From positions 1 through 64,000 of the forward strand of contig SOEU01000018.1 in assembly GCA_021646415.1 (NCBI GenBank): a stretch of 64,000 nucleotides of DNA. The letters run 5' to 3'. Source of the DNA: Candidatus Brocadia sp. (lineage in GTDB: Bacteria > Planctomycetota > Brocadiia > Brocadiales > Brocadiaceae). Numbering within the stretch: position 1 is the first letter of the stretch; each line of letters starts with the position of its first letter. The translations under genes and the position numbers were made by a program. Below are positions 1 to 64,000 of this stretch, in pieces. Below the pieces are notes generated by a model. It saw nothing but the letters and a program-made list of their open reading frames with translations, ran no database searches and was not told where the DNA came from.

Positions 1-125
1 CCTCCTTGGTTCTATTTTGGTTCTATTGAAGATATTTGATTCGTAGGAAATTATACCGTATTTGAGCCTCGTTTCATCAATAAATACTGTATATAGACAA
101 ATTTTTTCATTTGACCCAGTCTGAA

Positions 126-143
126 AGTTTATCCGTGCCACCC
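126..143. repeat. Solo arm of an interspersed palindromic repeat
   Basis: The sequence AGTTTATCCGTGCCACCC closely matches the right arm of the composite inverted repeat at 21444-21539 (GTTTGTCCGTGCCACCC). It lies in the 184-base stretch before the first gene, where I see no coding sequence. It looks like a degenerate copy of a dispersed repeat. Confidence 0.45.
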
Positions 144-184
144 AGAAACCGACATAAATAAAAAAAAATTCCTCTGCAATTAAA

Positions 185-1477
185 CTACTGCGATACATCC
201 ACCATCACTTCCTGTCGTTCAATCTTATTCCACAGGTAACCTTTTGGATTCCAGAACCCTTCATCAGTTTGGATATTACCTTTTTCGTCAGTTGCCCGCA
301 CGGCAAGTATGTACTTGCCAGTACGTTTTGGAATCCAAATAACTTCCCATGTGCGGAAAGAATACTGTCCATAATCTCCTCCAAGCTTTGCCTTCCTCCA
401 GGTAACACCATCGTCATCAGAAAACTCCACATTGACTACACGCCCATAACCACTGAAGGCAATGCCGCGCACAGTTACCGGCATCTCTAACGGAATTTTA
501 CCCGATCCATCCGGTGTGATAATAAATGAACGGACGGGCATTATACCGACAGGAACCATACGAACCCTACCCTCCTTGACGTCCTTTGGGGTAGTGTTAC
601 CCCGCGGCGTATCAGGAATACAATATGTCTTCGTCATCCAGAAATTCGTGTCAGGTTTGTCCAATACCCGAATCCAGGTTAAGGCCTTGGTCCAATACGT
701 CGAGAATTTGCCAGGAACCACTAAACGAACCGGGAAACCGTTCAACATGGGAAGCGGCTCGCCATTCATCACATAAGCCACAATGGTTTCATGGATGACC
801 GGGTCATTCAAACTCAAAGATTTCAGATACCTGTACGAAACACTCTCCTTCAGTCCTCTCCCCTTTTCCAGCCCCTCAAACTGTACCTGCACCGAACCCG
901 TCTTAACCCTTGCGGCATCCAGTAAATCCTTGAGGCGCACTCCCGTAAAGAGGGCATTACCCATCGCCCCATTCCCCCATTGAGCACCGGGCACACGAGG
1001 CTGGAAGCGACTGCGACTATTGCCGGAGCACTGGTTGACTGCTGCAATAGAAACGGATTTGAATCGTTTCATGATATCGGACATGGTTAAAGCCAGCGTT
1101 TTTTCAACATGCCCTTCCACAAAAAGTCGCCACTCAGAAAGGTTCACGGCATTCGGAATGCCTTCCAGATGCCATCGCACGTAAAATGCAGCGTTGGGGG
1201 TAAACGGAGTAAGGAAATAATGCCGAGGGGTTTCCAGTTGGACAGGACGGTCCGTAAGCTGGATCAAGGGGAGCTTTTGAGGGTAAACAACAAAAGGACC
1301 TACCGCTCCCCAGTACGGATTAACATCCGGTCCGGTGAAACCAGGCATTGGCTGAATAGCCTGACCAGAGACCTGAGCCCACACCGGCACAAACTTGTTT
1401 AAACCTAGCCAGGTAACTCCTCCCCCAAGCACCTTCATCAGAAACCTGCGTGATATTTTCCCAGATTCTCCTTGCAT
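185..1477 (-). CDS. Sulfite-oxidase-like molybdopterin oxidoreductase, Tat-exported
   Basis: This 430-residue protein matches the sulfite oxidase/SorA family: an Oxidored_molyb domain followed by a C-terminal Ig-like dimerisation domain. A twin-arginine signal is visible ([12 protein letters not shown], residues 9-20), so it should be exported folded with its cofactor. The molybdenum-ligating cysteine is the likely C150 in NQCSGNSRS. No heme or cytochrome b5 domain is present, so an external electron acceptor is needed. The start is an ATG preceded by AAAGGTGA. It lies 15 bases downstream of the DUF445 gene, probably in one transcript. Sulfite is the likely substrate by family, but other oxidised sulfur or nitrogen compounds cannot be excluded. 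Confidence 0.85.
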
Positions 1478-1492
1478 CTCATCACCTTTGCA

Positions 1493-2290
1493 TTAAAAAA
1501 ATACAGCGCTTATAAAACCGATCAATGCGCCAAAAACCCCTCCCCAGACAACCAGCCAGCCCAGGTGTGTACGCATCATTTCCTCAACGATTTCCTTCAC
1601 CCGTTGCGGTGTAAGTTCGTTTACCGTAGCATCCACCATGGAGGCGATTTTGGCCCTAAATATTTCAAAATCAGTCTCTTTCTGCAGGACAGAGGCTACG
1701 TCAATATTCCGCAAAATTTCAGATGCCTGCCTTTCAAATTCCTTCTTAAAAGGTTCACGCATGGGTTCAATAACTTTTTCTCCGCCAAACAAGGTAAACA
1801 TGCCGCCGAAAGAGGAGCTTTGAATTACAGCTACAAAGCCACGAAATACCTTATCAAAATCAATCTTGTCCAACACCAACTCTGGCTGTATGGTGTGAGG
1901 CAACGTGTTTTGGGTAACCCTCACAAAATTTTCTCTGGTAAAAAAGTTCTCCATAATAAGAGAACGAATGCTCTCTTTGAATTGATCAAACCTCAGGGCA
2001 ATAATTCCAGAGCCATAAAGTCCCGGTATCCTTTCAAAGAGCATATATATGGCAAGCCAGTTCGTCAAAGCACCCGATAAGGCAAAAAGGCTGGCCAGCA
2101 TGAGTGCATTTCTACCGGTAAATTCAGGAATTACATAAGAAACCCCAAACACAACAGCGGAAATTAAATTGGTCAGGAAACTTTTATTCCTCAGTATCCT
2201 TACTCTATTAAAGTCCAACCATGCAGTCTCTTCACCAAGCATCCCAGACGGAAGCCTGTACGAAATCGCTTCTGATTTTTCTTCAGACAT
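1493..2290 (-). CDS. DUF445 family membrane protein
   Basis: The 265-residue protein has hydrophobic segments near residues 39-56 and 62-85 and a C-terminal membrane segment ending at the C-terminus. The core NWLAIYMLFERIPGLYGSG is typical of DUF445. The region between the membrane segments is charged and helical. The start ATG has a good Shine-Dalgarno sequence (GGAGATG). The gene is followed after 15 bases by the sulfite-oxidase-like gene. The family has no settled biochemical role; I assign none. Confidence 0.75.
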   Translation of the reverse strand: MSEEKSEAISYRLPSGMLGEETAWLDFNRVRILRNKSFLTNLISAVVFGVSYVIPEFTGRNALMLASLFALSGALTNWLAIYMLFERIPGLYGSGIIALRFDQFKESIRSLIMENFFTRENFVRVTQNTLPHTIQPELVLDKIDFDKVFRGFVAVIQSSSFGGMFTLFGGEKVIEPMREPFKKEFERQASEILRNIDVASVLQKETDFEIFRAKIASMVDATVNELTPQRVKEIVEEMMRTHLGWLVVWGGVFGALIGFISAVFF

Positions 2291-2695
2291 TTCAACATCT
2301 CCTGTTTCGCAAACTCACATTCTGTATGAATTTGTTTAAACAACGATACGTTTCAGGTACTAATTTTTAAGATTTTAGAACTCAAGCCGTGAAATTTGTA
2401 ATTCATTTTATACCACATAATACGATTAAAAACCAGAAACAGTACCAAATTATCTCTGACTATGTCATAGTTTATTACTGACTTAGTCCGGAGTCAAGAG
2501 ATAAGCACTTTTGCTAAAAACTCACCAGACTGTTTTATTTGGCTGAATTTGAATCTTTTCACCCCAAAACTTCATATATGACCCAACATGCTTTTGGGTA
2601 CATTAGTATTGTTTTCTCAACGTTGAAATAATAACCATGATTTTGATATCATGATAATGAAGGGTTTTTACCAATAATTTTTAGGATATGAAAAC
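2291..2695. other. Intergenic region between divergent genes
   Basis: This 405-base AT-rich stretch separates the minus-strand DUF445 gene from the plus-strand protease/TPR gene and should hold both promoters. I see a 10-base palindrome TCAACGTTGA at 2617-2626 and a small hairpin near 2581-2600, but no convincing gene or RNA. Confidence 0.5.
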
Positions 2696-4552
2696 ATGAA
2701 GATGCAACGGTGGTTTTTGATTCACTGGATTGTCTTTATTTTTTGTGTTGCGATCCCGTCCTTAACGTTTTCACAAGAAGATTTATCAGGCGTTGTCAAA
2801 TATATTCAGTCATCTATTGTGGTTGTCTTACCATATGATAAAAATGGTAAACTTCTCAACAGGGGAAATGGTTTTTTTATCAACAGGGATGGCGATGTTG
2901 TTACCAATATCCATGTGCTTCAGGGTGCAGCCAGCGCCCAAATAAAGACGGCATATGGAAGGGTATACACAATTATTGGGGTTTTGGATCAGGACAAAGA
3001 AGGAGATCTTATCCGTGTGTCGGTTGATATTTCTCCCAGAGTGGTACATCCTTTGATCTTAAGCACCTCTCTTCCTGATACAGGTGAACAGGTCATCGTA
3101 ATCGGTAGCCCACCAGGTCCTGAGCAAAAGATCTCTGGTGGTATAGTCTCCGGGGTTAGTGAGGTTCCAACATTTGGAACGATTATGAAAATTACCTCAC
3201 CATTGTCTTCAGAACGTAGTTGCAACCCAGTACTGAATATGCGGGGTGAAATCATTGGGCTTGTGACCTTTCAAAGCACTGAAGGTCAAAACCTGAATTT
3301 CGCAATTCATACTAATCGGGTGGAAAAGCTTCTCCGGGATAAGGATATAACCCATAACGAATGGGTTGAAGGAGAACCAAACGAATGGTTTTCCAGTGCT
3401 GAAGGGCTTTGCAACCGCGGAATTTTTTATATCGCAGGAGAAGACTATCGGAATGCAATATCCTGTTTTGAAAATGTTATTAGGAAAAATCCACGATATG
3501 CCGCTTCTCATTTCTTCCTCGGATATTGCAAAGATGCACTCGAACGGTATCCGGAAGCGATCGAAGCATACAGGCAAGCAGTCAGGATCGATCCTTATTT
3601 TGTCGAAGCACACGCAAATTTGGGCGCAGCTTATGAGAGGCTGGAGCACTACGAGGAAGCAGCCGAGTCTTACAAGCAGGTTACACGCATCCAGCCTGAA
3701 AATGCCGAAGCACTCTATAAACTGGGCAGGCTTTACTGCATACTTGGACGTCACATGGAAGCAGCCAAAGCCCTCAACCAGGCAATCCTTATTAAGCCTG
3801 ACCTTGTCACAGTATACTCCAGTCTTGGCCTGGCTTATTTCAATCTCGGAAATTATCCGGAGGCAATCGAGTCTTACAAACAGGCGATCAACACCAAACC
3901 TGATGATACCAATGCGCATTCCATGTTGGGTGCAGTTTATGAAAAGCAAGGACGTTACTCTGATGCAGCTGACGCATTCAGGAGAGTAATCGCTATCAAG
4001 CCTGATGATGCCAATGCACACTTCATGCTTGGCACAGCTTATGAAAAGTTAGGACGTTACACGGATGCGATTGATGCCTACAAACAGGCAATCAGTATCC
4101 AGCCCGATAATACCCAGGCATACTGTGATCTGGGCGCTGTGTATGATAACCTCGGACATTTCACAGATGCAGTCGATGCCTATAAACAGGCAATCCTCAT
4201 AAAACCTGATGATGCCAAAGCGCATCACATGCTGGGCATGTCCTACTTCAAGCTCAAACAATACTCGAAAGCGATCAAAGCTTACAAGCGGGTAATCAGT
4301 ATCAAGCCTGATAATGCCACTGCTTACTACGATTTAGCCCTTGCTCATGGCATCAACAGACATTACCAGGAAGAGATGGAAGCTTATAAACAGGCAATCC
4401 GCATAAAACCGGATTTTGCAGAGGCACATCTCGGTTTGGGCATAGTTTACTTGAACCATGGTGATAAGGAACAGGCACTGGAAGAATATAAAATTCTTAA
4501 AGACCTTGACAGGGATGCAGCCAGCGGGTTGTTTAATCTGATCTTCAAATAA
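2696..4552 (+). CDS. Secreted S1C-like protease domain fused to TPR repeats
   Basis: This 618-residue protein has a signal peptide (residues 1-26), a trypsin-like HtrA-type domain (about 30-205) and roughly eleven to twelve 34-residue TPR repeats (about 230-605). H73 (NIHVLQG) and D104 match the first two catalytic positions, and S175 aligns with the nucleophile. The usual GNSGGP oxyanion motif is replaced by ERSCNP, with C176 next to the serine. The enzyme may therefore be weak, altered or inactive and act as a binding scaffold. The TPR part suggests protein-protein assembly outside the cytoplasm. The gene stands alone upstream of the riboswitch-controlled operon. Confidence 0.8.
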   Translation: MKMQRWFLIHWIVFIFCVAIPSLTFSQEDLSGVVKYIQSSIVVVLPYDKNGKLLNRGNGFFINRDGDVVTNIHVLQGAASAQIKTAYGRVYTIIGVLDQDKEGDLIRVSVDISPRVVHPLILSTSLPDTGEQVIVIGSPPGPEQKISGGIVSGVSEVPTFGTIMKITSPLSSERSCNPVLNMRGEIIGLVTFQSTEGQNLNFAIHTNRVEKLLRDKDITHNEWVEGEPNEWFSSAEGLCNRGIFYIAGEDYRNAISCFENVIRKNPRYAASHFFLGYCKDALERYPEAIEAYRQAVRIDPYFVEAHANLGAAYERLEHYEEAAESYKQVTRIQPENAEALYKLGRLYCILGRHMEAAKALNQAILIKPDLVTVYSSLGLAYFNLGNYPEAIESYKQAINTKPDDTNAHSMLGAVYEKQGRYSDAADAFRRVIAIKPDDANAHFMLGTAYEKLGRYTDAIDAYKQAISIQPDNTQAYCDLGAVYDNLGHFTDAVDAYKQAILIKPDDAKAHHMLGMSYFKLKQYSKAIKAYKRVISIKPDNATAYYDLALAHGINRHYQEEMEAYKQAIRIKPDFAEAHLGLGIVYLNHGDKEQALEEYKILKDLDRDAASGLFNLIFK

Positions 4553-4694
4553 TGCGTATTGAAAAAAACAAGCATCCTTCCAATACTGGTAATTCCTAAG
4601 ATAGCTTAAATATCCACGATCGGTTCCATGCCCTTGATAACGGCTTTCGTTTTGATTTAAACCTTTTTTGTTTTTTTCACTTTTAATTTTTCTC

Positions 4695-4723
4695 TTGACA
4701 TTTAAAGATAATAAAGATACTCA
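4695..4723 (+). promoter_or_regulatory. Possible promoter of the riboswitch/NarG-like operon
   Basis: A perfect TTGACA box lies at 4695-4700, about 75 bases upstream of the riboswitch aptamer. The matching -10 region is poor (TACTCA with 17-base spacing, or GATACT with 15), so the exact start is uncertain. No better candidate is visible in 4553-4770. Confidence 0.4.
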
Positions 4724-4770
4724 TGTCATTAATAATGACGGTTTCTTTAAGTTTTATAAAACATCCATAA

Positions 4771-4880
4771 TTACGATAAAGGCAAACCCTGAGTGATCGG
4801 GGGGCGCAAAGTAAAGGGTCTTTCGCAGAGACGCACTGCAATGCGTCTCTACCCCTGATAAAGACAGCCTTACTGCCGAA
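4771..4880 (+). ncRNA. GEMM-I type (cyclic dinucleotide) riboswitch aptamer, copy 1
   Basis: The sequence follows the GEMM-I layout: ACGATAAAGGCAAACC, a stem CCCTGA/TCGGGG closed by a GTGA (GNRA) tetraloop, then GCGCAAAG, then a second stem GTCTTT (4818-4823) with AAAGAC (4860-4865), then AGCCTTACTGCC. GGCAAACC and CGCAAAG are the conserved blocks around the ligand site. The GGCA at 4781 can pair with TGCC at 4874. A G is present where position 20 of the Vibrio Vc2 RNA contacts the ligand, which favours c-di-GMP, but cGAMP cannot be excluded. Copy 2 (62382-62497, minus) differs by compensatory changes. It controls the molybdoenzyme operon starting 60 bases downstream. Confidence 0.8.
4827..4850 (+). 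repeat. Palindromic repeat inside the riboswitch variable loop
   Basis: AGAGACGCA (4827-4835) and TGCGTCTCT (4842-4850) form a perfect 9-base-pair hairpin with loop ctgcaa. It sits between the two strands of the second riboswitch stem. The other riboswitch copy has unrelated sequence there. This resembles dispersed palindromes of the type GAGACGCATTGCAATGCGTCTC known from several bacterial genomes. Confidence 0.7.
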
Positions 4881-4921
4881 GATCATACAGCGTATCTTTG
4901 CAGTAAGGCTTTTTTATTTTT
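4866..4921 (+). terminator. Intrinsic terminator overlapping riboswitch copy 1
   Basis: AGCCTTACTGC (4866-4876) pairs exactly with GCAGTAAGGCT (4900-4910) and is followed by TTTTTATTTTT. The 5' arm is the conserved 3' strand of the aptamer, so aptamer and terminator are mutually exclusive. Ligand binding would be expected to prevent termination, giving an ON switch for the operon. Confidence 0.85.
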
Positions 4922-4939
4922 GAGGATGGTTATAGAAAA

Positions 4940-7672
4940 ATGCCACAAGATGAATCTACAAAAACTTCAAAGGTGTTAGCAGGGGCAATGGAAAAGGTTT
5001 TATCACCAGCACTTGATCTCTTAGAACATATAAGTGAACCGATAGGTAAGTATCCATACCAGGGATGGGAGTCATTGTATCGCGAACAGTTGGATTATGA
5101 CTATTTTGGCAGAACTACTCACTCGGTGAATTGTACCGGCTCTTGTACCTGGAAGGTTTACGTTAAGAACAATATCGCATTCAAGGAAGAACAGTATGCG
5201 GATTACCCCGATATAAATTCGATTCTTCCCACATATAATCCTCGAGGATGCCAGAAAGGCGCTAACTACAAAGAATATGTATATGGTCCCCAGCGCTTGA
5301 AGTATCCTCTGATACGAGCAGGTGCCCGTGGCGAAGGAAAATGGCGAAAAGCCTCATGGGAAGAAGCTATGAGTTATATCGCAAACAAAATTGTCAATGC
5401 CATATCTAACTACGGCCCTGATACGGTGACATTTTATTCGGCTAATCCTGCCAAGTTTGCGATTACGTATGCTGGGGGTGTGAGACTGGCAAACTTGATT
5501 GGTGCCGTGGTATGCAGCTTCTATGATTGGGTATCTGACCTGCCACCAGGCGAACCCATAACCTGGGGCATACAGACCGACTCCTGTGAAGCAGCTGATT
5601 GGTTTAACTCAAAATATATCATCGTGTGGGGGTCAAACATCCTGGAAACACGTATCCCCGATGCCCATTTCCTGACTGAAGCACGAATGCACGGCACCAG
5701 GATAGTAACCATCTTCCCGGAATACAACCCGACTTCAATCCATGCTGACATTTATGTCCCTGTAAAGCCTGGCACTGACTGTGCTCTGGCTTTGTGTATG
5801 GTAAATGTGATCATGAACGAAAAGCTTTACGATGAGACTTATATAAAACAGTATACCGACATGCCCATGCTTGTCAGGATGGATAGTGGGATGTTTCTCA
5901 GGGAAAATGATATGGTACAGGCTGGGAGTCCGGATAAATTTTATGTTTGGGATCTGAGCCTTGATAAACCTGTTCTTGCGCCTGGCACCTGGGGAACCCT
6001 GAATACTAACGGCTGGACGTTGAATTTAGGTTCAATTAACCCGGCCCTCGAAGGAACATTCACAATCAACACCCTGTCTGGCAAGGTAAATGTAACTACG
6101 GTTTTTTCCCTGCTCAAACAGAAACTCACAACCTATGACCCTCCGAGCATATCTATCATCACGGGTGTGGATGCTGGTCTTATCATACAGATAGCCCGTG
6201 AATTTGCAAAAACAAAACCCGCCAGGATTATCGGGGGCGCCGGAACAAACCATTATTACCATAACGACCTCATGAGCAGAAGCCATATACTGCTTGCAGC
6301 CATGACGGGAAATGTCGGAATACCGGGCGGGGGCTTCGACTACTATGTAGGACAGGAGAGATTCTGGCCAGAAGATGGATTAGTAAAGCTTGCGTATCCC
6401 CTCGGTCGCTTAAAACAGCGGTTCCAACCCACGACGCTCTGGACACATGTACATGCGCATATTGCCTCAGACGTTAATACTCTCTGGCCGCGTCCCATTA
6501 TAGATTATATACGCGAAAGTGTGAACAACGGCTGGATGCCACTCTATCCGGAAGGCACTCTCGACAGCGGCAGGTCACCCAAGGTTCTTATCATATGGGG
6601 AGCTAATTACCTAAACCAAGCCAAGGGATTTGAGTCCATATTGACAAATCTTTGGCCAAAGCTCGATCTTATTGTGGATATCGACTTCCGCATGAATACA
6701 ACGGGGCTGTATGCAGATGTGATTCTGCCGGCCGCCAGTATGTTTGAGAAGTGGGACCTCAGTGTCACAGACCTTCACTCGTACATTAACCCCTTCACAC
6801 CCATTATCGAGCCGCAGATGGATAGCAAAACTGATTGGCAGATCTGGCAGCTTTTGGCTAAAGCACTTCAGGATACAAAGTTCTCTTTTATCGATACATT
6901 GCTGGAAGGAACCACAATTAGCCGCGATTTTTCGAGACTGGTGAATGATTTTACCGGAAATGGCACCCTTGCATCAGACAAGAGCGCCGGGCAGTTTATC
7001 CTGGACAATGCAGTGGAAACTAAAGGCATGACCATGGATGAAGTTAACCAACAACCCAAACGCTTTGTGGCTACACATGAGGAAAGGACAAGTGATATTA
7101 AGGAAGGTGTTGCGTACTACGGTTTTCAAAGAATGTATGAATTGAAACGACCTCTCTCCACACTGACCGGCCGCCAGCAATTCTATATCGACCATCAGTG
7201 GTTCCTCGATTTTGGCGAGCAATTGCCCGTATACAAACCACCAGTTGATGAGGATAAATATCCGCTTCGCTGGAACACCCCACATGGCCGCTGGAGTATT
7301 CATTCGGTATGGCGAGACGCAAAGTATCAGTTGCGACTTCAGAGAGGCCGGCCTATCGTGTATCTGAATCCAGCCGAAGCTCAGGCTCGTGGTCTGGCTG
7401 ACAATGATACAATTGAAATTTATAACGACCACGGAAAGATAGTTGCCCAACTTTGTATTTCTCAACGGATACCGGCATGCATGGCTCAAATGTATCATGG
7501 TTGGGAACGTTACAACTTCGAAAAAGGGGGATTCCAGAGTCCAACAACTATCCGTATTAAACCGACACAACTTGTCGCAGGCTATGGACAACTTGAGTTC
7601 CAGTTTAACTATTGGGGTCCGACTGCAAACCAAAGGGATACTCGCGTCAATATTCGTAAATACATTTCATAG
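4940..7672 (+). CDS. NarG/NxrA/SerA-family molybdopterin oxidoreductase, alpha subunit
   Basis: The 910-residue protein is a type II DMSO-reductase family catalytic subunit. H61, C65, C69 and C104 fit the HxxxCxxxC...C ligands of the FS0 iron-sulfur cluster. D196 in SFYDW is the expected aspartate ligand of molybdenum. The sequence around 190-290 is strongly NarG-like (WGSN, PDAHFLTEARM, PGTDCALAL). NarG and anammox NxrA are over 1100 residues; this length fits selenate, chlorate, perchlorate and dimethylsulfide enzymes better. No Tat signal is visible at the N-terminus, although those enzymes usually have one. It heads the operon with beta, heme-b gamma and chaperone genes. The substrate cannot be decided; nitrate/nitrite or another oxyanion is plausible. 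Confidence 0.85.
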   Translation: MPQDESTKTSKVLAGAMEKVLSPALDLLEHISEPIGKYPYQGWESLYREQLDYDYFGRTTHSVNCTGSCTWKVYVKNNIAFKEEQYADYPDINSILPTYNPRGCQKGANYKEYVYGPQRLKYPLIRAGARGEGKWRKASWEEAMSYIANKIVNAISNYGPDTVTFYSANPAKFAITYAGGVRLANLIGAVVCSFYDWVSDLPPGEPITWGIQTDSCEAADWFNSKYIIVWGSNILETRIPDAHFLTEARMHGTRIVTIFPEYNPTSIHADIYVPVKPGTDCALALCMVNVIMNEKLYDETYIKQYTDMPMLVRMDSGMFLRENDMVQAGSPDKFYVWDLSLDKPVLAPGTWGTLNTNGWTLNLGSINPALEGTFTINTLSGKVNVTTVFSLLKQKLTTYDPPSISIITGVDAGLIIQIAREFAKTKPARIIGGAGTNHYYHNDLMSRSHILLAAMTGNVGIPGGGFDYYVGQERFWPEDGLVKLAYPLGRLKQRFQPTTLWTHVHAHIASDVNTLWPRPIIDYIRESVNNGWMPLYPEGTLDSGRSPKVLIIWGANYLNQAKGFESILTNLWPKLDLIVDIDFRMNTTGLYADVILPAASMFEKWDLSVTDLHSYINPFTPIIEPQMDSKTDWQIWQLLAKALQDTKFSFIDTLLEGTTISRDFSRLVNDFTGNGTLASDKSAGQFILDNAVETKGMTMDEVNQQPKRFVATHEERTSDIKEGVAYYGFQRMYELKRPLSTLTGRQQFYIDHQWFLDFGEQLPVYKPPVDEDKYPLRWNTPHGRWSIHSVWRDAKYQLRLQRGRPIVYLNPAEAQARGLADNDTIEIYNDHGKIVAQLCISQRIPACMAQMYHGWERYNFEKGGFQSPTTIRIKPTQLVAGYGQLEFQFNYWGPTANQRDTRVNIRKYIS

Positions 7673-7685
7673 GAGGTAGAGTACA

Positions 7686-8720
7686 TTGCCGATAATGAAA
7701 CAGATAAGAATGGTAGCCGATCTTAATAAGTGCCTTGGATGCCAAACGTGTACCATGTCATGCAAAACAATGTGGACGGATAGAAACAAAGGACAAATGC
7801 ATATGTACTGGATTAATGTGGAAACCAGACCCGGCAAAGGATATCCAAAAAACTGGGAAACCCAGGGTGGCTGGTTTACTGCTGACAGAAACAACATTCC
7901 ACTTCCTAACATCAGCGAGGATTACGGCGCTCCGTGGGAATATAACCATCATGAAGTACTGAAAACAGAGGGAGGAGACTCCCAAGCTTCAAATTTAATT
8001 CCGTCCCCTGAGCCATCCGGCAGTGATGCTTATGCCAGCAACTGGGATGAGGATGTTGGTAAGGGAATCTTCCCGAATTCCTATTATTTTTATCTACCTC
8101 GTATCTGCAACCATTGTACCGATCCACCATGTTTGGAGGCCTGCCCGCGCCAGGCAATTTATAAACGCAAGGAAGATGGGATTGTCTTGATCGATCCGAA
8201 AAGATGCAGGGGATACCGCTATTGTGTTAAAGGGTGTCCTTATAAGAAGATCTACTACAACTCGGTAGAAAAGATATCTCAGAAGTGTATCTTTTGTTAT
8301 CCCAGGATCGAGCAACGTAAAGGGAATTTCTGTGCAGCCCAGTGTGTAGGCCGCATATACTGGGTTGGCTATGCCGAGGATACCAACAGCAACGTCTATA
8401 AACTGGTGAACAAATGGAAGGTAGCTTTACGGCTCCATCCTGAATACAAAACCGAACCTAACGTATTTTATATTCCACCTCTTAGTCCCCCGACTTATTC
8501 ATTTGCGGGCAAGCTGACTACAAGTCCACGCATTCCTATTGAGATGCTGGCAAAAATGTTTGGAGATGCTTATGATCAAAGCTACGATCAACGAGTAGCC
8601 CGTATCAAGCAAATCTCCGACATTATCCAAAATGAGCGAAAGAAGGTTTCAGCAGGAAGTAATTCCGAATTGATTGATATATTAATTTCGCGTTCAGAAA
8701 AAGACCGGTTTCAATTATGA
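7686..8720 (+). CDS. NarH/NxrB-like iron-sulfur beta subunit
   Basis: The 344-residue protein carries four Cys groups of the NarH/SerB/DdhB type: CLGCQTCTMSC (about 18-28), CNHCTDPPCLEACP, CRGYRYCVKGCPYKK and CIFCYPRIEQ followed by CAAQC. In the third group a tyrosine replaces a cysteine, as in beta subunits with one [3Fe-4S] cluster. It should pass electrons between the molybdenum subunit and the heme-b gamma subunit. The best start is TTG at 7686, nine bases after AGGAGG; an ATG at 7695 is too far from it. It follows the alpha gene by 13 bases. No signal peptide is expected, because such subunits are exported with alpha if at all. Confidence 0.88.
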   Translation: MPIMKQIRMVADLNKCLGCQTCTMSCKTMWTDRNKGQMHMYWINVETRPGKGYPKNWETQGGWFTADRNNIPLPNISEDYGAPWEYNHHEVLKTEGGDSQASNLIPSPEPSGSDAYASNWDEDVGKGIFPNSYYFYLPRICNHCTDPPCLEACPRQAIYKRKEDGIVLIDPKRCRGYRYCVKGCPYKKIYYNSVEKISQKCIFCYPRIEQRKGNFCAAQCVGRIYWVGYAEDTNSNVYKLVNKWKVALRLHPEYKTEPNVFYIPPLSPPTYSFAGKLTTSPRIPIEMLAKMFGDAYDQSYDQRVARIKQISDIIQNERKKVSAGSNSELIDILISRSEKDRFQL

Positions 8721-8739
8721 ACAGGAGGCTGCTTTAACC

Positions 8740-9399
8740 ATGGCCATCCACGACCTCAGTGGTTCCTCGAGAGCTATTACAGCCGTATTTGCACCTGGGC
8801 CAATAACCCTCAACCCGGCAGACCCTGCATGGGCTCAAGCCCCGGAAATGACAATCAGTCTCAGCAGGAGACTTCACGAATCTGGCGCCAGGCTGCCACC
8901 CGATGCAGAAAAGAGCAGGAGTGTTAAAGTAAAAGTGGTACACAACAGCACCGATATCTTCTTTCTATGCCAGTGGAATCAAAGTACTGCACATGTTACC
9001 GTAGATGATTACACCCTTTTTGCTGACGCCTTTGCCATAGAAATCCCTCTCATCACAGAAGAGAGCCCGATCTGGATGGGCGCCGCGGATAAACCCGTGA
9101 ATATAATTTATTGGAGGGCTGATCTGCCAAGTCCTGAAAATATTGTTGGCGGTGGTATAGGCACTCCTCAAAAAAGCCCGGATACCGCTTCTCAGAATAT
9201 CAGGCATTATCAGCGCTGGGCTAAGGGGGTTTGGAGTCTGATTATAACCCGTCCGATGGCATCCGCATCGAACAACCAGGTCTCTTTTGTAAGAGATAAA
9301 AGTTACAGATTAGCCTTTGCCAACTGGAAGGGTGGAATCGATGCCGAACGAGGTGGCAACAAAATTGTCTCAGATTGGCAACATCTTTCTATTAAATGA
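8740..9399 (+). CDS. Heme-b gamma subunit, EB_dh/DdhC/SerC type
   Basis: The 219-residue protein resembles the heme-binding gamma subunit of ethylbenzene dehydrogenase, dimethylsulfide dehydrogenase and selenate reductase (EB_dh domain). The motifs SPIWMGAA and QRWAKGVWSLIITRP suggest M113 and K162 as axial ligands of a single heme b, by analogy with EbdC. No signal peptide is present (it starts MAIHDLSGSS), which is unusual because these subunits are normally periplasmic. The start follows AGGAGG by nine bases. It likely completes an alpha-beta-gamma enzyme encoded by this operon. Confidence 0.8.
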   Translation: MAIHDLSGSSRAITAVFAPGPITLNPADPAWAQAPEMTISLSRRLHESGARLPPDAEKSRSVKVKVVHNSTDIFFLCQWNQSTAHVTVDDYTLFADAFAIEIPLITEESPIWMGAADKPVNIIYWRADLPSPENIVGGGIGTPQKSPDTASQNIRHYQRWAKGVWSLIITRPMASASNNQVSFVRDKSYRLAFANWKGGIDAERGGNKIVSDWQHLSIK

Positions 9400-9480
9400 T
9401 GCTATAAATTTAACCAATTGGAAGGAACTGGAGAAGTTCAGCATCCAGCTTACCAATCCTGGTCGCATCCGGAGTAATTA

Positions 9481-10170
9481 ATGTCCCAAATATCATCGTT
9501 TACCGTCAGTACAGAGCCAACTATCCGGAGCAATCTTTACAAATTATTTTCTCTTGGATTCCGTTACCCCACTCCGGAGGTTTTCAAAACATTTCAAAAT
9601 GGAACCTATTTAACAAGACTGTGGGATAACATAAAATCTCTTCCCCATCTTAAAACGATTCAAGCCCAACAGGCCGAATTAACCGGAAAAATTCAAGACA
9701 GTCTGGAAGGAGTTGGCTTTGAAGACTTTGTGGTAAAATGCGTCAGCACCTTTGATATTGGAACCCCCGAACCACCCTGTCCACCCTATGAAGGATTTTA
9801 TCGATCAGAATCCAGGGCTGCCGTCATGCTCAGTATAAGCAAATTTTACAAACATTTTGACCTGATTATGAGTCAAAAAGAAGGAAAACGTGAACTCCCT
9901 GATTATCTTTGTGCGGAGCTGGAATTCCTCCATTTCCTGACCTTTAAAGAGGCTCAGGCCAGAATTGATGGAAATCCTGAATTTTTGAAAGGGTACCTTC
10001 TGGCACAAAAAGATTTTCTTGAAAGGCACTTGATACAATGGGTACCAAAATTTTGCGATTCTCTTCAAAATTCGGCCAACGTACCATTTTATGTTTTGAT
10101 TGCCAGGATCGTATTAATGTTTATCACATGTGAACTTGAATTAGTAAGTGCGAAATTACATAGTGTCTGA
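9481..10170 (+). CDS. TorD/NarJ-family molybdoenzyme chaperone
   Basis: This 229-residue, mostly helical protein looks like a TorD/DmsD/NarJ-type cytoplasmic chaperone that helps insert the molybdenum cofactor into the alpha subunit. Supporting signs are the N-terminal RSNLYKLFSLGFRYPTPEVF and the later LCAELEFLHFLTFKEAQA segment. GGAG lies seven bases before the ATG. The last codons and the stop TGA (10168-10170) come from the left end of an IS remnant. Removing the IS would restore a slightly different tail (KLHIFS instead of KLHSV), so function is probably intact. Confidence 0.8.
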   Translation: MSQISSFTVSTEPTIRSNLYKLFSLGFRYPTPEVFKTFQNGTYLTRLWDNIKSLPHLKTIQAQQAELTGKIQDSLEGVGFEDFVVKCVSTFDIGTPEPPCPPYEGFYRSESRAAVMLSISKFYKHFDLIMSQKEGKRELPDYLCAELEFLHFLTFKEAQARIDGNPEFLKGYLLAQKDFLERHLIQWVPKFCDSLQNSANVPFYVLIARIVLMFITCELELVSAKLHSV

Positions 10171-11016
10171 ACGAAAACACCTTTTTTTGAAAAGCATCAG
10201 GGCGGTTTTCCACTCGCTAAAATCATTTCTTAAAATTTGATGTTAGACTTCTGGCAAAAATAAGTATTCCTTACTCATGTTCCTTGATTTTAAACTTGTC
10301 TGGAGATAGTGTCTCCATTGTCATACTGTTTCTTGTAGTTTTTTAGACTGCCTTTCGCAGCTTCTCGTGCTTCTTTCGCGCCTTCTCCTGAAGCACGTTC
10401 CCCAGCTTGTGTAAATTCGCAGCCAGCACTCCCAGTGCACAATACCTTTTAAATGCATGCAATCCTTTGTCCAGGCACCTATCCAAGCCGTGATGTTCCA
10501 AACGATTGATGTCAGATTCCACCGCTGAGTGCCTATGTCTGAGCTTCTGAAACGTCTTGCTCGACTCCTCTGCTTGTTCCGCTTGGTTCTTCTTTCCCTT
10601 CTTCGGCATGATTACCTCTGGTATATATAATTTCAGCAACTCCTTGTTCTCTCGCTTATAAAAACCTTTGTCAAAACTTATGCTCTCTATCGCGTGTGAC
10701 ATAGATATGTTGCAATGCCCTCAATATCGGCGGTAGCTTATCTCGACTCTTGATTGGCAGTTGTACTGCTGAAATGGGTATGATGCCAAACTTGTGTTGC
10801 TGCTCAAATCTCTTTCTCATCTTCTATCGAATGTCCTTTGCCTTTTTATTAACGTATCGAATATTTGCCCCTTTTCCCGTCTCGCTGATAGCCAAACCCT
10901 CATTTTCCGCCACAAGTTTACCTCGCCTGCTTCAAACATTCAACACTTTTATCCGATTCTTTTCGCCTTCTTCTCCTTGTATTATCAGTCTTCGGCTGGT
11001 TTCCGTTCAAACACTA
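10161..11016 (-). mobile_element. Internally deleted IS remnant (ISNCY-like) with terminal inverted repeats
   Basis: The left end TAGTGTCTGAACGAAAAC (10161-10178) is an imperfect inverted copy of the right end at 10999-11016, which reads TAGTGTTTGAACGGAAAC on the minus strand. ACAT lies on both sides and fits a short target duplication. Between the ends are only N- and C-terminal parts of a transposase. At about 860 bp it is roughly half the size of an intact element of this kind. It separates the chaperone gene from a tatA fragment. Confidence 0.8.
10343..10820 (-). pseudogene. Transposase with large internal deletion (ISNCY family)
   Basis: The minus strand from 10820 encodes a transposase N-terminus (MRKRFEQQHKFGIIP, then SRDKLPPILRALQHIYVT). 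Near 10700 it jumps, with a frame change, to the C-terminal part containing SFDKGFYKRENKELL, RHRHSAVESDINRLEHHGLD and FKRYCALGVLAANLHKLG. The central catalytic region is missing. The open C-terminal piece alone runs 10343-10702 (119 residues). It is inactive and lies inside the terminal repeats described above. Confidence 0.8.
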
Positions 11017-11054
11017 CATATTTTCAGCTAAAAATAGAAATGGAGTTGAGACGA

Positions 11055-11173
11055 ATGACTGGATACACAGAGTTGATATTAATCATTTTTGTTGTCTTCC
11101 TTCTTTTCGGGGCTGGTAACATCCCAAGAGGTTAGCCGAAAATGTCAACAATAATGCAGTATTACTTATGTAA
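11055..11173 (+). pseudogene. Frameshifted tatA-like gene
   Basis: An ATG at 11055, nine bases after GGAG, opens a short TatA-like helix: MTGYTELILIIFVVFLLFG followed by AGNIPR. Frame 1 stops at 11133. The expected continuation (LAENVNNN) is read in a second frame from 11132 to the stop at 11171-11173. The typical FG-x-x-x-IPR hinge and transmembrane helix are clear, but the amphipathic helix is broken. Before the IS insertion this gene would have started about 20 bases after the chaperone, linking the operon to twin-arginine export. Confidence 0.65.
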
Positions 11174-11190
11174 CTTTGCCAAGCCGATAG

Positions 11191-11802
11191 TTATTCAGGA
11201 TCGGGACGCTCTGTGCATGGTTTGTTGCCAGGTCCGGGTAGCGGGGCTTTGGCTCCACCCTTCGATTCACCTTCAATAAGTGCTTCTATATTAGAGTATG
11301 GATATATTGTTGGCGCATTATTTATCATCAAGCCTCCGGTATCTGCAGAAGGACCGTAGGTGCTGTAAATTTCGCGTCCCAGCATACGTAGCATCATCGT
11401 CAATTGCCCACGATGATGCGCTGAATGGGCTATCCTTCTGGTCATAATCCAGGCCTTCGAGCGCTTGACGTCAAAGAATGGGACTACTTTTTCCCACCAG
11501 GCCTTGTCCGTCTTTTGTAAGGCTGCAAGTCGCTTCCCAGAATCCTCGGCATAACGCTTGATGAATTCCAAACGGGTTTCCTGATTCGGTAATGGTGGGG
11601 CGCTAACATCGATCTCCATCATGTTTCGAAACCAGAGATTCTCACTCACACACTGATGCACCATATGCTCAAGGGCGTTTCTTCCGCGCCTGTCGTTATG
11701 GCGTGGACGTACACGCAGATCCTCGTCTTTAAACATACTCCAGACGCTCAGCGTCTTCATTCGCTCGGTCTCATAAGTATCGATTAAAAATTGGTATTCC
11801 AC
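11191..11802 (-). CDS. DinB-like family protein
   Basis: The 203-residue protein has the four-helix layout of the DinB/YfiT superfamily: LIDTYETERMKTLSVWSM, then H46 of EHMVHQ, and the metal-binding pair in AHSAHHRGQLTMMLRMLG. These histidines usually bind a divalent metal; many members are thiol-dependent transferases. The start is GTG with GGAGG seven bases upstream. The exact reaction is unknown. It is followed on the same strand by no further intact gene. Confidence 0.75.
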   Translation of the reverse strand: MEYQFLIDTYETERMKTLSVWSMFKDEDLRVRPRHNDRRGRNALEHMVHQCVSENLWFRNMMEIDVSAPPLPNQETRLEFIKRYAEDSGKRLAALQKTDKAWWEKVVPFFDVKRSKAWIMTRRIAHSAHHRGQLTMMLRMLGREIYSTYGPSADTGGLMINNAPTIYPYSNIEALIEGESKGGAKAPLPGPGNKPCTERPDPE

Positions 11803-11840
11803 GATTGTTACCTCCTTTATTTTTGCAGAAAACGTAGGGA

Positions 11841-12533
11841 CTACGAAGACATATATCCGGCGATAATAACATGACGGTCGCTTACCACTTTTACCGATAC
11901 ATGCTTCAATTTTGTCTCTCTCAGCTGTTCATGGATTTCCTCCGCTTCAAAAGCGGCAAGGAGTGAGTTGTAAAAATCCCGTCTAAGAATTTCTGGTTCA
12001 TTCGCCACATAAGTTTCCATGAGTGCACGTGCTTCAACAACTGTTTGTGGTCTTTTCAAATCCATGATAAAGACAGGTGCGCCGGAATTGGCATACCGTT
12101 GAATGACCTGATAAAGCACCCGGGGATTGGGAAGGTGATGGAGCAGGCTATTACTGATAACGATATCGTATTTTGTGATCGGGAGAACAGCTTCCGGCAA
12201 CCTCCCATGAATGAGTTTTACACGGTCATGAATGTCACGTGCTTCTCTGAGAAGCCCCTTCCCGTAACGGATCATGGCTTCAGAACCATCAACACCATGG
12301 ACAATGCATCCTGGATAGGCACGGGCAAAACGAATGGTTATGTCCCCATGACCGCAACCCAAATCGAGGACATAACCATTTATACCTTTGTGACCAAACA
12401 TATCCTGAAATAAGGCGATAAACCTGCTGTGGGCATCCTCAAAATCCGCTTCGGCATAAGCGCGTACTTGCCCCTCTTCTTCCATCAGTTCTGGTTCGGG
12501 TACTCGTTCCAAGAAACAACTCTCTTCTTTCAT
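11841..12533 (-). CDS. Class I SAM-dependent methyltransferase
   Basis: The 230-residue protein has a Rossmann-type SAM-binding motif VLDLGCGHGDIT (about residues 56-67), an acidic loop HGVDGSEAMI and the later SNSLLHHLPNP motif. The overall pattern is that of small-molecule methyltransferases. The start ATG lacks a strong ribosome-binding site. It precedes the DinB-like gene on the same strand by 38 bases. The substrate is not evident. Confidence 0.8.
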   Translation of the reverse strand: MKEESCFLERVPEPELMEEEGQVRAYAEADFEDAHSRFIALFQDMFGHKGINGYVLDLGCGHGDITIRFARAYPGCIVHGVDGSEAMIRYGKGLLREARDIHDRVKLIHGRLPEAVLPITKYDIVISNSLLHHLPNPRVLYQVIQRYANSGAPVFIMDLKRPQTVVEARALMETYVANEPEILRRDFYNSLLAAFEAEEIHEQLRETKLKHVSVKVVSDRHVIIAGYMSS

Positions 12534-12719
12534 TACTCTGTTAAAAAACGTTTGTGAAAAAATATTTTTAAGTCACAAGTAGAGTTCGGCCTAACTTACC
12601 ATAAATCAATGCCTTGCAACTTATTTTGTACTTGACTTGTTCCTTTTACTCCTGTTATTAATTGCACTTGTGAACTTTTTGATCAACCAACAACTGGAGC
12701 AAAGGATTTAAGTATTTTT

Positions 12720-12968
12720 GGCGCAAACATCCCTCTGTTAAATACGTTTCTGAGAAATTTCGCCTCTTGCTTTAGCAAAAAACAAATAGCCATGTTTACC
12801 CTGGTCATCTATGCCTTGTTCAAAGACTACAAAAGAAACTCCCTTAATGCAATGACAAAAGCCACTCATACCGATTATCAGAAGCTTCAATGCTTCTTCT
12901 CAGATTCAAAATGGGATATCCAGGCAATCAAACGCACAAGACTGGAAATCATTCAAAAACAAAGTAAT
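12720..12968 (+). pseudogene. Truncated DDE transposase N-terminus (IS4/IS701-like)
   Basis: An open frame reads LLNTFLRNFASCFSKKQ, then MFTLVIYALFKDYKRNSLNAM and KLQCFFSDSKWDIQAI, ending RLEIIQKQ. This is the typical N-terminal part of a DDE_5-type transposase. At about 12968 similarity stops and the sequence becomes a methyltransferase fragment on the other strand. The catalytic domain is absent. The formal ORF continuing to 13142 is antisense to the methyltransferase remnant and not real. Confidence 0.6.
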
Positions 12969-13234
12969 GATCAAAAGAATCACCCTGAAATGGAAGGTCT
13001 TCTGCTTTTGCCTCATGAATACCCCTCTTGGCAACTTCGGCCATTTCCTTTGCAGGTTCAGCGCCAACTTTTATCCCAAAGGGAATTGAAAAACGTCCCG
13101 CCCCAACTCCGATCTCTATCCCATCCCCTGTTTCAGGTATGAATTTCCTAACTGACTCCATTCTGACTTATAAACCCACGTTGTATTTCGAACCACGCAT
13201 CATATTCCAGTGCCACTTGTTCAAAAACATTCAT
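12949..13234 (-). pseudogene. Truncated, frameshifted SAM-dependent methyltransferase
   Basis: On the minus strand an ATG at 13234 begins MNVFEQVALEYDAWFE. A one-base shift near 13160 moves to a second frame with ESVRKFIPETGDGIEIGVG, AGRFSIPFGIKVG and AEDLPFQGDSFDH. These are the first motifs of a class I methyltransferase. The gene ends where the transposase fragment begins, near 12968, so the C-terminal half is lost. Confidence 0.7.
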
Positions 13235-13357
13235 ATTTATTAATTAGGCTGCCTTCGATAGAAACATATTATCCACGAAACATTCGAAAAGACACTAAAA
13301 AAATTCGCTATTTTCGAGTATTTTCGTGAGCAAATTGGGAATCCCCATACATTTGAA

Positions 13358-13789
13358 TTAATATTCAAGCTTATTTACCCAATCGGGATATCTTATTTCT
13401 TTAACACTATCATAAGGAAGGGTATAAGGCTTAATATCAATAAGAGGAGTTCCGTCAAGTACATTCAACCCTTTAACCTTGATTACATTCCCATTTCTTT
13501 TAATTACTTTAACGGTAGTCATACCAATAGGATTAGGCCTCCAGGGACAACGGCAGGCAAATATGCCAACCTCTGGCACATCCTTTTTCCCCTGAGGTCT
13601 CATTTTAAGTTTGACCTTATCTACTTTATCCAACCAATAAAGTACGATAAGGTGAGAATATTCGTCAATTTCTTCCAAACCATCTGAGTAGTTGCCGTCA
13701 ATGATTATTTCTGTGATCAAGTCCTGCCAACCGCCAAATTTGGGTTGTTCTATGGGACTTTTGATATAACCTATAGACTTTAATTGCAT
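13358..13789 (-). CDS. TrmO/TsaA-like tRNA methyltransferase
   Basis: The 143-residue protein matches the TrmO (TsaA-like) domain: an N-terminal IGYIKSP strand, then GIFACRCPWRPNPIGMT and GLNVLDGTPLIDIKPY. TrmO family members use SAM to methylate the t6A37 base of tRNA for threonine codons. The length fits a single-domain version without the C-terminal extension of E. coli TrmO. The start has AGGAGA ten bases upstream. It is flanked by gene fragments on both sides. Confidence 0.85.
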   Translation of the reverse strand: MQLKSIGYIKSPIEQPKFGGWQDLITEIIIDGNYSDGLEEIDEYSHLIVLYWLDKVDKVKLKMRPQGKKDVPEVGIFACRCPWRPNPIGMTTVKVIKRNGNVIKVKGLNVLDGTPLIDIKPYTLPYDSVKEIRYPDWVNKLEY

Positions 13790-13879
13790 AAAATTTCTCC
13801 TGTGAGGTTAAAGTCTTTGTGTGGTCTATCCTTCAACCTTATTGATAAAATTTCTATCTTTTTGGATTTGAAAATAACA

Positions 13880-13966
13880 CTATAAATCACGACGCAGAGC
13901 CGCCTGTTTTTCAGGGTTGGTGGTGAGCGCTTCGAATGCCCGTTGGGTTGGGCCGTAGTAAACGCG
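13880..13966 (-). pseudogene. C-terminal scrap of a gene, possibly a methyltransferase
   Basis: The minus strand encodes RVYYGPTQRAFEALTTNPEK followed by QAALRRDL and a stop at 13880-13882. It has no start and resembles the end of class I methyltransferases. It lies within an otherwise empty stretch between the TrmO gene and the toxin fragment. Confidence 0.35.
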
Positions 13967-13970
13967 CCTC

Positions 13971-14189
13971 TCAGGCAGCCCAGTCAACAACCTTCAGGTT
14001 TTTTATTCGTTTAAATTCTCTGATATTGTTAGCAACAAGGGTAACGCCGGGACACAGGGCATGCGTCCCTATTAATGTATCCAGCGAGCCGATAGGTTTA
14101 CCACTCTTCTCAAGGTGTGAACGGATTAATCCATACGCTTCTGCCGCTTTTTCATCAAAAGAGGCAATTCCAATACTCCATTGCTCCAT
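13971..14189 (-). pseudogene. C-terminal half of a VapC-like PIN toxin
   Basis: The 72-residue frame matches the second half of VapC-type PIN-domain RNases: a helix with YGLIRSHLEKSGKPIGS, the acidic SLDTLIGTHAL motif and a terminal LVANNIREFKRI. The N-terminal half with the first catalytic aspartate is missing, and no antitoxin gene is visible. It directly abuts a transporter fragment, so both appear to be debris joined by deletion. Confidence 0.7.
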
Positions 14190-14509
14190 TACTCCGTATC
14201 AAAAGTAGATTTGTTTTCCAGATTGAAAGGGTTGAGCGCTCTTAAATCGATACTAGCACTAACTACAACAAAAAATATAGGTATTAGTATTTCTACGAGC
14301 GGTTTTGTCTTTTCATCGATTAATTCCAATTGTTTCGTTCTCGTGAGATGCATGCCGGCTAAGAATGCGCCACTGATTGTAGCCATACCAAAGGTATTGG
14401 CGTAACAAGCCATAATCAATAGGAAACAGAAGGAAATGGTAATTATGGTGCCTTTTGTTTTAACCTTGTCCAGAAGATTAAAAAGTGTCGTTTTATCAGT
14501 GGGGTACAA
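14189..14509 (-). pseudogene. Fragment of a CPA2-type Na+/H+ (Kef-like) antiporter
   Basis: About 106 codons encode transmembrane segments with SGAFLAGMHL and LIPIFFVVVSASIDL, characteristic of the middle of CPA2 monovalent cation/proton antiporters. An intact protein would be about 380 residues or more. There is an in-frame stop just upstream and no convincing start, and the C-terminus ends at the toxin fragment. Confidence 0.65.
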
Positions 14510-14561
14510 AATCGATATTCTTCAAAAATGAGTGTTTGGGGGACTTAATCAATAGAGTCAT

Positions 14562-16697
14562 TTAGGCCGATTTCAATGCGTTTTGATAAAACTTTATCGC
14601 ATATTCCTTTACCATTCTCCGAGCGCTGAATAGGGGAGAATTGCTTTCTATCGCTTCTTTCATAACCTTAACCCATTCACGAGGCACTCCCTCATCATCA
14701 ACACGATAATAGGTTGGGATTATTTCATTCTCTAAGAGTGTATACAAGGCATCGGAATCGGTGGCATCCCTGTTTTCCCCATTATCAACACCATCACCAA
14801 AGCCCCAGCCATTTTTACCATTGAACCCTTCTGACCACCAACCGTCGAGAATGCTCAGATGGGGAACACCGTTCAGAGACGCCTTCATTCCACTCGTACC
14901 AGACGCTTCAAGAGGGGGAAGAGGATTGTTCAGCCATACATCAACACCATGCACAAGATATTGTGCTAATTGTTCATCGTAGTCCTCAACAAAAACTATT
15001 CGACCACCAAAAGATGGGTTCTTTGCTGCATTAAATATTTGTTGCAAGAGTTGTTTCCCAGGGTTGTCATCGGGATGGGCCTTTCCCGCAAAGATAATCT
15101 GTACGGGTTTCCAGGGATCATTAAGCATATTCTTGAGGCGCTCAACATTTTGCAAAATCAATGTAGCTCTCTTATATGTAGCAAATCTTCTGGCAAAACC
15201 CAGTGTCAATACATTGGGGTCAAGGAGTACTCCCGAAGCAATAATTATCTGTGTGTCTGCCTTGCCATTGTGCCATCTTCTTCTTGCCCTTTCCCGGATG
15301 TTTATTATTAATTTCATCTTTAACCAGGAATGGATATTCCATAGTTCTTCATCCGGGATGTCATAGATGAGTTTCCAGATATCTCGGTCGTCATGGTCTG
15401 CTAACCAGTTGGGTCCCAAATATTTGTTGAAAAGGAGTTGCATTTTCGGCTCAATCCAGGTTGGGATGTGAATTCCATTCGTAATGTGATCAATGGGTGT
15501 TTTTTCTTCCGGAATATCTGGCCAGAGAGATTTCCACATCTGTTTTGCAATTTCTCCATGTTTTTTACTTACGCCGTTGTGATAGGCGGACATCCTGAGC
15601 GCGAATGCGGTCATATTAAATCCTGCATTTGGCGCTTCCGGATTAATTCCCAGGTTGAAAAAGGTATCACGATCTAATCCAGACACAGGCCCATAGGCGC
15701 TAAAATACTTTTCCATCAACGGGAAGGGGAACACGTCATGACCGGCCGGTACCGGGGTGTGGGTGGTAAATACAGTCGTTGCCTTCACCTGATCAAGGGC
15801 TTCCTGGTATTTCATGCCGTCTTCAACCCTTTCTCTGATTCTTTCAAGGATGGCAAAGGCCGGATGACCTTCGTTTAAATGAAGGACGGAGTGTTTTATG
15901 CCAAGGGTATTGAGCACCTGTGCACCGCCTATCCCCAGGACAATTTCCTGTCTTAAGCGATGCTCCTGCCCCCCGCTGTATAAATGGTCTGATATATTGC
16001 GATTCCATGGGTCATTCATGTCTATATCCGTATCTATCAGATACAGGGATACCTTGCCGATCTGAACCTTCCATACTTCAATATATATGGGAGGGTCGAT
16101 AAAAGGTACTTTAACTACCAAACGATTTCCTTTGCTATCGAATACACGGCAAACTGGGGCATTTTCCCTGTCAAGTATTTCACTTTCGTTTTCCTGCCAT
16201 CCGTCAGGTTTAATTCGTTGCTTCAAATATCCGCCGGGATACATAAACCCAACCGCTACCAAAGGCACTTTAAGATCGCTGCATTCCTTTATAAAGTCTC
16301 CTGCAAGAAAACCGAGACCTCCTGCATAAAAAGGAAGGGAATGGTGAAGACCATATTCAGCAGAAAAATAGGCGATAGGCAACATGTTGGGATCGGAAAT
16401 ATTACTAGAAAACCAGCCACCGTTTGTAGTAATATCGGATTTATATCGTGCCATAACTGCATCGTAATGTCTGAGAAACTTTTGATCCCGTACGGCTTCA
16501 TTTAGAATTTTTTTGTCAACTTCGTGAAGCATTTTTACAGGGTTGTGTATGCTTATCTTCCAGGCAGCACGATTGAGCATCTTAAAAAGCATTCTTGCTT
16601 CGGGATGCCAACTCCACCAGAGATTGTATGCTAATTTAACAAGACCAGAAATTCTGTTCGGGATGTGTTTGAATTTATCTTGAATCTGGTCTGTCAT
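14562..16697 (-). CDS. glgP: Alpha-glucan (glycogen) phosphorylase
   Basis: This roughly 711-residue enzyme belongs to GT35, the short bacterial/archaeal type lacking the animal regulatory N-terminus. It should release glucose-1-phosphate from storage glucans. Visible motifs are LAYNLWWSWHPEA near the start, AYFSAEYGLHHSLPFYAGGLG, HLNEGHPAF and the PLP-site region EASGTSGMKASLNG. The best start is the ATG at 16697, preceded by GAAGG; an upstream TTG at 16709 is possible. It follows the beta-CASP nuclease and LOG genes on the same strand, an arrangement linked to low-energy survival elsewhere. Confidence 0.9.
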   Translation of the reverse strand: MTDQIQDKFKHIPNRISGLVKLAYNLWWSWHPEARMLFKMLNRAAWKISIHNPVKMLHEVDKKILNEAVRDQKFLRHYDAVMARYKSDITTNGGWFSSNISDPNMLPIAYFSAEYGLHHSLPFYAGGLGFLAGDFIKECSDLKVPLVAVGFMYPGGYLKQRIKPDGWQENESEILDRENAPVCRVFDSKGNRLVVKVPFIDPPIYIEVWKVQIGKVSLYLIDTDIDMNDPWNRNISDHLYSGGQEHRLRQEIVLGIGGAQVLNTLGIKHSVLHLNEGHPAFAILERIRERVEDGMKYQEALDQVKATTVFTTHTPVPAGHDVFPFPLMEKYFSAYGPVSGLDRDTFFNLGINPEAPNAGFNMTAFALRMSAYHNGVSKKHGEIAKQMWKSLWPDIPEEKTPIDHITNGIHIPTWIEPKMQLLFNKYLGPNWLADHDDRDIWKLIYDIPDEELWNIHSWLKMKLIINIRERARRRWHNGKADTQIIIASGVLLDPNVLTLGFARRFATYKRATLILQNVERLKNMLNDPWKPVQIIFAGKAHPDDNPGKQLLQQIFNAAKNPSFGGRIVFVEDYDEQLAQYLVHGVDVWLNNPLPPLEASGTSGMKASLNGVPHLSILDGWWSEGFNGKNGWGFGDGVDNGENRDATDSDALYTLLENEIIPTYYRVDDEGVPREWVKVMKEAIESNSPLFSARRMVKEYAIKFYQNALKSA

Positions 16698-16705
16698 GTT
16701 TACCT

Positions 16706-16810
16706 TCAATGGATTGATGGTAAGGCCATGGCCCCGGAACTCGCAACTGCACCTTCCAGCTTGTGCTTAACATCTGCTAATGCATCGATGAAAAAGTTTA
16801 CCGTAATCAT
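16706..16810 (-). CDS. Possible 34-residue coupled small protein
   Basis: An ATG at 16808-16810 overlaps the stop codon of the nuclease gene (ATGA arrangement) and opens MITVNFFIDALADVKHKLEG followed by AVASSGAMALPSIH. The stop lies nine bases before the phosphorylase ATG. Position and overlap suggest translational coupling. I recognise no family. It could instead be a chance frame or a degraded gene start. Confidence 0.35.
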   Translation of the reverse strand: MITVNFFIDALADVKHKLEGAVASSGAMALPSIH

Positions 16811-18213
16811 AGTTTTATTACGTCTCCAGGCCCTGGAGTCTCAACGGATTGGAAACCTTGGGTACTAAATTTCGTTTTCAAAGTCTCCTGAGAATTTGGT
16901 TCTCCATGCACAAGAACGACTTTCTCTAGATGCCCTTGGCTTCGGACAGCATCAGCAAAGCGAAGCAATCCATTCTGATCTGCGTGGCCAGAGAAACCGT
17001 TCAGAACAACCACCTCGGCTTCGAGACGGCACATGCCTCCATAAATTTTAACTTCAGGTCGCTTTTCCACCAATCTTCTCCCTAAGGTGTGTTCTGCCTG
17101 ATATCCAACGATAATAACGGTGTTCCTGGGGTCCTCGATCGTGGCAACGAGATGATGCAGAATTCTTCCACCTTCGCACATACCGCTTGCTGAAATTACA
17201 ATGGAGGGCTCGGTGGCCGAAGAGACTCTCTTTGAGTCTTCGACACTTGAAATATACTTTAGGCCTGGAAATTCAAAGGGCGAATTCTCACTATGAAGTA
17301 GAGCGAAGGTCTCCGTGTCGTAACACTCCGGGTGCAGTTTGAAGACGTCCGTTAGTTTCACGGTGAGAGGAGAATCGATGTACACCGGAATTGAAGGAAT
17401 CCGCTTTTGGTAATGTAGTTTCTTGAGTGCATAGATGATCTCCTGGGCACGCTCCAGAGCAAAGGATGGAATGACAATTTTCCCGCCCCTTTTACTGGTG
17501 CGATTGATCACTTCAGCCAGTGCCTCAGTCGTCAATTCGATAGGATCGTGAAGCCTGTCTCCATAGGTGCTTTCCGTCAGGAGACATGAGACCCCATCTG
17601 GAATTTCTGGATCTCGCAAAATGGGAAGATGCTTGCGGCCTAAGTCACCCGTAAAAGCGAGACGCACTTTCCGACCATCGTCTTCGACATCGAGAACGGA
17701 TATGGCACTTCCCAATACATGGCCAGCATCAAAAAATGACAATGAAATGCCTGGAGCAATGGTCTGGTTTCTATGGTAGGGAATTCCTATAAACTGCGAC
17801 AGCGTGCCGGTCACATCTCTTTCGCCATAAAGAGGTTCGACGGGATCGAGATGCTTAACACCGCGCGAGATGAGTTTTTGAATGTGTTCGGCATCACCCT
17901 TCATGATCCATGCTGTATCCATCAACATGGGTGAGCAAAGATCGCGAGTGGCAGGTGTTGCATAGATCGGACCGCGATAGCCATTTTTGAAAATGCATGG
18001 CAGAGCGCCCGAATGGTCGATATGGGCATGAGATAATACGATGGCATCGAGTTGTTTGTCATCTATTGAGAAATTTCGATTTTTCTCGTCGGCCTCCTTG
18101 CGATGGCCTTGGAACAAACCACAGTCCAGCAATACAGATGCGCACGATGTGCGTAGTAAATGTTTAGATCCAGTGACTGTCTTCGCTGCGCCTATAAATT
18201 CTAGTTCTATCAT
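16807..18213 (-). CDS. Metallo-beta-lactamase/beta-CASP family nuclease
   Basis: The 468-residue protein has the HxHxDH metal motif SHAHIDHSG (residues 61-69), the GDLGR motif, a beta-CASP insert (ASGMCEGGRILHH) and the final FSGHADQ histidine. This is the Ysh1/CPSF73-like branch that acts as RNA endo- or exonuclease. All expected zinc ligands appear present. The ATG overlaps the LOG stop codon, with GAGGAGG seven bases upstream, so the two proteins are co-expressed. Confidence 0.88.
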   Translation of the reverse strand: MIELEFIGAAKTVTGSKHLLRTSCASVLLDCGLFQGHRKEADEKNRNFSIDDKQLDAIVLSHAHIDHSGALPCIFKNGYRGPIYATPATRDLCSPMLMDTAWIMKGDAEHIQKLISRGVKHLDPVEPLYGERDVTGTLSQFIGIPYHRNQTIAPGISLSFFDAGHVLGSAISVLDVEDDGRKVRLAFTGDLGRKHLPILRDPEIPDGVSCLLTESTYGDRLHDPIELTTEALAEVINRTSKRGGKIVIPSFALERAQEIIYALKKLHYQKRIPSIPVYIDSPLTVKLTDVFKLHPECYDTETFALLHSENSPFEFPGLKYISSVEDSKRVSSATEPSIVISASGMCEGGRILHHLVATIEDPRNTVIIVGYQAEHTLGRRLVEKRPEVKIYGGMCRLEAEVVVLNGFSGHADQNGLLRFADAVRSQGHLEKVVLVHGEPNSQETLKTKFSTQGFQSVETPGPGDVIKL

Positions 18214-19001
18214 CGTGTAGCCTCCTCAATTCGTGGTTTTGAAAACTTCGCCTTTGCAATCGCAGGGTAAACCACTTCTTTTTCTTTCGGCAGGCGATTT
18301 TTGAGAAATTCAAAGGCAGTTTGAACATTGTCCACACGATGAATAAGATTCAGATCTTCTGCGTCGATCATCCCGTGCTTCACGAGGGAGTCGAAATTGA
18401 TTACTTCTTTCCAGTATTCAGAACCGTAGAGAAGAATGAGAATCTCTCGGTCAATCTTTTCCGTTTGTGCAAGTGTTAGCATCTCCATAAACTCGTCCAG
18501 AGTACCGAACCCTCCAGGAAACACAATGAGCGCTCGCGCCAGATGCGAAAACCATAGTTTGCGCATGAAAAAGTAGTGAAACTCAAATAAGAGTGATGGG
18601 GTAACGTAGGGGTTAGGGCGCTGTTCGTGAGGCAAACCGATATTGAATCCGATAGTGCTACCACCTGCATCCGCAGCACCTCGATTCGCCGCCTCCATAA
18701 TACCACCTCCTCCACCAGAGCAGATCACAAATCGCCTTGAACCAGAAAGGCCGCATGACCATTCGGTCAGAAGCCGCGCCAACAAGCGTGCATCTTTGTA
18801 GTACTGTCCGAGCGACCCGTCTTCTTTCATTCTAGCAGATCCGAAAAAAACAATTGTGTCATGAATCCCTTCTCGCCGAAGCCGGTAAAGAGGCTCAAGG
18901 TACTCGGCTAGAATGCGAAGAGGTCGTCCGTCGTCACTGTCGAGAAATATTTGATTATGATAAGCGGGTTCTGCAGCAATTGGTCTATCAGGGTAATTCA
19001 T
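18210..19001 (-). CDS. LOG family (TIGR00730-like) protein
   Basis: The 263-residue protein shows GGGGGIMEAANRGAADAG and PGGFGTLDEFMEMLTLAQTE, hallmarks of the LOG/lysine-decarboxylase-like nucleotide-binding fold. Members hydrolyse nucleoside monophosphates or cytokinin ribotides; PpnN-like proteins act on nucleotides in stress. The length is above that of short LOG proteins and has an N-terminal extension. A GGAGG precedes the ATG. It heads the LOG-nuclease-phosphorylase group. Confidence 0.85.
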   Translation of the reverse strand: MNYPDRPIAAEPAYHNQIFLDSDDGRPLRILAEYLEPLYRLRREGIHDTIVFFGSARMKEDGSLGQYYKDARLLARLLTEWSCGLSGSRRFVICSGGGGGIMEAANRGAADAGGSTIGFNIGLPHEQRPNPYVTPSLLFEFHYFFMRKLWFSHLARALIVFPGGFGTLDEFMEMLTLAQTEKIDREILILLYGSEYWKEVINFDSLVKHGMIDAEDLNLIHRVDNVQTAFEFLKNRLPKEKEVVYPAIAKAKFSKPRIEEATR

Positions 19002-19076
19002 AGTCCCTCCTTGGTAGATGGGAAGCAGAACATATATTTATTTTGAAAAATAAAATGGTTTTTGCAACAGACTTTC

Positions 19077-19922
19077 TTAGTATTTCTTAAAGAACATCCC
19101 GCTTCCCAGTATCTCAAGCATTTCTTCCGTAATTTCTTCCTGCCTGGTGTACATCTGCATAGAATTAAGATTCGAAAGTTGCCTTTTAAGAGTTTCCGAT
19201 GCGCCTTCCATACTTCTCAATCGATACCAGTTCTCGCTTCTGAGTGACTCCATATAGCCTCTATAAAGGCTGATAAACAATAATTCTTCCAGGATTTTCT
19301 CAAAAATTATCGTTGGCTTAAGATAGGTGAAAGGTGAAATCCTGGTTGGACTTAGAGCACGCACTTTTTGAATATCCGGGGGAAGAATTTGTTCCACAGA
19401 AATTTCAGCCTTTTTTTCAAAAATATAAGTGAAGATGAAAGTAAGCTTATAGTATTCTTCCTTTTTGTAAATATTCATTATTTTCGAAACAGTCTCTTTT
19501 AAGGCTGGCCGTATTCCGTTAATGCTCGCCACGGAATCGCTGTAATCTTCATAAGGTACATGTTTTAATTCAAAAGACGATTTTAATCTCTTCCCTATAA
19601 CAAACAGGATATCATTGCCGGTAATTACCCTGGAAACAACATCAACCATTTTTTCATTAAAAGAACCGCATAACCCCTGTGAGGACCCAAAGGCTGCAAG
19701 AATTCTTTTCCCTTTGGTTTGTTCCTTTAATGATATTCCCGGGTAATGTGTTATAATATCGGCCATAGCCAGAAGCAGATTGTTTTCGTATGTTCTTATG
19801 TTTTGTACGAGATCATCAGTCCTTCTTATTGCGACCCCGGCATATGCTTTCATTGCACTGACTATATCATCTATGGTATAAAGTGCTTTTATCTTTTTTT
19901 CAATATCTAGAGAAGAATACAC
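19077..19922 (-). CDS. atpG: N-type F-ATPase gamma subunit
   Basis: The 281-residue protein has the gamma-subunit coiled-coil ends: KIKALYTIDDIVSAMKAYAG at the N-terminus and NLNSMQMYTRQEEITEEMLEI at the C-terminus. It forms the rotating central stalk of F1. The sequence is divergent from standard AtpG, as usual for N-ATPases. The GTG start lies directly after the alpha stop codon. It is the last gene of the ATP synthase operon, in the gene order typical of N-ATPase. Confidence 0.85.
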   Translation of the reverse strand: MYSSLDIEKKIKALYTIDDIVSAMKAYAGVAIRRTDDLVQNIRTYENNLLLAMADIITHYPGISLKEQTKGKRILAAFGSSQGLCGSFNEKMVDVVSRVITGNDILFVIGKRLKSSFELKHVPYEDYSDSVASINGIRPALKETVSKIMNIYKKEEYYKLTFIFTYIFEKKAEISVEQILPPDIQKVRALSPTRISPFTYLKPTIIFEKILEELLFISLYRGYMESLRSENWYRLRSMEGASETLKRQLSNLNSMQMYTRQEEITEEMLEILGSGMFFKKY

Positions 19923-19924
19923 GT

Positions 19925-21421
19925 CTAAACCCTTTCTTTTCCAATGAAATCCTTTACTGTTTCAAAGTCCTTTTTCCCCAGCAAACCCTCTCGATTCACG
20001 CGACTTACAATTTCGGGGAATGTGGATTTTGTCTTATTGATTATTTCCTTGCAAACTTTTTCAACCGATGCAATTGCGACAGTATCGAGTATGCCTGATT
20101 CTAAAATTATGAAACTTAATACCTCGTCTTCAAGTGTGAAGGGATGAAACTGTGGCTGTTTTAGGATTTCCCTTAACCGTTCACCGCGTCTGATGAGTTT
20201 TGAGGTTTCTTCTTCCAAATGCGCCCCAAATTTGGTAAATACTTCCACTTCCATGAATCTTGAATAGTCTATTTTCAGCCTTTCAGCCACAGCTTTCATT
20301 GCTTCTACCTGAGCTTTTCCACCTATCCTCGACACAGATTTGCTCACGTCCACTGCGGGGCGGATACCTTTGTTGAACAGTAAAGTATCCAGATATATTT
20401 GACCATCTGTTATTGAGATGAGGTTTGTAGGAATATAGGATGATATCCGGCCCTGCTGTGTTTCCACTATCGGGAGGGCAGTGATGGAACCTCCGCCGTT
20501 CTTTTGATTGAGTTTCGCAGATCGTTCAAGAAGTCTTGAGTGTATAAAAAATATATCACCAGGATATGCCTCTCTACCCGGCGGCCTCTTCAGTAAAAGG
20601 CTTAATGAACGATACGCGTCGGCATGTTTTGTAAGGTCGTCGTAAACAACAAGTACATCCTTCCCTTTATCGAGAAAATACTCTGCAATGGCTGTAGCAC
20701 TGTAAGGTGCAATATATTGAAGGCCAGGAGAATTTGATGCATCAGCAATAACAAATATGATCTTTGAGAAATCACCGTATCTCTTTATTTCTTCAATGAT
20801 CTTTAAGACGTGCGACTTCTTCTGCCCTATGATCGCATAAATAGAGATTATATTAGAGTTTTTTTGATTGATAACGGTATCCACAGCTATCGATGTCTTA
20901 CCTGTCGAAGGGTCGCCAATGATTAATTCTCTTTGCCCTCTACCTATGGCAAGCATAGAGTCAATGACTTTTATACCGGTATAAAGAGGTTCCGTAATAA
21001 AGTCTCTTTGCGACAGGGAAGGAGCTTCTCTTTCTACCGGCCAGGATGTAGCTTGCTCTGGTTTCGGTCCATTATCTACAGGATTACCGAGGGCATCCAA
21101 TACCCTCCCTAAAAGCCCTTCACTTACACTTACTGAAGCAATTTGTTCGGTTTTATATCCTTTGTCACCGGCCATTATTCCATTGCGGTCAGTAAGCAGC
21201 ACTACACCAATACTATCAACACCGAGATCAAACACTATACCCTCATCACCGCTTTCAAACTTTATAAGTTCGTAGAGTTTTGCATCTCTTAGACCAGCAA
21301 CATGCACAATGCCGTCTCCTACGGCCAACACTTTCCCCTCTTCAGTAATCCCGATAGAGAATCTGCTGGTTTTGACTTTTTCCTTTACTTTTCCCCAAAA
21401 AACCGTTAATTCTTTTTCCAT
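19925..21421 (-). CDS. atpA: N-type F-ATPase alpha subunit
   Basis: The protein has the P-loop IIGDPSTGKTSIAVDTV and the alpha/beta signature region PAVDVSKSVSRIGG. The first 29 codons of the longest frame lie in a palindromic repeat and are unlikely to be coding, so I place the start at the ATG at 21421 (MEKELTVFWGKVKEKVKTSR), giving 498 residues. That leaves a 219-base gap after atpF that holds the repeat. It forms the alpha3-beta3 head with AtpD. Confidence 0.88.
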   Translation of the reverse strand: MEKELTVFWGKVKEKVKTSRFSIGITEEGKVLAVGDGIVHVAGLRDAKLYELIKFESGDEGIVFDLGVDSIGVVLLTDRNGIMAGDKGYKTEQIASVSVSEGLLGRVLDALGNPVDNGPKPEQATSWPVEREAPSLSQRDFITEPLYTGIKVIDSMLAIGRGQRELIIGDPSTGKTSIAVDTVINQKNSNIISIYAIIGQKKSHVLKIIEEIKRYGDFSKIIFVIADASNSPGLQYIAPYSATAIAEYFLDKGKDVLVVYDDLTKHADAYRSLSLLLKRPPGREAYPGDIFFIHSRLLERSAKLNQKNGGGSITALPIVETQQGRISSYIPTNLISITDGQIYLDTLLFNKGIRPAVDVSKSVSRIGGKAQVEAMKAVAERLKIDYSRFMEVEVFTKFGAHLEEETSKLIRRGERLREILKQPQFHPFTLEDEVLSFIILESGILDTVAIASVEKVCKEIINKTKSTFPEIVSRVNREGLLGKKDFETVKDFIGKERV

Positions 21422-21443
21422 TTTCTGTTTAAGCTTATTCTCC

Positions 21444-21539
21444 GGGTGGCACTGACAAACTCTGTTTGTCAGTGTGGTATATCCATACCCACATATGCAT
21501 TCAAGCAATCACGGACAAACAAGTTTGTCCGTGCCACCC
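21444..21539. repeat. Composite palindromic repeat between atpF and atpA
   Basis: The outer arms GGGTGGCAC (21444-21452) and GTGCCACCC (21531-21539) are inverted. Nested hairpins are CACTGACAAAC/GTTTGTCAGTG (21450-21474, loop tct) and CACGGACAAAC/GTTTGTCCGTG (21510-21533, loop aa). A related single arm occurs at 126-143. This looks like a mobile palindromic element inserted into the ATP synthase operon. Confidence 0.75.
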
Positions 21540-21640
21540 TGTTTATATCTTTTCACAATACCCCAAAATTCCCTTCTCTGACTTGTGGGTAAAAATAAGC
21601 CCTGCGAATGAGGGGAAATCTTTGTTTGCGCTATGCGGCG

Positions 21641-22381
21641 CTAAGTAATTTCCTTGAGCCTGGAAGCAAGCGCGTTTACCTGGCCTGCCAGCGAGGAATC
21701 GTAAATCATATCGTAGGCCTTTATCCTTACCCCCGCGATAAGAGCCTTATCAACGGTCATATTGATGTTCACTTTTTTTGCAAGTTGTGATTCTATAGTT
21801 TCTTGAAACATTTTTATTTCATCCGCTTTTAACGGATATGCGCTTACAAGATCTACATTTAATGTTTCGCCTTCCGCCTTTATTTTTGAAATATCAGAAA
21901 CAATTTTCCCATTCTCTTTCATGAGTTTTCTAAATATGGCCTTATGAAGCTCTTCGTCTGAAATGTCTCCCAAAAGGTTTGATGCAAAAACGGAGGCGAT
22001 CTCAAGAGTTTTATTTTTTAACTCTGCCTCCACCCTCCTTTTTTCTGCATCAAACAAGGCCTTTTCTTTTTCGATTATTTTAACTGCGTCTTTCTCAGCC
22101 TCGCTCAGTAACTTATTTCTATCTTTAAGAGCTTCTTCCCTCGCCCTTTCGAGCATCTGATTTTGAAGTTCCTTTAACTTTTTCAACTCTTCCTCGTGTT
22201 TTTCCTTAAGCCCTTGCGCCTCTTTTTTTGTCTTCTCAGCATCCTCGACAGTTTTTGCTATAAGCCCTCTCCGCTTTTCAATGATTTCCCGTACGGGCTT
22301 ATACAATATCCTTTTCAGGATAAATAGCAGAACAATGAAGTTTATTATCTGAAATAGTAGTGTCCAGATATTGAATTTCAT
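21641..22381 (-). CDS. atpF: N-type F-ATPase b subunit with delta-like C-terminus
   Basis: The 246-residue protein starts with one membrane helix (residues 7-25), continues as a long charged coiled coil (about 35-130), and ends with a domain (about 170-246) resembling the C-terminus of the delta subunit: VDLVSAYPL, ALIAGVRIKAYDMIYDSSL. N-ATPase operons lack a separate delta gene, and this fusion would anchor the stator to F1. The start overlaps the c-subunit stop by four bases. Confidence 0.85.
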   Translation of the reverse strand: MKFNIWTLLFQIINFIVLLFILKRILYKPVREIIEKRRGLIAKTVEDAEKTKKEAQGLKEKHEEELKKLKELQNQMLERAREEALKDRNKLLSEAEKDAVKIIEKEKALFDAEKRRVEAELKNKTLEIASVFASNLLGDISDEELHKAIFRKLMKENGKIVSDISKIKAEGETLNVDLVSAYPLKADEIKMFQETIESQLAKKVNINMTVDKALIAGVRIKAYDMIYDSSLAGQVNALASRLKEIT

Positions 22382-22644
22382 TTTAAAATATACCCGATAA
22401 GAGGATTTGCAAAAAGGACTATCAATGCAATAACAAATGCATATATGGCAATGGACTCTATCAATGCCATTCCAACAAAAAGGGCTCTCATAATCTTATC
22501 AGACGCCTCGGGTTGCCTTGCTATTGCGTCAAGCGCCTCTGTAAGCGCCTTTCCCAATGCCCTTGCCGGACCATATCCACCAATAGCCATGACAAGAGCA
22601 GCGGCTATTATAGAAACAGAAATAACTACGGTTTTAGCATCCAT
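22378..22644 (-). CDS. atpE: N-type F-ATPase c (proteolipid) subunit
   Basis: The 88-residue hairpin protein has two membrane helices joined by the RQPEA loop. The ion-binding glutamate lies in ALIESIAIYAFV, which keeps the E-S...Y ligands of Na+-binding rings. The helix-1 glutamine of Ilyobacter c is replaced by leucine and the threonine after E-S by isoleucine, while a glutamate lies further along helix 1 (ALTEAL). Ion specificity is therefore uncertain. GGAGA precedes the ATG. Confidence 0.92.
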   Translation of the reverse strand: MDAKTVVISVSIIAAALVMAIGGYGPARALGKALTEALDAIARQPEASDKIMRALFVGMALIESIAIYAFVIALIVLFANPLIGYILK

Positions 22645-22657
22645 ATCAAGTCTCCTT

Positions 22658-23323
22658 TCAGGATTTCGTTCTCATGCCACCTGCTATAAATACCAAGGTT
22701 AAAACACCAAATATATACGCCTGTATAAGACCAATGATAATATGTAACAAACTAAACGGGATCGGCACCAGCAATCCGACTATGCCGAGAAGTATTATGG
22801 CAATCATATCACCACTTAACATATTCCCAAAGAGCCTAACGGCAAGTGCGACTGTCCTTGTGACCTCTGCTATAAGATGGAAAGGAAGCAATATCCATGT
22901 TGGCTCTTTATAGTGGATGAGATATCCTTTCAGCCCTTGTGTTGCTATACCAACGACGTGGGTCATTGAAAAAGATATTAATGCAAATGCGAATGTTGTA
23001 TTGAGGTCAGCGGTAGGGGTTTTCAACCCCGGTATTAAACCAGCCAGATTAGAGAAACCGATCAGGAACCATAGTGTTCCCAGCACAGGAACAACTAACC
23101 GTGGATCCAACGGCAGGATATCTTTTATCGTTTTTTCGATGGCCTCATAGATAGCTTCTAAAATCTCCTGAAAAAAAGATGGCCTTATGGAGAGTTTCCG
23201 CGTTGCAAGATAGCAAATTGTTATTATGGCAACCATGACAAACCATGTGGTAATAACTGTGTCTGTGATCTGAACGGGGCCAATTGAAAAAATTGTTTCG
23301 GGGAAAATATTAAATATTTTCAT
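22658..23323 (-). CDS. atpB: N-type F-ATPase a subunit
   Basis: The 221-residue protein has about five membrane helices. The conserved arginine of helix 4 is seen in the segment EVTRTVALAVRLFGNMLSGD, which faces the c-ring. The C-terminal helix pattern GLIQAYIFGVLTLVFIAGG is typical. It forms the ion channel with the c-ring. The ATG overlaps the stop of the preceding small subunit gene by four bases. Confidence 0.92.
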   Translation of the reverse strand: MKIFNIFPETIFSIGPVQITDTVITTWFVMVAIITICYLATRKLSIRPSFFQEILEAIYEAIEKTIKDILPLDPRLVVPVLGTLWFLIGFSNLAGLIPGLKTPTADLNTTFAFALISFSMTHVVGIATQGLKGYLIHYKEPTWILLPFHLIAEVTRTVALAVRLFGNMLSGDMIAIILLGIVGLLVPIPFSLLHIIIGLIQAYIFGVLTLVFIAGGMRTKS

Positions 23324-23597
23324 TGCTGAGGTTTTCTAATGAACAAATACCAGACATTATAAATACCAACGGCTATGCCGATGATAATAAGTGTTATCGT
23401 CCAGGAAATACCTTCTCCGTGCATTTTTTTATCCAGATACCTTCCAAGATAAGCGCCTCCGACTACCGGGATAACAAAAACCCATCCCCCGACACCAAGG
23501 AGATTGGCGTAACGCCAGAAATTCGATTTCTCTTTTCGGGCGCTAAGCAGTTCCTTTGCAGATTTCCCGATATCCCTGGAGAATTTTTTATTTTCCA

Positions 23598-23598
<1 letters not shown>
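23320..23598 (-). CDS. atpQ: AtpQ/AtpZ-like small membrane subunit
   Basis: About 92 residues contain two membrane helices (roughly 32-52 and 65-85) and the motif GGAYLGRYLDKK, as in the ATPase_gene1 (AtpZ/AtpQ) family. In N-ATPase operons atpQ lies between atpC and atpR. Here it is followed directly by atpB with a four-base overlap, so atpR is missing. I prefer the ATG at 23598, which overlaps the atpC stop and follows GGAAGG. Confidence 0.8.
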
Positions 23599-25429
<1,831 letters not shown>

Positions 25430-25454
25430 TCATGCCAATTCTAAAGCAGGTATT

Positions 25455-26468
25455 TTATCGCAGTTCCCGCTTTGCCAGCCACAAACCGGGAAACATGGGC
25501 ATCCAGAGTGTGAACCCCCTCAACAATAACGTCGCCGTAAATGCCGCCTCTAATGTGATGCCAAGCATGCTGAGCATTGCAACACACGTTGCCTCGAAGG
25601 TTCCCAGCCCAAGAGGAACCGGACCGAGCGTTGCAACCATCGAAGCAACCACAAAACTCGGAAATACCACCAGAAACGAGGCCTCGTGCCCAATGGCATA
25701 CAGCATTACATTCAGGGTATAAGCATCCAGTAAGAAAATAGTCCCTTGAAGTAAAGTTGTTTTCATAAACAGCGCAGGGCTTTTCAGCAGGTAACCCGGT
25801 GCATCACCAAGGGCGTTTAACAAAAAGGTTAAGCCCGGAATGCGCATCAAAATTCCCGGAAGCGGTTGCTTTTCACGGCGCCTCAGCCACAGAGTTCCTG
25901 CGGGAATTGCCACCGCAACAATGCAGAATACGGCTGTAACAGCCACGATCCACACGTGTAAGTCATGATAAAACCACAACAGCGCTATACTCGCAAACGC
26001 TGCAAGAAGGTAAGCCAGGTAATATGCTACCAGGCTGACCAGAAGAATGGCCATGCAGAGCGGTTTGGATATACCACGACGATTCAATGATGCAACCAGA
26101 AATACCGTTCCGCTCATACCACCACTGGGTAATGCCTGGTCTGAAAAAAGTTTCGCTACACCTAAAGGAACAAGCGACACTATTGAGTAACGTACACCAG
26201 CATATCTTAGCGTTTGATGCCAGACGGCAGCGGCACTGAAGTATGTTGTCGATTGAAGAAGAAGACCGGCAATCACCCATAATGGTTTTGCCTGGCGCAA
26301 AAGCTGGGCAAAGTGTTCTAATTCGCTGAAGTGGGTAACAAATACAACCAACCCTGCAAGAAAAATCAGGCTTAAAAACCATACCCTGAGTCTGCGAGTA
26401 ATGAGAGTGGATTTTAACGGGACATTTTCACTCTGTTTATCGTTTGATTGTGGCATAAAAGAAACCAT
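25455..26468 (-). CDS. Lysylphosphatidylglycerol-synthase-like (AglD/YbhN type) membrane protein
   Basis: The 337-residue protein has about eight membrane helices and the family motifs FSDQALPSGGMSGTVFLV and GPVPLGLGTFEATCVAML. It corresponds to the flippase-like membrane domain of MprF, without the catalytic domain, so a role in lipid transport or envelope modification is more likely than aminoacylation. The start has no clear Shine-Dalgarno. It lies one base from the P-type ATPase gene, implying co-transcription. Confidence 0.8.
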   Translation of the reverse strand: MVSFMPQSNDKQSENVPLKSTLITRRLRVWFLSLIFLAGLVVFVTHFSELEHFAQLLRQAKPLWVIAGLLLQSTTYFSAAAVWHQTLRYAGVRYSIVSLVPLGVAKLFSDQALPSGGMSGTVFLVASLNRRGISKPLCMAILLVSLVAYYLAYLLAAFASIALLWFYHDLHVWIVAVTAVFCIVAVAIPAGTLWLRRREKQPLPGILMRIPGLTFLLNALGDAPGYLLKSPALFMKTTLLQGTIFLLDAYTLNVMLYAIGHEASFLVVFPSFVVASMVATLGPVPLGLGTFEATCVAMLSMLGITLEAAFTATLLLRGFTLWMPMFPGLWLAKRELR

Positions 26469-26469
26469 G

Positions 26470-29010
26470 TCAGCTAATATATCGATAAAATATGCGTTTC
26501 ATCGCCTCTGAAACTATCAAGTAGAGCGCCGTGATTCCGATAAGTATCATCATCACTTTTACCGGTAATGCCACGAACCCAAAAAGGGTACCGACTGGCA
26601 GAAAAGGTAATAAGACCGTGATAATCATGACCGCCAGCGTTGCAGAGAAAAGAAAGCGCCCAGGACGGCTTTTATAGAATGGCTTATACGTGCGCACAAC
26701 CAGAGTAACCAACAACTCGGTGAGGAGCGACTCAACAAACCATCCCGTGCGAAACAACTCGGGCGCTTTACCAACCAGATATAACAATGCCCAGAATGTA
26801 AGGAAATCAAAAACACTGCTTACCAGGCCAAACGTAATCATAAAATTGCGAATCATCCGGATATTCCACCGATGTGGAGTACTTTCCCACTCACGATCCA
26901 CATTGTCACCGGCAATACCCAATGCCGGAATATCAGACAAGAAATTATTCAGCAAAATTTGTTTTGCCAGAAGCGGTAAAAAAGGCAAAACCAGAGAGGC
27001 CAGCGCCATACTTACCATATTGCCGAAATTGGCACTGGTAGTGATGAATATGTATTTTAGTGTATTGGCGAATGTTCGCCTGCCCTCATCAATACCCTGA
27101 CGAAGCACCTCGAGATCGTGCTCCAGCAGCACGAAATCCGCTGACTCTTTGGCTACGTCAACGGCCCTGTCAACCGAGATACCAACATCTGCTGCGAATA
27201 ATGCGGGTGCGTCATTAATACCGTCCCCCAGATATCCCACTACATGTCCCGCTTTCTGTAAAGCAAGTATAATGCGTTCCTTCTGATTGGGGTCTACTTC
27301 GGCAAACAGCGTCACCCGTGGTGCCAGCTGCCACAGGGCCTCGTCCTTCATTGCTGACAATTCTTTCCCGGTCACGATACGACCAACATCCATACCAACC
27401 GATTCTGCCACATGACGTGCAACAAGACGATTATCGCCGGTAATAATTTTAAGATCCACCCCTAAACGGCGCAGGCCATCTAATGTCTGTCGCACTCCAG
27501 GCTCAGGCGGGTCGAAAAACCGGAGAAAACCCATAAACACCATCGCCTGCTCATCAGCGTGCCCGTACACTGCTTTTTGCTGCAAAGATTTTTGTGCAAT
27601 ACCCAGGACACGGTAACCCTGTTGACTCCAATCAGAAAACTGATGAAAAATATGAGAACGAGTGTCATCATCAAGCACTTCGACGTTATCACCATTTTGA
27701 ATACAGTCACATACTTCCAATACGTCCTGCAAGGCGCCTTTCGTAATTAATAAGGGCTGCGAATCCTGTCCTTTGCAAACCACGACACTCAGTCGTTTCC
27801 GAACGAAGTCATAGGGTATTTCATCGAGTTTATGATAGTCCAAAATGTTTATGTCAGAAGCCTCGGCACGTCGAATAACTGCTGTATCCAAGGGATTATC
27901 CAAACCAGTCTGCAAACGGGAGTTCAGGTAGGCCAGATGTAGTACGGTGTCCGAAGAAACCCCTTTAAAATCCAGGGTATCGTCCAGTTGCACAACCCCC
28001 TCAGTTAATGTACCAGTCTTGTCTGTGCAAAGCACATCCATACTTCCCAGGTTCTCTATGGCATTCAATCGTTTCACGATCACGCCTCGTTGAGCCATAT
28101 CTTTAGCACCACGGGCTAGCGTAATAGTAAAAATTGCGGGGAGTAACTCCGGTGTTAAACCAACTGCCAGGGCCATGGCGAAGAGAAGCATCTCGATCGC
28201 GGGGTGACGCAGCACGATATTTGTCGACAGAACAGCAACTACTATTATAACCATGATTTTAATTAGCAAACTGCCAAGATGTTTAATTCCGCGCTCAAAC
28301 TCTGTTTCCGGCCGACCCAACATGAGTTTTTTTGATATCTGCCCATACACCGTATTATTGGCGGTATGCACGATCAAAGCGGTTGCCATACCGCTACGGA
28401 CTGTCGTCCCCATGAACACACAGTTGCTTCGTTCTGCAAGACCCGCATCTTCCGATACGAGACCAGGTTGCTTTTCAACGGGAAACGTTTCACCGGTTAA
28501 TATTGCCTGTGAAACAAAAAAATCCCTTGCTTCAAGCAGAATCCCATCTGCCGGAACCAGGCTACCAGCAGTAAGCTGGACAATATCACCTGGAACAACA
28601 TCTTCGCTAAGGACAATTTGCATTTGACCATCACGTATTACCGTTGTCTTTGCAGACACCCGCCTGCGGAGCTTTTCAACGGCATTTGAAGCATGGCGTT
28701 CCTGCATGAAGCTCAACACGTTACTTATAAAAACAATAGCCAGTACAATCGTTGCGTCCAGCCAATCATGCAGCACCACAGCGATAGATGCTGCACATAT
28801 CAAAATAAGAACGAGCGGATTGAGGAATCTATTCAAAAATAGCCGTAGGAACTTGCCTTGCTGACGGCCGCTGATGGTATTGCGACCAAAATATTGCAAT
28901 CGTTCTGCAGCATCTGATACGCTGAGACCTTTATGGCAACTTTCCAGAGTCCTTAACACTTCATCAGCAGGTAGACACCAATATTGTAAAGTTGTATCTG
29001 GTCGAACCAT
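26470..29010 (-). CDS. mgtA: MgtA/MgtB-type P-type ATPase (P3B, Mg2+ importer family)
   Basis: The 846-residue protein has the phosphorylation motif DKTGTLTEG with D330, the actuator motif LTGETFPVEK and the hinge GDGINDAPALFAADVGI. The intramembrane VGLTPELLPAI motif is diagnostic of P3B magnesium transporters. About ten membrane segments are visible. No Mg2+ leader such as that of Salmonella mgtA is visible. It lies in the block with N-ATPase, nuclease and phosphorylase genes, suggesting a stress rather than a purely magnesium-starvation context. Confidence 0.88.
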   Translation of the reverse strand: MVRPDTTLQYWCLPADEVLRTLESCHKGLSVSDAAERLQYFGRNTISGRQQGKFLRLFLNRFLNPLVLILICAASIAVVLHDWLDATIVLAIVFISNVLSFMQERHASNAVEKLRRRVSAKTTVIRDGQMQIVLSEDVVPGDIVQLTAGSLVPADGILLEARDFFVSQAILTGETFPVEKQPGLVSEDAGLAERSNCVFMGTTVRSGMATALIVHTANNTVYGQISKKLMLGRPETEFERGIKHLGSLLIKIMVIIVVAVLSTNIVLRHPAIEMLLFAMALAVGLTPELLPAIFTITLARGAKDMAQRGVIVKRLNAIENLGSMDVLCTDKTGTLTEGVVQLDDTLDFKGVSSDTVLHLAYLNSRLQTGLDNPLDTAVIRRAEASDINILDYHKLDEIPYDFVRKRLSVVVCKGQDSQPLLITKGALQDVLEVCDCIQNGDNVEVLDDDTRSHIFHQFSDWSQQGYRVLGIAQKSLQQKAVYGHADEQAMVFMGFLRFFDPPEPGVRQTLDGLRRLGVDLKIITGDNRLVARHVAESVGMDVGRIVTGKELSAMKDEALWQLAPRVTLFAEVDPNQKERIILALQKAGHVVGYLGDGINDAPALFAADVGISVDRAVDVAKESADFVLLEHDLEVLRQGIDEGRRTFANTLKYIFITTSANFGNMVSMALASLVLPFLPLLAKQILLNNFLSDIPALGIAGDNVDREWESTPHRWNIRMIRNFMITFGLVSSVFDFLTFWALLYLVGKAPELFRTGWFVESLLTELLVTLVVRTYKPFYKSRPGRFLFSATLAVMIITVLLPFLPVGTLFGFVALPVKVMMILIGITALYLIVSEAMKRIFYRYIS

Positions 29011-29055
29011 AAATTTATGAAAAATTTGCTTTTATCATTGATTTGAGTTGGCCTT

Positions 29056-29395
29056 CCCAATAATTCCTCTATCAAAAGAAGACCCACACCATGTGCCTAG
29101 AGAACTGAAATGGACAACACTCTTTTCTTTATTGGTCTGTTCATCATTGTAAGCGGTGTCGTTAAGGCAAGGTTAGTTTCGAAGCTTTCAGAAGGCATGA
29201 TTTCACTTACAAATGGTAACTAATGCAGCACAAGTGTTGTTTGCCGGAACAGATTTTAAATCGATTATTCAGTATTTAACCCTTATGCCCGTTTGGTGGT
29301 CTTTATCGCTGGGAACTTGCCTTGGGAGAAATGGTTCTCCCGTTGAAGCATCTGCGAATGTCATTACCATTGACCTTGCAGAAAAGGCAGTATAA
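29056..29395 (+). pseudogene. Decayed ArsB/CitM/NhaD-like ion permease
   Basis: Three plus-strand frames together resemble one membrane permease. The first reads PHHVPRELKWTTLF, the second FFIGLFIIVSGVVKARL with KLSEGMISLTNGN, and the third LMPVWWSLSLGTCLGRNGSP with VEASANVITIDLAEKA. These match consecutive blocks of the ArsB/CitM/NhaD family. At least two frameshifts and missing sequence make it nonfunctional. It fills the gap between the P-type ATPase and CLC genes. Confidence 0.6.
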
Positions 29396-29453
29396 CTCAT
29401 TGCATTCAAAAAATATATTGTCTATGCAATACCCAAATGATAATGAAAAGCTG

Positions 29454-30836
29454 CTACCCCTTGCTTTTTTTGAATATATTTTTAATTATACTACGAATCC
29501 TCAGACCTATCCCTAACAAACTTTTACTTCTCGGTTTAACATGTGCCTTTACATCTTCAATCTCCTCCCCCCCTTCCAGGCGAATAGATGAAGATTTCCT
29601 AAAATCGATCATCTGAGATGGGTAGACACTTCTATGTCCAGTCATAAGGAAACTAACAATGCATGCTATGGTAGCGTAAGGTCCCAACTTCGGACCAAAC
29701 AACTCTAATGCCATAATACTTGCTGCAATAGGTGTGTTAGCAGCCCCAGCCAGAAGGCTCACTAAGCCAAGTGCAGAAAAAGTGGCCTTGTCCGCTCCCA
29801 ACAAATCTGCAAAGAAGCTCCCGGAAGTTGCTCCAATAAAAAATATCGGTGTTACAATCCCTCCGCTCCCTCCAAAGCTTAGTGTTATACAGGTAAAAAC
29901 AATTTTTAGTAAGAAGGCATTCCATGGAACACTTCGGCCTAGCAAAGAAGCCCTAATGGTGTCACCCCCAAGCCCAAGATATCTATCTGAGAATACAAGA
30001 GTTAAAATAATGAGGACAGAACCGCCGATGAGACCCTTTAATGGCTTCCATATCCGTATTTTCTCAGATAATTTTTCCCCCGACCTTAATACTTCTATAA
30101 GCAAAAAGGAACACAAACCGAAGAAAATTCCGGCAAGAATTACCTGCAAAAAGAGATACTCGTTGAAACTAGGAACAAAATTTAGGTTGCGGTGAAAATG
30201 TTTACTGCCAAGTAGCCAGGCCACCCGATAGCCCGTAATTCCTGCAACAAAGGATGGCAAAAGGACATCATACAATATACTTCCCACAAAAAGCACTTCG
30301 AGTCCGAAAATAGCGCCTGCTATTGGTGTGCCGAAAACAGAAGCGAATCCAGCGCTGATACCACATATTACCAGCTTTTTACGGTCACGATCATCAACCC
30401 TGAGCAGGCTTGCAAAAACAGATGAAAGCCCGGCTCCTATTTGAGCGCATGGCCCCTCTTTCCCTGCAGAACCACCAGTAACCAGGGTTATTATCGTAGC
30501 AACAAGCTTTACAGGAACAACGATCGCTTTTATCTTGCCCGAGCGTTTGTGAATTGCTTCAATGATCTTATCTGTTCCATGTCCTTCAGCGTCTGGAGCT
30601 AAATATTTTGTCATTACTATGCTTACAAATAATGCTATGGGCAGTAAAAAGAAAAAATATGAATCGTTATGGAAAAAATATTGTGAATATCTGCCGCTAA
30701 ATTCTTCACCCCAGCTCAATGCCTTTAGAAAAGCTGTTGTTGACAAACCAACAATCGCTCCAATGATTGTGGCCAGAATAACCCATTTAAGAACGCTGAT
30801 AAAGATAACTGTTTCTTCTGCTAATCTTCTTTTCAT
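29454..30836 (-). CDS. CLC family chloride channel/transporter
   Basis: The 460-residue protein has about ten to twelve membrane helices and CLC signatures GGSAGKEGPCAQIGAGLSS and GGSGGIVTPIFFIGATSGS. The glutamate in GKEGP is the gating/proton glutamate. The N-terminal anion motif reads EGHGTDKII rather than GSGIP, as in a divergent prokaryotic subgroup. No CBS domains follow. Whether it is a channel or an anion/proton exchanger cannot be said from sequence alone. Confidence 0.88.
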   Translation of the reverse strand: MKRRLAEETVIFISVLKWVILATIIGAIVGLSTTAFLKALSWGEEFSGRYSQYFFHNDSYFFFLLPIALFVSIVMTKYLAPDAEGHGTDKIIEAIHKRSGKIKAIVVPVKLVATIITLVTGGSAGKEGPCAQIGAGLSSVFASLLRVDDRDRKKLVICGISAGFASVFGTPIAGAIFGLEVLFVGSILYDVLLPSFVAGITGYRVAWLLGSKHFHRNLNFVPSFNEYLFLQVILAGIFFGLCSFLLIEVLRSGEKLSEKIRIWKPLKGLIGGSVLIILTLVFSDRYLGLGGDTIRASLLGRSVPWNAFLLKIVFTCITLSFGGSGGIVTPIFFIGATSGSFFADLLGADKATFSALGLVSLLAGAANTPIAASIMALELFGPKLGPYATIACIVSFLMTGHRSVYPSQMIDFRKSSSIRLEGGEEIEDVKAHVKPRSKSLLGIGLRIRSIIKNIFKKSKG

Positions 30837-31139
30837 AAATTATATGTCATTCCATTTTATAAAAGATTATTTCCAAATTTATATGTCGTTATTCTATAAT
30901 ATTATTTTCCATCACACAACTTAAAATAATCGTATGTACAAAGCTCACTTGTATACAATAAAGCATGAACTGCTTTATTACTTTAATAAAACAGTTACCT
31001 CCGAAACTTTATCGTAAAATAAATATCAAAAATACCAGTAACACGATTATAAGAATATCTGATGTCGTAATTACCATTAAAAGTCAGATGATTGATTCCA
31101 GTTTTCAGCTTATAAGTAATATTATATCCTTAATTTTTG
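30837..31139. other. Intergenic stretch without recognised features
   Basis: This very AT-rich 300-base segment lies between the CLC gene and the small membrane-protein gene. A plus-strand frame from 30965 has low-complexity codon use and no ribosome-binding site. I see no gene, RNA or repeat that I can support. Confidence 0.5.
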
Positions 31140-31733
31140 CTATTGAGCAAAACGTTGCTTCTGTTTTTTGTTATTCTTTGAGGTAGAAATATGAGTGAAT
31201 ACTGAATAAACAAGGATGCACGGTAATAAAGCATCTAAAACAGGGGCAACTAATTCTACATCATACTCATGAACCAACTCTAATATATTGGTAAGGAGAA
31301 GATTTCTTAAAAAAAAGAACACGTACAACATAATCTTTATGTGCCTGTGAACGTTAAGATACTTGCAATATGCATAAACAAAAGCAAGTGATGCACAAAG
31401 CCTAATTGCACTATTTAAAATATTAAAAATAAATGGTAGACCCTCTGATTCTGCCTCTTCAGAGAAAAATAATTCTAATCCTGTCGTAAAGACATATTTT
31501 GAGAAAAAGTACATCCCAAATCCAATTACCGCCACATAAAAAATATTCCTCATTTGTAAGATATAATCTCTTGTTTGCCTGATAGAATCATGGGATTCAT
31601 TGTTTGCATCGCAGGAAGCATACATCATACCTCTGATAGCATTCTTACTCCTTGATGACGTCATAAACATAAGCGCCGATCCGAACAAAATAATGGTTAT
31701 AGTGTCTCCACACATGTCGGGTAAATTTAGCAC
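31140..31733 (-). CDS. Hypothetical integral membrane protein
   Basis: The 197-residue protein has about five predicted membrane helices (roughly residues 12-26, 64-88, 100-122, 132-150 and 164-182) and a basic C-terminal tail. I recognise no family. The start is a GTG 13 bases after the stop of the upstream 55-residue gene, without a clear Shine-Dalgarno, so translation may be coupled. It probably works with its small neighbour. Confidence 0.6.
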   Translation of the reverse strand: MLNLPDMCGDTITIILFGSALMFMTSSRSKNAIRGMMYASCDANNESHDSIRQTRDYILQMRNIFYVAVIGFGMYFFSKYVFTTGLELFFSEEAESEGLPFIFNILNSAIRLCASLAFVYAYCKYLNVHRHIKIMLYVFFFLRNLLLTNILELVHEYDVELVAPVLDALLPCILVYSVFTHISTSKNNKKQKQRFAQ

Positions 31734-31745
31734 ATGAAATTCGTA

Positions 31746-31913
31746 TCAATAATGACCATGCCCGCCAGGCTGAATAACATCAAAAAGTATAAGGGGCCTA
31801 ATAATATCGCCCACAATAAATCTCGAAATAACAGCTATAAAAGTAAATAACGCGCCTATTCTGATATTTTTTAATCGATCTTTTTCCTCGTCTGTAAAAT
31901 CAGCGGCCAGCAT
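31746..31913 (-). CDS. Small membrane protein, 55 residues
   Basis: An ATG at 31911-31913 follows GGGAGG by eight bases and opens a 55-residue frame. It has an acidic N-terminus (MLAADFTDEEKDRLKNIRIG), one hydrophobic helix (about residues 20-37) and a tail ending GGHGHY. The strong ribosome-binding site and the position directly before the larger membrane protein support a real gene. I do not recognise a family. Confidence 0.6.
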   Translation of the reverse strand: MLAADFTDEEKDRLKNIRIGALFTFIAVISRFIVGDIIRPLILFDVIQPGGHGHY

Positions 31914-32102
31914 TCTTATCAACCTCCCTCTTTCCTTAATAGCATTGCATGGTTGGTACTATCCTTATCAACTCTTATTTATTCATGCTACATGCATAAT
32001 TGCCCTGTTATGTTAACAATCGTAAACTTACTATTGCATTATTATAATCTATGAGGTATACTTTGAATAAAGAAATTTTACATTTCTTATACAGGAGATA
32101 TT

Positions 32103-32691
32103 ATGCAAATTAGGAAGCGAACAAAAATCAGGAGGCTGCAAATTATTGAAATTATACGGAGTATAATTTCTTCCAAAGGTATTGAGCATGTCACCATAAG
32201 CGAGATCGCAAGCGGGATTGGCATCACGAAAACAGCTATCTATCGCCATTTTAAAAGCAAGCAAGATATTTTGAGTTTATTAATTGATACTATTGAAGAG
32301 ACCCTCATGAAGGCTTTAAACGAGGCAATGACAAATAAAGATCCTATTCAAAATCTAAAGAATATTATTAGCTCACCTTACCTATGCACGGGAACGTCGT
32401 GAGACATCATTTATCGTAATTATGGGAGTTATGCAGTTCAGCGACCCTTTTATACGTCAAAAAATATCGAAGCTCATCCAAAAATATTTACAGAAGATAC
32501 AAAAGATACTTTCGGTTGCTATAAAATTAGGACTTGTAAAAAATGATATCAATCCCAAGATATCCGCCATAGCCTTTTTGGGACTAATCCAATCAACGGT
32601 AACAGTGTGGTCTTACAAAAATTTTAACTTTGTACCCCAAAAAGTACATGCGCCTTTATGGAATATCTATAAACGAGGAATAGGAGTTTAG
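32103..32691 (+). pseudogene. Frameshifted TetR-family regulator
   Basis: The first frame (32103-32402) gives a TetR DNA-binding domain: HVTISEIASGIGITKTAIYR followed by HFKSKQDIL. A one-base slip near 32371 is needed to join it to the second frame, which reads AHLTYARERRETSFIVIMG and continues to 32691 as the ligand-binding domain. Together the length is that of a normal TetR protein of about 195 residues. It may be a recent pseudogene or a sequencing error. AGGAG lies upstream of the ATG. It precedes the propeller protein by 26 bases. Confidence 0.75.
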
Positions 32692-32717
32692 CCTGCAATA
32701 TTTGCCGTTTTATATCT

Positions 32718-33896
32718 ATGGAGAATAAAGCCATGAAAAATTTCAAAACTGTTCCGGGTATTATCATTAGCCTTGCGTTAATCGCATTCATCACAAATAC
32801 ATCTTCGGGAAACTCAGACAAAAAACTTATAACCACGTTTGGAATCGTTTCCTCTCAAAAATCAATGAAAAATTTTGCTCCAAAAAAGGAAGTGTCTGTA
32901 AATTCCCAAATCTTAAAAACTCATGATGACATGAAAATTGTGGTTTTAAAAAGACTGCAAGCTTTATCAGGATTGCAGGGCATGAACAATAATCAAATAA
33001 TCGAAAACCAGCGATTTAGCGTATTACACACGATCATCCCATGCTGGCACGAAGAAGCACAAGATATGTCTACCTTTCCGGTGGGTACTTACCCATGTGG
33101 AGTAGCCTTTGACGGAGCTAATATCTGGGTAGCAAATAATGGCAACGGCAGCGTAACGAAGCTGAGGGCCAGCGACGGAACTCCGCTCGGTACTTATGCC
33201 GTTGGCTTTAATCCCAGGGGGGTAGTCTTTGACGGGGCTAATATCTGGGTGACAAATACCAATAGTAACAGTGTAACAAAGCTACGGGCGAGCGATGGAA
33301 CTGTACTTGGTACGTATGCCGTTGGATGGACTCCGCAATTAATGGCCTTTGATGGAGCAAACATCTGGGTTTCGAATTCTGGCAGTGGTACCGTAACAAA
33401 GTTACGGGCAAGTGATGGAACTGTACTTGGCACTTATGCCGTTGGCTTAAACCCCAGAGGAGTCGCATTTGATGGAACTAATATCTGGGTAGCAAATTCA
33501 AACACGAATAACATTACAAAGCTTCGGGCAAGTGATGGAACTGTACTTGGCACTTATGCTGTAGACTGGATGCCGGAATGGGTAGCTTTTGATGGAACCA
33601 ATATTTGGGTTGCGGATTACGGCAGTGGTAAAGTAACAAAGCTACGGACAAACGATGGAACCGTGCTGGGCAATTATACCGTAGGCTTTTATCCCATCGG
33701 AGTAGCCTTTGATGGAGCCCATATCTGGGTAACGAATTCCGGGAGTAACAACATAACGGAACTGAGGACGAGCGATGGGGCATTACTTGGCACTTATAAC
33801 GTGGGCTTTAATCCAAGAGGACTCGCATTTGATGGAGCAAACGTTTGGGTAGCAAACTACGATAGCAATAGCGTGACAAAACATAGTCTCCATTAA
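32718..33896 (+). CDS. Secreted seven-repeat beta-propeller protein (YVTN/Vgb-like)
   Basis: The 392-residue protein has a signal peptide (about residues 1-31), a linker to residue 118, and seven 42-residue repeats built on FDGANIWVxNxxxNxVTKLR and ASDGTxLGTYAVGxxP. Seven blades would close a propeller like those of YVTN/NHL or virginiamycin-B-lyase-like proteins. The DNA repeats (about 126 bp from 33070) are very similar, suggesting recent amplification. No catalytic residues can be assigned; a surface binding or scaffold role is likely. Confidence 0.8.
   Translation: MENKAMKNFKTVPGIIISLALIAFITNTSSGNSDKKLITTFGIVSSQKSMKNFAPKKEVSVNSQILKTHDDMKIVVLKRLQALSGLQGMNNNQIIENQRFSVLHTIIPCWHEEAQDMSTFPVGTYPCGVAFDGANIWVANNGNGSVTKLRASDGTPLGTYAVGFNPRGVVFDGANIWVTNTNSNSVTKLRASDGTVLGTYAVGWTPQLMAFDGANIWVSNSGSGTVTKLRASDGTVLGTYAVGLNPRGVAFDGTNIWVANSNTNNITKLRASDGTVLGTYAVDWMPEWVAFDGTNIWVADYGSGKVTKLRTNDGTVLGNYTVGFYPIGVAFDGAHIWVTNSGSNNITELRTSDGALLGTYNVGFNPRGLAFDGANVWVANYDSNSVTKHSLH
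33070..33890 (+). repeat. Tandem 126-bp coding repeats
   Basis: Seven tandem units of about 126 bases encode the propeller blades. Recurrent blocks are TTTGATGGAGCTAATATCTGG and close variants every 126 bases, for example at 33109, 33229, 33349 and 33469. High conservation at the DNA level indicates recent duplication or gene conversion. Confidence 0.75.
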
Positions 33897-33939
33897 AGAA
33901 AGATATTTACGGCGGCCTTAGAATATACTGATAGCTTTT

Positions 33940-34854
33940 TTATTTGTGCCAAAAATCCCATTTTACATTCACTGATAGACTAATATTCGGTCGTAGGTAA
34001 ACAAACCAGAAAACTATACCAACCAAAATAACTCCACCTACAATATTTCCTAAGGTAACGGGTATAAGATTGTGTATTAAAAATCCCTTCCAGGTAAGCA
34101 GAGAAAGGTCTAATGGTTTTCCGGCCATTTTTTCTGATGCTGCGATAATTGCTTCATTTTTCCGTAATACGATTCCTATCGGAATGAAATACATGTTAGA
34201 AACACATTGTTCAAACCCACTGGCAACGAAACCACCTATGGGAAATATGATAGAAATAACCTTATCTGCCACACTCCTGCCGCTAAAGCATAACCAGACA
34301 GCGAGGCATATTAACGCATTACAAAGAACCCCTCTGGCAAAGGCAGCCATAAAAGGCAGGCTGACCTTTTTATGAGCAGTAAGCAAGGCCTTTGCTCCAA
34401 CCATGTGGTCGAAAAATTCCCACTGCTGCGATTTGTACATCCAGCAGACCATTGTGAGGCTACCTATGAAATTACCAGTATATGAGATGATCCAGTTATT
34501 GAGCAATTCACGCGTCGTAATCCTTTTACTCACATACCCCATGATTATTAAGCAGTTACCCGTAAATACTTCAGCGCCACCGACTACAGCCAATATGAAT
34601 CCCAGAGAATATACGACACCTTCAATAAGAGAGGTAAGCCCGATGTGCAAGGTAGAATCACTTATCACTAAAGTGGCAAATTGTGCTCCGAGACCAAGAT
34701 AGGCTCCAGCCAGAATGCTAAGCATAAAGGTCTGGGAAAGACTTAATCTCGCCTTTACTAATGCCACATTGTCAATTCGGGAAGCGATTTGTGGGGGTGA
34801 ATAGGCATCTGTAACTACTATCTCAGTAAGTTTTGGAACCTCATTTTCTGCCAT
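33940..34854 (-). CDS. Formate/nitrite transporter family protein
   Basis: The 304-residue protein has six membrane helices and FNT signatures: AGAYLGLGAQFATL, GGAEVFTGNCLIIMG, NWIISYTGNFIGSL, FARGVLCNALICLAVWL and GFEQCVSNMYFIPIG. It should move formate, nitrite or a similar small anion across the membrane. In an anammox organism nitrite is the obvious candidate, but the selectivity cannot be read. It follows the exported-protein genes by 30 bases on the same strand and may share their transcript. Confidence 0.88.
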   Translation of the reverse strand: MAENEVPKLTEIVVTDAYSPPQIASRIDNVALVKARLSLSQTFMLSILAGAYLGLGAQFATLVISDSTLHIGLTSLIEGVVYSLGFILAVVGGAEVFTGNCLIIMGYVSKRITTRELLNNWIISYTGNFIGSLTMVCWMYKSQQWEFFDHMVGAKALLTAHKKVSLPFMAAFARGVLCNALICLAVWLCFSGRSVADKVISIIFPIGGFVASGFEQCVSNMYFIPIGIVLRKNEAIIAASEKMAGKPLDLSLLTWKGFLIHNLIPVTLGNIVGGVILVGIVFWFVYLRPNISLSVNVKWDFWHK

Positions 34855-34884
34855 CTTTATAACTATTAAAATTTATCAATTTAA

Positions 34885-35460
34885 TCACCAACCCCTCGTT
34901 TCAAATTCATATGAACGATGCGATGCATCCTTGGTCATTCCATGCTCGATCAATTTCCAGTAGTCTTGTTCTTTTTCGTAGGTTATTTTGTAGGAATAAT
35001 CCACCATCCTCCACCGCCAGAAGAAGAAATGTGATATGCCCGTCACAAATATATCCAGACGCTTTACCTTGGGGTCCACATCTTCGAACATTGCCACACA
35101 ATGCTTTGTTGTCCTGGGAGCCAACTCTCCCTTTGCAATAGCAGCATACTGATATTTCTTGCCTTCTTTATAATCGTCATCCAGTTTAGCCACATGTTCC
35201 ATAATTTCCGGGTAATAAGCATCGAGATATTTTTCTCCGGTATCCGTAGTCAACAATATTTCGATGGGAACCAATATAGGTTTTTCTATGGTATTCCCCA
35301 GATTGTAGAACCATACGATATAGGTAACCTCTCCAGCAGTTCCTTTATTATGCACGTACGTTTTCGGTGCATTCCATGAAAAATCAAGCTGGGAGGCACT
35401 GGCTATTTGGGATAAGCCGAGAATAAGCATTAATCCTAAGAACAAATTTTTAAATTTCAT
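34885..35460 (-). CDS. Exported protein of unknown function
   Basis: The 191-residue protein has a signal peptide (MKFKNLFLGLMLILGLSQIA, cleavage near ASA-SQ). The ATG at 35460 follows AGGAG by eight bases; eight more upstream codons are open but lie over the ribosome-binding site. The mature part looks like beta-sandwich (TYIVWFYNLGN, PILVPIEILLTTD) and ends with aromatic residues. I recognise no family. It lies between the Reeler-like protein and the nitrite/formate transporter genes. Confidence 0.65.
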   Translation of the reverse strand: MKFKNLFLGLMLILGLSQIASASQLDFSWNAPKTYVHNKGTAGEVTYIVWFYNLGNTIEKPILVPIEILLTTDTGEKYLDAYYPEIMEHVAKLDDDYKEGKKYQYAAIAKGELAPRTTKHCVAMFEDVDPKVKRLDIFVTGISHFFFWRWRMVDYSYKITYEKEQDYWKLIEHGMTKDASHRSYEFETRGW

Positions 35461-35464
35461 AGAA

Positions 35465-36106
35465 TCACTCCTTTTTAAGAACACGGACGTGTTCTTTTTT
35501 CACCTTCTTTGGCTCCACAACAATGAGCCTCGTTGCCTTGTAAATATAGTCACCCATCGGAGTGCCATCATTGTCGGACTCGACTCCCATTGCATAAAAC
35601 CGTACAGGGTTGGACACGAAAAAATCTGCCGGCGGCGCCTGCCATTTTACGTGCCAAAATTTCTGGCTTGTCCCCTTTTTTGTATGAGTCGCAAAACGTC
35701 CACCGGCTTCTACCTGTGTATCTTCATCTTCTCCGACATTAATGAAAGTGCCAACCAATCGATTACCCAAATAATTATCATGTGCAGTAATTTGAAAACC
35801 ATGAAAATCCGTATCCGTCTGTTTAAATGACACCAGGATATCCACAATTTCTCCGGGTTCACACTTTTCAAGCACAAACAGCATAAACTTACCCTTACCC
35901 GAACCAATAGGATATTGATAGTGACATCCTAAATTGCCACAGGTAAACGTACCGGGAGCAGCAAAACGCCAACTATATCTGTCGAACCCACTACCGAGGC
36001 AGACCAATGGTGCGCCGTCAGAGTGTGCACGTAATGAGTTGCAAAGCATACCAGATACAAACATGCATAGAATTATATAATAAATTCCCTTTCCTCTGCT
36101 TTTCAT
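35465..36106 (-). CDS. Exported Reeler/choice-of-anchor-V-like protein
   Basis: The 213-residue protein starts at the ATG at 36106 (AAGGAAG upstream) with a signal sequence ending near RAHS. The mature part begins with a segment containing C-x-N-x-x-CH (TFTCGNLGCHYQY), followed by a beta-rich domain with FHGFQITAHD and FYAMGVESDNDGTPMGDYIY. This resembles Reeler or choice-of-anchor-V domains found in exported proteins of planctomycetes and Bacteroidetes. CGNLGCH is CxxxCH, not a standard heme motif. The function is unknown. Confidence 0.6.
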   Translation of the reverse strand: MKSRGKGIYYIILCMFVSGMLCNSLRAHSDGAPLVCLGSGFDRYSWRFAAPGTFTCGNLGCHYQYPIGSGKGKFMLFVLEKCEPGEIVDILVSFKQTDTDFHGFQITAHDNYLGNRLVGTFINVGEDEDTQVEAGGRFATHTKKGTSQKFWHVKWQAPPADFFVSNPVRFYAMGVESDNDGTPMGDYIYKATRLIVVEPKKVKKEHVRVLKKE

Positions 36107-36128
36107 AAATCTTCCTTTACCCACACTT

Positions 36129-37502
36129 TTATTTTCCCTCATTTATCCTGTTCACCATAGACGTTGCCTTAATCAGATCTACACCATAACTTATCGGAAC
36201 ACCAAAATTAGAACCCCGAAAGCCTGGAAAGATTCCGTAACTAATCCCAATTACTTTCCCTTTATTATTAAAAATAGGGCCTCCACTACCACCAGCAGTT
36301 GTTTGAGCATCGTAGACAATTCTGTTATACATAATGTCGCTTAAGTGACCTTGTGTCGTAAGCGGTCTTATTAACCCCCAATTTGACAGTTCTTGTACCA
36401 ATGGGATAAAAGGCAAATTAAAAAGTTGTTTTACTAACTCTGGGTCGGTCTTCGCAAAAATGGCATTCACACCGGCCGGATAACCTAACAATATCATAGG
36501 CTCACCCACGACCGCCCCTTTGCCTGTAATGTCCAATTCGAGGGCGGATATCTTAGCACCACGCATATCTATGCGAAGCAGCGCCACATCTGCCTCATCA
36601 GAAATCTTCTCTGTCTTTAAAGCAAACGGTTCTTTAATACCCGGAAAAAACGCCAGAAATACTTCAAATCGGGGTTTAATTGTGGGTTCTATATGAATAT
36701 AAGGAGACATCTCCATTTCCCACCATGGCTCAGCAATATGACGGTTTGTCAGGATCAGACCGTCAGAACTCACCAGAAACCCCGTACCTGTATATTCGTG
36801 GATCCCCCGCTGTCCCTTACCCATCATCATGAGCGGTTCACCTGTCTCTTCGTCGAAGAAATAAAAGGCCCCCTGGATCAGGCAAACCCCACTACTATAT
36901 TTCTTAATTATATTTTCAGCAACGGTTTTTTCAATTTCGAGAAGACGCACCTTTTCGGCAGTTTTTGACAACCTAACATATTGTATATAAAAATACAATA
37001 TAAGACCACTACATATAAGAAAAAGAACAAATGAAGCCCCCACTTTAAAGGTATGGGACGACTGGGTAAAGGCCTCCCACAGAAGCTGCCGAAAGAATGC
37101 CGTCGCTGTAGTAATCCGCCCACTTTGAGATGTACGTGCCATACCCAAAGAGTCTTCTATCATCTCTGTCCAGGGTTTACATACCTCCGCTTCGTCTGTT
37201 TTGACTCGAAATCGAACTTTGGGACCGCCAGCACCGAACTCTATCAAATCACCGTCTTTGAGCACGATTTCGTTAACCAGCCTATTATTTACGAGTGTCC
37301 CTTTCGTGCTTCCTTTATCTCTCAGTACATAATCACATTCTTTTAACTGTATCTCGGCATGATAGCTGGACGTATTTTCATCAACCGTCGGATCGAAATG
37401 AAGGTCTGCTGAAGCATCGGTACCGATGGATATCTTCTTAGAAGCAAATACTTCTGTATTCCCCCGATGACTTCCTTTTAAATGGACAAAAATCGCCTTC
37501 AA
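36129..37502 (-). CDS. FHA domain - transmembrane - trypsin-like protease
   Basis: This 457-residue protein has an N-terminal FHA phosphothreonine-binding domain (residues 1-100; SSYHAEI, DKGSTKGTLVNN), a linker, one membrane helix (about 154-176) and an extracytoplasmic S1C-like protease domain (about 200-450). The triad appears intact: H255 (TNRHIAEP), D305 (ADVALL) and S406 (AGGSGGP). It could connect cytoplasmic Ser/Thr phosphorylation with proteolysis across the membrane. No kinase gene is nearby. Two exported protein genes follow on the same strand, possible substrates or partners. Confidence 0.82.
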   Translation of the reverse strand: MKAIFVHLKGSHRGNTEVFASKKISIGTDASADLHFDPTVDENTSSYHAEIQLKECDYVLRDKGSTKGTLVNNRLVNEIVLKDGDLIEFGAGGPKVRFRVKTDEAEVCKPWTEMIEDSLGMARTSQSGRITTATAFFRQLLWEAFTQSSHTFKVGASFVLFLICSGLILYFYIQYVRLSKTAEKVRLLEIEKTVAENIIKKYSSGVCLIQGAFYFFDEETGEPLMMMGKGQRGIHEYTGTGFLVSSDGLILTNRHIAEPWWEMEMSPYIHIEPTIKPRFEVFLAFFPGIKEPFALKTEKISDEADVALLRIDMRGAKISALELDITGKGAVVGEPMILLGYPAGVNAIFAKTDPELVKQLFNLPFIPLVQELSNWGLIRPLTTQGHLSDIMYNRIVYDAQTTAGGSGGPIFNNKGKVIGISYGIFPGFRGSNFGVPISYGVDLIKATSMVNRINEGK

Positions 37503-37540
37503 AGAATATTTACCTCTCTTTTAGTTGCGGCTGTGCCGTA

Positions 37541-38095
37541 CTAATGAATAAAGTTTTCTTGACGGTAACATTCATCCTTAAGCACCGCTATAAATGGCAG
37601 ATTTCGATACTTATTATTGTAATCCAGCCCATAACCGACAACATAGTCATCTCCAATATCAAAACCACAATATTCGGGACAAACATTATATCTCCTCCTG
37701 CTTATCCGATTCAAAAGAACACAACTCTTGAGAGTCATGGGGTTGTATCTTTTGATATCTTCCAACACCCTTTTCAAGGTACTTCCAGTGTCAACAATAT
37801 CATCCACAACTAATACATGTTTATCTTTTATGTCAATTTTGAACTGACGTATGACCTTGGTCTCTCCCTGTGGAAAGGTCGACTCACCATACGTAACAGC
37901 ATCGATGGTGTCCAATCTGATAGGAACAGGAATCAGACGAATCAAGTCAGCAAGAAACACGAGACTTCCATTAAGAATTGCAATAATTGTCCACTCCTTG
38001 TCCTTATAATCATGAATCAACGTCTTCGATAATTCAAGGATCCGATTCCGAATCAGCCCTTCATTGATCACTATTTTTGCAACATCTTTTTCCAC
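37541..38095 (-). CDS. hpt: Hypoxanthine phosphoribosyltransferase
   Basis: The 184-residue protein shows the PRPP-binding loop VLVVDDIVDTGSTL, the AILNGSLVF motif and the late CGFDIGDDYVVGYGLDYNN purine-binding segment. It salvages hypoxanthine and guanine into nucleotides in the cytoplasm. The length is typical. It precedes the FHA-protease gene by 38 bases on the same strand, but a functional link is not evident. Confidence 0.92.
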   Translation of the reverse strand: MEKDVAKIVINEGLIRNRILELSKTLIHDYKDKEWTIIAILNGSLVFLADLIRLIPVPIRLDTIDAVTYGESTFPQGETKVIRQFKIDIKDKHVLVVDDIVDTGSTLKRVLEDIKRYNPMTLKSCVLLNRISRRRYNVCPEYCGFDIGDDYVVGYGLDYNNKYRNLPFIAVLKDECYRQENFIH

Positions 38096-38228
38096 GTCCT
38101 CCGTCCTCCATTTTCATTTTTCTGTGTAACATTTGATACCTCAGCGTTGCTTGCTGAGATGATAGGCTTCTGTATGACTTTCTTTAAGCAATTTCAAATC
38201 ATATTCCTAGCCATTCTCTTCGGAATAT

Positions 38229-38954
38229 TCATCGTTGTTCCATGCGTTCCTTCTCTATCTGTTTTAATATACGGTCTTCTTCTATAGCCTCTTCAACTTT
38301 TCCGATTTTATCGTAAATAGTAAAAAGAAGATTATGTGCCTTTTCAGATTTTGGATTCAACTGAATAACTTTTTTAAACTTTTCAATAGCCTCGTCAATC
38401 ATATTCTTTTTGTAGTAACAAACCCCTAAGAAATAATGTGCATCTTCCAATTCCGGATTAATTTCTATTGCTTTCCTGCACGCCGCAAACGCTTCATCCT
38501 GTTTTTCGATCAAACTATAAGCAACGGCCATATAAAGATAAGCTTCTGCCTCTTTTTTATCCTTTCTTGCTGCGAACAGGTTAATCGCTTTCTGATATTC
38601 AGAAAGCGCTTCCTCAACATTCTCTTTGGCCACATAAGCAAAAGCAATATTATAATGTGCTTTTGGTTCGTCAGGTGCTACTTCAATTGCCCTTTTTAAT
38701 TCTGTTATCGATTCATCAATCATACCCTTTGCATAATAAACAATTCCCAAATGAAAATGGGCATCATAATGGTTTGGATTCAGTTCCAATGCCTTTTTAA
38801 ATTCCCCAATTGCTTCAGTGTACTTCCCCTGGTTATAAAAAGAAATCCCTTTTTTATTATAAGAATCTGCTTTATTACCACAACCCGCCACAATGCAAAA
38901 TATCAATAAAAACATTACACTTACGTTTTTCGTAATTATTTTTCTTCGTAACAT
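38229..38954 (-). CDS. TPR-repeat lipoprotein
   Basis: The 241-residue protein has a lipoprotein signal with lipobox IVAGC (C25). It then has five to six TPR repeats (about residues 30-235), with typical A-x-x-Y-N-x-G and YxEAIxxFKKALELNPN patterns. It is probably anchored in a membrane facing the periplasm or anammoxosome-like space and mediates protein assembly. It stands between the agmatinase and HPRT genes. No specific partner can be named. Confidence 0.8.
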   Translation of the reverse strand: MLRRKIITKNVSVMFLLIFCIVAGCGNKADSYNKKGISFYNQGKYTEAIGEFKKALELNPNHYDAHFHLGIVYYAKGMIDESITELKRAIEVAPDEPKAHYNIAFAYVAKENVEEALSEYQKAINLFAARKDKKEAEAYLYMAVAYSLIEKQDEAFAACRKAIEINPELEDAHYFLGVCYYKKNMIDEAIEKFKKVIQLNPKSEKAHNLLFTIYDKIGKVEEAIEEDRILKQIEKERMEQR

Positions 38955-39166
38955 AGATTTCTTCCTTTATTATTTTTTTACTCAAACAACTGGTTTTCCT
39001 CATAATAACATATCTTATTTTTGTCGGTTTTTTTGCAGAGTGCAGAACATTATCGCTTTTTTTTAAAAAAATCTCTCTGCATTGACTGCTCAAACATCTG
39101 ACAGATGAATACAAGTGAAGCAATCCCCGGAAGTTTGTTAAGTCGAATTCGTCAATAGGTACAATA

Positions 39167-40108
39167 CTAGTCCGACAGCGTATACCTCTTATAAAATCCT
39201 ATATTTTTATACACAAGATTTGCAGTAAGAAAATTTGGGGCCTCATTTCCCGGATTAGGTTTCAATTCTACCACATCTAAGCCAACTACTTTCCGTTCCT
39301 TATATACTTTACGTAAAAAGTCCATCGTCCGATACCATCCTAAACCACCCGGCACAGGTGTACCAGTAGCAGGCATAATTGAAACATCTAACCCATCCAC
39401 ATCTAACGTAATATATACGTAATCATCTAAGGTTTCAATGGCCTGGTCGTGCCAATCATCATTATCATGAATATCTTTTGCATAAAACACTGATATGGAA
39501 TTCTTTTTCTTTTTTACGAATTCCAGCTCTTCTTTTGATACTACCCGTACGCCGAAACTGGTCACTTTGCATTTTAAGTCATTAACGACCCTTCTCGATA
39601 CGCTTGCGTGACTATATCGGGTTCCACCAAATTGTTCCATTAAATCAAGATGTGCATCTAATTGAAGTATGGACAGCTTCTTGTATTTCTCTTTATAGGC
39701 TTTTATTACCCCTTGCGATAGAGAATGTTCACCACCTAATGTAACAAGAAATTTATCGTCTTTTACAATACCTTTACTAGCACAATACAGTAAATCAATT
39801 ACTTTCTTAGGGTCTGTATGTATTTCCTCGATCTTAAGTGTCCCGGCTGTGAAAATTCCCAAAGTATAGATATCACCTAATTCTTCATCATAAGGTTCTA
39901 TGTTAACTGATGCATTTAATATTGCGTTGGGACCCATTTTGGTTCCTGATTGATAGGTAGCTGTTCCATCAAAAGGAACTCCTATAACCACAACTTTGGA
40001 ACCCTTATAGGCATCACTTTCATTTTTAAAATCATAAGAAAAAGCTCCAAACTGTAAGGAGCTCAGGATATACTCTCTTATATCATTTAACATACCTTTC
40101 TCCAGCAC
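39167..40108 (-). CDS. speB: Agmatinase/ureohydrolase family enzyme
   Basis: The 313-residue protein has the binuclear manganese site motifs of the arginase family: LGGEHSLSQG, LQLDAHLDL (DAHxD) and DVDGLDVSIMPATGTPVPGG. The length and the GxPxD-like VVIGVPFDGTATYQSG start fit agmatinase (agmatine to putrescine and urea). Guanidinobutyrase or other ureohydrolases remain possible. It lies downstream of the bc-complex terminator, so it is separately transcribed or read through. No arginine decarboxylase gene is nearby. Confidence 0.85.
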   Translation of the reverse strand: MLEKGMLNDIREYILSSLQFGAFSYDFKNESDAYKGSKVVVIGVPFDGTATYQSGTKMGPNAILNASVNIEPYDEELGDIYTLGIFTAGTLKIEEIHTDPKKVIDLLYCASKGIVKDDKFLVTLGGEHSLSQGVIKAYKEKYKKLSILQLDAHLDLMEQFGGTRYSHASVSRRVVNDLKCKVTSFGVRVVSKEELEFVKKKKNSISVFYAKDIHDNDDWHDQAIETLDDYVYITLDVDGLDVSIMPATGTPVPGGLGWYRTMDFLRKVYKERKVVGLDVVELKPNPGNEAPNFLTANLVYKNIGFYKRYTLSD

Positions 40109-40135
40109 CTGTCTTAAATTTACACTTATTTATGA

Positions 40136-40172
40136 AATAAAAAAGGCATCTTTTAAAAGATGCCTTTTTTAT
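40136..40172. terminator. Bidirectional terminator after the bc-complex operon
   Basis: GGCATCTTTT (40145-40154) and AAAAGATGCC (40155-40164) form a perfect hairpin, flanked by AAAAAA on one side and TTTTTT on the other. It lies between the octaheme gene and the agmatinase gene and would end the bc operon on the minus strand. Confidence 0.88.
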
Positions 40173-40201
40173 TTCTACTCGTTAAAATATAATAACATTT
40201 T

Positions 40202-41947
40202 TCACTGCTGGCGGTTTTCTCGTTTCTTTTTCCACAGGGCAGCACCAAACATGAGCACCGCTACGATACCCACAATACTTCCTATAATACCAGCAATATT
40301 TTTTCTTCCCTTTGCTTCTAAGAGATTATGAAGCTCCTTTCCATGTTTTAGCGCAATGGCTTGACTTTCCAATATGTTGATCTTCTGGTATACCTTAGCA
40401 GCACCATACCACCATGCAATATCCTGTTGACCATGAGCAACACCTTTGTATGCGTGTGCTTTATCACCAAACCACATATCGGCATAAGTAATTTCGATCT
40501 CTGATGGGTTATTTCTTCCTGTCGCAAACAAGCCATGCAAACCCAGTATAGGCCCAATAACCGGTACTTTTCCAGCCTTTGTCTTAAATGCCTTATACAC
40601 AGCCTCTCCCAACAATCCTGGGCCAAGTGCATCAGCAAGTATATCCCCAAGCGGGAAGATATCCCTCTCTTTAATTGGTACTTCAAAGGCATCATTCGCT
40701 ACTATATCATCCAATATAGCCTGCGCCCTGTCCTGTAATCTCCACATCTCAAACATGAAATCATTCAAGTTCTCGCGATATAGTCTCGCAAATCGGGGGC
40801 TATGACATTTGCTGCATACTGCCACCCACTGCTCAGATCTCTGCTTATTTTCAGGAGAATATATATCGAGTGCATAATTTAAGGGCGGAAGATTAACACC
40901 ATGAGGATAATCTTTTAACGATGACTTGTAATCAATTCCTTTCGGGGGGACCGTTCCCATCCTCCATACACCTTTAGTAACAGGATTGTGAGCAAATTTT
41001 CCGTTTCCTTGGTCCATATGGCAGAACTGACAGGTTGGGGTTCTATAATCCTTTCCCGGAACTATTTCTGCCAGTGGTTTTTCCCAGTCCCAGTGTTCCC
41101 CTTCCAGATGATAAATATAACCCATCTTCGATTCACCGTACGTTTCCGCATCAGGGTGGTCAAAACCCATATGACAACTCATACAGGCCTCAGGTCTTCT
41201 ACCTTCTGATGCTGCAAACTTATGCCTAGTGTGACAAATGTTGCATCGGTCTGTGGCATGGCAAAGATCGCAACCAAACTGTGCTGCTGGATATCCCCTG
41301 CGAAACATCTCTGGATACCAGGGTGGAATCACGTTTGCGGGAAGACCTTCAACGTGATTAGGCCGGCCACGTTCAACTTCGCTCATAAATTCCGTTGTTT
41401 GCTGAGGATGACATTCTCCACACACATCCGGGGTAGGCATACGCAACTCTTTATGATCCTTCCCATGACAGTCGCTACAGGTAACCTCTTTAAGCTCCCT
41501 CCCGATCAGTTTTTCTATCTGTTGTGTTTTTTCCGCAAACCGGGGATTTTTTCTTAGTTTTGCATGGGTGGACTCCTCCCAATCATGCACAAATCCCGGA
41601 GTCACTTCTCTATGGCATTCCACACAATCAGTGGGTTTGTATCTTTCCAGCAATTGATCATAGTATGTCCCCTCCGGTTTAACATAATGCCTAACCGGAA
41701 ACCAATACATTTGTAAAGGTACAGGCTTATATATGTTTTGCCATGGACCAGCGCCCTTTTCTAATCCAACATTGTTTGTAAACCAATCTTTGAGCGTATC
41801 GGTCGGATACAAAATGTCATAATAGTTCGTGGCCTTCTTTTGCATCTCTTTTAACTCAGCTTCAGACTGCGCCTGTATGCTCCCTGCATGCAAACTCCAC
41901 ATTAAAGGGGCAACGAGTAAAATCGCGCCCAATTTCAACAGCTTCAT
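40202..41947 (-). CDS. Octaheme hydroxylamine-oxidoreductase-like cytochrome c
   Basis: The protein has a signal peptide, eight CxxCH heme motifs (near residues 114, 163, 182, 232, 241, 261, 312 and 384 counted from a GTG six codons upstream) and a C-terminal membrane helix followed by KKKRENRQQ. Heme spacing fits the HAO family. The ATG at 41947 follows GAGGAGG and is the likely start. I cannot confirm the tyrosine that cross-links the P460 heme, so the direction of catalysis is undecided. It is the last gene of the bc-complex operon and corresponds to the HAO-like protein of that complex in Kuenenia (recalled as kuste4574). Confidence 0.9.
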   Translation of the reverse strand: MKLLKLGAILLVAPLMWSLHAGSIQAQSEAELKEMQKKATNYYDILYPTDTLKDWFTNNVGLEKGAGPWQNIYKPVPLQMYWFPVRHYVKPEGTYYDQLLERYKPTDCVECHREVTPGFVHDWEESTHAKLRKNPRFAEKTQQIEKLIGRELKEVTCSDCHGKDHKELRMPTPDVCGECHPQQTTEFMSEVERGRPNHVEGLPANVIPPWYPEMFRRGYPAAQFGCDLCHATDRCNICHTRHKFAASEGRRPEACMSCHMGFDHPDAETYGESKMGYIYHLEGEHWDWEKPLAEIVPGKDYRTPTCQFCHMDQGNGKFAHNPVTKGVWRMGTVPPKGIDYKSSLKDYPHGVNLPPLNYALDIYSPENKQRSEQWVAVCSKCHSPRFARLYRENLNDFMFEMWRLQDRAQAILDDIVANDAFEVPIKERDIFPLGDILADALGPGLLGEAVYKAFKTKAGKVPVIGPILGLHGLFATGRNNPSEIEITYADMWFGDKAHAYKGVAHGQQDIAWWYGAAKVYQKINILESQAIALKHGKELHNLLEAKGRKNIAGIIGSIVGIVAVLMFGAALWKKKRENRQQ

Positions 41948-42020
41948 TTTATGCCTCCTCCCCACAAAACCAGCAATTGTTTTTTAATAACATAATTTTC
42001 TGATAAAGTTTGACTTTTTT

Positions 42021-43112
42021 TCATTGAATTTTTGGCAGCGGCTTTGATGCAGATTCACCTTTCTCCGAAAAACTCGTTTTATACGGAGTCGTATGCTGTG
42101 GGAAAAACCACTCGTCAGGATAACCCCGCTCCTTGAAAAATCTCAATCTCATCTCATGATTCCTTGTATGATGACAAGGTCCACATACATTATAAGGCGT
42201 TCCAAACGTTCCTACCTTAGCAATCTTTTGTCCTTCTGGAGCCTTCCCTATCTCCATAAAATAACTAAACACTTCTCCCGCACCATGACATGCCTCACAG
42301 GTGACTCCCTCTTCAGAATATTTTCCTGTTACCTCATCATAACCTGTCGTATGACACTTTAGACAAGTCTTCCGATACGCCTCGTTTCCAGCGATATAAT
42401 CAGGGGCATTTTTTACATGTTCAAAAGTCTTGAATTTGATCCTTTGCCACCTTTCTACATGAGGAGAAGTTAACCCTGTGTGGCACTTGAGACACTTTTG
42501 GCTACCCACATATATCGCCTTATCACCAGTGATACTGTACTTTTTAAAATCCCCCATCTCAATCCTTTGATTTGGGTCACTTTCCTCAGGCGTCAACGTC
42601 GCAAGTTCACTCCAGAACTCGAACATTGCTTCAGCAGAAGTTACCCTGAGTTCCATTTGTCTCTTATGATAATACATCCCTTCATGAGCCATTTCTTCAC
42701 TTAGCGCCCGCCCGATACCACCGTGACATACAGTACACCCATAAATGTCAAAGGGGAAATCCTTTACGCCAGGATGGGCAACCTTCAGCTTTTCTTCATC
42801 AATGTGACAGGTCATACATCTGTCTACTTTGTCCCCGTTTTGTTGCTTATCCCAGCTGTATTCACCTTTTAAAAGTATTTGCTTAATTTCATAAACAGGC
42901 CTCTTTAAAGATGCCAGACGCTTTCCCAATAACTCTTTCTCTTTTGCAGAAGTAGCCGCCTCAAAATCCCTCCCAACCTTTGCCGCTTGCTCTTCATAAT
43001 ACTCCCTCTGATACTTCATCCACTTTGGACTAATTTCATCTTTAAGCCATATAACTGTGGCTAAAAAAAACAAGGCACTCAAAACAAAAAAGATAAATCT
43101 TTGTACACTCAT
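42021..43112 (-). CDS. Membrane-anchored hexaheme cytochrome c
   Basis: The 363-residue protein has an N-terminal membrane helix (residues 5-22) and six CxxCH motifs near residues 99, 126, 207, 250, 272 and 310, in pairs like tetraheme/cytochrome c554 families. A charged coiled segment (35-80) precedes the first heme. It lies between the cytochrome b and octaheme genes and should pass electrons between the quinol-oxidising core and the HAO-like subunit. Confidence 0.9.
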   Translation of the reverse strand: MSVQRFIFFVLSALFFLATVIWLKDEISPKWMKYQREYYEEQAAKVGRDFEAATSAKEKELLGKRLASLKRPVYEIKQILLKGEYSWDKQQNGDKVDRCMTCHIDEEKLKVAHPGVKDFPFDIYGCTVCHGGIGRALSEEMAHEGMYYHKRQMELRVTSAEAMFEFWSELATLTPEESDPNQRIEMGDFKKYSITGDKAIYVGSQKCLKCHTGLTSPHVERWQRIKFKTFEHVKNAPDYIAGNEAYRKTCLKCHTTGYDEVTGKYSEEGVTCEACHGAGEVFSYFMEIGKAPEGQKIAKVGTFGTPYNVCGPCHHTRNHEMRLRFFKERGYPDEWFFPQHTTPYKTSFSEKGESASKPLPKIQ

Positions 43113-43159
43113 ATTTCACCCGTTCTGGAAATATCCATTTTCAGTTCTCAAAAGAGAAT

Positions 43160-43882
43160 TCATATGTTGATCCAAGGCGTTGCAATAATGTATTTCACAT
43201 TGAACGCCAGCCTAAAAAACATTTTAATCACAGTTCCAATCATGGTCAAAAGCAAGCCCATCGTAAGAGAATAGCGAATAACACCAAGCTTTAGGAAAAA
43301 ATCTCTTTTCACAAGTGCAGGGAGTGTCAATCCTAAGAAATAAAACCCCCCCAGAAGAATTATTCCCAAAGGCAATGGCAAATCATGCATCGGAGGGGGT
43401 GTAGGAAAATCATGCGTCCATTCTTCCCAAGGCCAAAAAAAGGACCAAAATGGCCCCCTCAGTGCTGTCCCAATATATATAAGGACGTACCAGAAAATAT
43501 AGCCAAAAACAAACGTTGTTACAGCGAATTTTCTCTCTTTAAACGTATAGTAGCCATTCCCTTTTGGGTTATTATCCAAATACGGAATAAGAATCAGACC
43601 TAGAATAATTATGCTTGGCAGTACAACGCCGGCATACCATGGGTCAAAATAAACCAACGCTTCTTGTAAACCGAGAAAGTACCAGGGAGCCTTTGCGGGG
43701 TTTTCTGCTTGTCCGGGATTCGACAATTCCCTCAAAGGCGCATCCACAAAATACGAATAAAAAAGCAGCCCTACCGTAACAAAAATAGCAGCTAAAAACT
43801 CCTTAGCAACCAGGGTGGGCCATGCAAACACCTTGTCGTCTTTAAATTCGACTAATCCTTTCTTTTCCTGCCTAACTTCCAT
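43160..43882 (-). CDS. Cytochrome b C-terminal part (subunit IV-like)
   Basis: The protein has about four membrane helices and the KAPWYFLGLQEALVYFDPWY segment, typical of the PEWY/Qo region of subunit IV-like proteins (here no clear PEWY). The best start is the ATG at 43882, which follows GAGGAG by nine bases; 17 upstream codons are open. It complements the b6-like subunit encoded 54 bases upstream, giving a b6f-type split cytochrome b. Confidence 0.88.
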   Translation of the reverse strand: MEVRQEKKGLVEFKDDKVFAWPTLVAKEFLAAIFVTVGLLFYSYFVDAPLRELSNPGQAENPAKAPWYFLGLQEALVYFDPWYAGVVLPSIIILGLILIPYLDNNPKGNGYYTFKERKFAVTTFVFGYIFWYVLIYIGTALRGPFWSFFWPWEEWTHDFPTPPPMHDLPLPLGIILLGGFYFLGLTLPALVKRDFFLKLGVIRYSLTMGLLLTMIGTVIKMFFRLAFNVKYIIATPWINI

Positions 43883-43936
43883 GGAACCACTCCTCAGAAA
43901 TATCTTCGATAGATTATGACAAAACTTTTCCAAACA

Positions 43937-44707
43937 TCACAAGGGACCAGAGATACCACCGTCTTTACGTACTCTCCAGAAATGAACCATCATCAAAGCT
44001 GAAGCCACTACCGGTATTCCAATACAATGCCACACATACGCACGCAATAAGGCAGGAGCTTCAATCAACGTTCCACCTAACAAAGCAAAGCGAATATCAT
44101 TATCAGGTCTCATTCCTAAAATGTATGAAAATGGCCCCTCATGACCCAAAAAGGGTGTTGCGCGAGCCATATTCGTGCCAACCGTAATAGCCCAATATCC
44201 AAGTTGATCCCAGGGCAACAAATACCCTGTAAAACTCAACAGGAATGTGAGAACCAACAAGAACACTCCAACTACCCAATTAAACTGCCTTGGCGGTTTA
44301 TACGAACCTGTTAAAAACACCCTGAACATGTGTATACTTACCGTAATAACCATCGCATGAGCGCCCCAGCGATGAGAATTTCTTAAAAACCTGCCAAATG
44401 GTACTACATACATCAAATCCACAATATCTGCATAAGCCCTGTTCACATCGGGAACATAATAAAACATTAACAGAATTCCTGTTATTGCCTCAAAGAGGAA
44501 TATAAAAAACGTAATCCCCCCCATACACCAGGTAAAACGGATCTTCGTACCATGCTCCCGAACTTTTGCCGGGTGCAAATGCAACCATACGTTGCTTATA
44601 ATCTGAAGAGCCCTGTTCCTCGGGGTGTCTGTGTAACCGTGGCGAAATACAGATCTCCAAATTTCATTGTCCGTAATTTTCTTTTTTAATTCAGGAATCA
44701 GTTTCAT
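43937..44707 (-). CDS. Cytochrome b6-like subunit
   Basis: The 256-residue protein has four membrane helices and two histidine pairs for hemes bL and b[16 protein letters not shown] (spacing 13) and [16 protein letters not shown] (spacing 14). The second spacing matches b6 of b6f complexes rather than mitochondrial cytochrome b. It would oxidise menaquinol with the Rieske protein. It lies between the flavoprotein and subunit-IV genes of the same operon. Confidence 0.92.
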
Positions 44708-44772
44708 TTGAACATTCCTTTCTCCGTTTTCCTTTTTTACTATTTCCTCCCCTCATATTAAAAATTATCCTC

Positions 44773-46539
44773 CTATTCCTCCCTTTCTAATGTCTTATTT
44801 ATTTCTTCGTTAGGCTTCCAAAGCACACGCTTTAAAGTTATCACGTTTACGGGACAATCCTTACAATTTCCACATCGAATACAAACATCGGTATATTTTA
44901 TTACAATGCCATCTTTGCTAACAAAAGGACGATACTCTTTGTTTTCGTCACTCACATCCACCTGTTTCAGTGCACCCACAGGGCATACCATACTGCATCG
45001 GCCGCAAAGGATACACTCATTTGTCTCCACATTGATGCTCAGGTCGCACTTCAGGCAACGCAAAGCTTCTATCCTTGCCTGGTCTTCGCTAAGACCGAGC
45101 TCTACCAAATTAAATGTGCCCTCCCTCTCCCCCACGGGGAGCATTTCCATGTTTTGACGGGGCACAGCATCAAAATTTTCTTCCCGCAAATTAAATTCAC
45201 CATCCAAAAGCGTAACCCAGACCTTCTTCTTAGGTTCTTGAATCTCTTCTCCTCTGATATACTTATCGATAGATTTCGCGGCAGTGTGTCCTTGTGCAAT
45301 ACATTCAATAATTGTACTTGGACCAAGTGTTACGTCACCACCGGCAAAAATGCCTTCCTTATTGGTCAAGAGGTTATCATCAACGGTAATCGTTCCCCAT
45401 TTTGTAACGTTTATCCCGTGACCATCTCCAAGAAATTTGAGGTCGGCTTCCTGACTGATGGCAGTAATGATACAATCTGTTTCCAGCATAAATTCAGAAT
45501 TGGGAATTGGTTCAGGCCTCCTTCGTCCGGTACTATCGGGCTTACCAAGCCTCATTTTAATGCATTCCAGGGCCTTTACCCTTCCATTTTCAGCAATTAC
45601 CCTGATTGGCGCCGACAAGAAATGAAACCGGACGCCTTCATGCTCTGCCTCTTCTATTTCCCAAGACAACGCGGGCATCTCTTCACGGGTTCTCCTATAA
45701 ACAATAAACGCCTCCTGGCCCAACCGTTTGGCTGTTCTAACAGCATCTATTGCAGAATTTCCTCCACCAATGACTGCAACCTTTTTCCCCGGACTTCGTG
45801 TATCACCATCATTAACATTTTTCAGGAATTCCAGACAATCCATAACACCCACGGTGCCTTCTTCTCCTGGAATTTCAAGCCTTTTTCCCTTTTGTGCACC
45901 AACTGCTATAAATACGGCCTTATATCCTTCCCTGAACAAATCAGGAATCGTTTTTCCTGGGCCTCCAATAGGAGTATTTGTCTTTATCTCAACGCCCCGC
46001 GCCAGAATATGACTTACATCAAACATTATCTGCTCACGCGGTAACCTGTACGATGGGATAGCCCACATCATCATACCACCAACCTGGGACTCCTTTTCAA
46101 AAACCGTCACTCTGTAACCCATCCCTGCAAGGTCATACGCAGCCGTCAAACCTGCAGGACCGGCACCAATCACGGCAACTTTTTCTTCTCTTTGCTTTAC
46201 ATTTGGCGGTGGAATCCGTATCTTGTTCTTAAAGATATAGTCTGTAACAAACCTCTTTAATGCATCTATTGCTATAGGTCTATCAAAATCACCGCGTTTA
46301 CATTTGGACTCACAAGGGTGGGGACATACATATCCACAAACGGCAGGAAAGGGATTGGTTTCTTTCATCAATTTATAGGAATCTTCATATTTACCCTGAC
46401 TAATCAGACGGATATAGCCGGGTACATCCATATGGGCGGGACATCGATGCTGGCAGCGAATATTTTGTTGTAACCAATCCAGATCTAGAAGCGCTCTTAT
46501 TCCTTTTTTTGGTATAGTAGCTTGATTCATAAAACACAC
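44773..46539 (-). CDS. NAD(P)-linked FAD/iron-sulfur oxidoreductase (GltD-like) with ferredoxin tail
   Basis: The 588-residue protein has an N-terminal cysteine-rich domain (CQHRCPAHMDVP; CGYVCPHPCESKCKRG), an FAD site GAGPAGLTAAYDL, an NAD(P) site GGGNSAIDAVRTAK, and a ferredoxin tail. The tail has one normal motif, CILCGRCSMVCP, and one shortened, CIRCGNCKDCP. It is related to glutamate synthase small subunits and NfnB-like enzymes. Its presence in a bc operon suggests coupling of the quinone pool to NAD(P), perhaps by bifurcation or reverse electron flow. Confidence 0.88.
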   Translation of the reverse strand: MCFMNQATIPKKGIRALLDLDWLQQNIRCQHRCPAHMDVPGYIRLISQGKYEDSYKLMKETNPFPAVCGYVCPHPCESKCKRGDFDRPIAIDALKRFVTDYIFKNKIRIPPPNVKQREEKVAVIGAGPAGLTAAYDLAGMGYRVTVFEKESQVGGMMMWAIPSYRLPREQIMFDVSHILARGVEIKTNTPIGGPGKTIPDLFREGYKAVFIAVGAQKGKRLEIPGEEGTVGVMDCLEFLKNVNDGDTRSPGKKVAVIGGGNSAIDAVRTAKRLGQEAFIVYRRTREEMPALSWEIEEAEHEGVRFHFLSAPIRVIAENGRVKALECIKMRLGKPDSTGRRRPEPIPNSEFMLETDCIITAISQEADLKFLGDGHGINVTKWGTITVDDNLLTNKEGIFAGGDVTLGPSTIIECIAQGHTAAKSIDKYIRGEEIQEPKKKVWVTLLDGEFNLREENFDAVPRQNMEMLPVGEREGTFNLVELGLSEDQARIEALRCLKCDLSINVETNECILCGRCSMVCPVGALKQVDVSDENKEYRPFVSKDGIVIKYTDVCIRCGNCKDCPVNVITLKRVLWKPNEEINKTLEREE

Positions 46540-46575
46540 TAACTTTCTAAAAAATCTTTAATTAATATTTTTACA

Positions 46576-47094
46576 TTACACAACTAACTCCGTTTCAAGA
46601 GGGACGATTTTGCTGGTATCAACAACTAACTTGCCACTATCATCTAAAACAATTTCAAAATGATTCAAAGGTCTGGGGGCTGGTCCTGCAAAGTTTACAC
46701 CGTTCCGATAGTATTTACTTCCGTGACAGGGGCACTCAAAGATATTCTTTTCCTTCGAGAATTCTACTGCACACCCCAGGTGCTGGCATACGACAGAAAG
46801 TGCTTTAAAACTATTGCCATCACGGACGACAAATATCTTCCTTGATTTTAATGTTGTCACTGAATTTTCCGGAAACGACTTGGGATCCCCGACAGAGAAC
46901 CTCGGTGAAGGTTCATAAAGCACTTTCGGATAAAAAAAACCTTTATACCCCAAAATTTGTGATAAATACGCCCCTATTGTGACAAAAAACAAACCCCAAC
47001 CAGCTAAAGTCAAAATGCTCCTCCGGGAGAAAGTAAACCAAATCCCCCTTTCTTTTTCTGATGTGTAGTTTTGATTCTTTTCCTTTATTTCCAT
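46576..47094 (-). CDS. Rieske [2Fe-2S] protein
   Basis: The 172-residue protein has an N-terminal twin-arginine-like anchor (SRRSILTLAGWG, then a hydrophobic helix to about residue 47) and the Rieske box: C103-x-H105 in CQHLGC and C121-x-x-H124 in CPCHGS. C108 and C123 can form the stabilising disulfide. It is the first gene of the bc-type operon, behind the promoter at 47206-47232. Confidence 0.93.
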   Translation of the reverse strand: MEIKEKNQNYTSEKERGIWFTFSRRSILTLAGWGLFFVTIGAYLSQILGYKGFFYPKVLYEPSPRFSVGDPKSFPENSVTTLKSRKIFVVRDGNSFKALSVVCQHLGCAVEFSKEKNIFECPCHGSKYYRNGVNFAGPAPRPLNHFEIVLDDSGKLVVDTSKIVPLETELVV

Positions 47095-47205
47095 AACAAC
47101 CTCCTACCTTAAAAACCTTTCAAACCCCTTATTTTCTCTGGGCTTTGCGTACAAATTCCTTCTTTACAACCGAAAATATCTTCCATCGTTTTACGAATGG
47201 CGAAT

Positions 47206-47232
47206 ATTATATTTATCAATGAGAAAAGTCAA
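47206..47232 (-). promoter_or_regulatory. Promoter of the Rieske/bc-complex operon
   Basis: On the minus strand TTGACT (47227-47232) is separated by 15 bases from a perfect TATAAT (47206-47211). The start would be near 47198, leaving a leader of about 100 bases before the Rieske ATG. It is the clearest sigma-70-like site near the operon. Confidence 0.65.
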
Positions 47233-47268
47233 GGATAATTTATCAATAGATACAATATATTTGTGTTT

Positions 47269-47514
47269 TTATGCTTTTTTTATCAATAACCGATACGCGT
47301 TTTCCATATTTTCTACCTTTATGATTTTATGGCCCTCTTCTTTCACACTCCGGGGAACGCTTCTTATCGGTTCACCATCATCAAGTATTACCTCCAAAAT
47401 CTGGCCGGAATCCAGCATCTCCAGCTTTAATTTTGTTTTCACAAAATTAATCGGACAAAGTACACCCCTTAAGTCAATCCGATCGTCTGGAACAATCTTT
47501 CCATCTTCTGCCAT
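47269..47514 (-). CDS. TusA/SirA-like sulfur carrier protein
   Basis: The 81-residue protein has the TusA motif LRGVLCPINFVKTKLKLE with the sulfur-carrying cysteine in CP, and the IRSVPRSVKEEGHKI segment of the two-layer fold. TusA proteins relay persulfide sulfur. It ends a series of minus-strand genes for sulfite reduction, a DsrE-like protein, cysteine synthase and a JAMM peptidase, so a role in sulfur transfer to cysteine or cofactors is likely. Confidence 0.85.
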   Translation of the reverse strand: MAEDGKIVPDDRIDLRGVLCPINFVKTKLKLEMLDSGQILEVILDDGEPIRSVPRSVKEEGHKIIKVENMENAYRLLIKKA

Positions 47515-47609
47515 TTATAAAACTCCAAAACGTTTTGTTTATAGTTTTGCCCTGCCGCTCTCTTATTTAACAATCTTACCCGTTGGGACGAAATAAAACT
47601 ACGATCCAA

Positions 47610-48023
47610 TTATGAATTTATTCCTTCTTCTTTAAACTGTTTCTTTTCTTCATCAAAAACCCATGACTTAATATCAATCTTTTCGCCATTCTCTATAGCA
47701 ACAATTATATACGAAAACCAGGAACAGGCATGCTCAGCATCATATATTGATGGAATGGCTGGATGGTCAGGATGAGAATGATAAACACCTATGATTTGCA
47801 AACCATTTTTCACAGCTTCCCTATCAACTCTTTCAAAGTCTCCACGCTCTATGACATATCTGTCATGTGCTCTTTGAAAATTTTTATTTTGTACAGGACG
47901 GACTTCAACCACCTTTTTTTCAGATGTATTTGTCCCAAGTAATAATCCACAACATTCCAAGGGGTAGCTCTTCTTTACCTGTTCCACTATCTCCGTGAGC
48001 TTATCATTACCGATACACAGCAA
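47610..48023 (-). CDS. JAMM/Mov34 metalloprotease (Mec-like)
   Basis: The protein has the JAMM metal motif YHSHPDHPAIPSIYDAEHA (HxHP...Sx2D) and an upstream glutamate in LECCGLLLG. In actinobacteria Mec removes the new cysteine from the sulfur carrier CysO in partnership with CysM, and the neighbour here is a cysteine synthase. The start is uncertain: TTG at 48023 follows GAGGAG by nine bases, while the frame is open to 48077 inside the cysteine synthase gene. Confidence 0.82.
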   Translation of the reverse strand: MLCIGNDKLTEIVEQVKKSYPLECCGLLLGTNTSEKKVVEVRPVQNKNFQRAHDRYVIERGDFERVDREAVKNGLQIIGVYHSHPDHPAIPSIYDAEHACSWFSYIIVAIENGEKIDIKSWVFDEEKKQFKEEGINS

Positions 48024-48061
48024 GGCCGTCAACTCCTCACATTTTCCAGCGAACCTTTTAG

Positions 48062-49024
48062 TTACACACCTGCCCAAAAACTTGTGCTCAAATACCGATC
48101 ACCTCTATCGGGGAAAACCGTAACAATTGTACCCTTCTCAATTTCACCCGCAATCTTCAACGATGCAACAAGCGCAGCACCTGAAGAGTACCCCACAAAA
48201 AATCCCTCTTCGGCCGCAAGCCTCTTAACAGCCTCGTAGGCATCTTCTGTCTCTACTGCGATCTTTCTATCGGGAAAATGGTCATCATAAATACCCGGGA
48301 CAATTGAAGTCGCCATATGCTTCATACCTTCTAATCCATGAATAGGAGTGGCTGGCTCAACTGCTATCACCTGAATATCAGGATTGTATTCCTTCAGACG
48401 CCGCCCCGTACCCATAAGGGTACCGCTTGTACCCAAAGATGCAATAAAATGAGTCACCCTACCTGCCGTTTGTTCCCATATCTCCACACCTGTTGTTTCA
48501 AAATGTACCCTCCAATTCGCAGGGTTATTATACTGATCTGCATAAAAATACCTTGATGGCTCTTCATTTACTATTCTTTTCGCCTCTAACATGGCACCAT
48601 CAGAACCCAGTAATGGATCCGTGAACACCATGGCAGCGCCGAAGGCACGTACAATTCTCTTCCTTTCCTCACTGACGTTCAAAGGCATCACCAGAGTCAC
48701 TTTATATCCTTTCGAGGCACCAATGAGAGCATAGGCAATACCGGTATTTCCGGAAGTTGAGTCTATGATAATTTTATCGTGGTTTAGCCTGCCTGATTTC
48801 TCCGCCTCTTCTATAATCCGCAATGCAGGCCGATCCTTTACCGATCCACCTGGATTAAACCATTCTGCCTTAGCATAAACTCCAACATCCTTATTTCTTA
48901 ATCCTTTTGTAATTCTATTGATCTTTAATAAGGGAGTATTTCCAATTTTATCCAAAATTGAAGTATGAGAAGGATTCTTCGGGATGTATTTCGTACCCTT
49001 TCCCTTTGTCACGATACTTGTCAC
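48062..49024 (-). CDS. Cysteine synthase family (CysK/CysM)
   Basis: The 320-residue PLP enzyme has NPGGSVKDRPA with the catalytic lysine, the SGNTGIAYA loop and GTSGTLMGTGRRLKE phosphate-binding loop. It makes cysteine from O-acetylserine or O-phosphoserine and sulfide or a sulfur carrier. The neighbouring JAMM protease suggests the CysM type that uses a protein thiocarboxylate. It lies 20 bases after the DsrE-like gene. Confidence 0.9.
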   Translation of the reverse strand: MTSIVTKGKGTKYIPKNPSHTSILDKIGNTPLLKINRITKGLRNKDVGVYAKAEWFNPGGSVKDRPALRIIEEAEKSGRLNHDKIIIDSTSGNTGIAYALIGASKGYKVTLVMPLNVSEERKRIVRAFGAAMVFTDPLLGSDGAMLEAKRIVNEEPSRYFYADQYNNPANWRVHFETTGVEIWEQTAGRVTHFIASLGTSGTLMGTGRRLKEYNPDIQVIAVEPATPIHGLEGMKHMATSIVPGIYDDHFPDRKIAVETEDAYEAVKRLAAEEGFFVGYSSGAALVASLKIAGEIEKGTIVTVFPDRGDRYLSTSFWAGV

Positions 49025-49043
49025 GATGTTACCTTATCTTTCT

Positions 49044-49463
49044 TCATATAAATAACTGCGTTTCTGCACCATCAGCTATTTCCAAAAGGGTAGTTAACCC
49101 CAGTATATCATCAACCCTTGATCTGACAACGGATTCTTCCAACTCCATCAGCTTCACAGCCCCTGTGCATGCATAAACCTTTAAATTCCCCATAGCTCTT
49201 ACATCGCGGAGGAGTTCTTTGAGTGAAATGGGATTGATCTCCTGCATCCGTTTTGACAACCTCTCCCCCTCTTCACCATATTCAGCAGATAGTCTTGTAA
49301 CATCAAACTCTTCATTCACAAACCTCTTCAACGCCCAAAAAAAGAGAAAAATATACGTTTCTCTTCCCATCGATGCTGCTGTTATAGCCAGAGTAATGAT
49401 CTGATAGAGTTTATCATAGGTACCGCCATGAGCAAAGATGACGAACTTTTTTTTATCCTTCAC
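49044..49463 (-). CDS. DsrE/F-like family protein
   Basis: The 139-residue protein has the DsrE/DrsE-like pattern KKFVIFAHGGTYDKLYQIIT, then AASMGRETYIFLFFWAL, and a later LKVYACTGAVKLMEL in which the cysteine may carry sulfur. Such proteins act with TusA in sulfur relay. It is embedded between the sulfite-reductase-like and cysteine-synthase genes. The start follows the upstream stop by ten bases. Confidence 0.8.
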   Translation of the reverse strand: MKDKKKFVIFAHGGTYDKLYQIITLAITAASMGRETYIFLFFWALKRFVNEEFDVTRLSAEYGEEGERLSKRMQEINPISLKELLRDVRAMGNLKVYACTGAVKLMELEESVVRSRVDDILGLTTLLEIADGAETQLFI

Positions 49464-49473
49464 GCGAATACCC

Positions 49474-50367
49474 TTACGAGGATTTTACCAACGTACCCAC
49501 GACTTCTTTCCTGAACTTTTCCAAACCTACGCGGTCTATACAGGAACCGATTCTTTCTTTCGGCTTACCGTTCTCTTTATACCATTTTACCGTTGCATCA
49601 ATAAAATCGTTTACTTTATTATCGGGTAAAAAATTTGCTACCTCATTTGCCTCCCGCGGGTGTCGTCCATGTTTTCCACCCACACGCACTAACCAGCCTT
49701 TCTTCTTGTCCTTCCAGGCATCCGTTGGACAAGCCCTGATACAATCACCGCAATAGACACATTTCGATTCATCAAACATTGGCCTACCCTCTTTATCAGA
49801 GACAATTGCACCCTCCTGGCAGGCCTTAGCACATAAGGTACAGCCGTTACATAGATCTTTGCTCCACACCGGATAAACTACTCCCTGAAACCCAAGATCC
49901 ATCTCCCTTGTCCTTGTACAATCTATCGGACAGCCGGAAAATCCCATTTTAAATTTATGAGGGCAGGGAGTGCCAAAAAACTTTTCGTCTACCTCTAACG
50001 CCTTGGACTGTGTATCCATAATTCCATTGGGATTATACTCACAGCCGCCACACGCCGTCGGTACCCGAACCCTGGGGCCGCAGGAGGCCACTTTCTGCCC
50101 CACCGCTGCCAATTCTTTCACCACCGCATCGAAGTCATTAATATGAACACCAATGATCTCCACCGACTGTCTGAAACTCAAGTGACAATACCCGAGACGG
50201 CTGTATTTCTTCGCAACCTCTGCAATTTTCAACAGCTTTTCAGGGGTAATCCTCCCGCCAGGAACCTTTAACCGTACAGTAAAGAGGTCCTTTTGTGTCT
50301 GTTTTATAAAACCACCGGATTTCAATTCATTAAGATCAATTCTTTGTGTCACAGTCTTTTCCGCCAT
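49474..50367 (-). CDS. Siroheme sulfite/nitrite-reductase-like protein with ferredoxin domain (AsrC-like)
   Basis: The 297-residue protein has an N-terminal ferredoxin-like half domain (LSFRQSVEIIGVH), siroheme/[4Fe-4S] cysteines in TACGGCEYNPNG and FSGCPIDC, and an inserted 2[4Fe-4S] ferredoxin domain (CNGCTLCAKACQ; CVYCGDCIRACP). This layout is that of anaerobic sulfite reductase C and short dissimilatory-type enzymes. It probably reduces sulfite to sulfide for cysteine synthesis; nitrite is an alternative. It starts the sulfur cluster. Confidence 0.85.
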   Translation of the reverse strand: MAEKTVTQRIDLNELKSGGFIKQTQKDLFTVRLKVPGGRITPEKLLKIAEVAKKYSRLGYCHLSFRQSVEIIGVHINDFDAVVKELAAVGQKVASCGPRVRVPTACGGCEYNPNGIMDTQSKALEVDEKFFGTPCPHKFKMGFSGCPIDCTRTREMDLGFQGVVYPVWSKDLCNGCTLCAKACQEGAIVSDKEGRPMFDESKCVYCGDCIRACPTDAWKDKKKGWLVRVGGKHGRHPREANEVANFLPDNKVNDFIDATVKWYKENGKPKERIGSCIDRVGLEKFRKEVVGTLVKSS

Positions 50368-50465
50368 TCAAACTCCTAACATTTTTGGTATAACTCACTG
50401 TTTTTATAAACAATTAGCAAAACGCCAATTACATAAAGCAAAAACCAACATAATTATTAATTTTT

Positions 50466-50494
50466 ATATTAACAATTCACCAAAAATCTTGCAA
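50466..50494 (-). promoter_or_regulatory. Possible promoter of the sulfite-reductase/cysteine cluster
   Basis: On the minus strand TTGCAA (50489-50494) and TAATAT (50466-50471) are 17 bases apart in the 156-base gap before the sulfite-reductase-like gene. The match is moderate. Confidence 0.4.
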
Positions 50495-50523
50495 GAAAAA
50501 AGAAGTCTATAGACATTGTCGAC

Positions 50524-51165
50524 TTAATTATCTTTCGAAATTTTTTCAGATACGATCTCGAACATCTTCTTTTTTGCCTCTAACACACCTTTTTCCTTAA
50601 TAAGCTCAAGCATATCAAGCCCGGCAATTCGCTGTAATATATCTCGTCTTACAGATTCTTCTTTTACTTCGGAAAGTATCTTTCGCCGCATCTCTGATAA
50701 AAGCTTTGTAAATTCACCATACTCATCTCCAAACTGTTTTTCCAGAAATTCCCTTATATTACGGGCTAAAGCAGGGCTTGCCCCCCCCGTTGAGATGCTA
50801 ATGCAGAGATCGCCCCGCATAACAGATGAAGGCACAATGAAAGAACAAAATTCCGGTTTGTCGACAACATTTACCAGGATTCCCCTTTCGATGGCATCGG
50901 AATAAATCATTTTGTTCACCGCACCATCATCCGTAGAAGCAACGACGAGTACCGCTCCTTTCAGAAACTTTGCGTCATATTCCTGTTGAACTCGTTCAAT
51001 CCCTGTTTCTTTCTCAAGTTCAGGACAAAATTCGGGAGACACTACTGTTACCTTTGCGCCGGCATCTTTCAGGCTACATACCTTGCGCCAGGCAACATTA
51101 CCACCACCCACCACCACACACCTCTTATCCTGAATATTCAGAAATACCGGATAATATTTTGCCAT
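50524..51165 (-). CDS. Precorrin-2 dehydrogenase/sirohydrochlorin ferrochelatase
   Basis: The 213-residue protein begins with CVVVGGGNVAWRKV (NAD-binding) and has the SISTGGASPALARNIREFLE motif of the CysG N-domain/Met8p family. It performs the last steps of siroheme synthesis, matching the siroheme enzyme encoded downstream. It also could serve heme d1 or alternative heme pathways. It follows lysA by 12 bases. Confidence 0.88.
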   Translation of the reverse strand: MAKYYPVFLNIQDKRCVVVGGGNVAWRKVCSLKDAGAKVTVVSPEFCPELEKETGIERVQQEYDAKFLKGAVLVVASTDDGAVNKMIYSDAIERGILVNVVDKPEFCSFIVPSSVMRGDLCISISTGGASPALARNIREFLEKQFGDEYGEFTKLLSEMRRKILSEVKEESVRRDILQRIAGLDMLELIKEKGVLEAKKKMFEIVSEKISKDN

Positions 51166-51177
51166 CGTATCAAAGCT

Positions 51178-52467
51178 CTATGTAAAGTTTTCACCTCTGA
51201 CTAAATCTTCGTATGTCTCTCGTTTTCTGATAATACGATACTGATTGCCATCCACAAGCACTTCACATGGGCGTGGGCGGGAATTGTAACTGGAACTCAT
51301 CGAAAAACCATACGCACCGGCACTGAATATTGTCAATAAATCCCCCCCTTTTACCCTGGGCAGAGCCCTATTGGCCGCAAAGACATCGCTACTCTCACAA
51401 ACCGGACCTACAATATCTACCAAATCCATACCCGTTTTTACCGGGGATTTACCAGGATTTTCCGCCTCTGGCATCTTTATATTCGTATTTACCGGCCATA
51501 TCCTGTGAAATGCATCGTAAAGTGCAGGGCGTATTAAATCGTTCATAGCCGCATCACAAATGACAAATTTCTTACCATGCACGGTCTCTTTTGTATAAAT
51601 TACCCTGGTAACTAAAATCCCGGAATTCCCTACAATGAACCGCCCCGGTTCCAGAATAAGATTACATTGCATCTCCTTCACCAGCGGGAGAATTTTTAAT
51701 GCATAATCTTTCGGCCGTATTACTTTTTCACCTGTATATGAGATACAATAGCCACCCCCTATGTTCATAAACTCAATATCCAGTCCCCCATCTCTGCAGT
51801 TTTTAACAAACCTCACGACCTTCCTAAGGGCGCGCACGTAAGGGTCAACCGTGTAAATAGGTGAGCCCAGGTGCACATGCAACCCGCACAGGTCAACGTT
51901 CGGATAGGATGCAGATTGTTTAATAATCCTTTCAGCTTCGGTAAAATCGATACCGAACTTGTTTTCCTTTTTTCCCGTAGTAGTCTTCGCATGTGTTTTT
52001 GCATCGATGTCAGGATTGATTCGCAAGGCTACTCTCGGCACTTTTCCCGCCTCCTCAGCCAGGGCATTAATATGCTCGAGTTCTGCCTGCGATTCTACAT
52101 TAAACATAAAAATGTCATTCTCCAGGGCATATTTTATCTCCTTATCTGTTTTCCCCACACCAGCAAATACAATCTTAGACGGGTCGCCTCCGGCCTTGAT
52201 TGCCCGAAACAACTCGCCGCCGGAAACCACATCAAACCCCGATCCTTCCTCTGCCAATGTCTTACATATTGAGAGGTTCGAATTGGACTTTACTGAAAAA
52301 CATATCAGCGCATCGACATCCTGAAAGGCTGTCTTTAACTCGCGGAAACGTGATAAAATCGCATTTTTGCTATAGATATAGGCAGGAGTTCCCACCTCCG
52401 AAATAATATCTTCTATCTTTACATTTTCACAAAAGAGCGCCTTGCCCCTATATTCAAAAGCATCCAT
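51178..52467 (-). CDS. lysA: Diaminopimelate decarboxylase
   Basis: The 429-residue PLP enzyme has the lysine site CFSVKSNSNLSI, the phosphate-binding glycine strand NIGGGYCISYTGE and ILEPGRFIVGNSG, and the C-terminal VGPVCESSD motif. It converts meso-diaminopimelate to lysine. The length is normal. It lies between argH and the siroheme gene, all on the minus strand with short gaps. Confidence 0.92.
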   Translation of the reverse strand: MDAFEYRGKALFCENVKIEDIISEVGTPAYIYSKNAILSRFRELKTAFQDVDALICFSVKSNSNLSICKTLAEEGSGFDVVSGGELFRAIKAGGDPSKIVFAGVGKTDKEIKYALENDIFMFNVESQAELEHINALAEEAGKVPRVALRINPDIDAKTHAKTTTGKKENKFGIDFTEAERIIKQSASYPNVDLCGLHVHLGSPIYTVDPYVRALRKVVRFVKNCRDGGLDIEFMNIGGGYCISYTGEKVIRPKDYALKILPLVKEMQCNLILEPGRFIVGNSGILVTRVIYTKETVHGKKFVICDAAMNDLIRPALYDAFHRIWPVNTNIKMPEAENPGKSPVKTGMDLVDIVGPVCESSDVFAANRALPRVKGGDLLTIFSAGAYGFSMSSSYNSRPRPCEVLVDGNQYRIIRKRETYEDLVRGENFT

Positions 52468-52484
52468 AGACTATTTACCCATTC

Positions 52485-53870
52485 TCATCCTTTACTCAGT
52501 TTTTTTCCCCAATACGCAATACGCTTTTTAACAAAACCCGGTGCCGTAGAACCGTAACTTTTATAATTCTTGATACAATTTTCTACTCCCAGCACTTTAT
52601 AAACATCCTTTTCTATGACGGAAGAAAATGCCTTAAAACTCTCCAATCGCAAGTCCATCAACCTGCATTGCACCCGAATACATTCCCGCACGATCTTCCC
52701 GACAATCTCGTGGGCCATACGGAAAGGTATACCCTTTTTGACCAAGTACTCCGCCAATGCTGTGGCATCAATAAATCCCTTCTCGCATGCCAGCATCATC
52801 CGTTCACCATGAAAACTGGTATTTGCCACAAGTTCAGCCAGAACAGATAACGAAGTCTGAACAGTATCCGATGCATCAAATATCGCCATCTTATCCTCCT
52901 GCATGTCACGATTATACGTTAATGGCAATCCCTTGAGCAATGTGAGCAAAGACGTCAAATGGCCAAACACGCGACCACATTTACCCCGGATCAGCTCAAG
53001 TACATCGGGATTCTTTTTTTGGGGCATAATACTGGAGCCCGTGCAATAGGCATCACTGATTTCGATAAACTTCACCTCATCGTTGCACCAGATAATCCAT
53101 TCCTCGCAGAGACGGGAGAGATGCAGGGCGACCATGGAAAGGCAAAACGCATACTCAGCACAGAAATCCCTGTCACTCACGGCATCCATGCTGTTTTCAC
53201 AAACCCCTTCAAAACCAAGCATTTTCGCCGTAAACATCGGATCGGTTGGAAGCGTTGTCCCTGCAAGCGCACAAGCACCCAGCGGTGATTTGTTGAGCCG
53301 GACACAACAATCCTGAAGCCGCTTCTTGTCACGTTCCAGCATCTCCACGTATGCCAGCAAGTAGTGGGATACCAGCACCGGCTGGGCATGTTGAAGGTGG
53401 GTAAAACCCGGCATAATCTGCCCCAAAAACGTTTTCCCTTTTTTCACGAATTCCCTTTGTAATGCCGTCAGGAGACCTATCGTTTCGTGCGTCTGATTGC
53501 GTGCCCAGAGCCGCAGGTCGAGGGCAACCTGGTCATTTCGGCTTCGGGCGGTATGGAGCTTTTTGCCGGCATCGCCAATCCGTTCAATCAATGCCGATTC
53601 AATGTTCATATGAACGTCTTCAAGAGACTTTTTGAACTCGAACTTGTTGGATTCGATTTCAGCGAGAATTTCCTTCAGACCCTTAACTATCGCATCCTTT
53701 TCTTTCCCGGTAATAAGCCTGCACCTGGCAAGCATGGTAGCATGGGCTATACTTCCCTCAATGTCATGTTGATAGAGTCGCCAGTCGAAGGAAACGGATT
53801 CAGTAAACAACTCCACCGAAGCCGCTGTCTGCTTGGTAAATCTCCCTCCCCATGGTTTTTTTTGCTTCAT
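52485..53870 (-). CDS. argH: Argininosuccinate lyase
   Basis: The enzyme of about 461 residues has the WGGRFTKQTAASVELF start, HTARSRNDQVALDLRLW and the signature GSSIMPQKKNPD. It releases arginine and fumarate. The frame is open 32 codons further upstream, but that extension lacks family similarity, so I place the start at the ATG at 53870. It probably begins the transcript with lysA and the siroheme gene. Confidence 0.93.
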   Translation of the reverse strand: MKQKKPWGGRFTKQTAASVELFTESVSFDWRLYQHDIEGSIAHATMLARCRLITGKEKDAIVKGLKEILAEIESNKFEFKKSLEDVHMNIESALIERIGDAGKKLHTARSRNDQVALDLRLWARNQTHETIGLLTALQREFVKKGKTFLGQIMPGFTHLQHAQPVLVSHYLLAYVEMLERDKKRLQDCCVRLNKSPLGACALAGTTLPTDPMFTAKMLGFEGVCENSMDAVSDRDFCAEYAFCLSMVALHLSRLCEEWIIWCNDEVKFIEISDAYCTGSSIMPQKKNPDVLELIRGKCGRVFGHLTSLLTLLKGLPLTYNRDMQEDKMAIFDASDTVQTSLSVLAELVANTSFHGERMMLACEKGFIDATALAEYLVKKGIPFRMAHEIVGKIVRECIRVQCRLMDLRLESFKAFSSVIEKDVYKVLGVENCIKNYKSYGSTAPGFVKKRIAYWGKKLSKG

Positions 53871-54264
53871 ATCAATCTGTCTTTTTGCAAACGTATTTCT
53901 CAAGATCAATGATTTAAACTTTTCGCGAAACTGATTCCTGCCAGCAAAATAAATAAAGACTGACATGCCTGCATATTACTGAACAAAATTAAGTTACGTA
54001 CTATAGCTAAATACATCAGTCTAGTCAATACAATTCAAAAACCAAACTGATAAGCATTAAAGTTACAGTCGTTCCACAATCCGGCGGGTTATGTGTGCTG
54101 GAGAAGGCTGAGAATCCTGAGAGATCGGAAGTTGAGGCGGAAAAGACAAAATCCGAAGCACGAAATTCGTGAGTCAACCCTGTCAGGGTTTAAAACCCTG
54201 ACAGGGTTGATTCTTTGCTAAAATGTCAAAAGCACCTTTGGAAGACACTACCATTCCTGACTAT
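53871..54264. other. Intergenic region holding a long palindrome
   Basis: About 390 bases separate argH from the small beta-sandwich gene. They contain the palindrome at 54175-54209. Otherwise I see no gene, and a stretch near 54070-54160 is not recognisable. Confidence 0.5.
54175..54209. repeat. Perfect 17-bp inverted repeat
   Basis: CAACCCTGTCAGGGTTT and AAACCCTGACAGGGTTG form a perfect palindrome around a single A. Each arm also contains an inner palindrome CCCTGTCAGGG-like element. There is no T tract, so a dispersed repeat is more likely than a terminator. Confidence 0.8.
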
Positions 54265-54531
54265 TTACGCTGGTGTTGGCGTCATCCGATAGTTTTTCTG
54301 TACATACCCACCTTCAGGTAAATTTACTCCGGAGTTAGTTATTGTTTGATAACCCGAAGCTGTAACTCTTATTGTGTAAGTACCCGAATTCAATAAAGGA
54401 CTCACATAACTGCCATCGGTATTTCTATTCACCGTAGCATCTGTAGGACCATCAAAAGCCATTTGCGCACCAGAAATACCTGCACCAGTATTTTTATTTG
54501 TTACTTTTCCCCAAAATGTTCCCGGCGGCAT
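54265..54531 (-). CDS. Small carboxypeptidase-regulatory-like beta-sandwich protein
   Basis: The 88-residue protein consists of one CarboxypepD_reg-like domain: WGKVTNKNTGAGISGAQM, DGSYVSPLLNSGTYTIRV and TASGYQTITNSGVNLPEGG. There is no signal peptide before it, although such domains are usually extracellular. AGGAGG precedes the ATG by eight bases. It could be a secreted fragment using another route, a capsid- or pilus-like component, or a cytoplasmic binding domain. Confidence 0.7.
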   Translation of the reverse strand: MPPGTFWGKVTNKNTGAGISGAQMAFDGPTDATVNRNTDGSYVSPLLNSGTYTIRVTASGYQTITNSGVNLPEGGYVQKNYRMTPTPA

Positions 54532-54707
54532 GATTTTCCTCCTTTCGAAATTTTAATATACAGCCATAACCTCAAGAAAAGCGCGCATACCTATCTCTTA
54601 AACATATCGTTACCTCCTATAAAATCTTGTTTTTTTTTATAAAAGTAGGGTACACACCCCATACCTACTTATTAACACCTACAAATAATATGTTGAATTC
54701 AAAAAGA

Positions 54708-56054
54708 TCAAAAGTACACGATGACGGAGACCAGGAACAGGTGCTCGTCGAGATCAAAATGAGTTCCTTTAAGACCCCTGCCGAAATCTTCTCCATCTAC
54801 GTCGTTTGCCCATCTAAACTGATATGCACCGTCAATACTGAATCTCTTGAAAGTAATACCGCTTCCTGCACTAAATCCATATACGTCTGTAGGATCATCC
54901 AGGGATGGCCGGGGGTCATAAAAAAGTCCTCCGCGGACGGGGATAATCATCTTTTGCCTGAATATGAGGTATTCCGTGCCAAACCTTACAGCGTAAGTAT
55001 CGTCAATGTCCCTGTCGGTTGATACACCACCCAGCGGACGTGATTTTACACCAGTTTCTTCATTCTCTTGCTCAAACTCCGACCAATCGGTCCACGTCAC
55101 ATCCATGGAAAAAGACAGTGCATCGCTGTAACGGAAACCAAATCCGCCACCAAATGACATGGGATAATTTATCTCTAAGTGTTCCCTTATATGACCTGAT
55201 CCTACCGTTGTCCCAGTACTATTAGTGATAACGGAAAAAGAATCTGTAACACGATCCACATCAGCCGTATACGGGGAATGGAAAACGGCTCCAAAGGTAA
55301 GGCGTTTATCCTCCTTCTCCCATACTTCCAGAAGCATACCTGCCGTTATGTTTACTGCCTGAAAATTTTTGAATGTTTCGGTCCCATCATAGGACCTGCT
55401 AAAATCATTACCAAAAACCGAACCCTCACTTCTTGCTCGCAGTGTTTCTTTCCAGGCAAAGTCTCCAAAAAGCTCATCGGTAAAGAAATTTACGGCTATC
55501 CCAATGGATAATTTGGGTATTACTTGCAGGGAGATTGCAGGTGTCAGTGCAGCTATTCCACCTCTTGACTTAAAATCGACTGATTGTTTGTCAATAAATT
55601 CGCCTCCTGAAGACTCAAATATCCGATCATAGTCAAACCTCATGTGAAAATCATATTTCTGCTGATAGTTCAGGGCTGCAACCAGATTTTTTCCAAAGAT
55701 CCTGAATGGATACGCAACACTGGCATAATTCAAATCGCCAGAGGATACAGATTCATCATCAAGTGATAACAATCCAGTAGTGCCGGGATCGAAATCCTGC
55801 TGTATGGATAAGAATGAGTCTACCAGGGAAAATTCCGGTCTTTCGAGTTGTGTTAAGCCACTGGGATTCCATGACGCCGCTGTTGCATCATCGGCAACGG
55901 CAATAAAGGCACCACCCTGTCCTAAGGCCCTTGCACCTGAACCGACAGGAAGTGGGACAGCATTAATGGAAGGAGGCGCCAATTGAGCAAAAGAGGTTTT
56001 GCCTGATAGTATAAGGATTAGGATACAGATAAATATATTATGTTTCAATCTCAT
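54708..56054 (-). CDS. OMPP1/FadL/TodX family outer-membrane protein
   Basis: The 448-residue protein has a signal peptide ending near TSFAQ. Its N-terminal plug motif is GARALGQGGAFIAVADDATA followed by SWNPSGLTQL, characteristic of FadL/OMPP1 channels, and alternating beta-strands run to a terminal phenylalanine. It would form a barrel for hydrophobic molecules. It lies downstream of the caspase/CsgG genes on the same strand. Confidence 0.85.
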   Translation of the reverse strand: MRLKHNIFICILILILSGKTSFAQLAPPSINAVPLPVGSGARALGQGGAFIAVADDATAASWNPSGLTQLERPEFSLVDSFLSIQQDFDPGTTGLLSLDDESVSSGDLNYASVAYPFRIFGKNLVAALNYQQKYDFHMRFDYDRIFESSGGEFIDKQSVDFKSRGGIAALTPAISLQVIPKLSIGIAVNFFTDELFGDFAWKETLRARSEGSVFGNDFSRSYDGTETFKNFQAVNITAGMLLEVWEKEDKRLTFGAVFHSPYTADVDRVTDSFSVITNSTGTTVGSGHIREHLEINYPMSFGGGFGFRYSDALSFSMDVTWTDWSEFEQENEETGVKSRPLGGVSTDRDIDDTYAVRFGTEYLIFRQKMIIPVRGGLFYDPRPSLDDPTDVYGFSAGSGITFKRFSIDGAYQFRWANDVDGEDFGRGLKGTHFDLDEHLFLVSVIVYF

Positions 56055-56070
56055 TCAGACACCTCTCGGG

Positions 56071-56112
56071 TTTCAAGTTTAGAGTTTAGTGTTTCGGGTT
56101 TCGGGTTTCGGG
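56071..56112. repeat. Degenerate GTTTCGG-type short tandem repeat
   Basis: Three tandem GTTTCGG(G) units and diverged TTTAGAGTTTAGTG units lie just after the four-helix-bundle gene. Similar GTTTGGAGTTTGGAG and GTTTCGAGTTTCG units, read on the minus strand, lie at 56475-56518, on its other side. Confidence 0.6.
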
Positions 56113-56117
56113 CTAGA

Positions 56118-56465
56118 TTATTTCTTGTATTTTTGGCCTTTTATTTCTGTATTATTGAAATAGGTTATTAAGCCCTTGATCATTTTGCTGATGTATCCCT
56201 GGTCTAAAGCTCTGTATAACTGAGAACGGACTTCGCCACAGGATCCTTTCGCTATTCCAAGAAACTGAATAAACTCGCCTTTTCTGCCTCTTTCAAAGCC
56301 TTCCGCGACATTATCCATTATGGACCCACTTGCCTGGCGCATTTGACCTTTCAGGTCATAATCTTTGGAAATTAATCCATTATTGGTAATCGAGTAACTC
56401 TCTTTTGAAAACTCTCTTGCTTTTTGCCATGCATCGACATCCTCAAACTTTCTGATTGTAGCCAA
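56118..56465 (-). CDS. Four-helix-bundle protein (23S rRNA intervening-sequence type)
   Basis: The 115-residue protein has FEDVDAWQKAREFSKESY, LKGQMRQASGSIMDNVAEGF and IAKGSCGEVRSQLYRALDQG, the pattern of TIGR02436-like four-helix-bundle proteins. These occur in intervening sequences of 23S rRNA and as stand-alone genes of unknown role. Degenerate GGTTTC-like repeats flank it on both sides, suggesting a mobile unit inserted between the CsgG-like and FadL-like genes. Confidence 0.85.
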   Translation of the reverse strand: MATIRKFEDVDAWQKAREFSKESYSITNNGLISKDYDLKGQMRQASGSIMDNVAEGFERGRKGEFIQFLGIAKGSCGEVRSQLYRALDQGYISKMIKGLITYFNNTEIKGQKYKK

Positions 56466-56521
56466 ATCAATATCTCCTCAACTCCAAACTCCAAACCCTA
56501 AACACGAAACTCGAAACCATT

Positions 56522-58669
56522 TCATTTCGTTATCACAAGATCCTTCTTTTTTATCTTCCCGGTACCTTTCTTACTTATTCTGGCAAATGAGGTTTCAGGT
56601 TGTACCTGCACAATTCTGGCAATGGCATCCAGTGGTTCTTTGAGCACAAAATCGCCTTCCTTTGTCTCCCGGAATAAGAGTAATTTCATTCCTAATTTAA
56701 GACCACTGGTTGCGCCTGTATCGATATGAAATCCGTTCCCTGAAACACGGATAATACCCCCCTGTATCATAGGAAATTGCCGTTTCACCTTGAGTGATAA
56801 ACCGTGCATAAGCCATTCGAGATTTTCCGCACTTTTATCCTCATCGTAAACATCGGCCTGGGCAAGTACCTGTGTTGTCTCTGTATCTACAAGTCGCAAT
56901 GTGACGTTAATGCCTTTGGAATCTTCTTCCACAGAACCAAAAAGCATGCCCTCTGCCGATCGGATCTTCCCGACCTTTATGGCCGTGTCCGGAGATGTAA
57001 GTTCGGTGCTGGTGATTTTCTGTTCACGAAGAATTTCCTCCAGTTTTGCCCGGTCCCGTTCCACAAAGTTAAATCTCTTCGGCTCTTCGTCAAATGATCT
57101 GAGTAACATGGAATAGAGGGTTTCCGGGGGAACCTCTTTTTCTACAAATGTCCTTAACGGGAGCAATGCAACGGTATACCGTGCATCCGCTTCGAGAAGA
57201 TAGAAGGTCTTTTTGGTAATTTTTACCGGTGAAAGTTGCGTCTGATTTCCCTGAGTATCAACGGCCCTGACAATTACGGCATTTTCTCCTTCATTGAGAG
57301 TTAACAAATGATTGAAGAAGACGTGCTTCGCAGGACGGATATCTAACGGTTGTTGATTCACGAAAAATCCGGCAACGCCGCTGTCATCGTGTGCATGCAT
57401 GCTGAAGAAGAGGTTTACGTCATGGACAACGGCAGGTTTTAAATCTGTATGTACTACCGGAGGGATATTGTCCGCAGTCGTATCTTTCATGGGCTGGGGA
57501 GAATGGGCCGTGGAAGGCGGTTGTAACGCAGCCTCTCCATGAGAAGCTAACAATTTCGCAACTGTGTGCCCGTCTATTTTTCCGAATGCAATCATAGCTG
57601 GTGTGTTTGTATGGCTGGTATATTTCCTGGTATTTAGTATGTCTTCTGGCCATAACAATGATGCCTTCTTTTCTATCGGCTCTTCGCCCTTTGTTTCATT
57701 TCCTGCGATATCGATTACCCTTAACGAGATTTTGTCCAGATTTGCCAAGACAATATCCTGCTTAAAATTGACTTCCTTACCAGGGATAAGGGGTACCTCT
57801 GTATTGTTGATAGAGAGATGTTTTACGCCATGGTCATCCTCAATAGTCCCCTGAATGGTGGCGATGTCCTTGCCGCCTTTTTTGTGTAATTGTATATCAT
57901 CCAGATAGAGAACCGGCGGGCGCATGTCCAGGATAAGCTTGAAATCTTGCCAAATACTCTTGCCTGAAAGGTCTGTTGCTTCCAGGCTGATAACATTTTC
58001 TCCTGCACGCAGAGAAATGATTTCGTCAAAAGGAAGGTCCTTTTCAGCAAGTTCTATGAATAGTCTTTCACCCTGAATTCTCATGCCATTTACATAAGAA
58101 TCATCAGTAGCAACACCTTTTAGTTTTGCCATCGGTGTATTGACAACCGCACCATTTACATGAGAAGTAACCTTAATTTCCGGGGGTTTCAGGTCTGCTT
58201 TTGTCATCTTTATGATAGCCTCATTGCATTTATTCAGATAAAACGTGGCCCTGGCGGAATCAGCAGTGGAGAGAGATATTGCAAGTTCCTTTTTGGCATC
58301 TTCGTATTTGCCCTGGGTGTAATAAACAATCCCCAGTTCGCGGTGGGCAAAGTATTCCCAGAAATGAAGCCCGTAGCTTCTGGCAGAGCGCTGGTCTCTA
58401 CTTCGCAAACTGATAGACTTTTTAAAGTCCTGAACTGCCTCATCGTAGTACCCACTCCCGGCAAACCATCGGCCACGAACGTAATAGTTCCACCACTTGC
58501 CCCGATGAAGATTAAAATCGCTGGCAATCTCTTCTTTCGTGTGACCCGGCTCAAAATAATCACGCCAGTTATCCGTACCAATGTGTGATACGGTAGAACA
58601 GCTTATGAAAGGCAGCACAAACAAGGGTAAAAAAAGGATGCATTTATATTTTTTACAGGGTAATTTCAT
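56522..58669 (-). CDS. Lipoprotein with TPR, Ig-like and CsgG-like domains
   Basis: The 715-residue protein has a lipobox LPFISC (cysteine near residue 24), a TPR-like region (about 65-150), two or more Ig/beta-sandwich domains (about 165-345 and 400-480) and a C-terminal CsgG-like domain (about 490-640; YTVALLPLRTF, RFNFVERDRAKLEEILREQ), ending with an SH3-like segment. CsgG-like domains occur in outer-membrane assembly proteins. The last 310 residues are duplicated in the next gene upstream. It belongs to the caspase gene set. Confidence 0.75.
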   Translation of the reverse strand: MKLPCKKYKCILFLPLFVLPFISCSTVSHIGTDNWRDYFEPGHTKEEIASDFNLHRGKWWNYYVRGRWFAGSGYYDEAVQDFKKSISLRSRDQRSARSYGLHFWEYFAHRELGIVYYTQGKYEDAKKELAISLSTADSARATFYLNKCNEAIIKMTKADLKPPEIKVTSHVNGAVVNTPMAKLKGVATDDSYVNGMRIQGERLFIELAEKDLPFDEIISLRAGENVISLEATDLSGKSIWQDFKLILDMRPPVLYLDDIQLHKKGGKDIATIQGTIEDDHGVKHLSINNTEVPLIPGKEVNFKQDIVLANLDKISLRVIDIAGNETKGEEPIEKKASLLWPEDILNTRKYTSHTNTPAMIAFGKIDGHTVAKLLASHGEAALQPPSTAHSPQPMKDTTADNIPPVVHTDLKPAVVHDVNLFFSMHAHDDSGVAGFFVNQQPLDIRPAKHVFFNHLLTLNEGENAVIVRAVDTQGNQTQLSPVKITKKTFYLLEADARYTVALLPLRTFVEKEVPPETLYSMLLRSFDEEPKRFNFVERDRAKLEEILREQKITSTELTSPDTAIKVGKIRSAEGMLFGSVEEDSKGINVTLRLVDTETTQVLAQADVYDEDKSAENLEWLMHGLSLKVKRQFPMIQGGIIRVSGNGFHIDTGATSGLKLGMKLLLFRETKEGDFVLKEPLDAIARIVQVQPETSFARISKKGTGKIKKKDLVITK

Positions 58670-58959
58670 AATTCCTTATTTCGCAGTAATTTTCTGACTT
58701 TCACAGCGATATCATCCCTTACAGGTTATTAATTAGGTTGGGTTTTAAAAGGCAAAAAACCAACGACTTTCTTGTCACTCCGAACGAATATGAGGAATTT
58801 TGACATCGTAAGATTTCTCTTTGCAATGATGACAGCGATCCTCATCATTCGTCTTCTACCGACTGTCAACAGGTACTCCGCCCTAAGCCAGGTTCAATCC
58901 TCTTTCTCTGGATTTCTCCAATTTGCTTAGACATTTCTGCCATTCACATTGGTTTTGAC
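58670..58959. other. Intergenic region
   Basis: This 290-base gap separates the two CsgG-like paralogues. It contains the sequence GTCACTCCGAACGAATATGAG, a form related to dispersed motifs seen in several genomes. I see no gene. Confidence 0.4.
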
Positions 58960-60255
58960 TTATTTCGTCATGACAAGGTCTCTCTTTTCTATCCTTGAAG
59001 TACTTTCTGCACTTATTCTGGCAAAAGCAGTTGTGGGACGTACCCGTATTACCCTGGCAACTGCATCAAGTGGTTCTTTTAGAACAAAATCCCCTTCTTT
59101 AATCTCCCGGAATAACAACAACTTCATACCCATTCTTATTCCATTGGCAGCACCCGCATTAAAAAGGAATCCATTCCTTGAAACACTGATAATATTCCCC
59201 CGTACCATGGGAAATTGTCCTTTCATCTTAAGTGACAAACCATAGAGAAGCCATTCAAGATTCTTCAAACTTCTATCTTTCTCATGCACACTGGCACTTG
59301 CAAGTATACGTGTTGTTTCGGTATCAACAAGCCGTAACGTTATAGTAATTCCCGCGTCATTCTCTTCCACGGAACCGAAGAACACACCCTCTGCCGCACG
59401 GATCTTCCCGATCTTTACAGCCGCTTCCGGAGATGTAAGCTCTGTGTTGCTGATTTTTTGCTCATGGAGAATTTCCTCAAGTTTTGCCGGATCCCGTTCC
59501 ACAAGGTTAAATCTCTTCGGCTCTTCATCAAATGCCTTGAGTAACAAGGAATACAAAACGTCAGAGGATATATTGTGCTGTGCCAATACCCTTAATGGAA
59601 GCAGTGCAACCGTATACAGGTTATCCGTCTCAAGAAGGTCAAATGTCTTTTTTGTTATTTTGATTGGGTATAGCTGTGTTTCATTTCCCCGGGTATCAAC
59701 GGCCTTTATGGTTATAGTGTTTTCCCCTTCATTCAGTGTTATCAAATGATTGAAGAATACGTGCTTCCCGGGGCAGATTTCTAAAGGTTGTTGATTAACA
59801 TAGAGCCTGTCCACACCTTCATTATCGTGAGATTCTATACTAAAGAAAAGATTTTGGTCATTGACGATAGCGGGTTTTAAATCGGTGTGTACTACAGGCG
59901 GAACCGTGTCATTTGCTGTATTTTGTGAGTTATGAGAACCACCGTTCTCTCCCGCCTTTTCTCTCTCATACTGAGAGGAAGGGGAAACAAGGGGTGGTTG
60001 CATTGTATCTGCACACTGTGAGGCTGATTTGAAATAATCTCTTCGGTTGTCTGCATTGATTTGGAAGACTATAGCACAGCTTATAAAAGGCAATCCCAGT
60101 AACAGCCGCACTAGAGTATTACTCTGGAAAAACTTCTTTTTTTGGAAAGTTTTTTTACACCCCCCTGTGTCCCCCCTTGCGAAGGGGGGAAAGAGAGGGG
60201 TCTTTTGGTTGCTGCAGTGCTGCGCCAGGACATCGTGTTTGATTTTTTTATTCAT
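58960..60255 (-). CDS. CsgG-like lipoprotein paralogue
   Basis: The 431-residue protein is a shortened paralogue of the 715-residue lipoprotein. From residue 117 on (VPPVVHTDLKPAIV) it aligns without major gaps, including the CsgG-like domain with YTVALLPLRVL and RFNLVERDPAKLEEILHEQ. A lipobox LPFISC (about residue 59) follows an atypical 50-residue lead that includes codons of a palindrome (60171-60189), so export may be impaired. The TPR and first Ig-like domains are missing. Confidence 0.72.
   Translation of the reverse strand: MNKKIKHDVLAQHCSNQKTPLFPPFARGDTGGCKKTFQKKKFFQSNTLVRLLLGLPFISCAIVFQINADNRRDYFKSASQCADTMQPPLVSPSSQYEREKAGENGGSHNSQNTANDTVPPVVHTDLKPAIVNDQNLFFSIESHDNEGVDRLYVNQQPLEICPGKHVFFNHLITLNEGENTITIKAVDTRGNETQLYPIKITKKTFDLLETDNLYTVALLPLRVLAQHNISSDVLYSLLLKAFDEEPKRFNLVERDPAKLEEILHEQKISNTELTSPEAAVKIGKIRAAEGVFFGSVEENDAGITITLRLVDTETTRILASASVHEKDRSLKNLEWLLYGLSLKMKGQFPMVRGNIISVSRNGFLFNAGAANGIRMGMKLLLFREIKEGDFVLKEPLDAVARVIRVRPTTAFARISAESTSRIEKRDLVMTK
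60171..60189. repeat. Palindromic repeat within a coding N-terminus
   Basis: CCCCCCTT (60171-60178) and AAGGGGGG (60182-60189) form a hairpin with loop gcg. It encodes part of PPFARGDTGG in the CsgG-like paralogue, ahead of its lipobox. Confidence 0.7.
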
Positions 60256-60386
60256 AAGTTAGTTTTCTTAAATAGATTACTCCAGTTTTAAAATCATCTG
60301 TATAATCTGTGAAATCTGTGGTTCCAAATGTTTTTGGTCTGAAACTCAGCCCCGCTAGTCTTTCTTCTTTTCTTATTGAGCGATTT

Positions 60387-62324
60387 TTATAATTTTCGCT
60401 TACCAGCAATTTTTTCTCTGATTTTTGCTGCGACATCATTTGCCACGATTCTCAAATTTTCCTCACCCTGAAAGGCACGTTCAAATGTATCAATAAGGGT
60501 AGTTGCAGTATCTACAACCTCCATCCTTAGAATAAATTCATCCGATGTATTTCCTTGAGAAACGCCACCAAAGCAAAGAAATGCAGCCCCCTGTATCTTT
60601 CCTAATTCGATCCTGAACAATGCATCGGCAAGTACAGAACCAGAGAGTCTTTGCTCCCTTAAAATCTCCTCCTGGAATTCTAAATCCCTTTCCACGACAC
60701 TTAAACTCTTTTGCTCCAGTAATGCATCAATAACCCTTTGCCGCAGCCTTTCCATATCGTGTCTTTTCGATAAAGCGCCCATCTTCACATTGAACTCCTT
60801 AAGAGACACAGGTATCGTGATCGGAATCTCCATGAGTTCGGATTTCAGTTTTTTAGTCTTTTTGGCGACTCTGGGTTTTTCTTCCCTAATCTGTCCCTTT
60901 GCCAGTATTTCTAATTCTTTAATAAGCGTATCGATGTTGTCCTTTGTCTTTTGTATATCTTCGATGTCTTCTGTCAGCCGTATATCTTCTCCGTTATGTA
61001 TTGATTCAATAGATTCCAAACTCTGCGCAGATTCATCATTTTTCAAGTGACTTCCACCAAGGGTATTAAGATTTAGCTGTGCGAGCAAAAGTTCTTCGTT
61101 GAGCATCGCAATATACTCATCTGTCTCCTCATCTGGATTGATAAAAAAGTTATCAGACATATCGGCGAAACCCCTCTTTTTTACCGTAACCGGATACGTA
61201 CCACTCATGAGCTTAATGTTCAGAGGAGTTGTACCAACTTTCTTCCCTTTCACATATACAGATGCCCCTTCAGGATTTGTAATAATTTGCAAGGTCCCAA
61301 AGCGTGGCACCTCGGTTGCTTGTCTGTTTTCTTTCGAAGAAATTTTTATGCCCGGGAATCCCAGGGGAAGGTTATTGTCGAAGTTACCGGAGGTATCAGG
61401 GTGCTGAGCATTCCGGGTTGCCCGCTTTACCTTGTCCTCTAAAAAATCGAATGCCTCTGCAAGGGTCACAATGCCATTGTTATTCCCTTCGAAATCTGCC
61501 TTTCCTTTCATCCCCTCCAGCAAATAGTGAGTAAACACCCCATGTCCCCCTCCCCACTTGCTGGATTCCATAGAGACCTCACCGGCACGACTGGCACTTA
61601 TAATTCCCCAGCCATCTCTGACCGATTTAAGCGTAGAAAGGGCTACGTTAATGGTATTAAAAAATCCCCTCGTACCGATAGTGCATTCCGTCAAACCAGC
61701 ACTATGACAGGTATCAGCAAAGAAAACCAGCTTCTTTGCTGAGATGTATCGTTTCATATCTGCATTGACATGTTCCATGTGATAGGCCGTTGCTGACAGG
61801 TCATCGAGTTCTGAGTCATGCATCAGTAGGTAAAGATTACTAAGACGATCGGGTTCGGGTGCACCATGGCAAGCCATGAAGATAACCACAAAATCGGTGT
61901 CGACTGCCTTTTTTAAAAAATTCGTGATGGCCGACTTAACGTTTTTAAGGGTTGCCCGATCGTTTTTTAACAATACAATATTCTCTTTATTGAAATTGCC
62001 GCCAACCGGGCTGGTGATAAAGTCATAAAAAGCCTGGGCATCGGCATCGGCATATTGTAAATCCGGTATCCTGGAGTCTTTATAATCGGATATGCCGATC
62101 ACAACGGCATAACGCTGGATGTGACTATCTTCAAAATATTGTTTTGGCGGCAATATGCCCCGAATAAAATGACGACCACGGCCATGGGGAATGTCCGAAT
62201 ATCCTGAAATTTCGACTTCGGATGATTCAACGTCTTGTGAAAAGGCACAAAGAACAAGACTCGGCAGAAATAAAAACACTGCTACACAGATTAAATTTTT
62301 TGTATTTACCAAATAATTGTTCAT
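60387..62324 (-). CDS. Secreted caspase-family protein with PEGA and CsgG-like domains
   Basis: The 645-residue protein has a signal peptide (about residues 1-30), a caspase/metacaspase-type domain (70-330) with catalytic H153 (FMACHGAPE) and C206 (FFADTCHSAG), a PEGA domain (about 345-410; TNPEGASVYVKGKKVG), a coiled-coil linker and a C-terminal CsgG-like domain (about 505-645). It is the first gene after riboswitch copy 2. AAGGA precedes the ATG. An exported caspase-like protease may process envelope proteins or sense damage; substrates are unknown. Confidence 0.85.
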   Translation of the reverse strand: MNNYLVNTKNLICVAVFLFLPSLVLCAFSQDVESSEVEISGYSDIPHGRGRHFIRGILPPKQYFEDSHIQRYAVVIGISDYKDSRIPDLQYADADAQAFYDFITSPVGGNFNKENIVLLKNDRATLKNVKSAITNFLKKAVDTDFVVIFMACHGAPEPDRLSNLYLLMHDSELDDLSATAYHMEHVNADMKRYISAKKLVFFADTCHSAGLTECTIGTRGFFNTINVALSTLKSVRDGWGIISASRAGEVSMESSKWGGGHGVFTHYLLEGMKGKADFEGNNNGIVTLAEAFDFLEDKVKRATRNAQHPDTSGNFDNNLPLGFPGIKISSKENRQATEVPRFGTLQIITNPEGASVYVKGKKVGTTPLNIKLMSGTYPVTVKKRGFADMSDNFFINPDEETDEYIAMLNEELLLAQLNLNTLGGSHLKNDESAQSLESIESIHNGEDIRLTEDIEDIQKTKDNIDTLIKELEILAKGQIREEKPRVAKKTKKLKSELMEIPITIPVSLKEFNVKMGALSKRHDMERLRQRVIDALLEQKSLSVVERDLEFQEEILREQRLSGSVLADALFRIELGKIQGAAFLCFGGVSQGNTSDEFILRMEVVDTATTLIDTFERAFQGEENLRIVANDVAAKIREKIAGKRKL

Positions 62325-62340
62325 AGGTATGTATCCTTAT

Positions 62341-62398
62341 AAATAAAAAAGCCTTACTGCAAAGATTTCTTTTCAATAACATCTTTGGCAGTAAGGCT
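62341..62398 (-). terminator. Intrinsic terminator overlapping riboswitch copy 2
   Basis: On the minus strand AGCCTTACTGCC (62387-62398) pairs with GCAGTAAGGCT (62350-62360), followed by TTTTTATTT. The 5' arm is shared with the aptamer, so ligand binding should prevent termination before the caspase gene. Confidence 0.85.
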
Positions 62399-62497
62399 GT
62401 CTTCTTATTTCTAAACTTCTTCTGGCTTCCTGGTTCTACCCTGTTGAAGACCCTTTACTTTGTGTCCCCTGATCACTCAGGGTTTACCTTTATCGCT
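62382..62497 (-). ncRNA. GEMM-I type riboswitch aptamer, copy 2
   Basis: The minus strand reads GCGATAAAGGTAAACC, a CCCTGA/TCAGGG stem with GTGA tetraloop, then GACACAAAG, a stem GTCTTC/GAAGAC (62446-62451 with 62399-62404) and AGCCTTACTGCC. Compared with copy 1, C-to-U in GGCAAACC is matched by G-to-A in CGCAAAG, a T-G pair in the first stem becomes T-A, and the last pair of the second stem changes from U-A to C-G. These paired changes support one conserved RNA fold. It lies 58 bases upstream of the caspase gene. Confidence 0.8.
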
Positions 62498-62511
62498 GAT
62501 GTTTATTTAGA

Positions 62512-62539
62512 ATTATATAATCACTTTATAATTATGCAA
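62512..62539 (-). promoter_or_regulatory. Promoter of the riboswitch/caspase operon
   Basis: On the minus strand TTGCAT (62534-62539) and a perfect TATAAT (62512-62517) are separated by 16 bases. The start would lie near 62505, a few bases before the aptamer, as expected for a riboswitch leader. Confidence 0.7.
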
Positions 62540-62672
62540 ATGAGCAAGTTAAATGCCAGCAATATCGAAATGGAATTTGTTTTGAGAAATTGGGTCCTAT
62601 CACCTTATTTCAAAATAATACAGGGATTGAAAAAAATATAAACAACTTTAAATTTATTGTAATAATCTATTG

Positions 62673-62727
62673 CACAAGTGTGTCATGTCACACTTGTGTT
62701 ACTACACACTTGTGTGACATGTCACAC
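62673..62727. repeat. Two adjacent palindromes upstream of the CPBP gene
   Basis: CACAAGTGTG (62673-62682) and CACACTTGTG (62689-62698) form one palindrome around TCATGT. GTGTGACATGTCACAC (62712-62727) is a perfect 16-base palindrome. They share sequence and are followed by TTTTTG. They may be a terminator, a repressor operator or a repeat element. Confidence 0.7.
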
Positions 62728-62817
62728 TTTTTGATTTTACTGTTTTTTTTGCGTCCTGGTTTATCTTTTAAGGTATTTTCAGTTGACAACTTCTTTTTAC
62801 AACACTATCATTTCAGC

Positions 62818-63774
62818 ATGAATTCATTTACTGACATAAAACAACACAAAAAAATATTCCTCCTGTTCTTGCTGACATTATGCCTCAGTGGCTTAATTGC
62901 ACCCCTAATAAAGGCTTTCCTTGATACATTGACATCATCAAGTCCTTTCGTGAGAGATTTGCTCAACTATAAGCACGGAGGTTATGATTTTGGCAGGGTC
63001 ATGCGCCGTATTATGATGGCCGTGGCCATTCTCCTCATCTTCCTCATGAGAAAACAACTGATGATCGGCTCGCTTGTTACTCTTGGAATAAAACCTATTC
63101 GAGGCTGGTGGGAACAACTACAAATGGGATTCTTCCTGAGTACGGGGATGTTTATTTTATATGTTATCTTCTTGTGGATCTGTGGTACTCAAACATTTCA
63201 ACCAGATGCAAAGTCTCTCGCGGATATGATCTTCCAACTCCTGAAGGTACTGCTGATCGCATATCTTGTCGGATGTATTGAAGAAATACTATTCCGGGGA
63301 TTTATATTCCAAAGTCTGTTGATGGACTTGCGTGTCGTTTCCGCTATTTGCATCAGCAGTCTATTTTATTCCTTATTACACTTCTTCAAGACAAAATTAT
63401 TGGTGTCGCCCGGTTTTCAGCCATTTATTGGCTTTATAGTCATTTACCAATCATTTAAGGACATTATCGTAAATTTTACCTCCATTTTACCTTCTATAAT
63501 CGGTCTTTTTCTCGTTGGCGTGGTACTGTCTTATGCATATTTTCGAACCAAGTCCCTGTATCTCGCTATTGGAATCCACGCAGGATGGATATTTCTCATT
63601 AAGACGAATAAATTATTCTTTGATCATGTTGGAATGAATCTAAAGTGGTTGTTTGGTGACAGCAAAATGATTACTGGAGCGCTTGGGTGGAGTTTCTTAA
63701 TTTTTACATTACTTCTCATACGCTTTGTAACGAAAGTGCCGTACAATGGAAAAAACGCTGCAAGAACTCTCTGA
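62818..63774 (+). CDS. CPBP-family intramembrane metalloprotease
   Basis: From the ATG at 62818 the protein is about 318 residues with eight or so membrane helices. The family motifs are EEILFRG (EExxxR), the segment SSLFYSLLHFF with a histidine, and a late LAIGIHAGW histidine. CPBP proteases (Rce1/YdiL-like) cleave inside membranes; many bacterial members have no known substrate. The frame is open to 62590, but that part crosses the palindromes and lacks membrane-protein character. It overlaps the lpxD start. Confidence 0.82.
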   Translation: MNSFTDIKQHKKIFLLFLLTLCLSGLIAPLIKAFLDTLTSSSPFVRDLLNYKHGGYDFGRVMRRIMMAVAILLIFLMRKQLMIGSLVTLGIKPIRGWWEQLQMGFFLSTGMFILYVIFLWICGTQTFQPDAKSLADMIFQLLKVLLIAYLVGCIEEILFRGFIFQSLLMDLRVVSAICISSLFYSLLHFFKTKLLVSPGFQPFIGFIVIYQSFKDIIVNFTSILPSIIGLFLVGVVLSYAYFRTKSLYLAIGIHAGWIFLIKTNKLFFDHVGMNLKWLFGDSKMITGALGWSFLIFTLLLIRFVTKVPYNGKNAARTL

Positions 63775-64000
63775 GTACGTCGGCGGTACGGTCGCTGGAG
63801 ACCCTTCCGTAAAGATACGGGGTGTCATGGGCATCGATGATGCGCAGGAAGGATATATTACTTTTATATCCAATGATAAATATATTAAAAAAATCAATCA
63901 GACAAAGGCCTCTGCTATAATCGTATCGCCAAAATTGAAAGGCACGAACCTGTCTCTTTCTCAGAAAAGAGACAGGAATCTTTTGATATGCAATAACCCC
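63746..64000 (+). CDS. lpxD: UDP-3-O-acylglucosamine N-acyltransferase, N-terminal part
   Basis: An ATG at 63746 opens a frame running to the window end (85 codons). It has the LpxD N-terminal domain: LQELSEYVGGTVAGDPSVKI, then GVMGIDDAQEGYITFISNDKY and ASAIIVSPKL, ending at the CNNP typical of the uridine-binding part. LpxD adds the second acyl chain in lipid A synthesis. The start overlaps the CPBP gene by 29 bases. The gene continues beyond the window. Confidence 0.85.
   Translation, partial: MEKTLQELSEYVGGTVAGDPSVKIRGVMGIDDAQEGYITFISNDKYIKKINQTKASAIIVSPKLKGTNLSLSQKRDRNLLICNNP

Follow-up and report, generated by a model that had tools for sequence, protein, structure and literature searches.

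An exported orthocaspase in an outer-membrane gene set of Candidatus Brocadia, preceded by a predicted c-di-GMP-I ON switch

Bacterial caspase homologs have mostly been discussed for their roles in cell death or stress. We analysed a 64,000-nt stretch of Candidatus Brocadia sp. contig SOEU01000018.1 (the window) that encodes a caspase which shares with orthocaspases and type I metacaspases (C14) the Pfam C14 domain, the His-Cys dyad and an Asp two residues before the Cys. It differs from described orthocaspases in being exported, fused to a PEGA domain and an envelope-type C-terminal domain, and encoded in an outer-membrane operon. The C-terminal domain type of this gene set has the fold of FlgT, PelC, the TolB N-domain, LpoB and CsgG (Z 10-11; Foldseek E 3.9e-8 to FlgT for the long lipoprotein described below). 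Unlike in the systems from which those proteins are known, flagellar, pel, curli or tol genes do not adjoin the locus, and the domain is combined with TPR, Ig and protease parts.

Three further systems are close in one respect or another. c-di-GMP-I (GEMM-I) riboswitches with an overlapping terminator match the leader RNA, in which the aptamer scores above the Rfam cut-off and shares its 3' strand; here the target is a caspase operon, and our literature search found no description of a c-di-GMP-I riboswitch ahead of one. The type IX secretion PorU-PorV attachment complex (PMC5562754, PMC8545088) likewise unites a clan CD cysteine protease, a FadL-superfamily barrel and surface proteins. The protease in the window is C14 rather than C25 and the barrel falls below the PorV cut-offs; we do not class the set as a member. 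In Burkholderia, the BiofilmReg FecR/CHASE2 sensor operon controls biofilm (PMC5192318). In relatives of the window genome, too, a CHASE2 sensor shares its operon with an exported protein, but it is a cyclase rather than a histidine kinase, the Burkholderia operon has no caspase, and FecR homology is unsupported here.

Operon layout and the leader RNA

The caspase (645 residues), the long lipoprotein and its short paralog lie where an earlier sequence-only reading had placed them (Table 1). The gene unit is longer and reaches at least the FadL-like gene at 54708. In several relatives the caspase and lipoprotein frames overlap or nearly touch, which supports a single operon, and a hairpin 3' of the FadL-like gene is a possible operon end. 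The 23S rRNA-IVP type gene has a copy at the equivalent place in one relative (G018, 77% identical). The CarboxypepD_reg-domain protein has an absent or degraded export signal, judging from the upstream sequence; its orthologs L103 15999-16424 and L093 5181-5573 have a signal or lipobox.

Table 1. Features of the locus, as positions within the 64,000-nt window
Feature	Position	Strand	Basis
Promoter-like site TTTGCA-17-TATAAT, 14 nt 5' of the aptamer	62512..62540	-	Consensus scan, 10/12 positions; weak, regional site count near chance
c-di-GMP-I riboswitch aptamer RF01051	62384..62498	-	cmscan 59.7 bits, gathering 35
Expression platform: intrinsic terminator with T-run, ending just 5' of the ribosome-binding site	62341..62398	-	Sequence, folding energies
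Exported orthocaspase: signal peptide, C14, PEGA, K/E-rich linker, TolB-N/FlgT/CsgG-like C-terminal domain	60387..62324	-	Pfam, alignment, hhalign, VIA-align
Caspase (C14) domain	61389..62114	-	Pfam PF00656 2.6e-15
Caspase C-terminal domain, homologous to those of both neighbours	60390..60827	-	hhalign, tblastn
Short paralog: second Ig-like domain and FlgT/CsgG-like C-terminal domain	58960..60255	-	Pfam CsgG 4e-8
Long lipoprotein: lipobox, TPR (about 35-156), two Glucodextranase-B/Ig-like domains, TolB-N/PelC/FlgT-like domain (497-633), FlgT_C-like end	56522..58669	-	Pfam, Foldseek, VIA-align
23S rRNA-IVP type four-helix bundle protein; accessory gene inserted in the operon	56118..56465	-	Pfam PF05635 1.5e-28
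FadL/PorV-superfamily outer-membrane barrel	54708..56054	-	Pfam PF03349 2.8e-19; kept beside the lipoprotein in relatives
Terminator-like hairpin 3' of the FadL gene	54646..54661	-	Pattern scan only
CarboxypepD_reg-domain protein	54265..54531	-	Pfam 4e-12

The leader terminator takes its 5' arm from the last helix of the aptamer, whose 3' strand it re-uses. The terminator folds with -23.8 kcal/mol, and the full leader with -50.2 kcal/mol unforced and -35.7 kcal/mol when the aptamer helix is forced; for the expression platform, z is -5.2. The aptamer is found at the same position in G014, G015, G018 and G023; the riboswitch is kept before the operon in five Brocadia genomes, and the terminator arms are conserved in those relatives in which the leader was read through. 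Because the terminator shares the aptamer 3' strand and the leader is conserved, we predict an ON switch, with the operon going up when c-di-GMP rises. The sequence-only reading had correctly seen a riboswitch ahead of the set and missed its ON-switch nature. Judged by eye, many of the genes behind the other c-di-GMP-I leaders of the window genome are of exported, repeat, protease or polysaccharide type.

Catalytic residues and C-terminal domains

The Peptidase_C14 match (PF00656, 57.2 bits, cut-off 21.4) covers caspase residues 71-312 and the PEGA match (1.9e-15) residues 342-402; a K/E-rich linker precedes the C-terminal domain at about residues 500-645. His153, Asp204 and Cys206 are invariant across 19 aligned caspase orthologs with identity down to 47%, which bears out the earlier claim of an intact His153/Cys206 pair, and the domain score together with this dyad places the protein in peptidase family C14. 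From the Asp204-x-Cys206 motif, cleavage after basic residues (Arg/Lys) is predicted, as has been stated for orthocaspases (PMC6426788). A phmmer search against the PDB gave no direct sequence match for the caspase, and its profile reached metacaspase-4 at E 0.083. Metacaspase-4 and Yca1 were the top structural matches in VIA-align (Z about 10), obtained with a low-confidence AlphaFold model (mean pLDDT 46) and mainly covering the caspase and PEGA parts. A role in cell death or phage defence has the caspase fold as its only support; the signal peptide and the envelope neighbours argue against it, as do a score of 89.8 bits for NCBIfam caspase_w_EACC1 (cut-off 140) and a search of viral contigs that did not find the caspase, and we consider such a role highly improbable.

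Because the AlphaFold model is too poor, we took the homology of the caspase C-terminal domain from hhalign, which aligned it with the domains of the neighbours at a probability of 98% (E 1.9e-13), compared with at most 0.9% for each of four unrelated segment pairs used as controls; tblastn gave E about 1e-7. The three domains are thus of one type, as had been proposed, while the CsgG label attached to them stands only in part. CsgG (PF03783) scores above its cut-off in both neighbours (33.3 and 31.6 bits) and, at 5.5e-4 and 19.7 bits, under the cut-off of 20.8 in the caspase. Residues 497-633 of the lipoprotein model matched PelC/TolB with Z 11.3, FlgT with 10.3 and LpoB with 10.2 in VIA-align. 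Judging from this model, the domain type is better called TolB-N/PelC/FlgT/LpoB, with CsgG as the nearest Pfam name, and the caspase domain can be assigned to the same fold group through its sequence homology to the lipoprotein domain. No curli genes (csgA/B/E/F) were present among the neighbours in the window or the scanned neighbours in relatives.

Domains of this fold have unrelated tasks, for example in TolB-Pal or in LpoB-PBP activation. Because the functions of TolB, LpoB and PelC differ, this fold alone is no proof of a part in outer-membrane assembly. The C-terminal domains could be LpoB-like activators of wall synthases that are trimmed by the caspase, and LpoB is indeed among the structural matches and gives a weak Pfam match. 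Against such a peptidoglycan-linked module, a wall synthase is absent nearby, PelC, TolB and FlgT match equally well and the FadL barrel is left unexplained, which makes it very unlikely.

The short gene, a partial Brocadia duplicate, shares 66% identity with residues 395-715 of the long paralog, and its start codon is doubtful. Residues 1-48 of its open reading frame translate an intergenic repeat-like stretch, and the GTG at 60111, which yields the compact lipoprotein signal MRLLLGLPFISC, is the probable true start. The lipobox Cys is missing from its orthologs in G014, G015 and G018, so that the earlier description of duplicated lipoproteins is safe for the long one only.

Co-conservation and exchanged inputs

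The long TPR lipoprotein adjoins the caspase in 20 of the 20 Brocadiales genomes with a caspase ortholog; the sequence-only reading had named co-conservation, like the relatedness of the C-terminal domains, in advance as a point on which it could fail, and on both it held. The FadL/PorV-like barrel is next wherever the contig continues, except in G025, where about 475 bases remain without a barrel. The caspase module is missing from many Brocadia genomes, and in G031 the caspase is gone and the lipoprotein and barrel are pseudogenes. The barrel had been missed by the earlier reading, to which the genes encoded in relatives were not visible.

Twelve genomes without the riboswitch encode a CHASE2-adenylate-type cyclase, usually directly upstream (CHASE2 PF05226 1.6e-40 and class III cyclase PF00211 1.4e-29, both above cut-off), with catalytic motifs that appear intact. 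The caspases of these genomes carry an additional N-terminal domain; it had been suspected by eye to be FecR, which neither Pfam nor a PDB profile search supported, and the FecR model PF04773 matched elsewhere in these genomes and nowhere at the caspase. With neither riboswitch nor cyclase, the Jettenia relatives still retain the operon, which therefore does not depend on either input; what had looked like a weak riboswitch before their caspases was only a palindromic repeat with chance hits to miRNA families. The window lineage has lost the cyclase and kept the protease, and the signal input has apparently been swapped between the cyclase and the c-di-GMP riboswitch.

The lipoprotein-barrel pair is also found outside Brocadiales: in other Planctomycetota it follows a membrane Ser/Thr kinase. 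The C-terminus of this kinase can be aligned with the lipoprotein C-terminal domain (hhalign 87%, E 4e-6) and looks, by sequence, like the same domain type; against the caspase C-terminal domain the probability is only 6%. That the pair accompanies a different enzyme with such a C-terminus lends indirect support to the putative co-assembling envelope complex of the sequence-only reading. The exchange of the partner for a kinase, the intact-looking cyclases and the Burkholderia precedent would all suit a signalling module, in which a periplasmic caspase, originally paired with the CHASE2-cyclase, would act as effector by cutting a sensor or anti-regulator. The lipoprotein and barrel would then serve as envelope sensors, and no surface protein would be matured. 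Retention of the protease after loss of the cyclase, together with an extra N-terminal domain that is not FecR by Pfam, makes us regard this signalling reading as rather unlikely.

Of the 12 cyclase-encoding genomes, 10 also encode a giant surface protein whose C13 domain is dead, and giant or split propeller, C13 and CarboxypepD_reg genes are present in the neighbourhoods of relatives. We rejected the idea that this C13 domain is a second active protease, as each of the nine copies checked has another residue in place of the catalytic Cys; in type R/N loci, by contrast, four C13 genes that stand alone retain His and Cys. Neither the giant protein nor a stand-alone C13 gene was found in the window genome. 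The shared neighbourhoods, and the barrel adjoining a clan CD protease, raise the alternative of a maturation and attachment system like PorU-PorV, with the barrel as shuttle, the caspase as cutting or attaching enzyme and the giant propeller-PKD-CarboxypepD_reg proteins as cargo. The barrel reaches 51.4 bits with NCBIfam PorV_fam (cut-off 90) and 21.5 with T9SS_OM_PorV (cut-off 250) and so does not qualify as PorV; BamG is also below its cut-off. SprA (PF14349) had no match in 10 genomes, in which its control was likewise silent everywhere, and the cargo signal is putative. With a C14 rather than a C25 protease in addition, we judge this alternative improbable.

A proposed surface-protease module

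The best reading, which we hold tentatively and at a little less than an even chance, is a surface-protease module that c-di-GMP induces and that docks on a scaffold at the outer membrane. From the anatomy of the RNA, c-di-GMP bound to the leader would hold the last aptamer helix and block the overlapping terminator, so that the operon would be transcribed at high c-di-GMP. Its products would be the exported orthocaspase, the TPR/Ig/FlgT-like lipoprotein with its shorter copy and the FadL-type barrel. Lipoprotein and barrel may form a platform at the outer membrane, on which the caspase could dock via the C-terminal domain that is homologous to that of the lipoprotein. The docked caspase would then cut periplasmic or surface proteins, after basic residues if the prediction from the Asp-x-Cys motif holds; large matrix or surface proteins are its likeliest substrates. 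Surface assembly would thereby be coupled to the sessile state. Most relatives would instead couple this platform to the CHASE2-adenylate-type cyclase and the giant surface protein.

A broader proposal, which we regard as possible and distinctly doubtful, is an undescribed envelope system of Planctomycetota in which lipoprotein and barrel would take exchangeable enzymes, caspase or Ser/Thr kinase, via related C-terminal domains and mature surface proteins; in Brocadia, a c-di-GMP riboswitch would have replaced a co-encoded adenylate-type cyclase as its second-messenger input.

The export of the caspase and its place in a scaffold gene set behind a predicted c-di-GMP switch suggest that the protease works for the cell surface rather than in cell death. 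An exported, catalytically conserved caspase in an outer-membrane gene set that is predicted to be switched on by c-di-GMP points to caspases with a role at the surface or in biofilms. The alternation of cyclase and riboswitch ahead of one operon is a clear example from nature of how second-messenger input is rewired, here in the anammox group, whose growth in granules matters for wastewater treatment.

Gene set and its conservation in Brocadiales

On the minus strand, from 62.5 kb downward, a c-di-GMP-I aptamer is followed by an exported caspase, a short paralog, a long TPR lipoprotein, a four-helix-bundle protein, a FadL/PorV-superfamily barrel and a terminator-like hairpin. The annotated start of the short paralog crosses a G/C-rich intergenic repeat-like stretch (CCCCTCTCTTTCCCCCCTTCGCAAGGGGGG), and translation more likely begins with the GTG at 60111. 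The four-helix gene, of the 23S rRNA-IVP type, lies within the operon in the window and in G018, and does not do so in most relatives. The CarboxypepD_reg gene has apparently lost its export signal relative to its orthologs.

Positions of the features discussed, in the window and in stretches of other genomes
Stretch	Feature	Position (strand)	Remark
Window	Second c-di-GMP-I switch	4772-4881 (+)	
Window	Molybdopterin oxidoreductase operon	4940-10170 (+)	
Window	CarboxypepD_reg gene	54265-54620 (-)	
Window	FadL/PorV-superfamily barrel	54708-56054 (-)	
Window	Four-helix-bundle protein	56118-56465 (-)	
Window	Long TPR lipoprotein	56522-58669 (-)	
Window	Short paralog	58960-60255 (-)	Repeat-like stretch at 60111-60255
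Window	Caspase	60387-62324 (-)	645 aa
Window	Aptamer RF01051	62384-62498 (-)	
L103	Propeller/intact C13 locus, type R/N	16545-18574	
L106	Propeller/intact C13 locus, type R/N	2278-4344	
L107	Propeller/intact C13 locus, type R/N	1950-3773	
L093	Propeller/intact C13 locus, type R/N	2748-4656	
L154	Planctomycetota lipoprotein/FadL locus		After protein ending in related domain
L155	Planctomycetota lipoprotein/FadL locus		As L154; protein is a Ser/Thr kinase
L156	Planctomycetota lipoprotein/FadL locus		As L154; protein is a Ser/Thr kinase

A caspase ortholog was found in 20 of the 62 Brocadiales genomes searched, and the long lipoprotein adjoins it in all 20 (or is split at a contig end), which bears out the co-conservation expected from the sequence-only reading. 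The FadL-like gene comes next wherever the contig extends that far, except in G025, where about 475 bases remain without it; in G014 it is a fragment. In relatives the reading frames of caspase and lipoprotein overlap or lie almost end to end (for example 7188/7191 in stretch L098, 12942/12946 in L099 and 9891/9894 in L101), as expected of one operon. G031 has lost the caspase and holds the lipoprotein and barrel as broken pieces.

The c-di-GMP-I leader and its counterparts

The riboswitch noticed before the gene set belongs to the c-di-GMP-I class. Its last aptamer helix ends in AAGACAGCCUUACU, and the bases AGCCUUACUGCC of that helix also open a 17-pair terminator stem that is followed by a T-run directly before the ribosome-binding site, so that helix and stem are mutually exclusive. 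Because the ligand-free fold favours the terminator form by 14.5 kcal/mol (-50.2 vs -35.7), transcription should depend on ligand binding: c-di-GMP would prevent the terminator and turn transcription on, and we regard this ON-switch logic as very probable. The terminator arms are conserved in G014, G015 and G018, whose leaders were read through to the gene; the aligned stretch of G023 ends within the leader.

The window's genome (3.81 Mb, 42 contigs) holds 43 c-di-GMP-I aptamers over the cut-off, and 23 of its 44 leaders examined have a strong hairpin (< -10 kcal/mol) before a T-run, pairing with the aptamer 3′ end; a looser threshold counts 31 of 44, those beyond 23 being near-zero-energy folds. 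Many of these leaders have one common cassette-like aptamer/terminator layout. By eye, the genes behind other switches of this genome include those for two proteases, one subtilase-like and one M48-like, for repeat proteins and for a polysaccharide enzyme. The class is expanded in Brocadia, with 19-56 switches per genome (56 in G017); other genera of the family have 1-8 in many genomes and 14-28 in the genus Jettenia, G029, G033 and G035. The second switch in the window, best-scoring as a GGC variant, has the same overlapping-terminator design and stands before a molybdopterin oxidoreductase operon (by eye, catalytic, Fe-S and haem-type subunits and a chaperone), apparently placing a respiratory enzyme under direct c-di-GMP control.

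Two upstream inputs

A tree was built from the 19 caspases long enough to include. Type C (12 of 19 genomes, both genomes of a second family among them) has caspases with about 95 additional N-terminal residues, and all 12 genomes encode a CHASE2 and class III cyclase ortholog, whose cyclase motifs look intact in sequence; among the 19, genomes with this ortholog and type C are the same set. The cyclase gene lies directly upstream of the caspase in eight of the 12 and on a different contig in G013, G025 and G034, while contig ends hide the linkage in G043. A giant protein of 1,400 aa, with propeller, PKD and CarboxypepD_reg domains and a dead C13 domain, is encoded in 10 of the 12 (absent from G001 and G025) and adjoins the cyclase or caspase in most.

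Type R, comprising five Brocadia genomes (the window's, G014, G015, G018 and G023), has no extra caspase N-terminus, CHASE2-cyclase ortholog or giant; the orthologous c-di-GMP-I leader and the short paralog are present instead. Type N, two Jettenia genomes, has neither riboswitch nor cyclase input. One branch (98/97) separates type C from R and N, and the riboswitch needs two changes on the tree, either one gain and a loss in Jettenia or two gains. The 20th genome, G012, is 84% complete and its caspase is divided between contigs; the long N-terminus and the giant are present, and no CHASE2-cyclase ortholog was found. Near the FadL gene, type R/N loci hold separate genes for a propeller protein and for a C13 peptidase whose His and Cys are intact, mirroring domains fused in the type C giant.

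The caspase and the shared C-terminal domain

The caspase matches Pfam C14 (2.6e-15) and PEGA (1.9e-15), its CsgG match lying under the Pfam cut-off, and a low-confidence structure model has metacaspase-4 and Yca1 as top matches (Z about 10). Its N-terminus reads by eye as a type I signal peptide, without a lipobox in the window's copy and with L-T-A-C in some relatives. The His153/Cys206 pair reported earlier holds: an alignment of 19 orthologs, 47-87% identical to the window's copy, shows no variation in the His153-Gly or Asp204-x-Cys206-His motifs, a pattern that speaks for a protease kept active by selection. Orthocaspases have an HC dyad and cleave after basic residues (PMC6426788); the window's caspase is predicted to do likewise.

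Caspase, short paralog and long lipoprotein share one C-terminal domain type, as had been proposed. The caspase C-terminus matches both neighbours by tblastn (about 1e-7) and, with alignments cut into domains, lipoprotein residues 490-640 by hhalign (98%, E 1.9e-13; four control pairs <=0.9%). The Foldseek best match of the lipoprotein model (pLDDT 68) is FlgT (3.9e-8), with LpoB and PelBC also among the matches, and VIA-align matches residues 497-633 to PelC and TolB (Z 11.3), FlgT (10.3) and LpoB (10.2), so that "CsgG-like" was right in kind. Residues about 25-155 match TPR arrays and 158-248 glucodextranase domain B (VIA-align).

A lipoprotein profile search recovered relatives, recognised via the TPR part, from a different Planctomycetota family (eight genomes), and the five copies read align over their full length. 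A FadL-like barrel follows at all three loci with neighbours readable on both sides (G101, G227 and G260), and an Ig-repeat giant comes next in G227. At these loci the lipoprotein is also preceded by a protein, which G227 and G260 show to be a Ser/Thr kinase that carries a transmembrane segment. Through their own C-terminal regions, these upstream proteins match the lipoprotein C-terminus (hhalign 87%, E 4.3e-6) and, only weakly, that of the caspase (6%). Co-assembly finds its best indirect support in this separate case, where the lipoprotein and barrel are paired with an enzyme whose C-terminal domain is related.

Overall, the observation of caspase, shared domain and riboswitch is confirmed, and its interpretation as a co-assembling envelope complex is supported in part; a mechanism of docking and surface processing is possible, and we put it forward tentatively. 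The literature searched, with subscription journals largely outside its scope, held no description of an anammox caspase or of a caspase under a c-di-GMP riboswitch.
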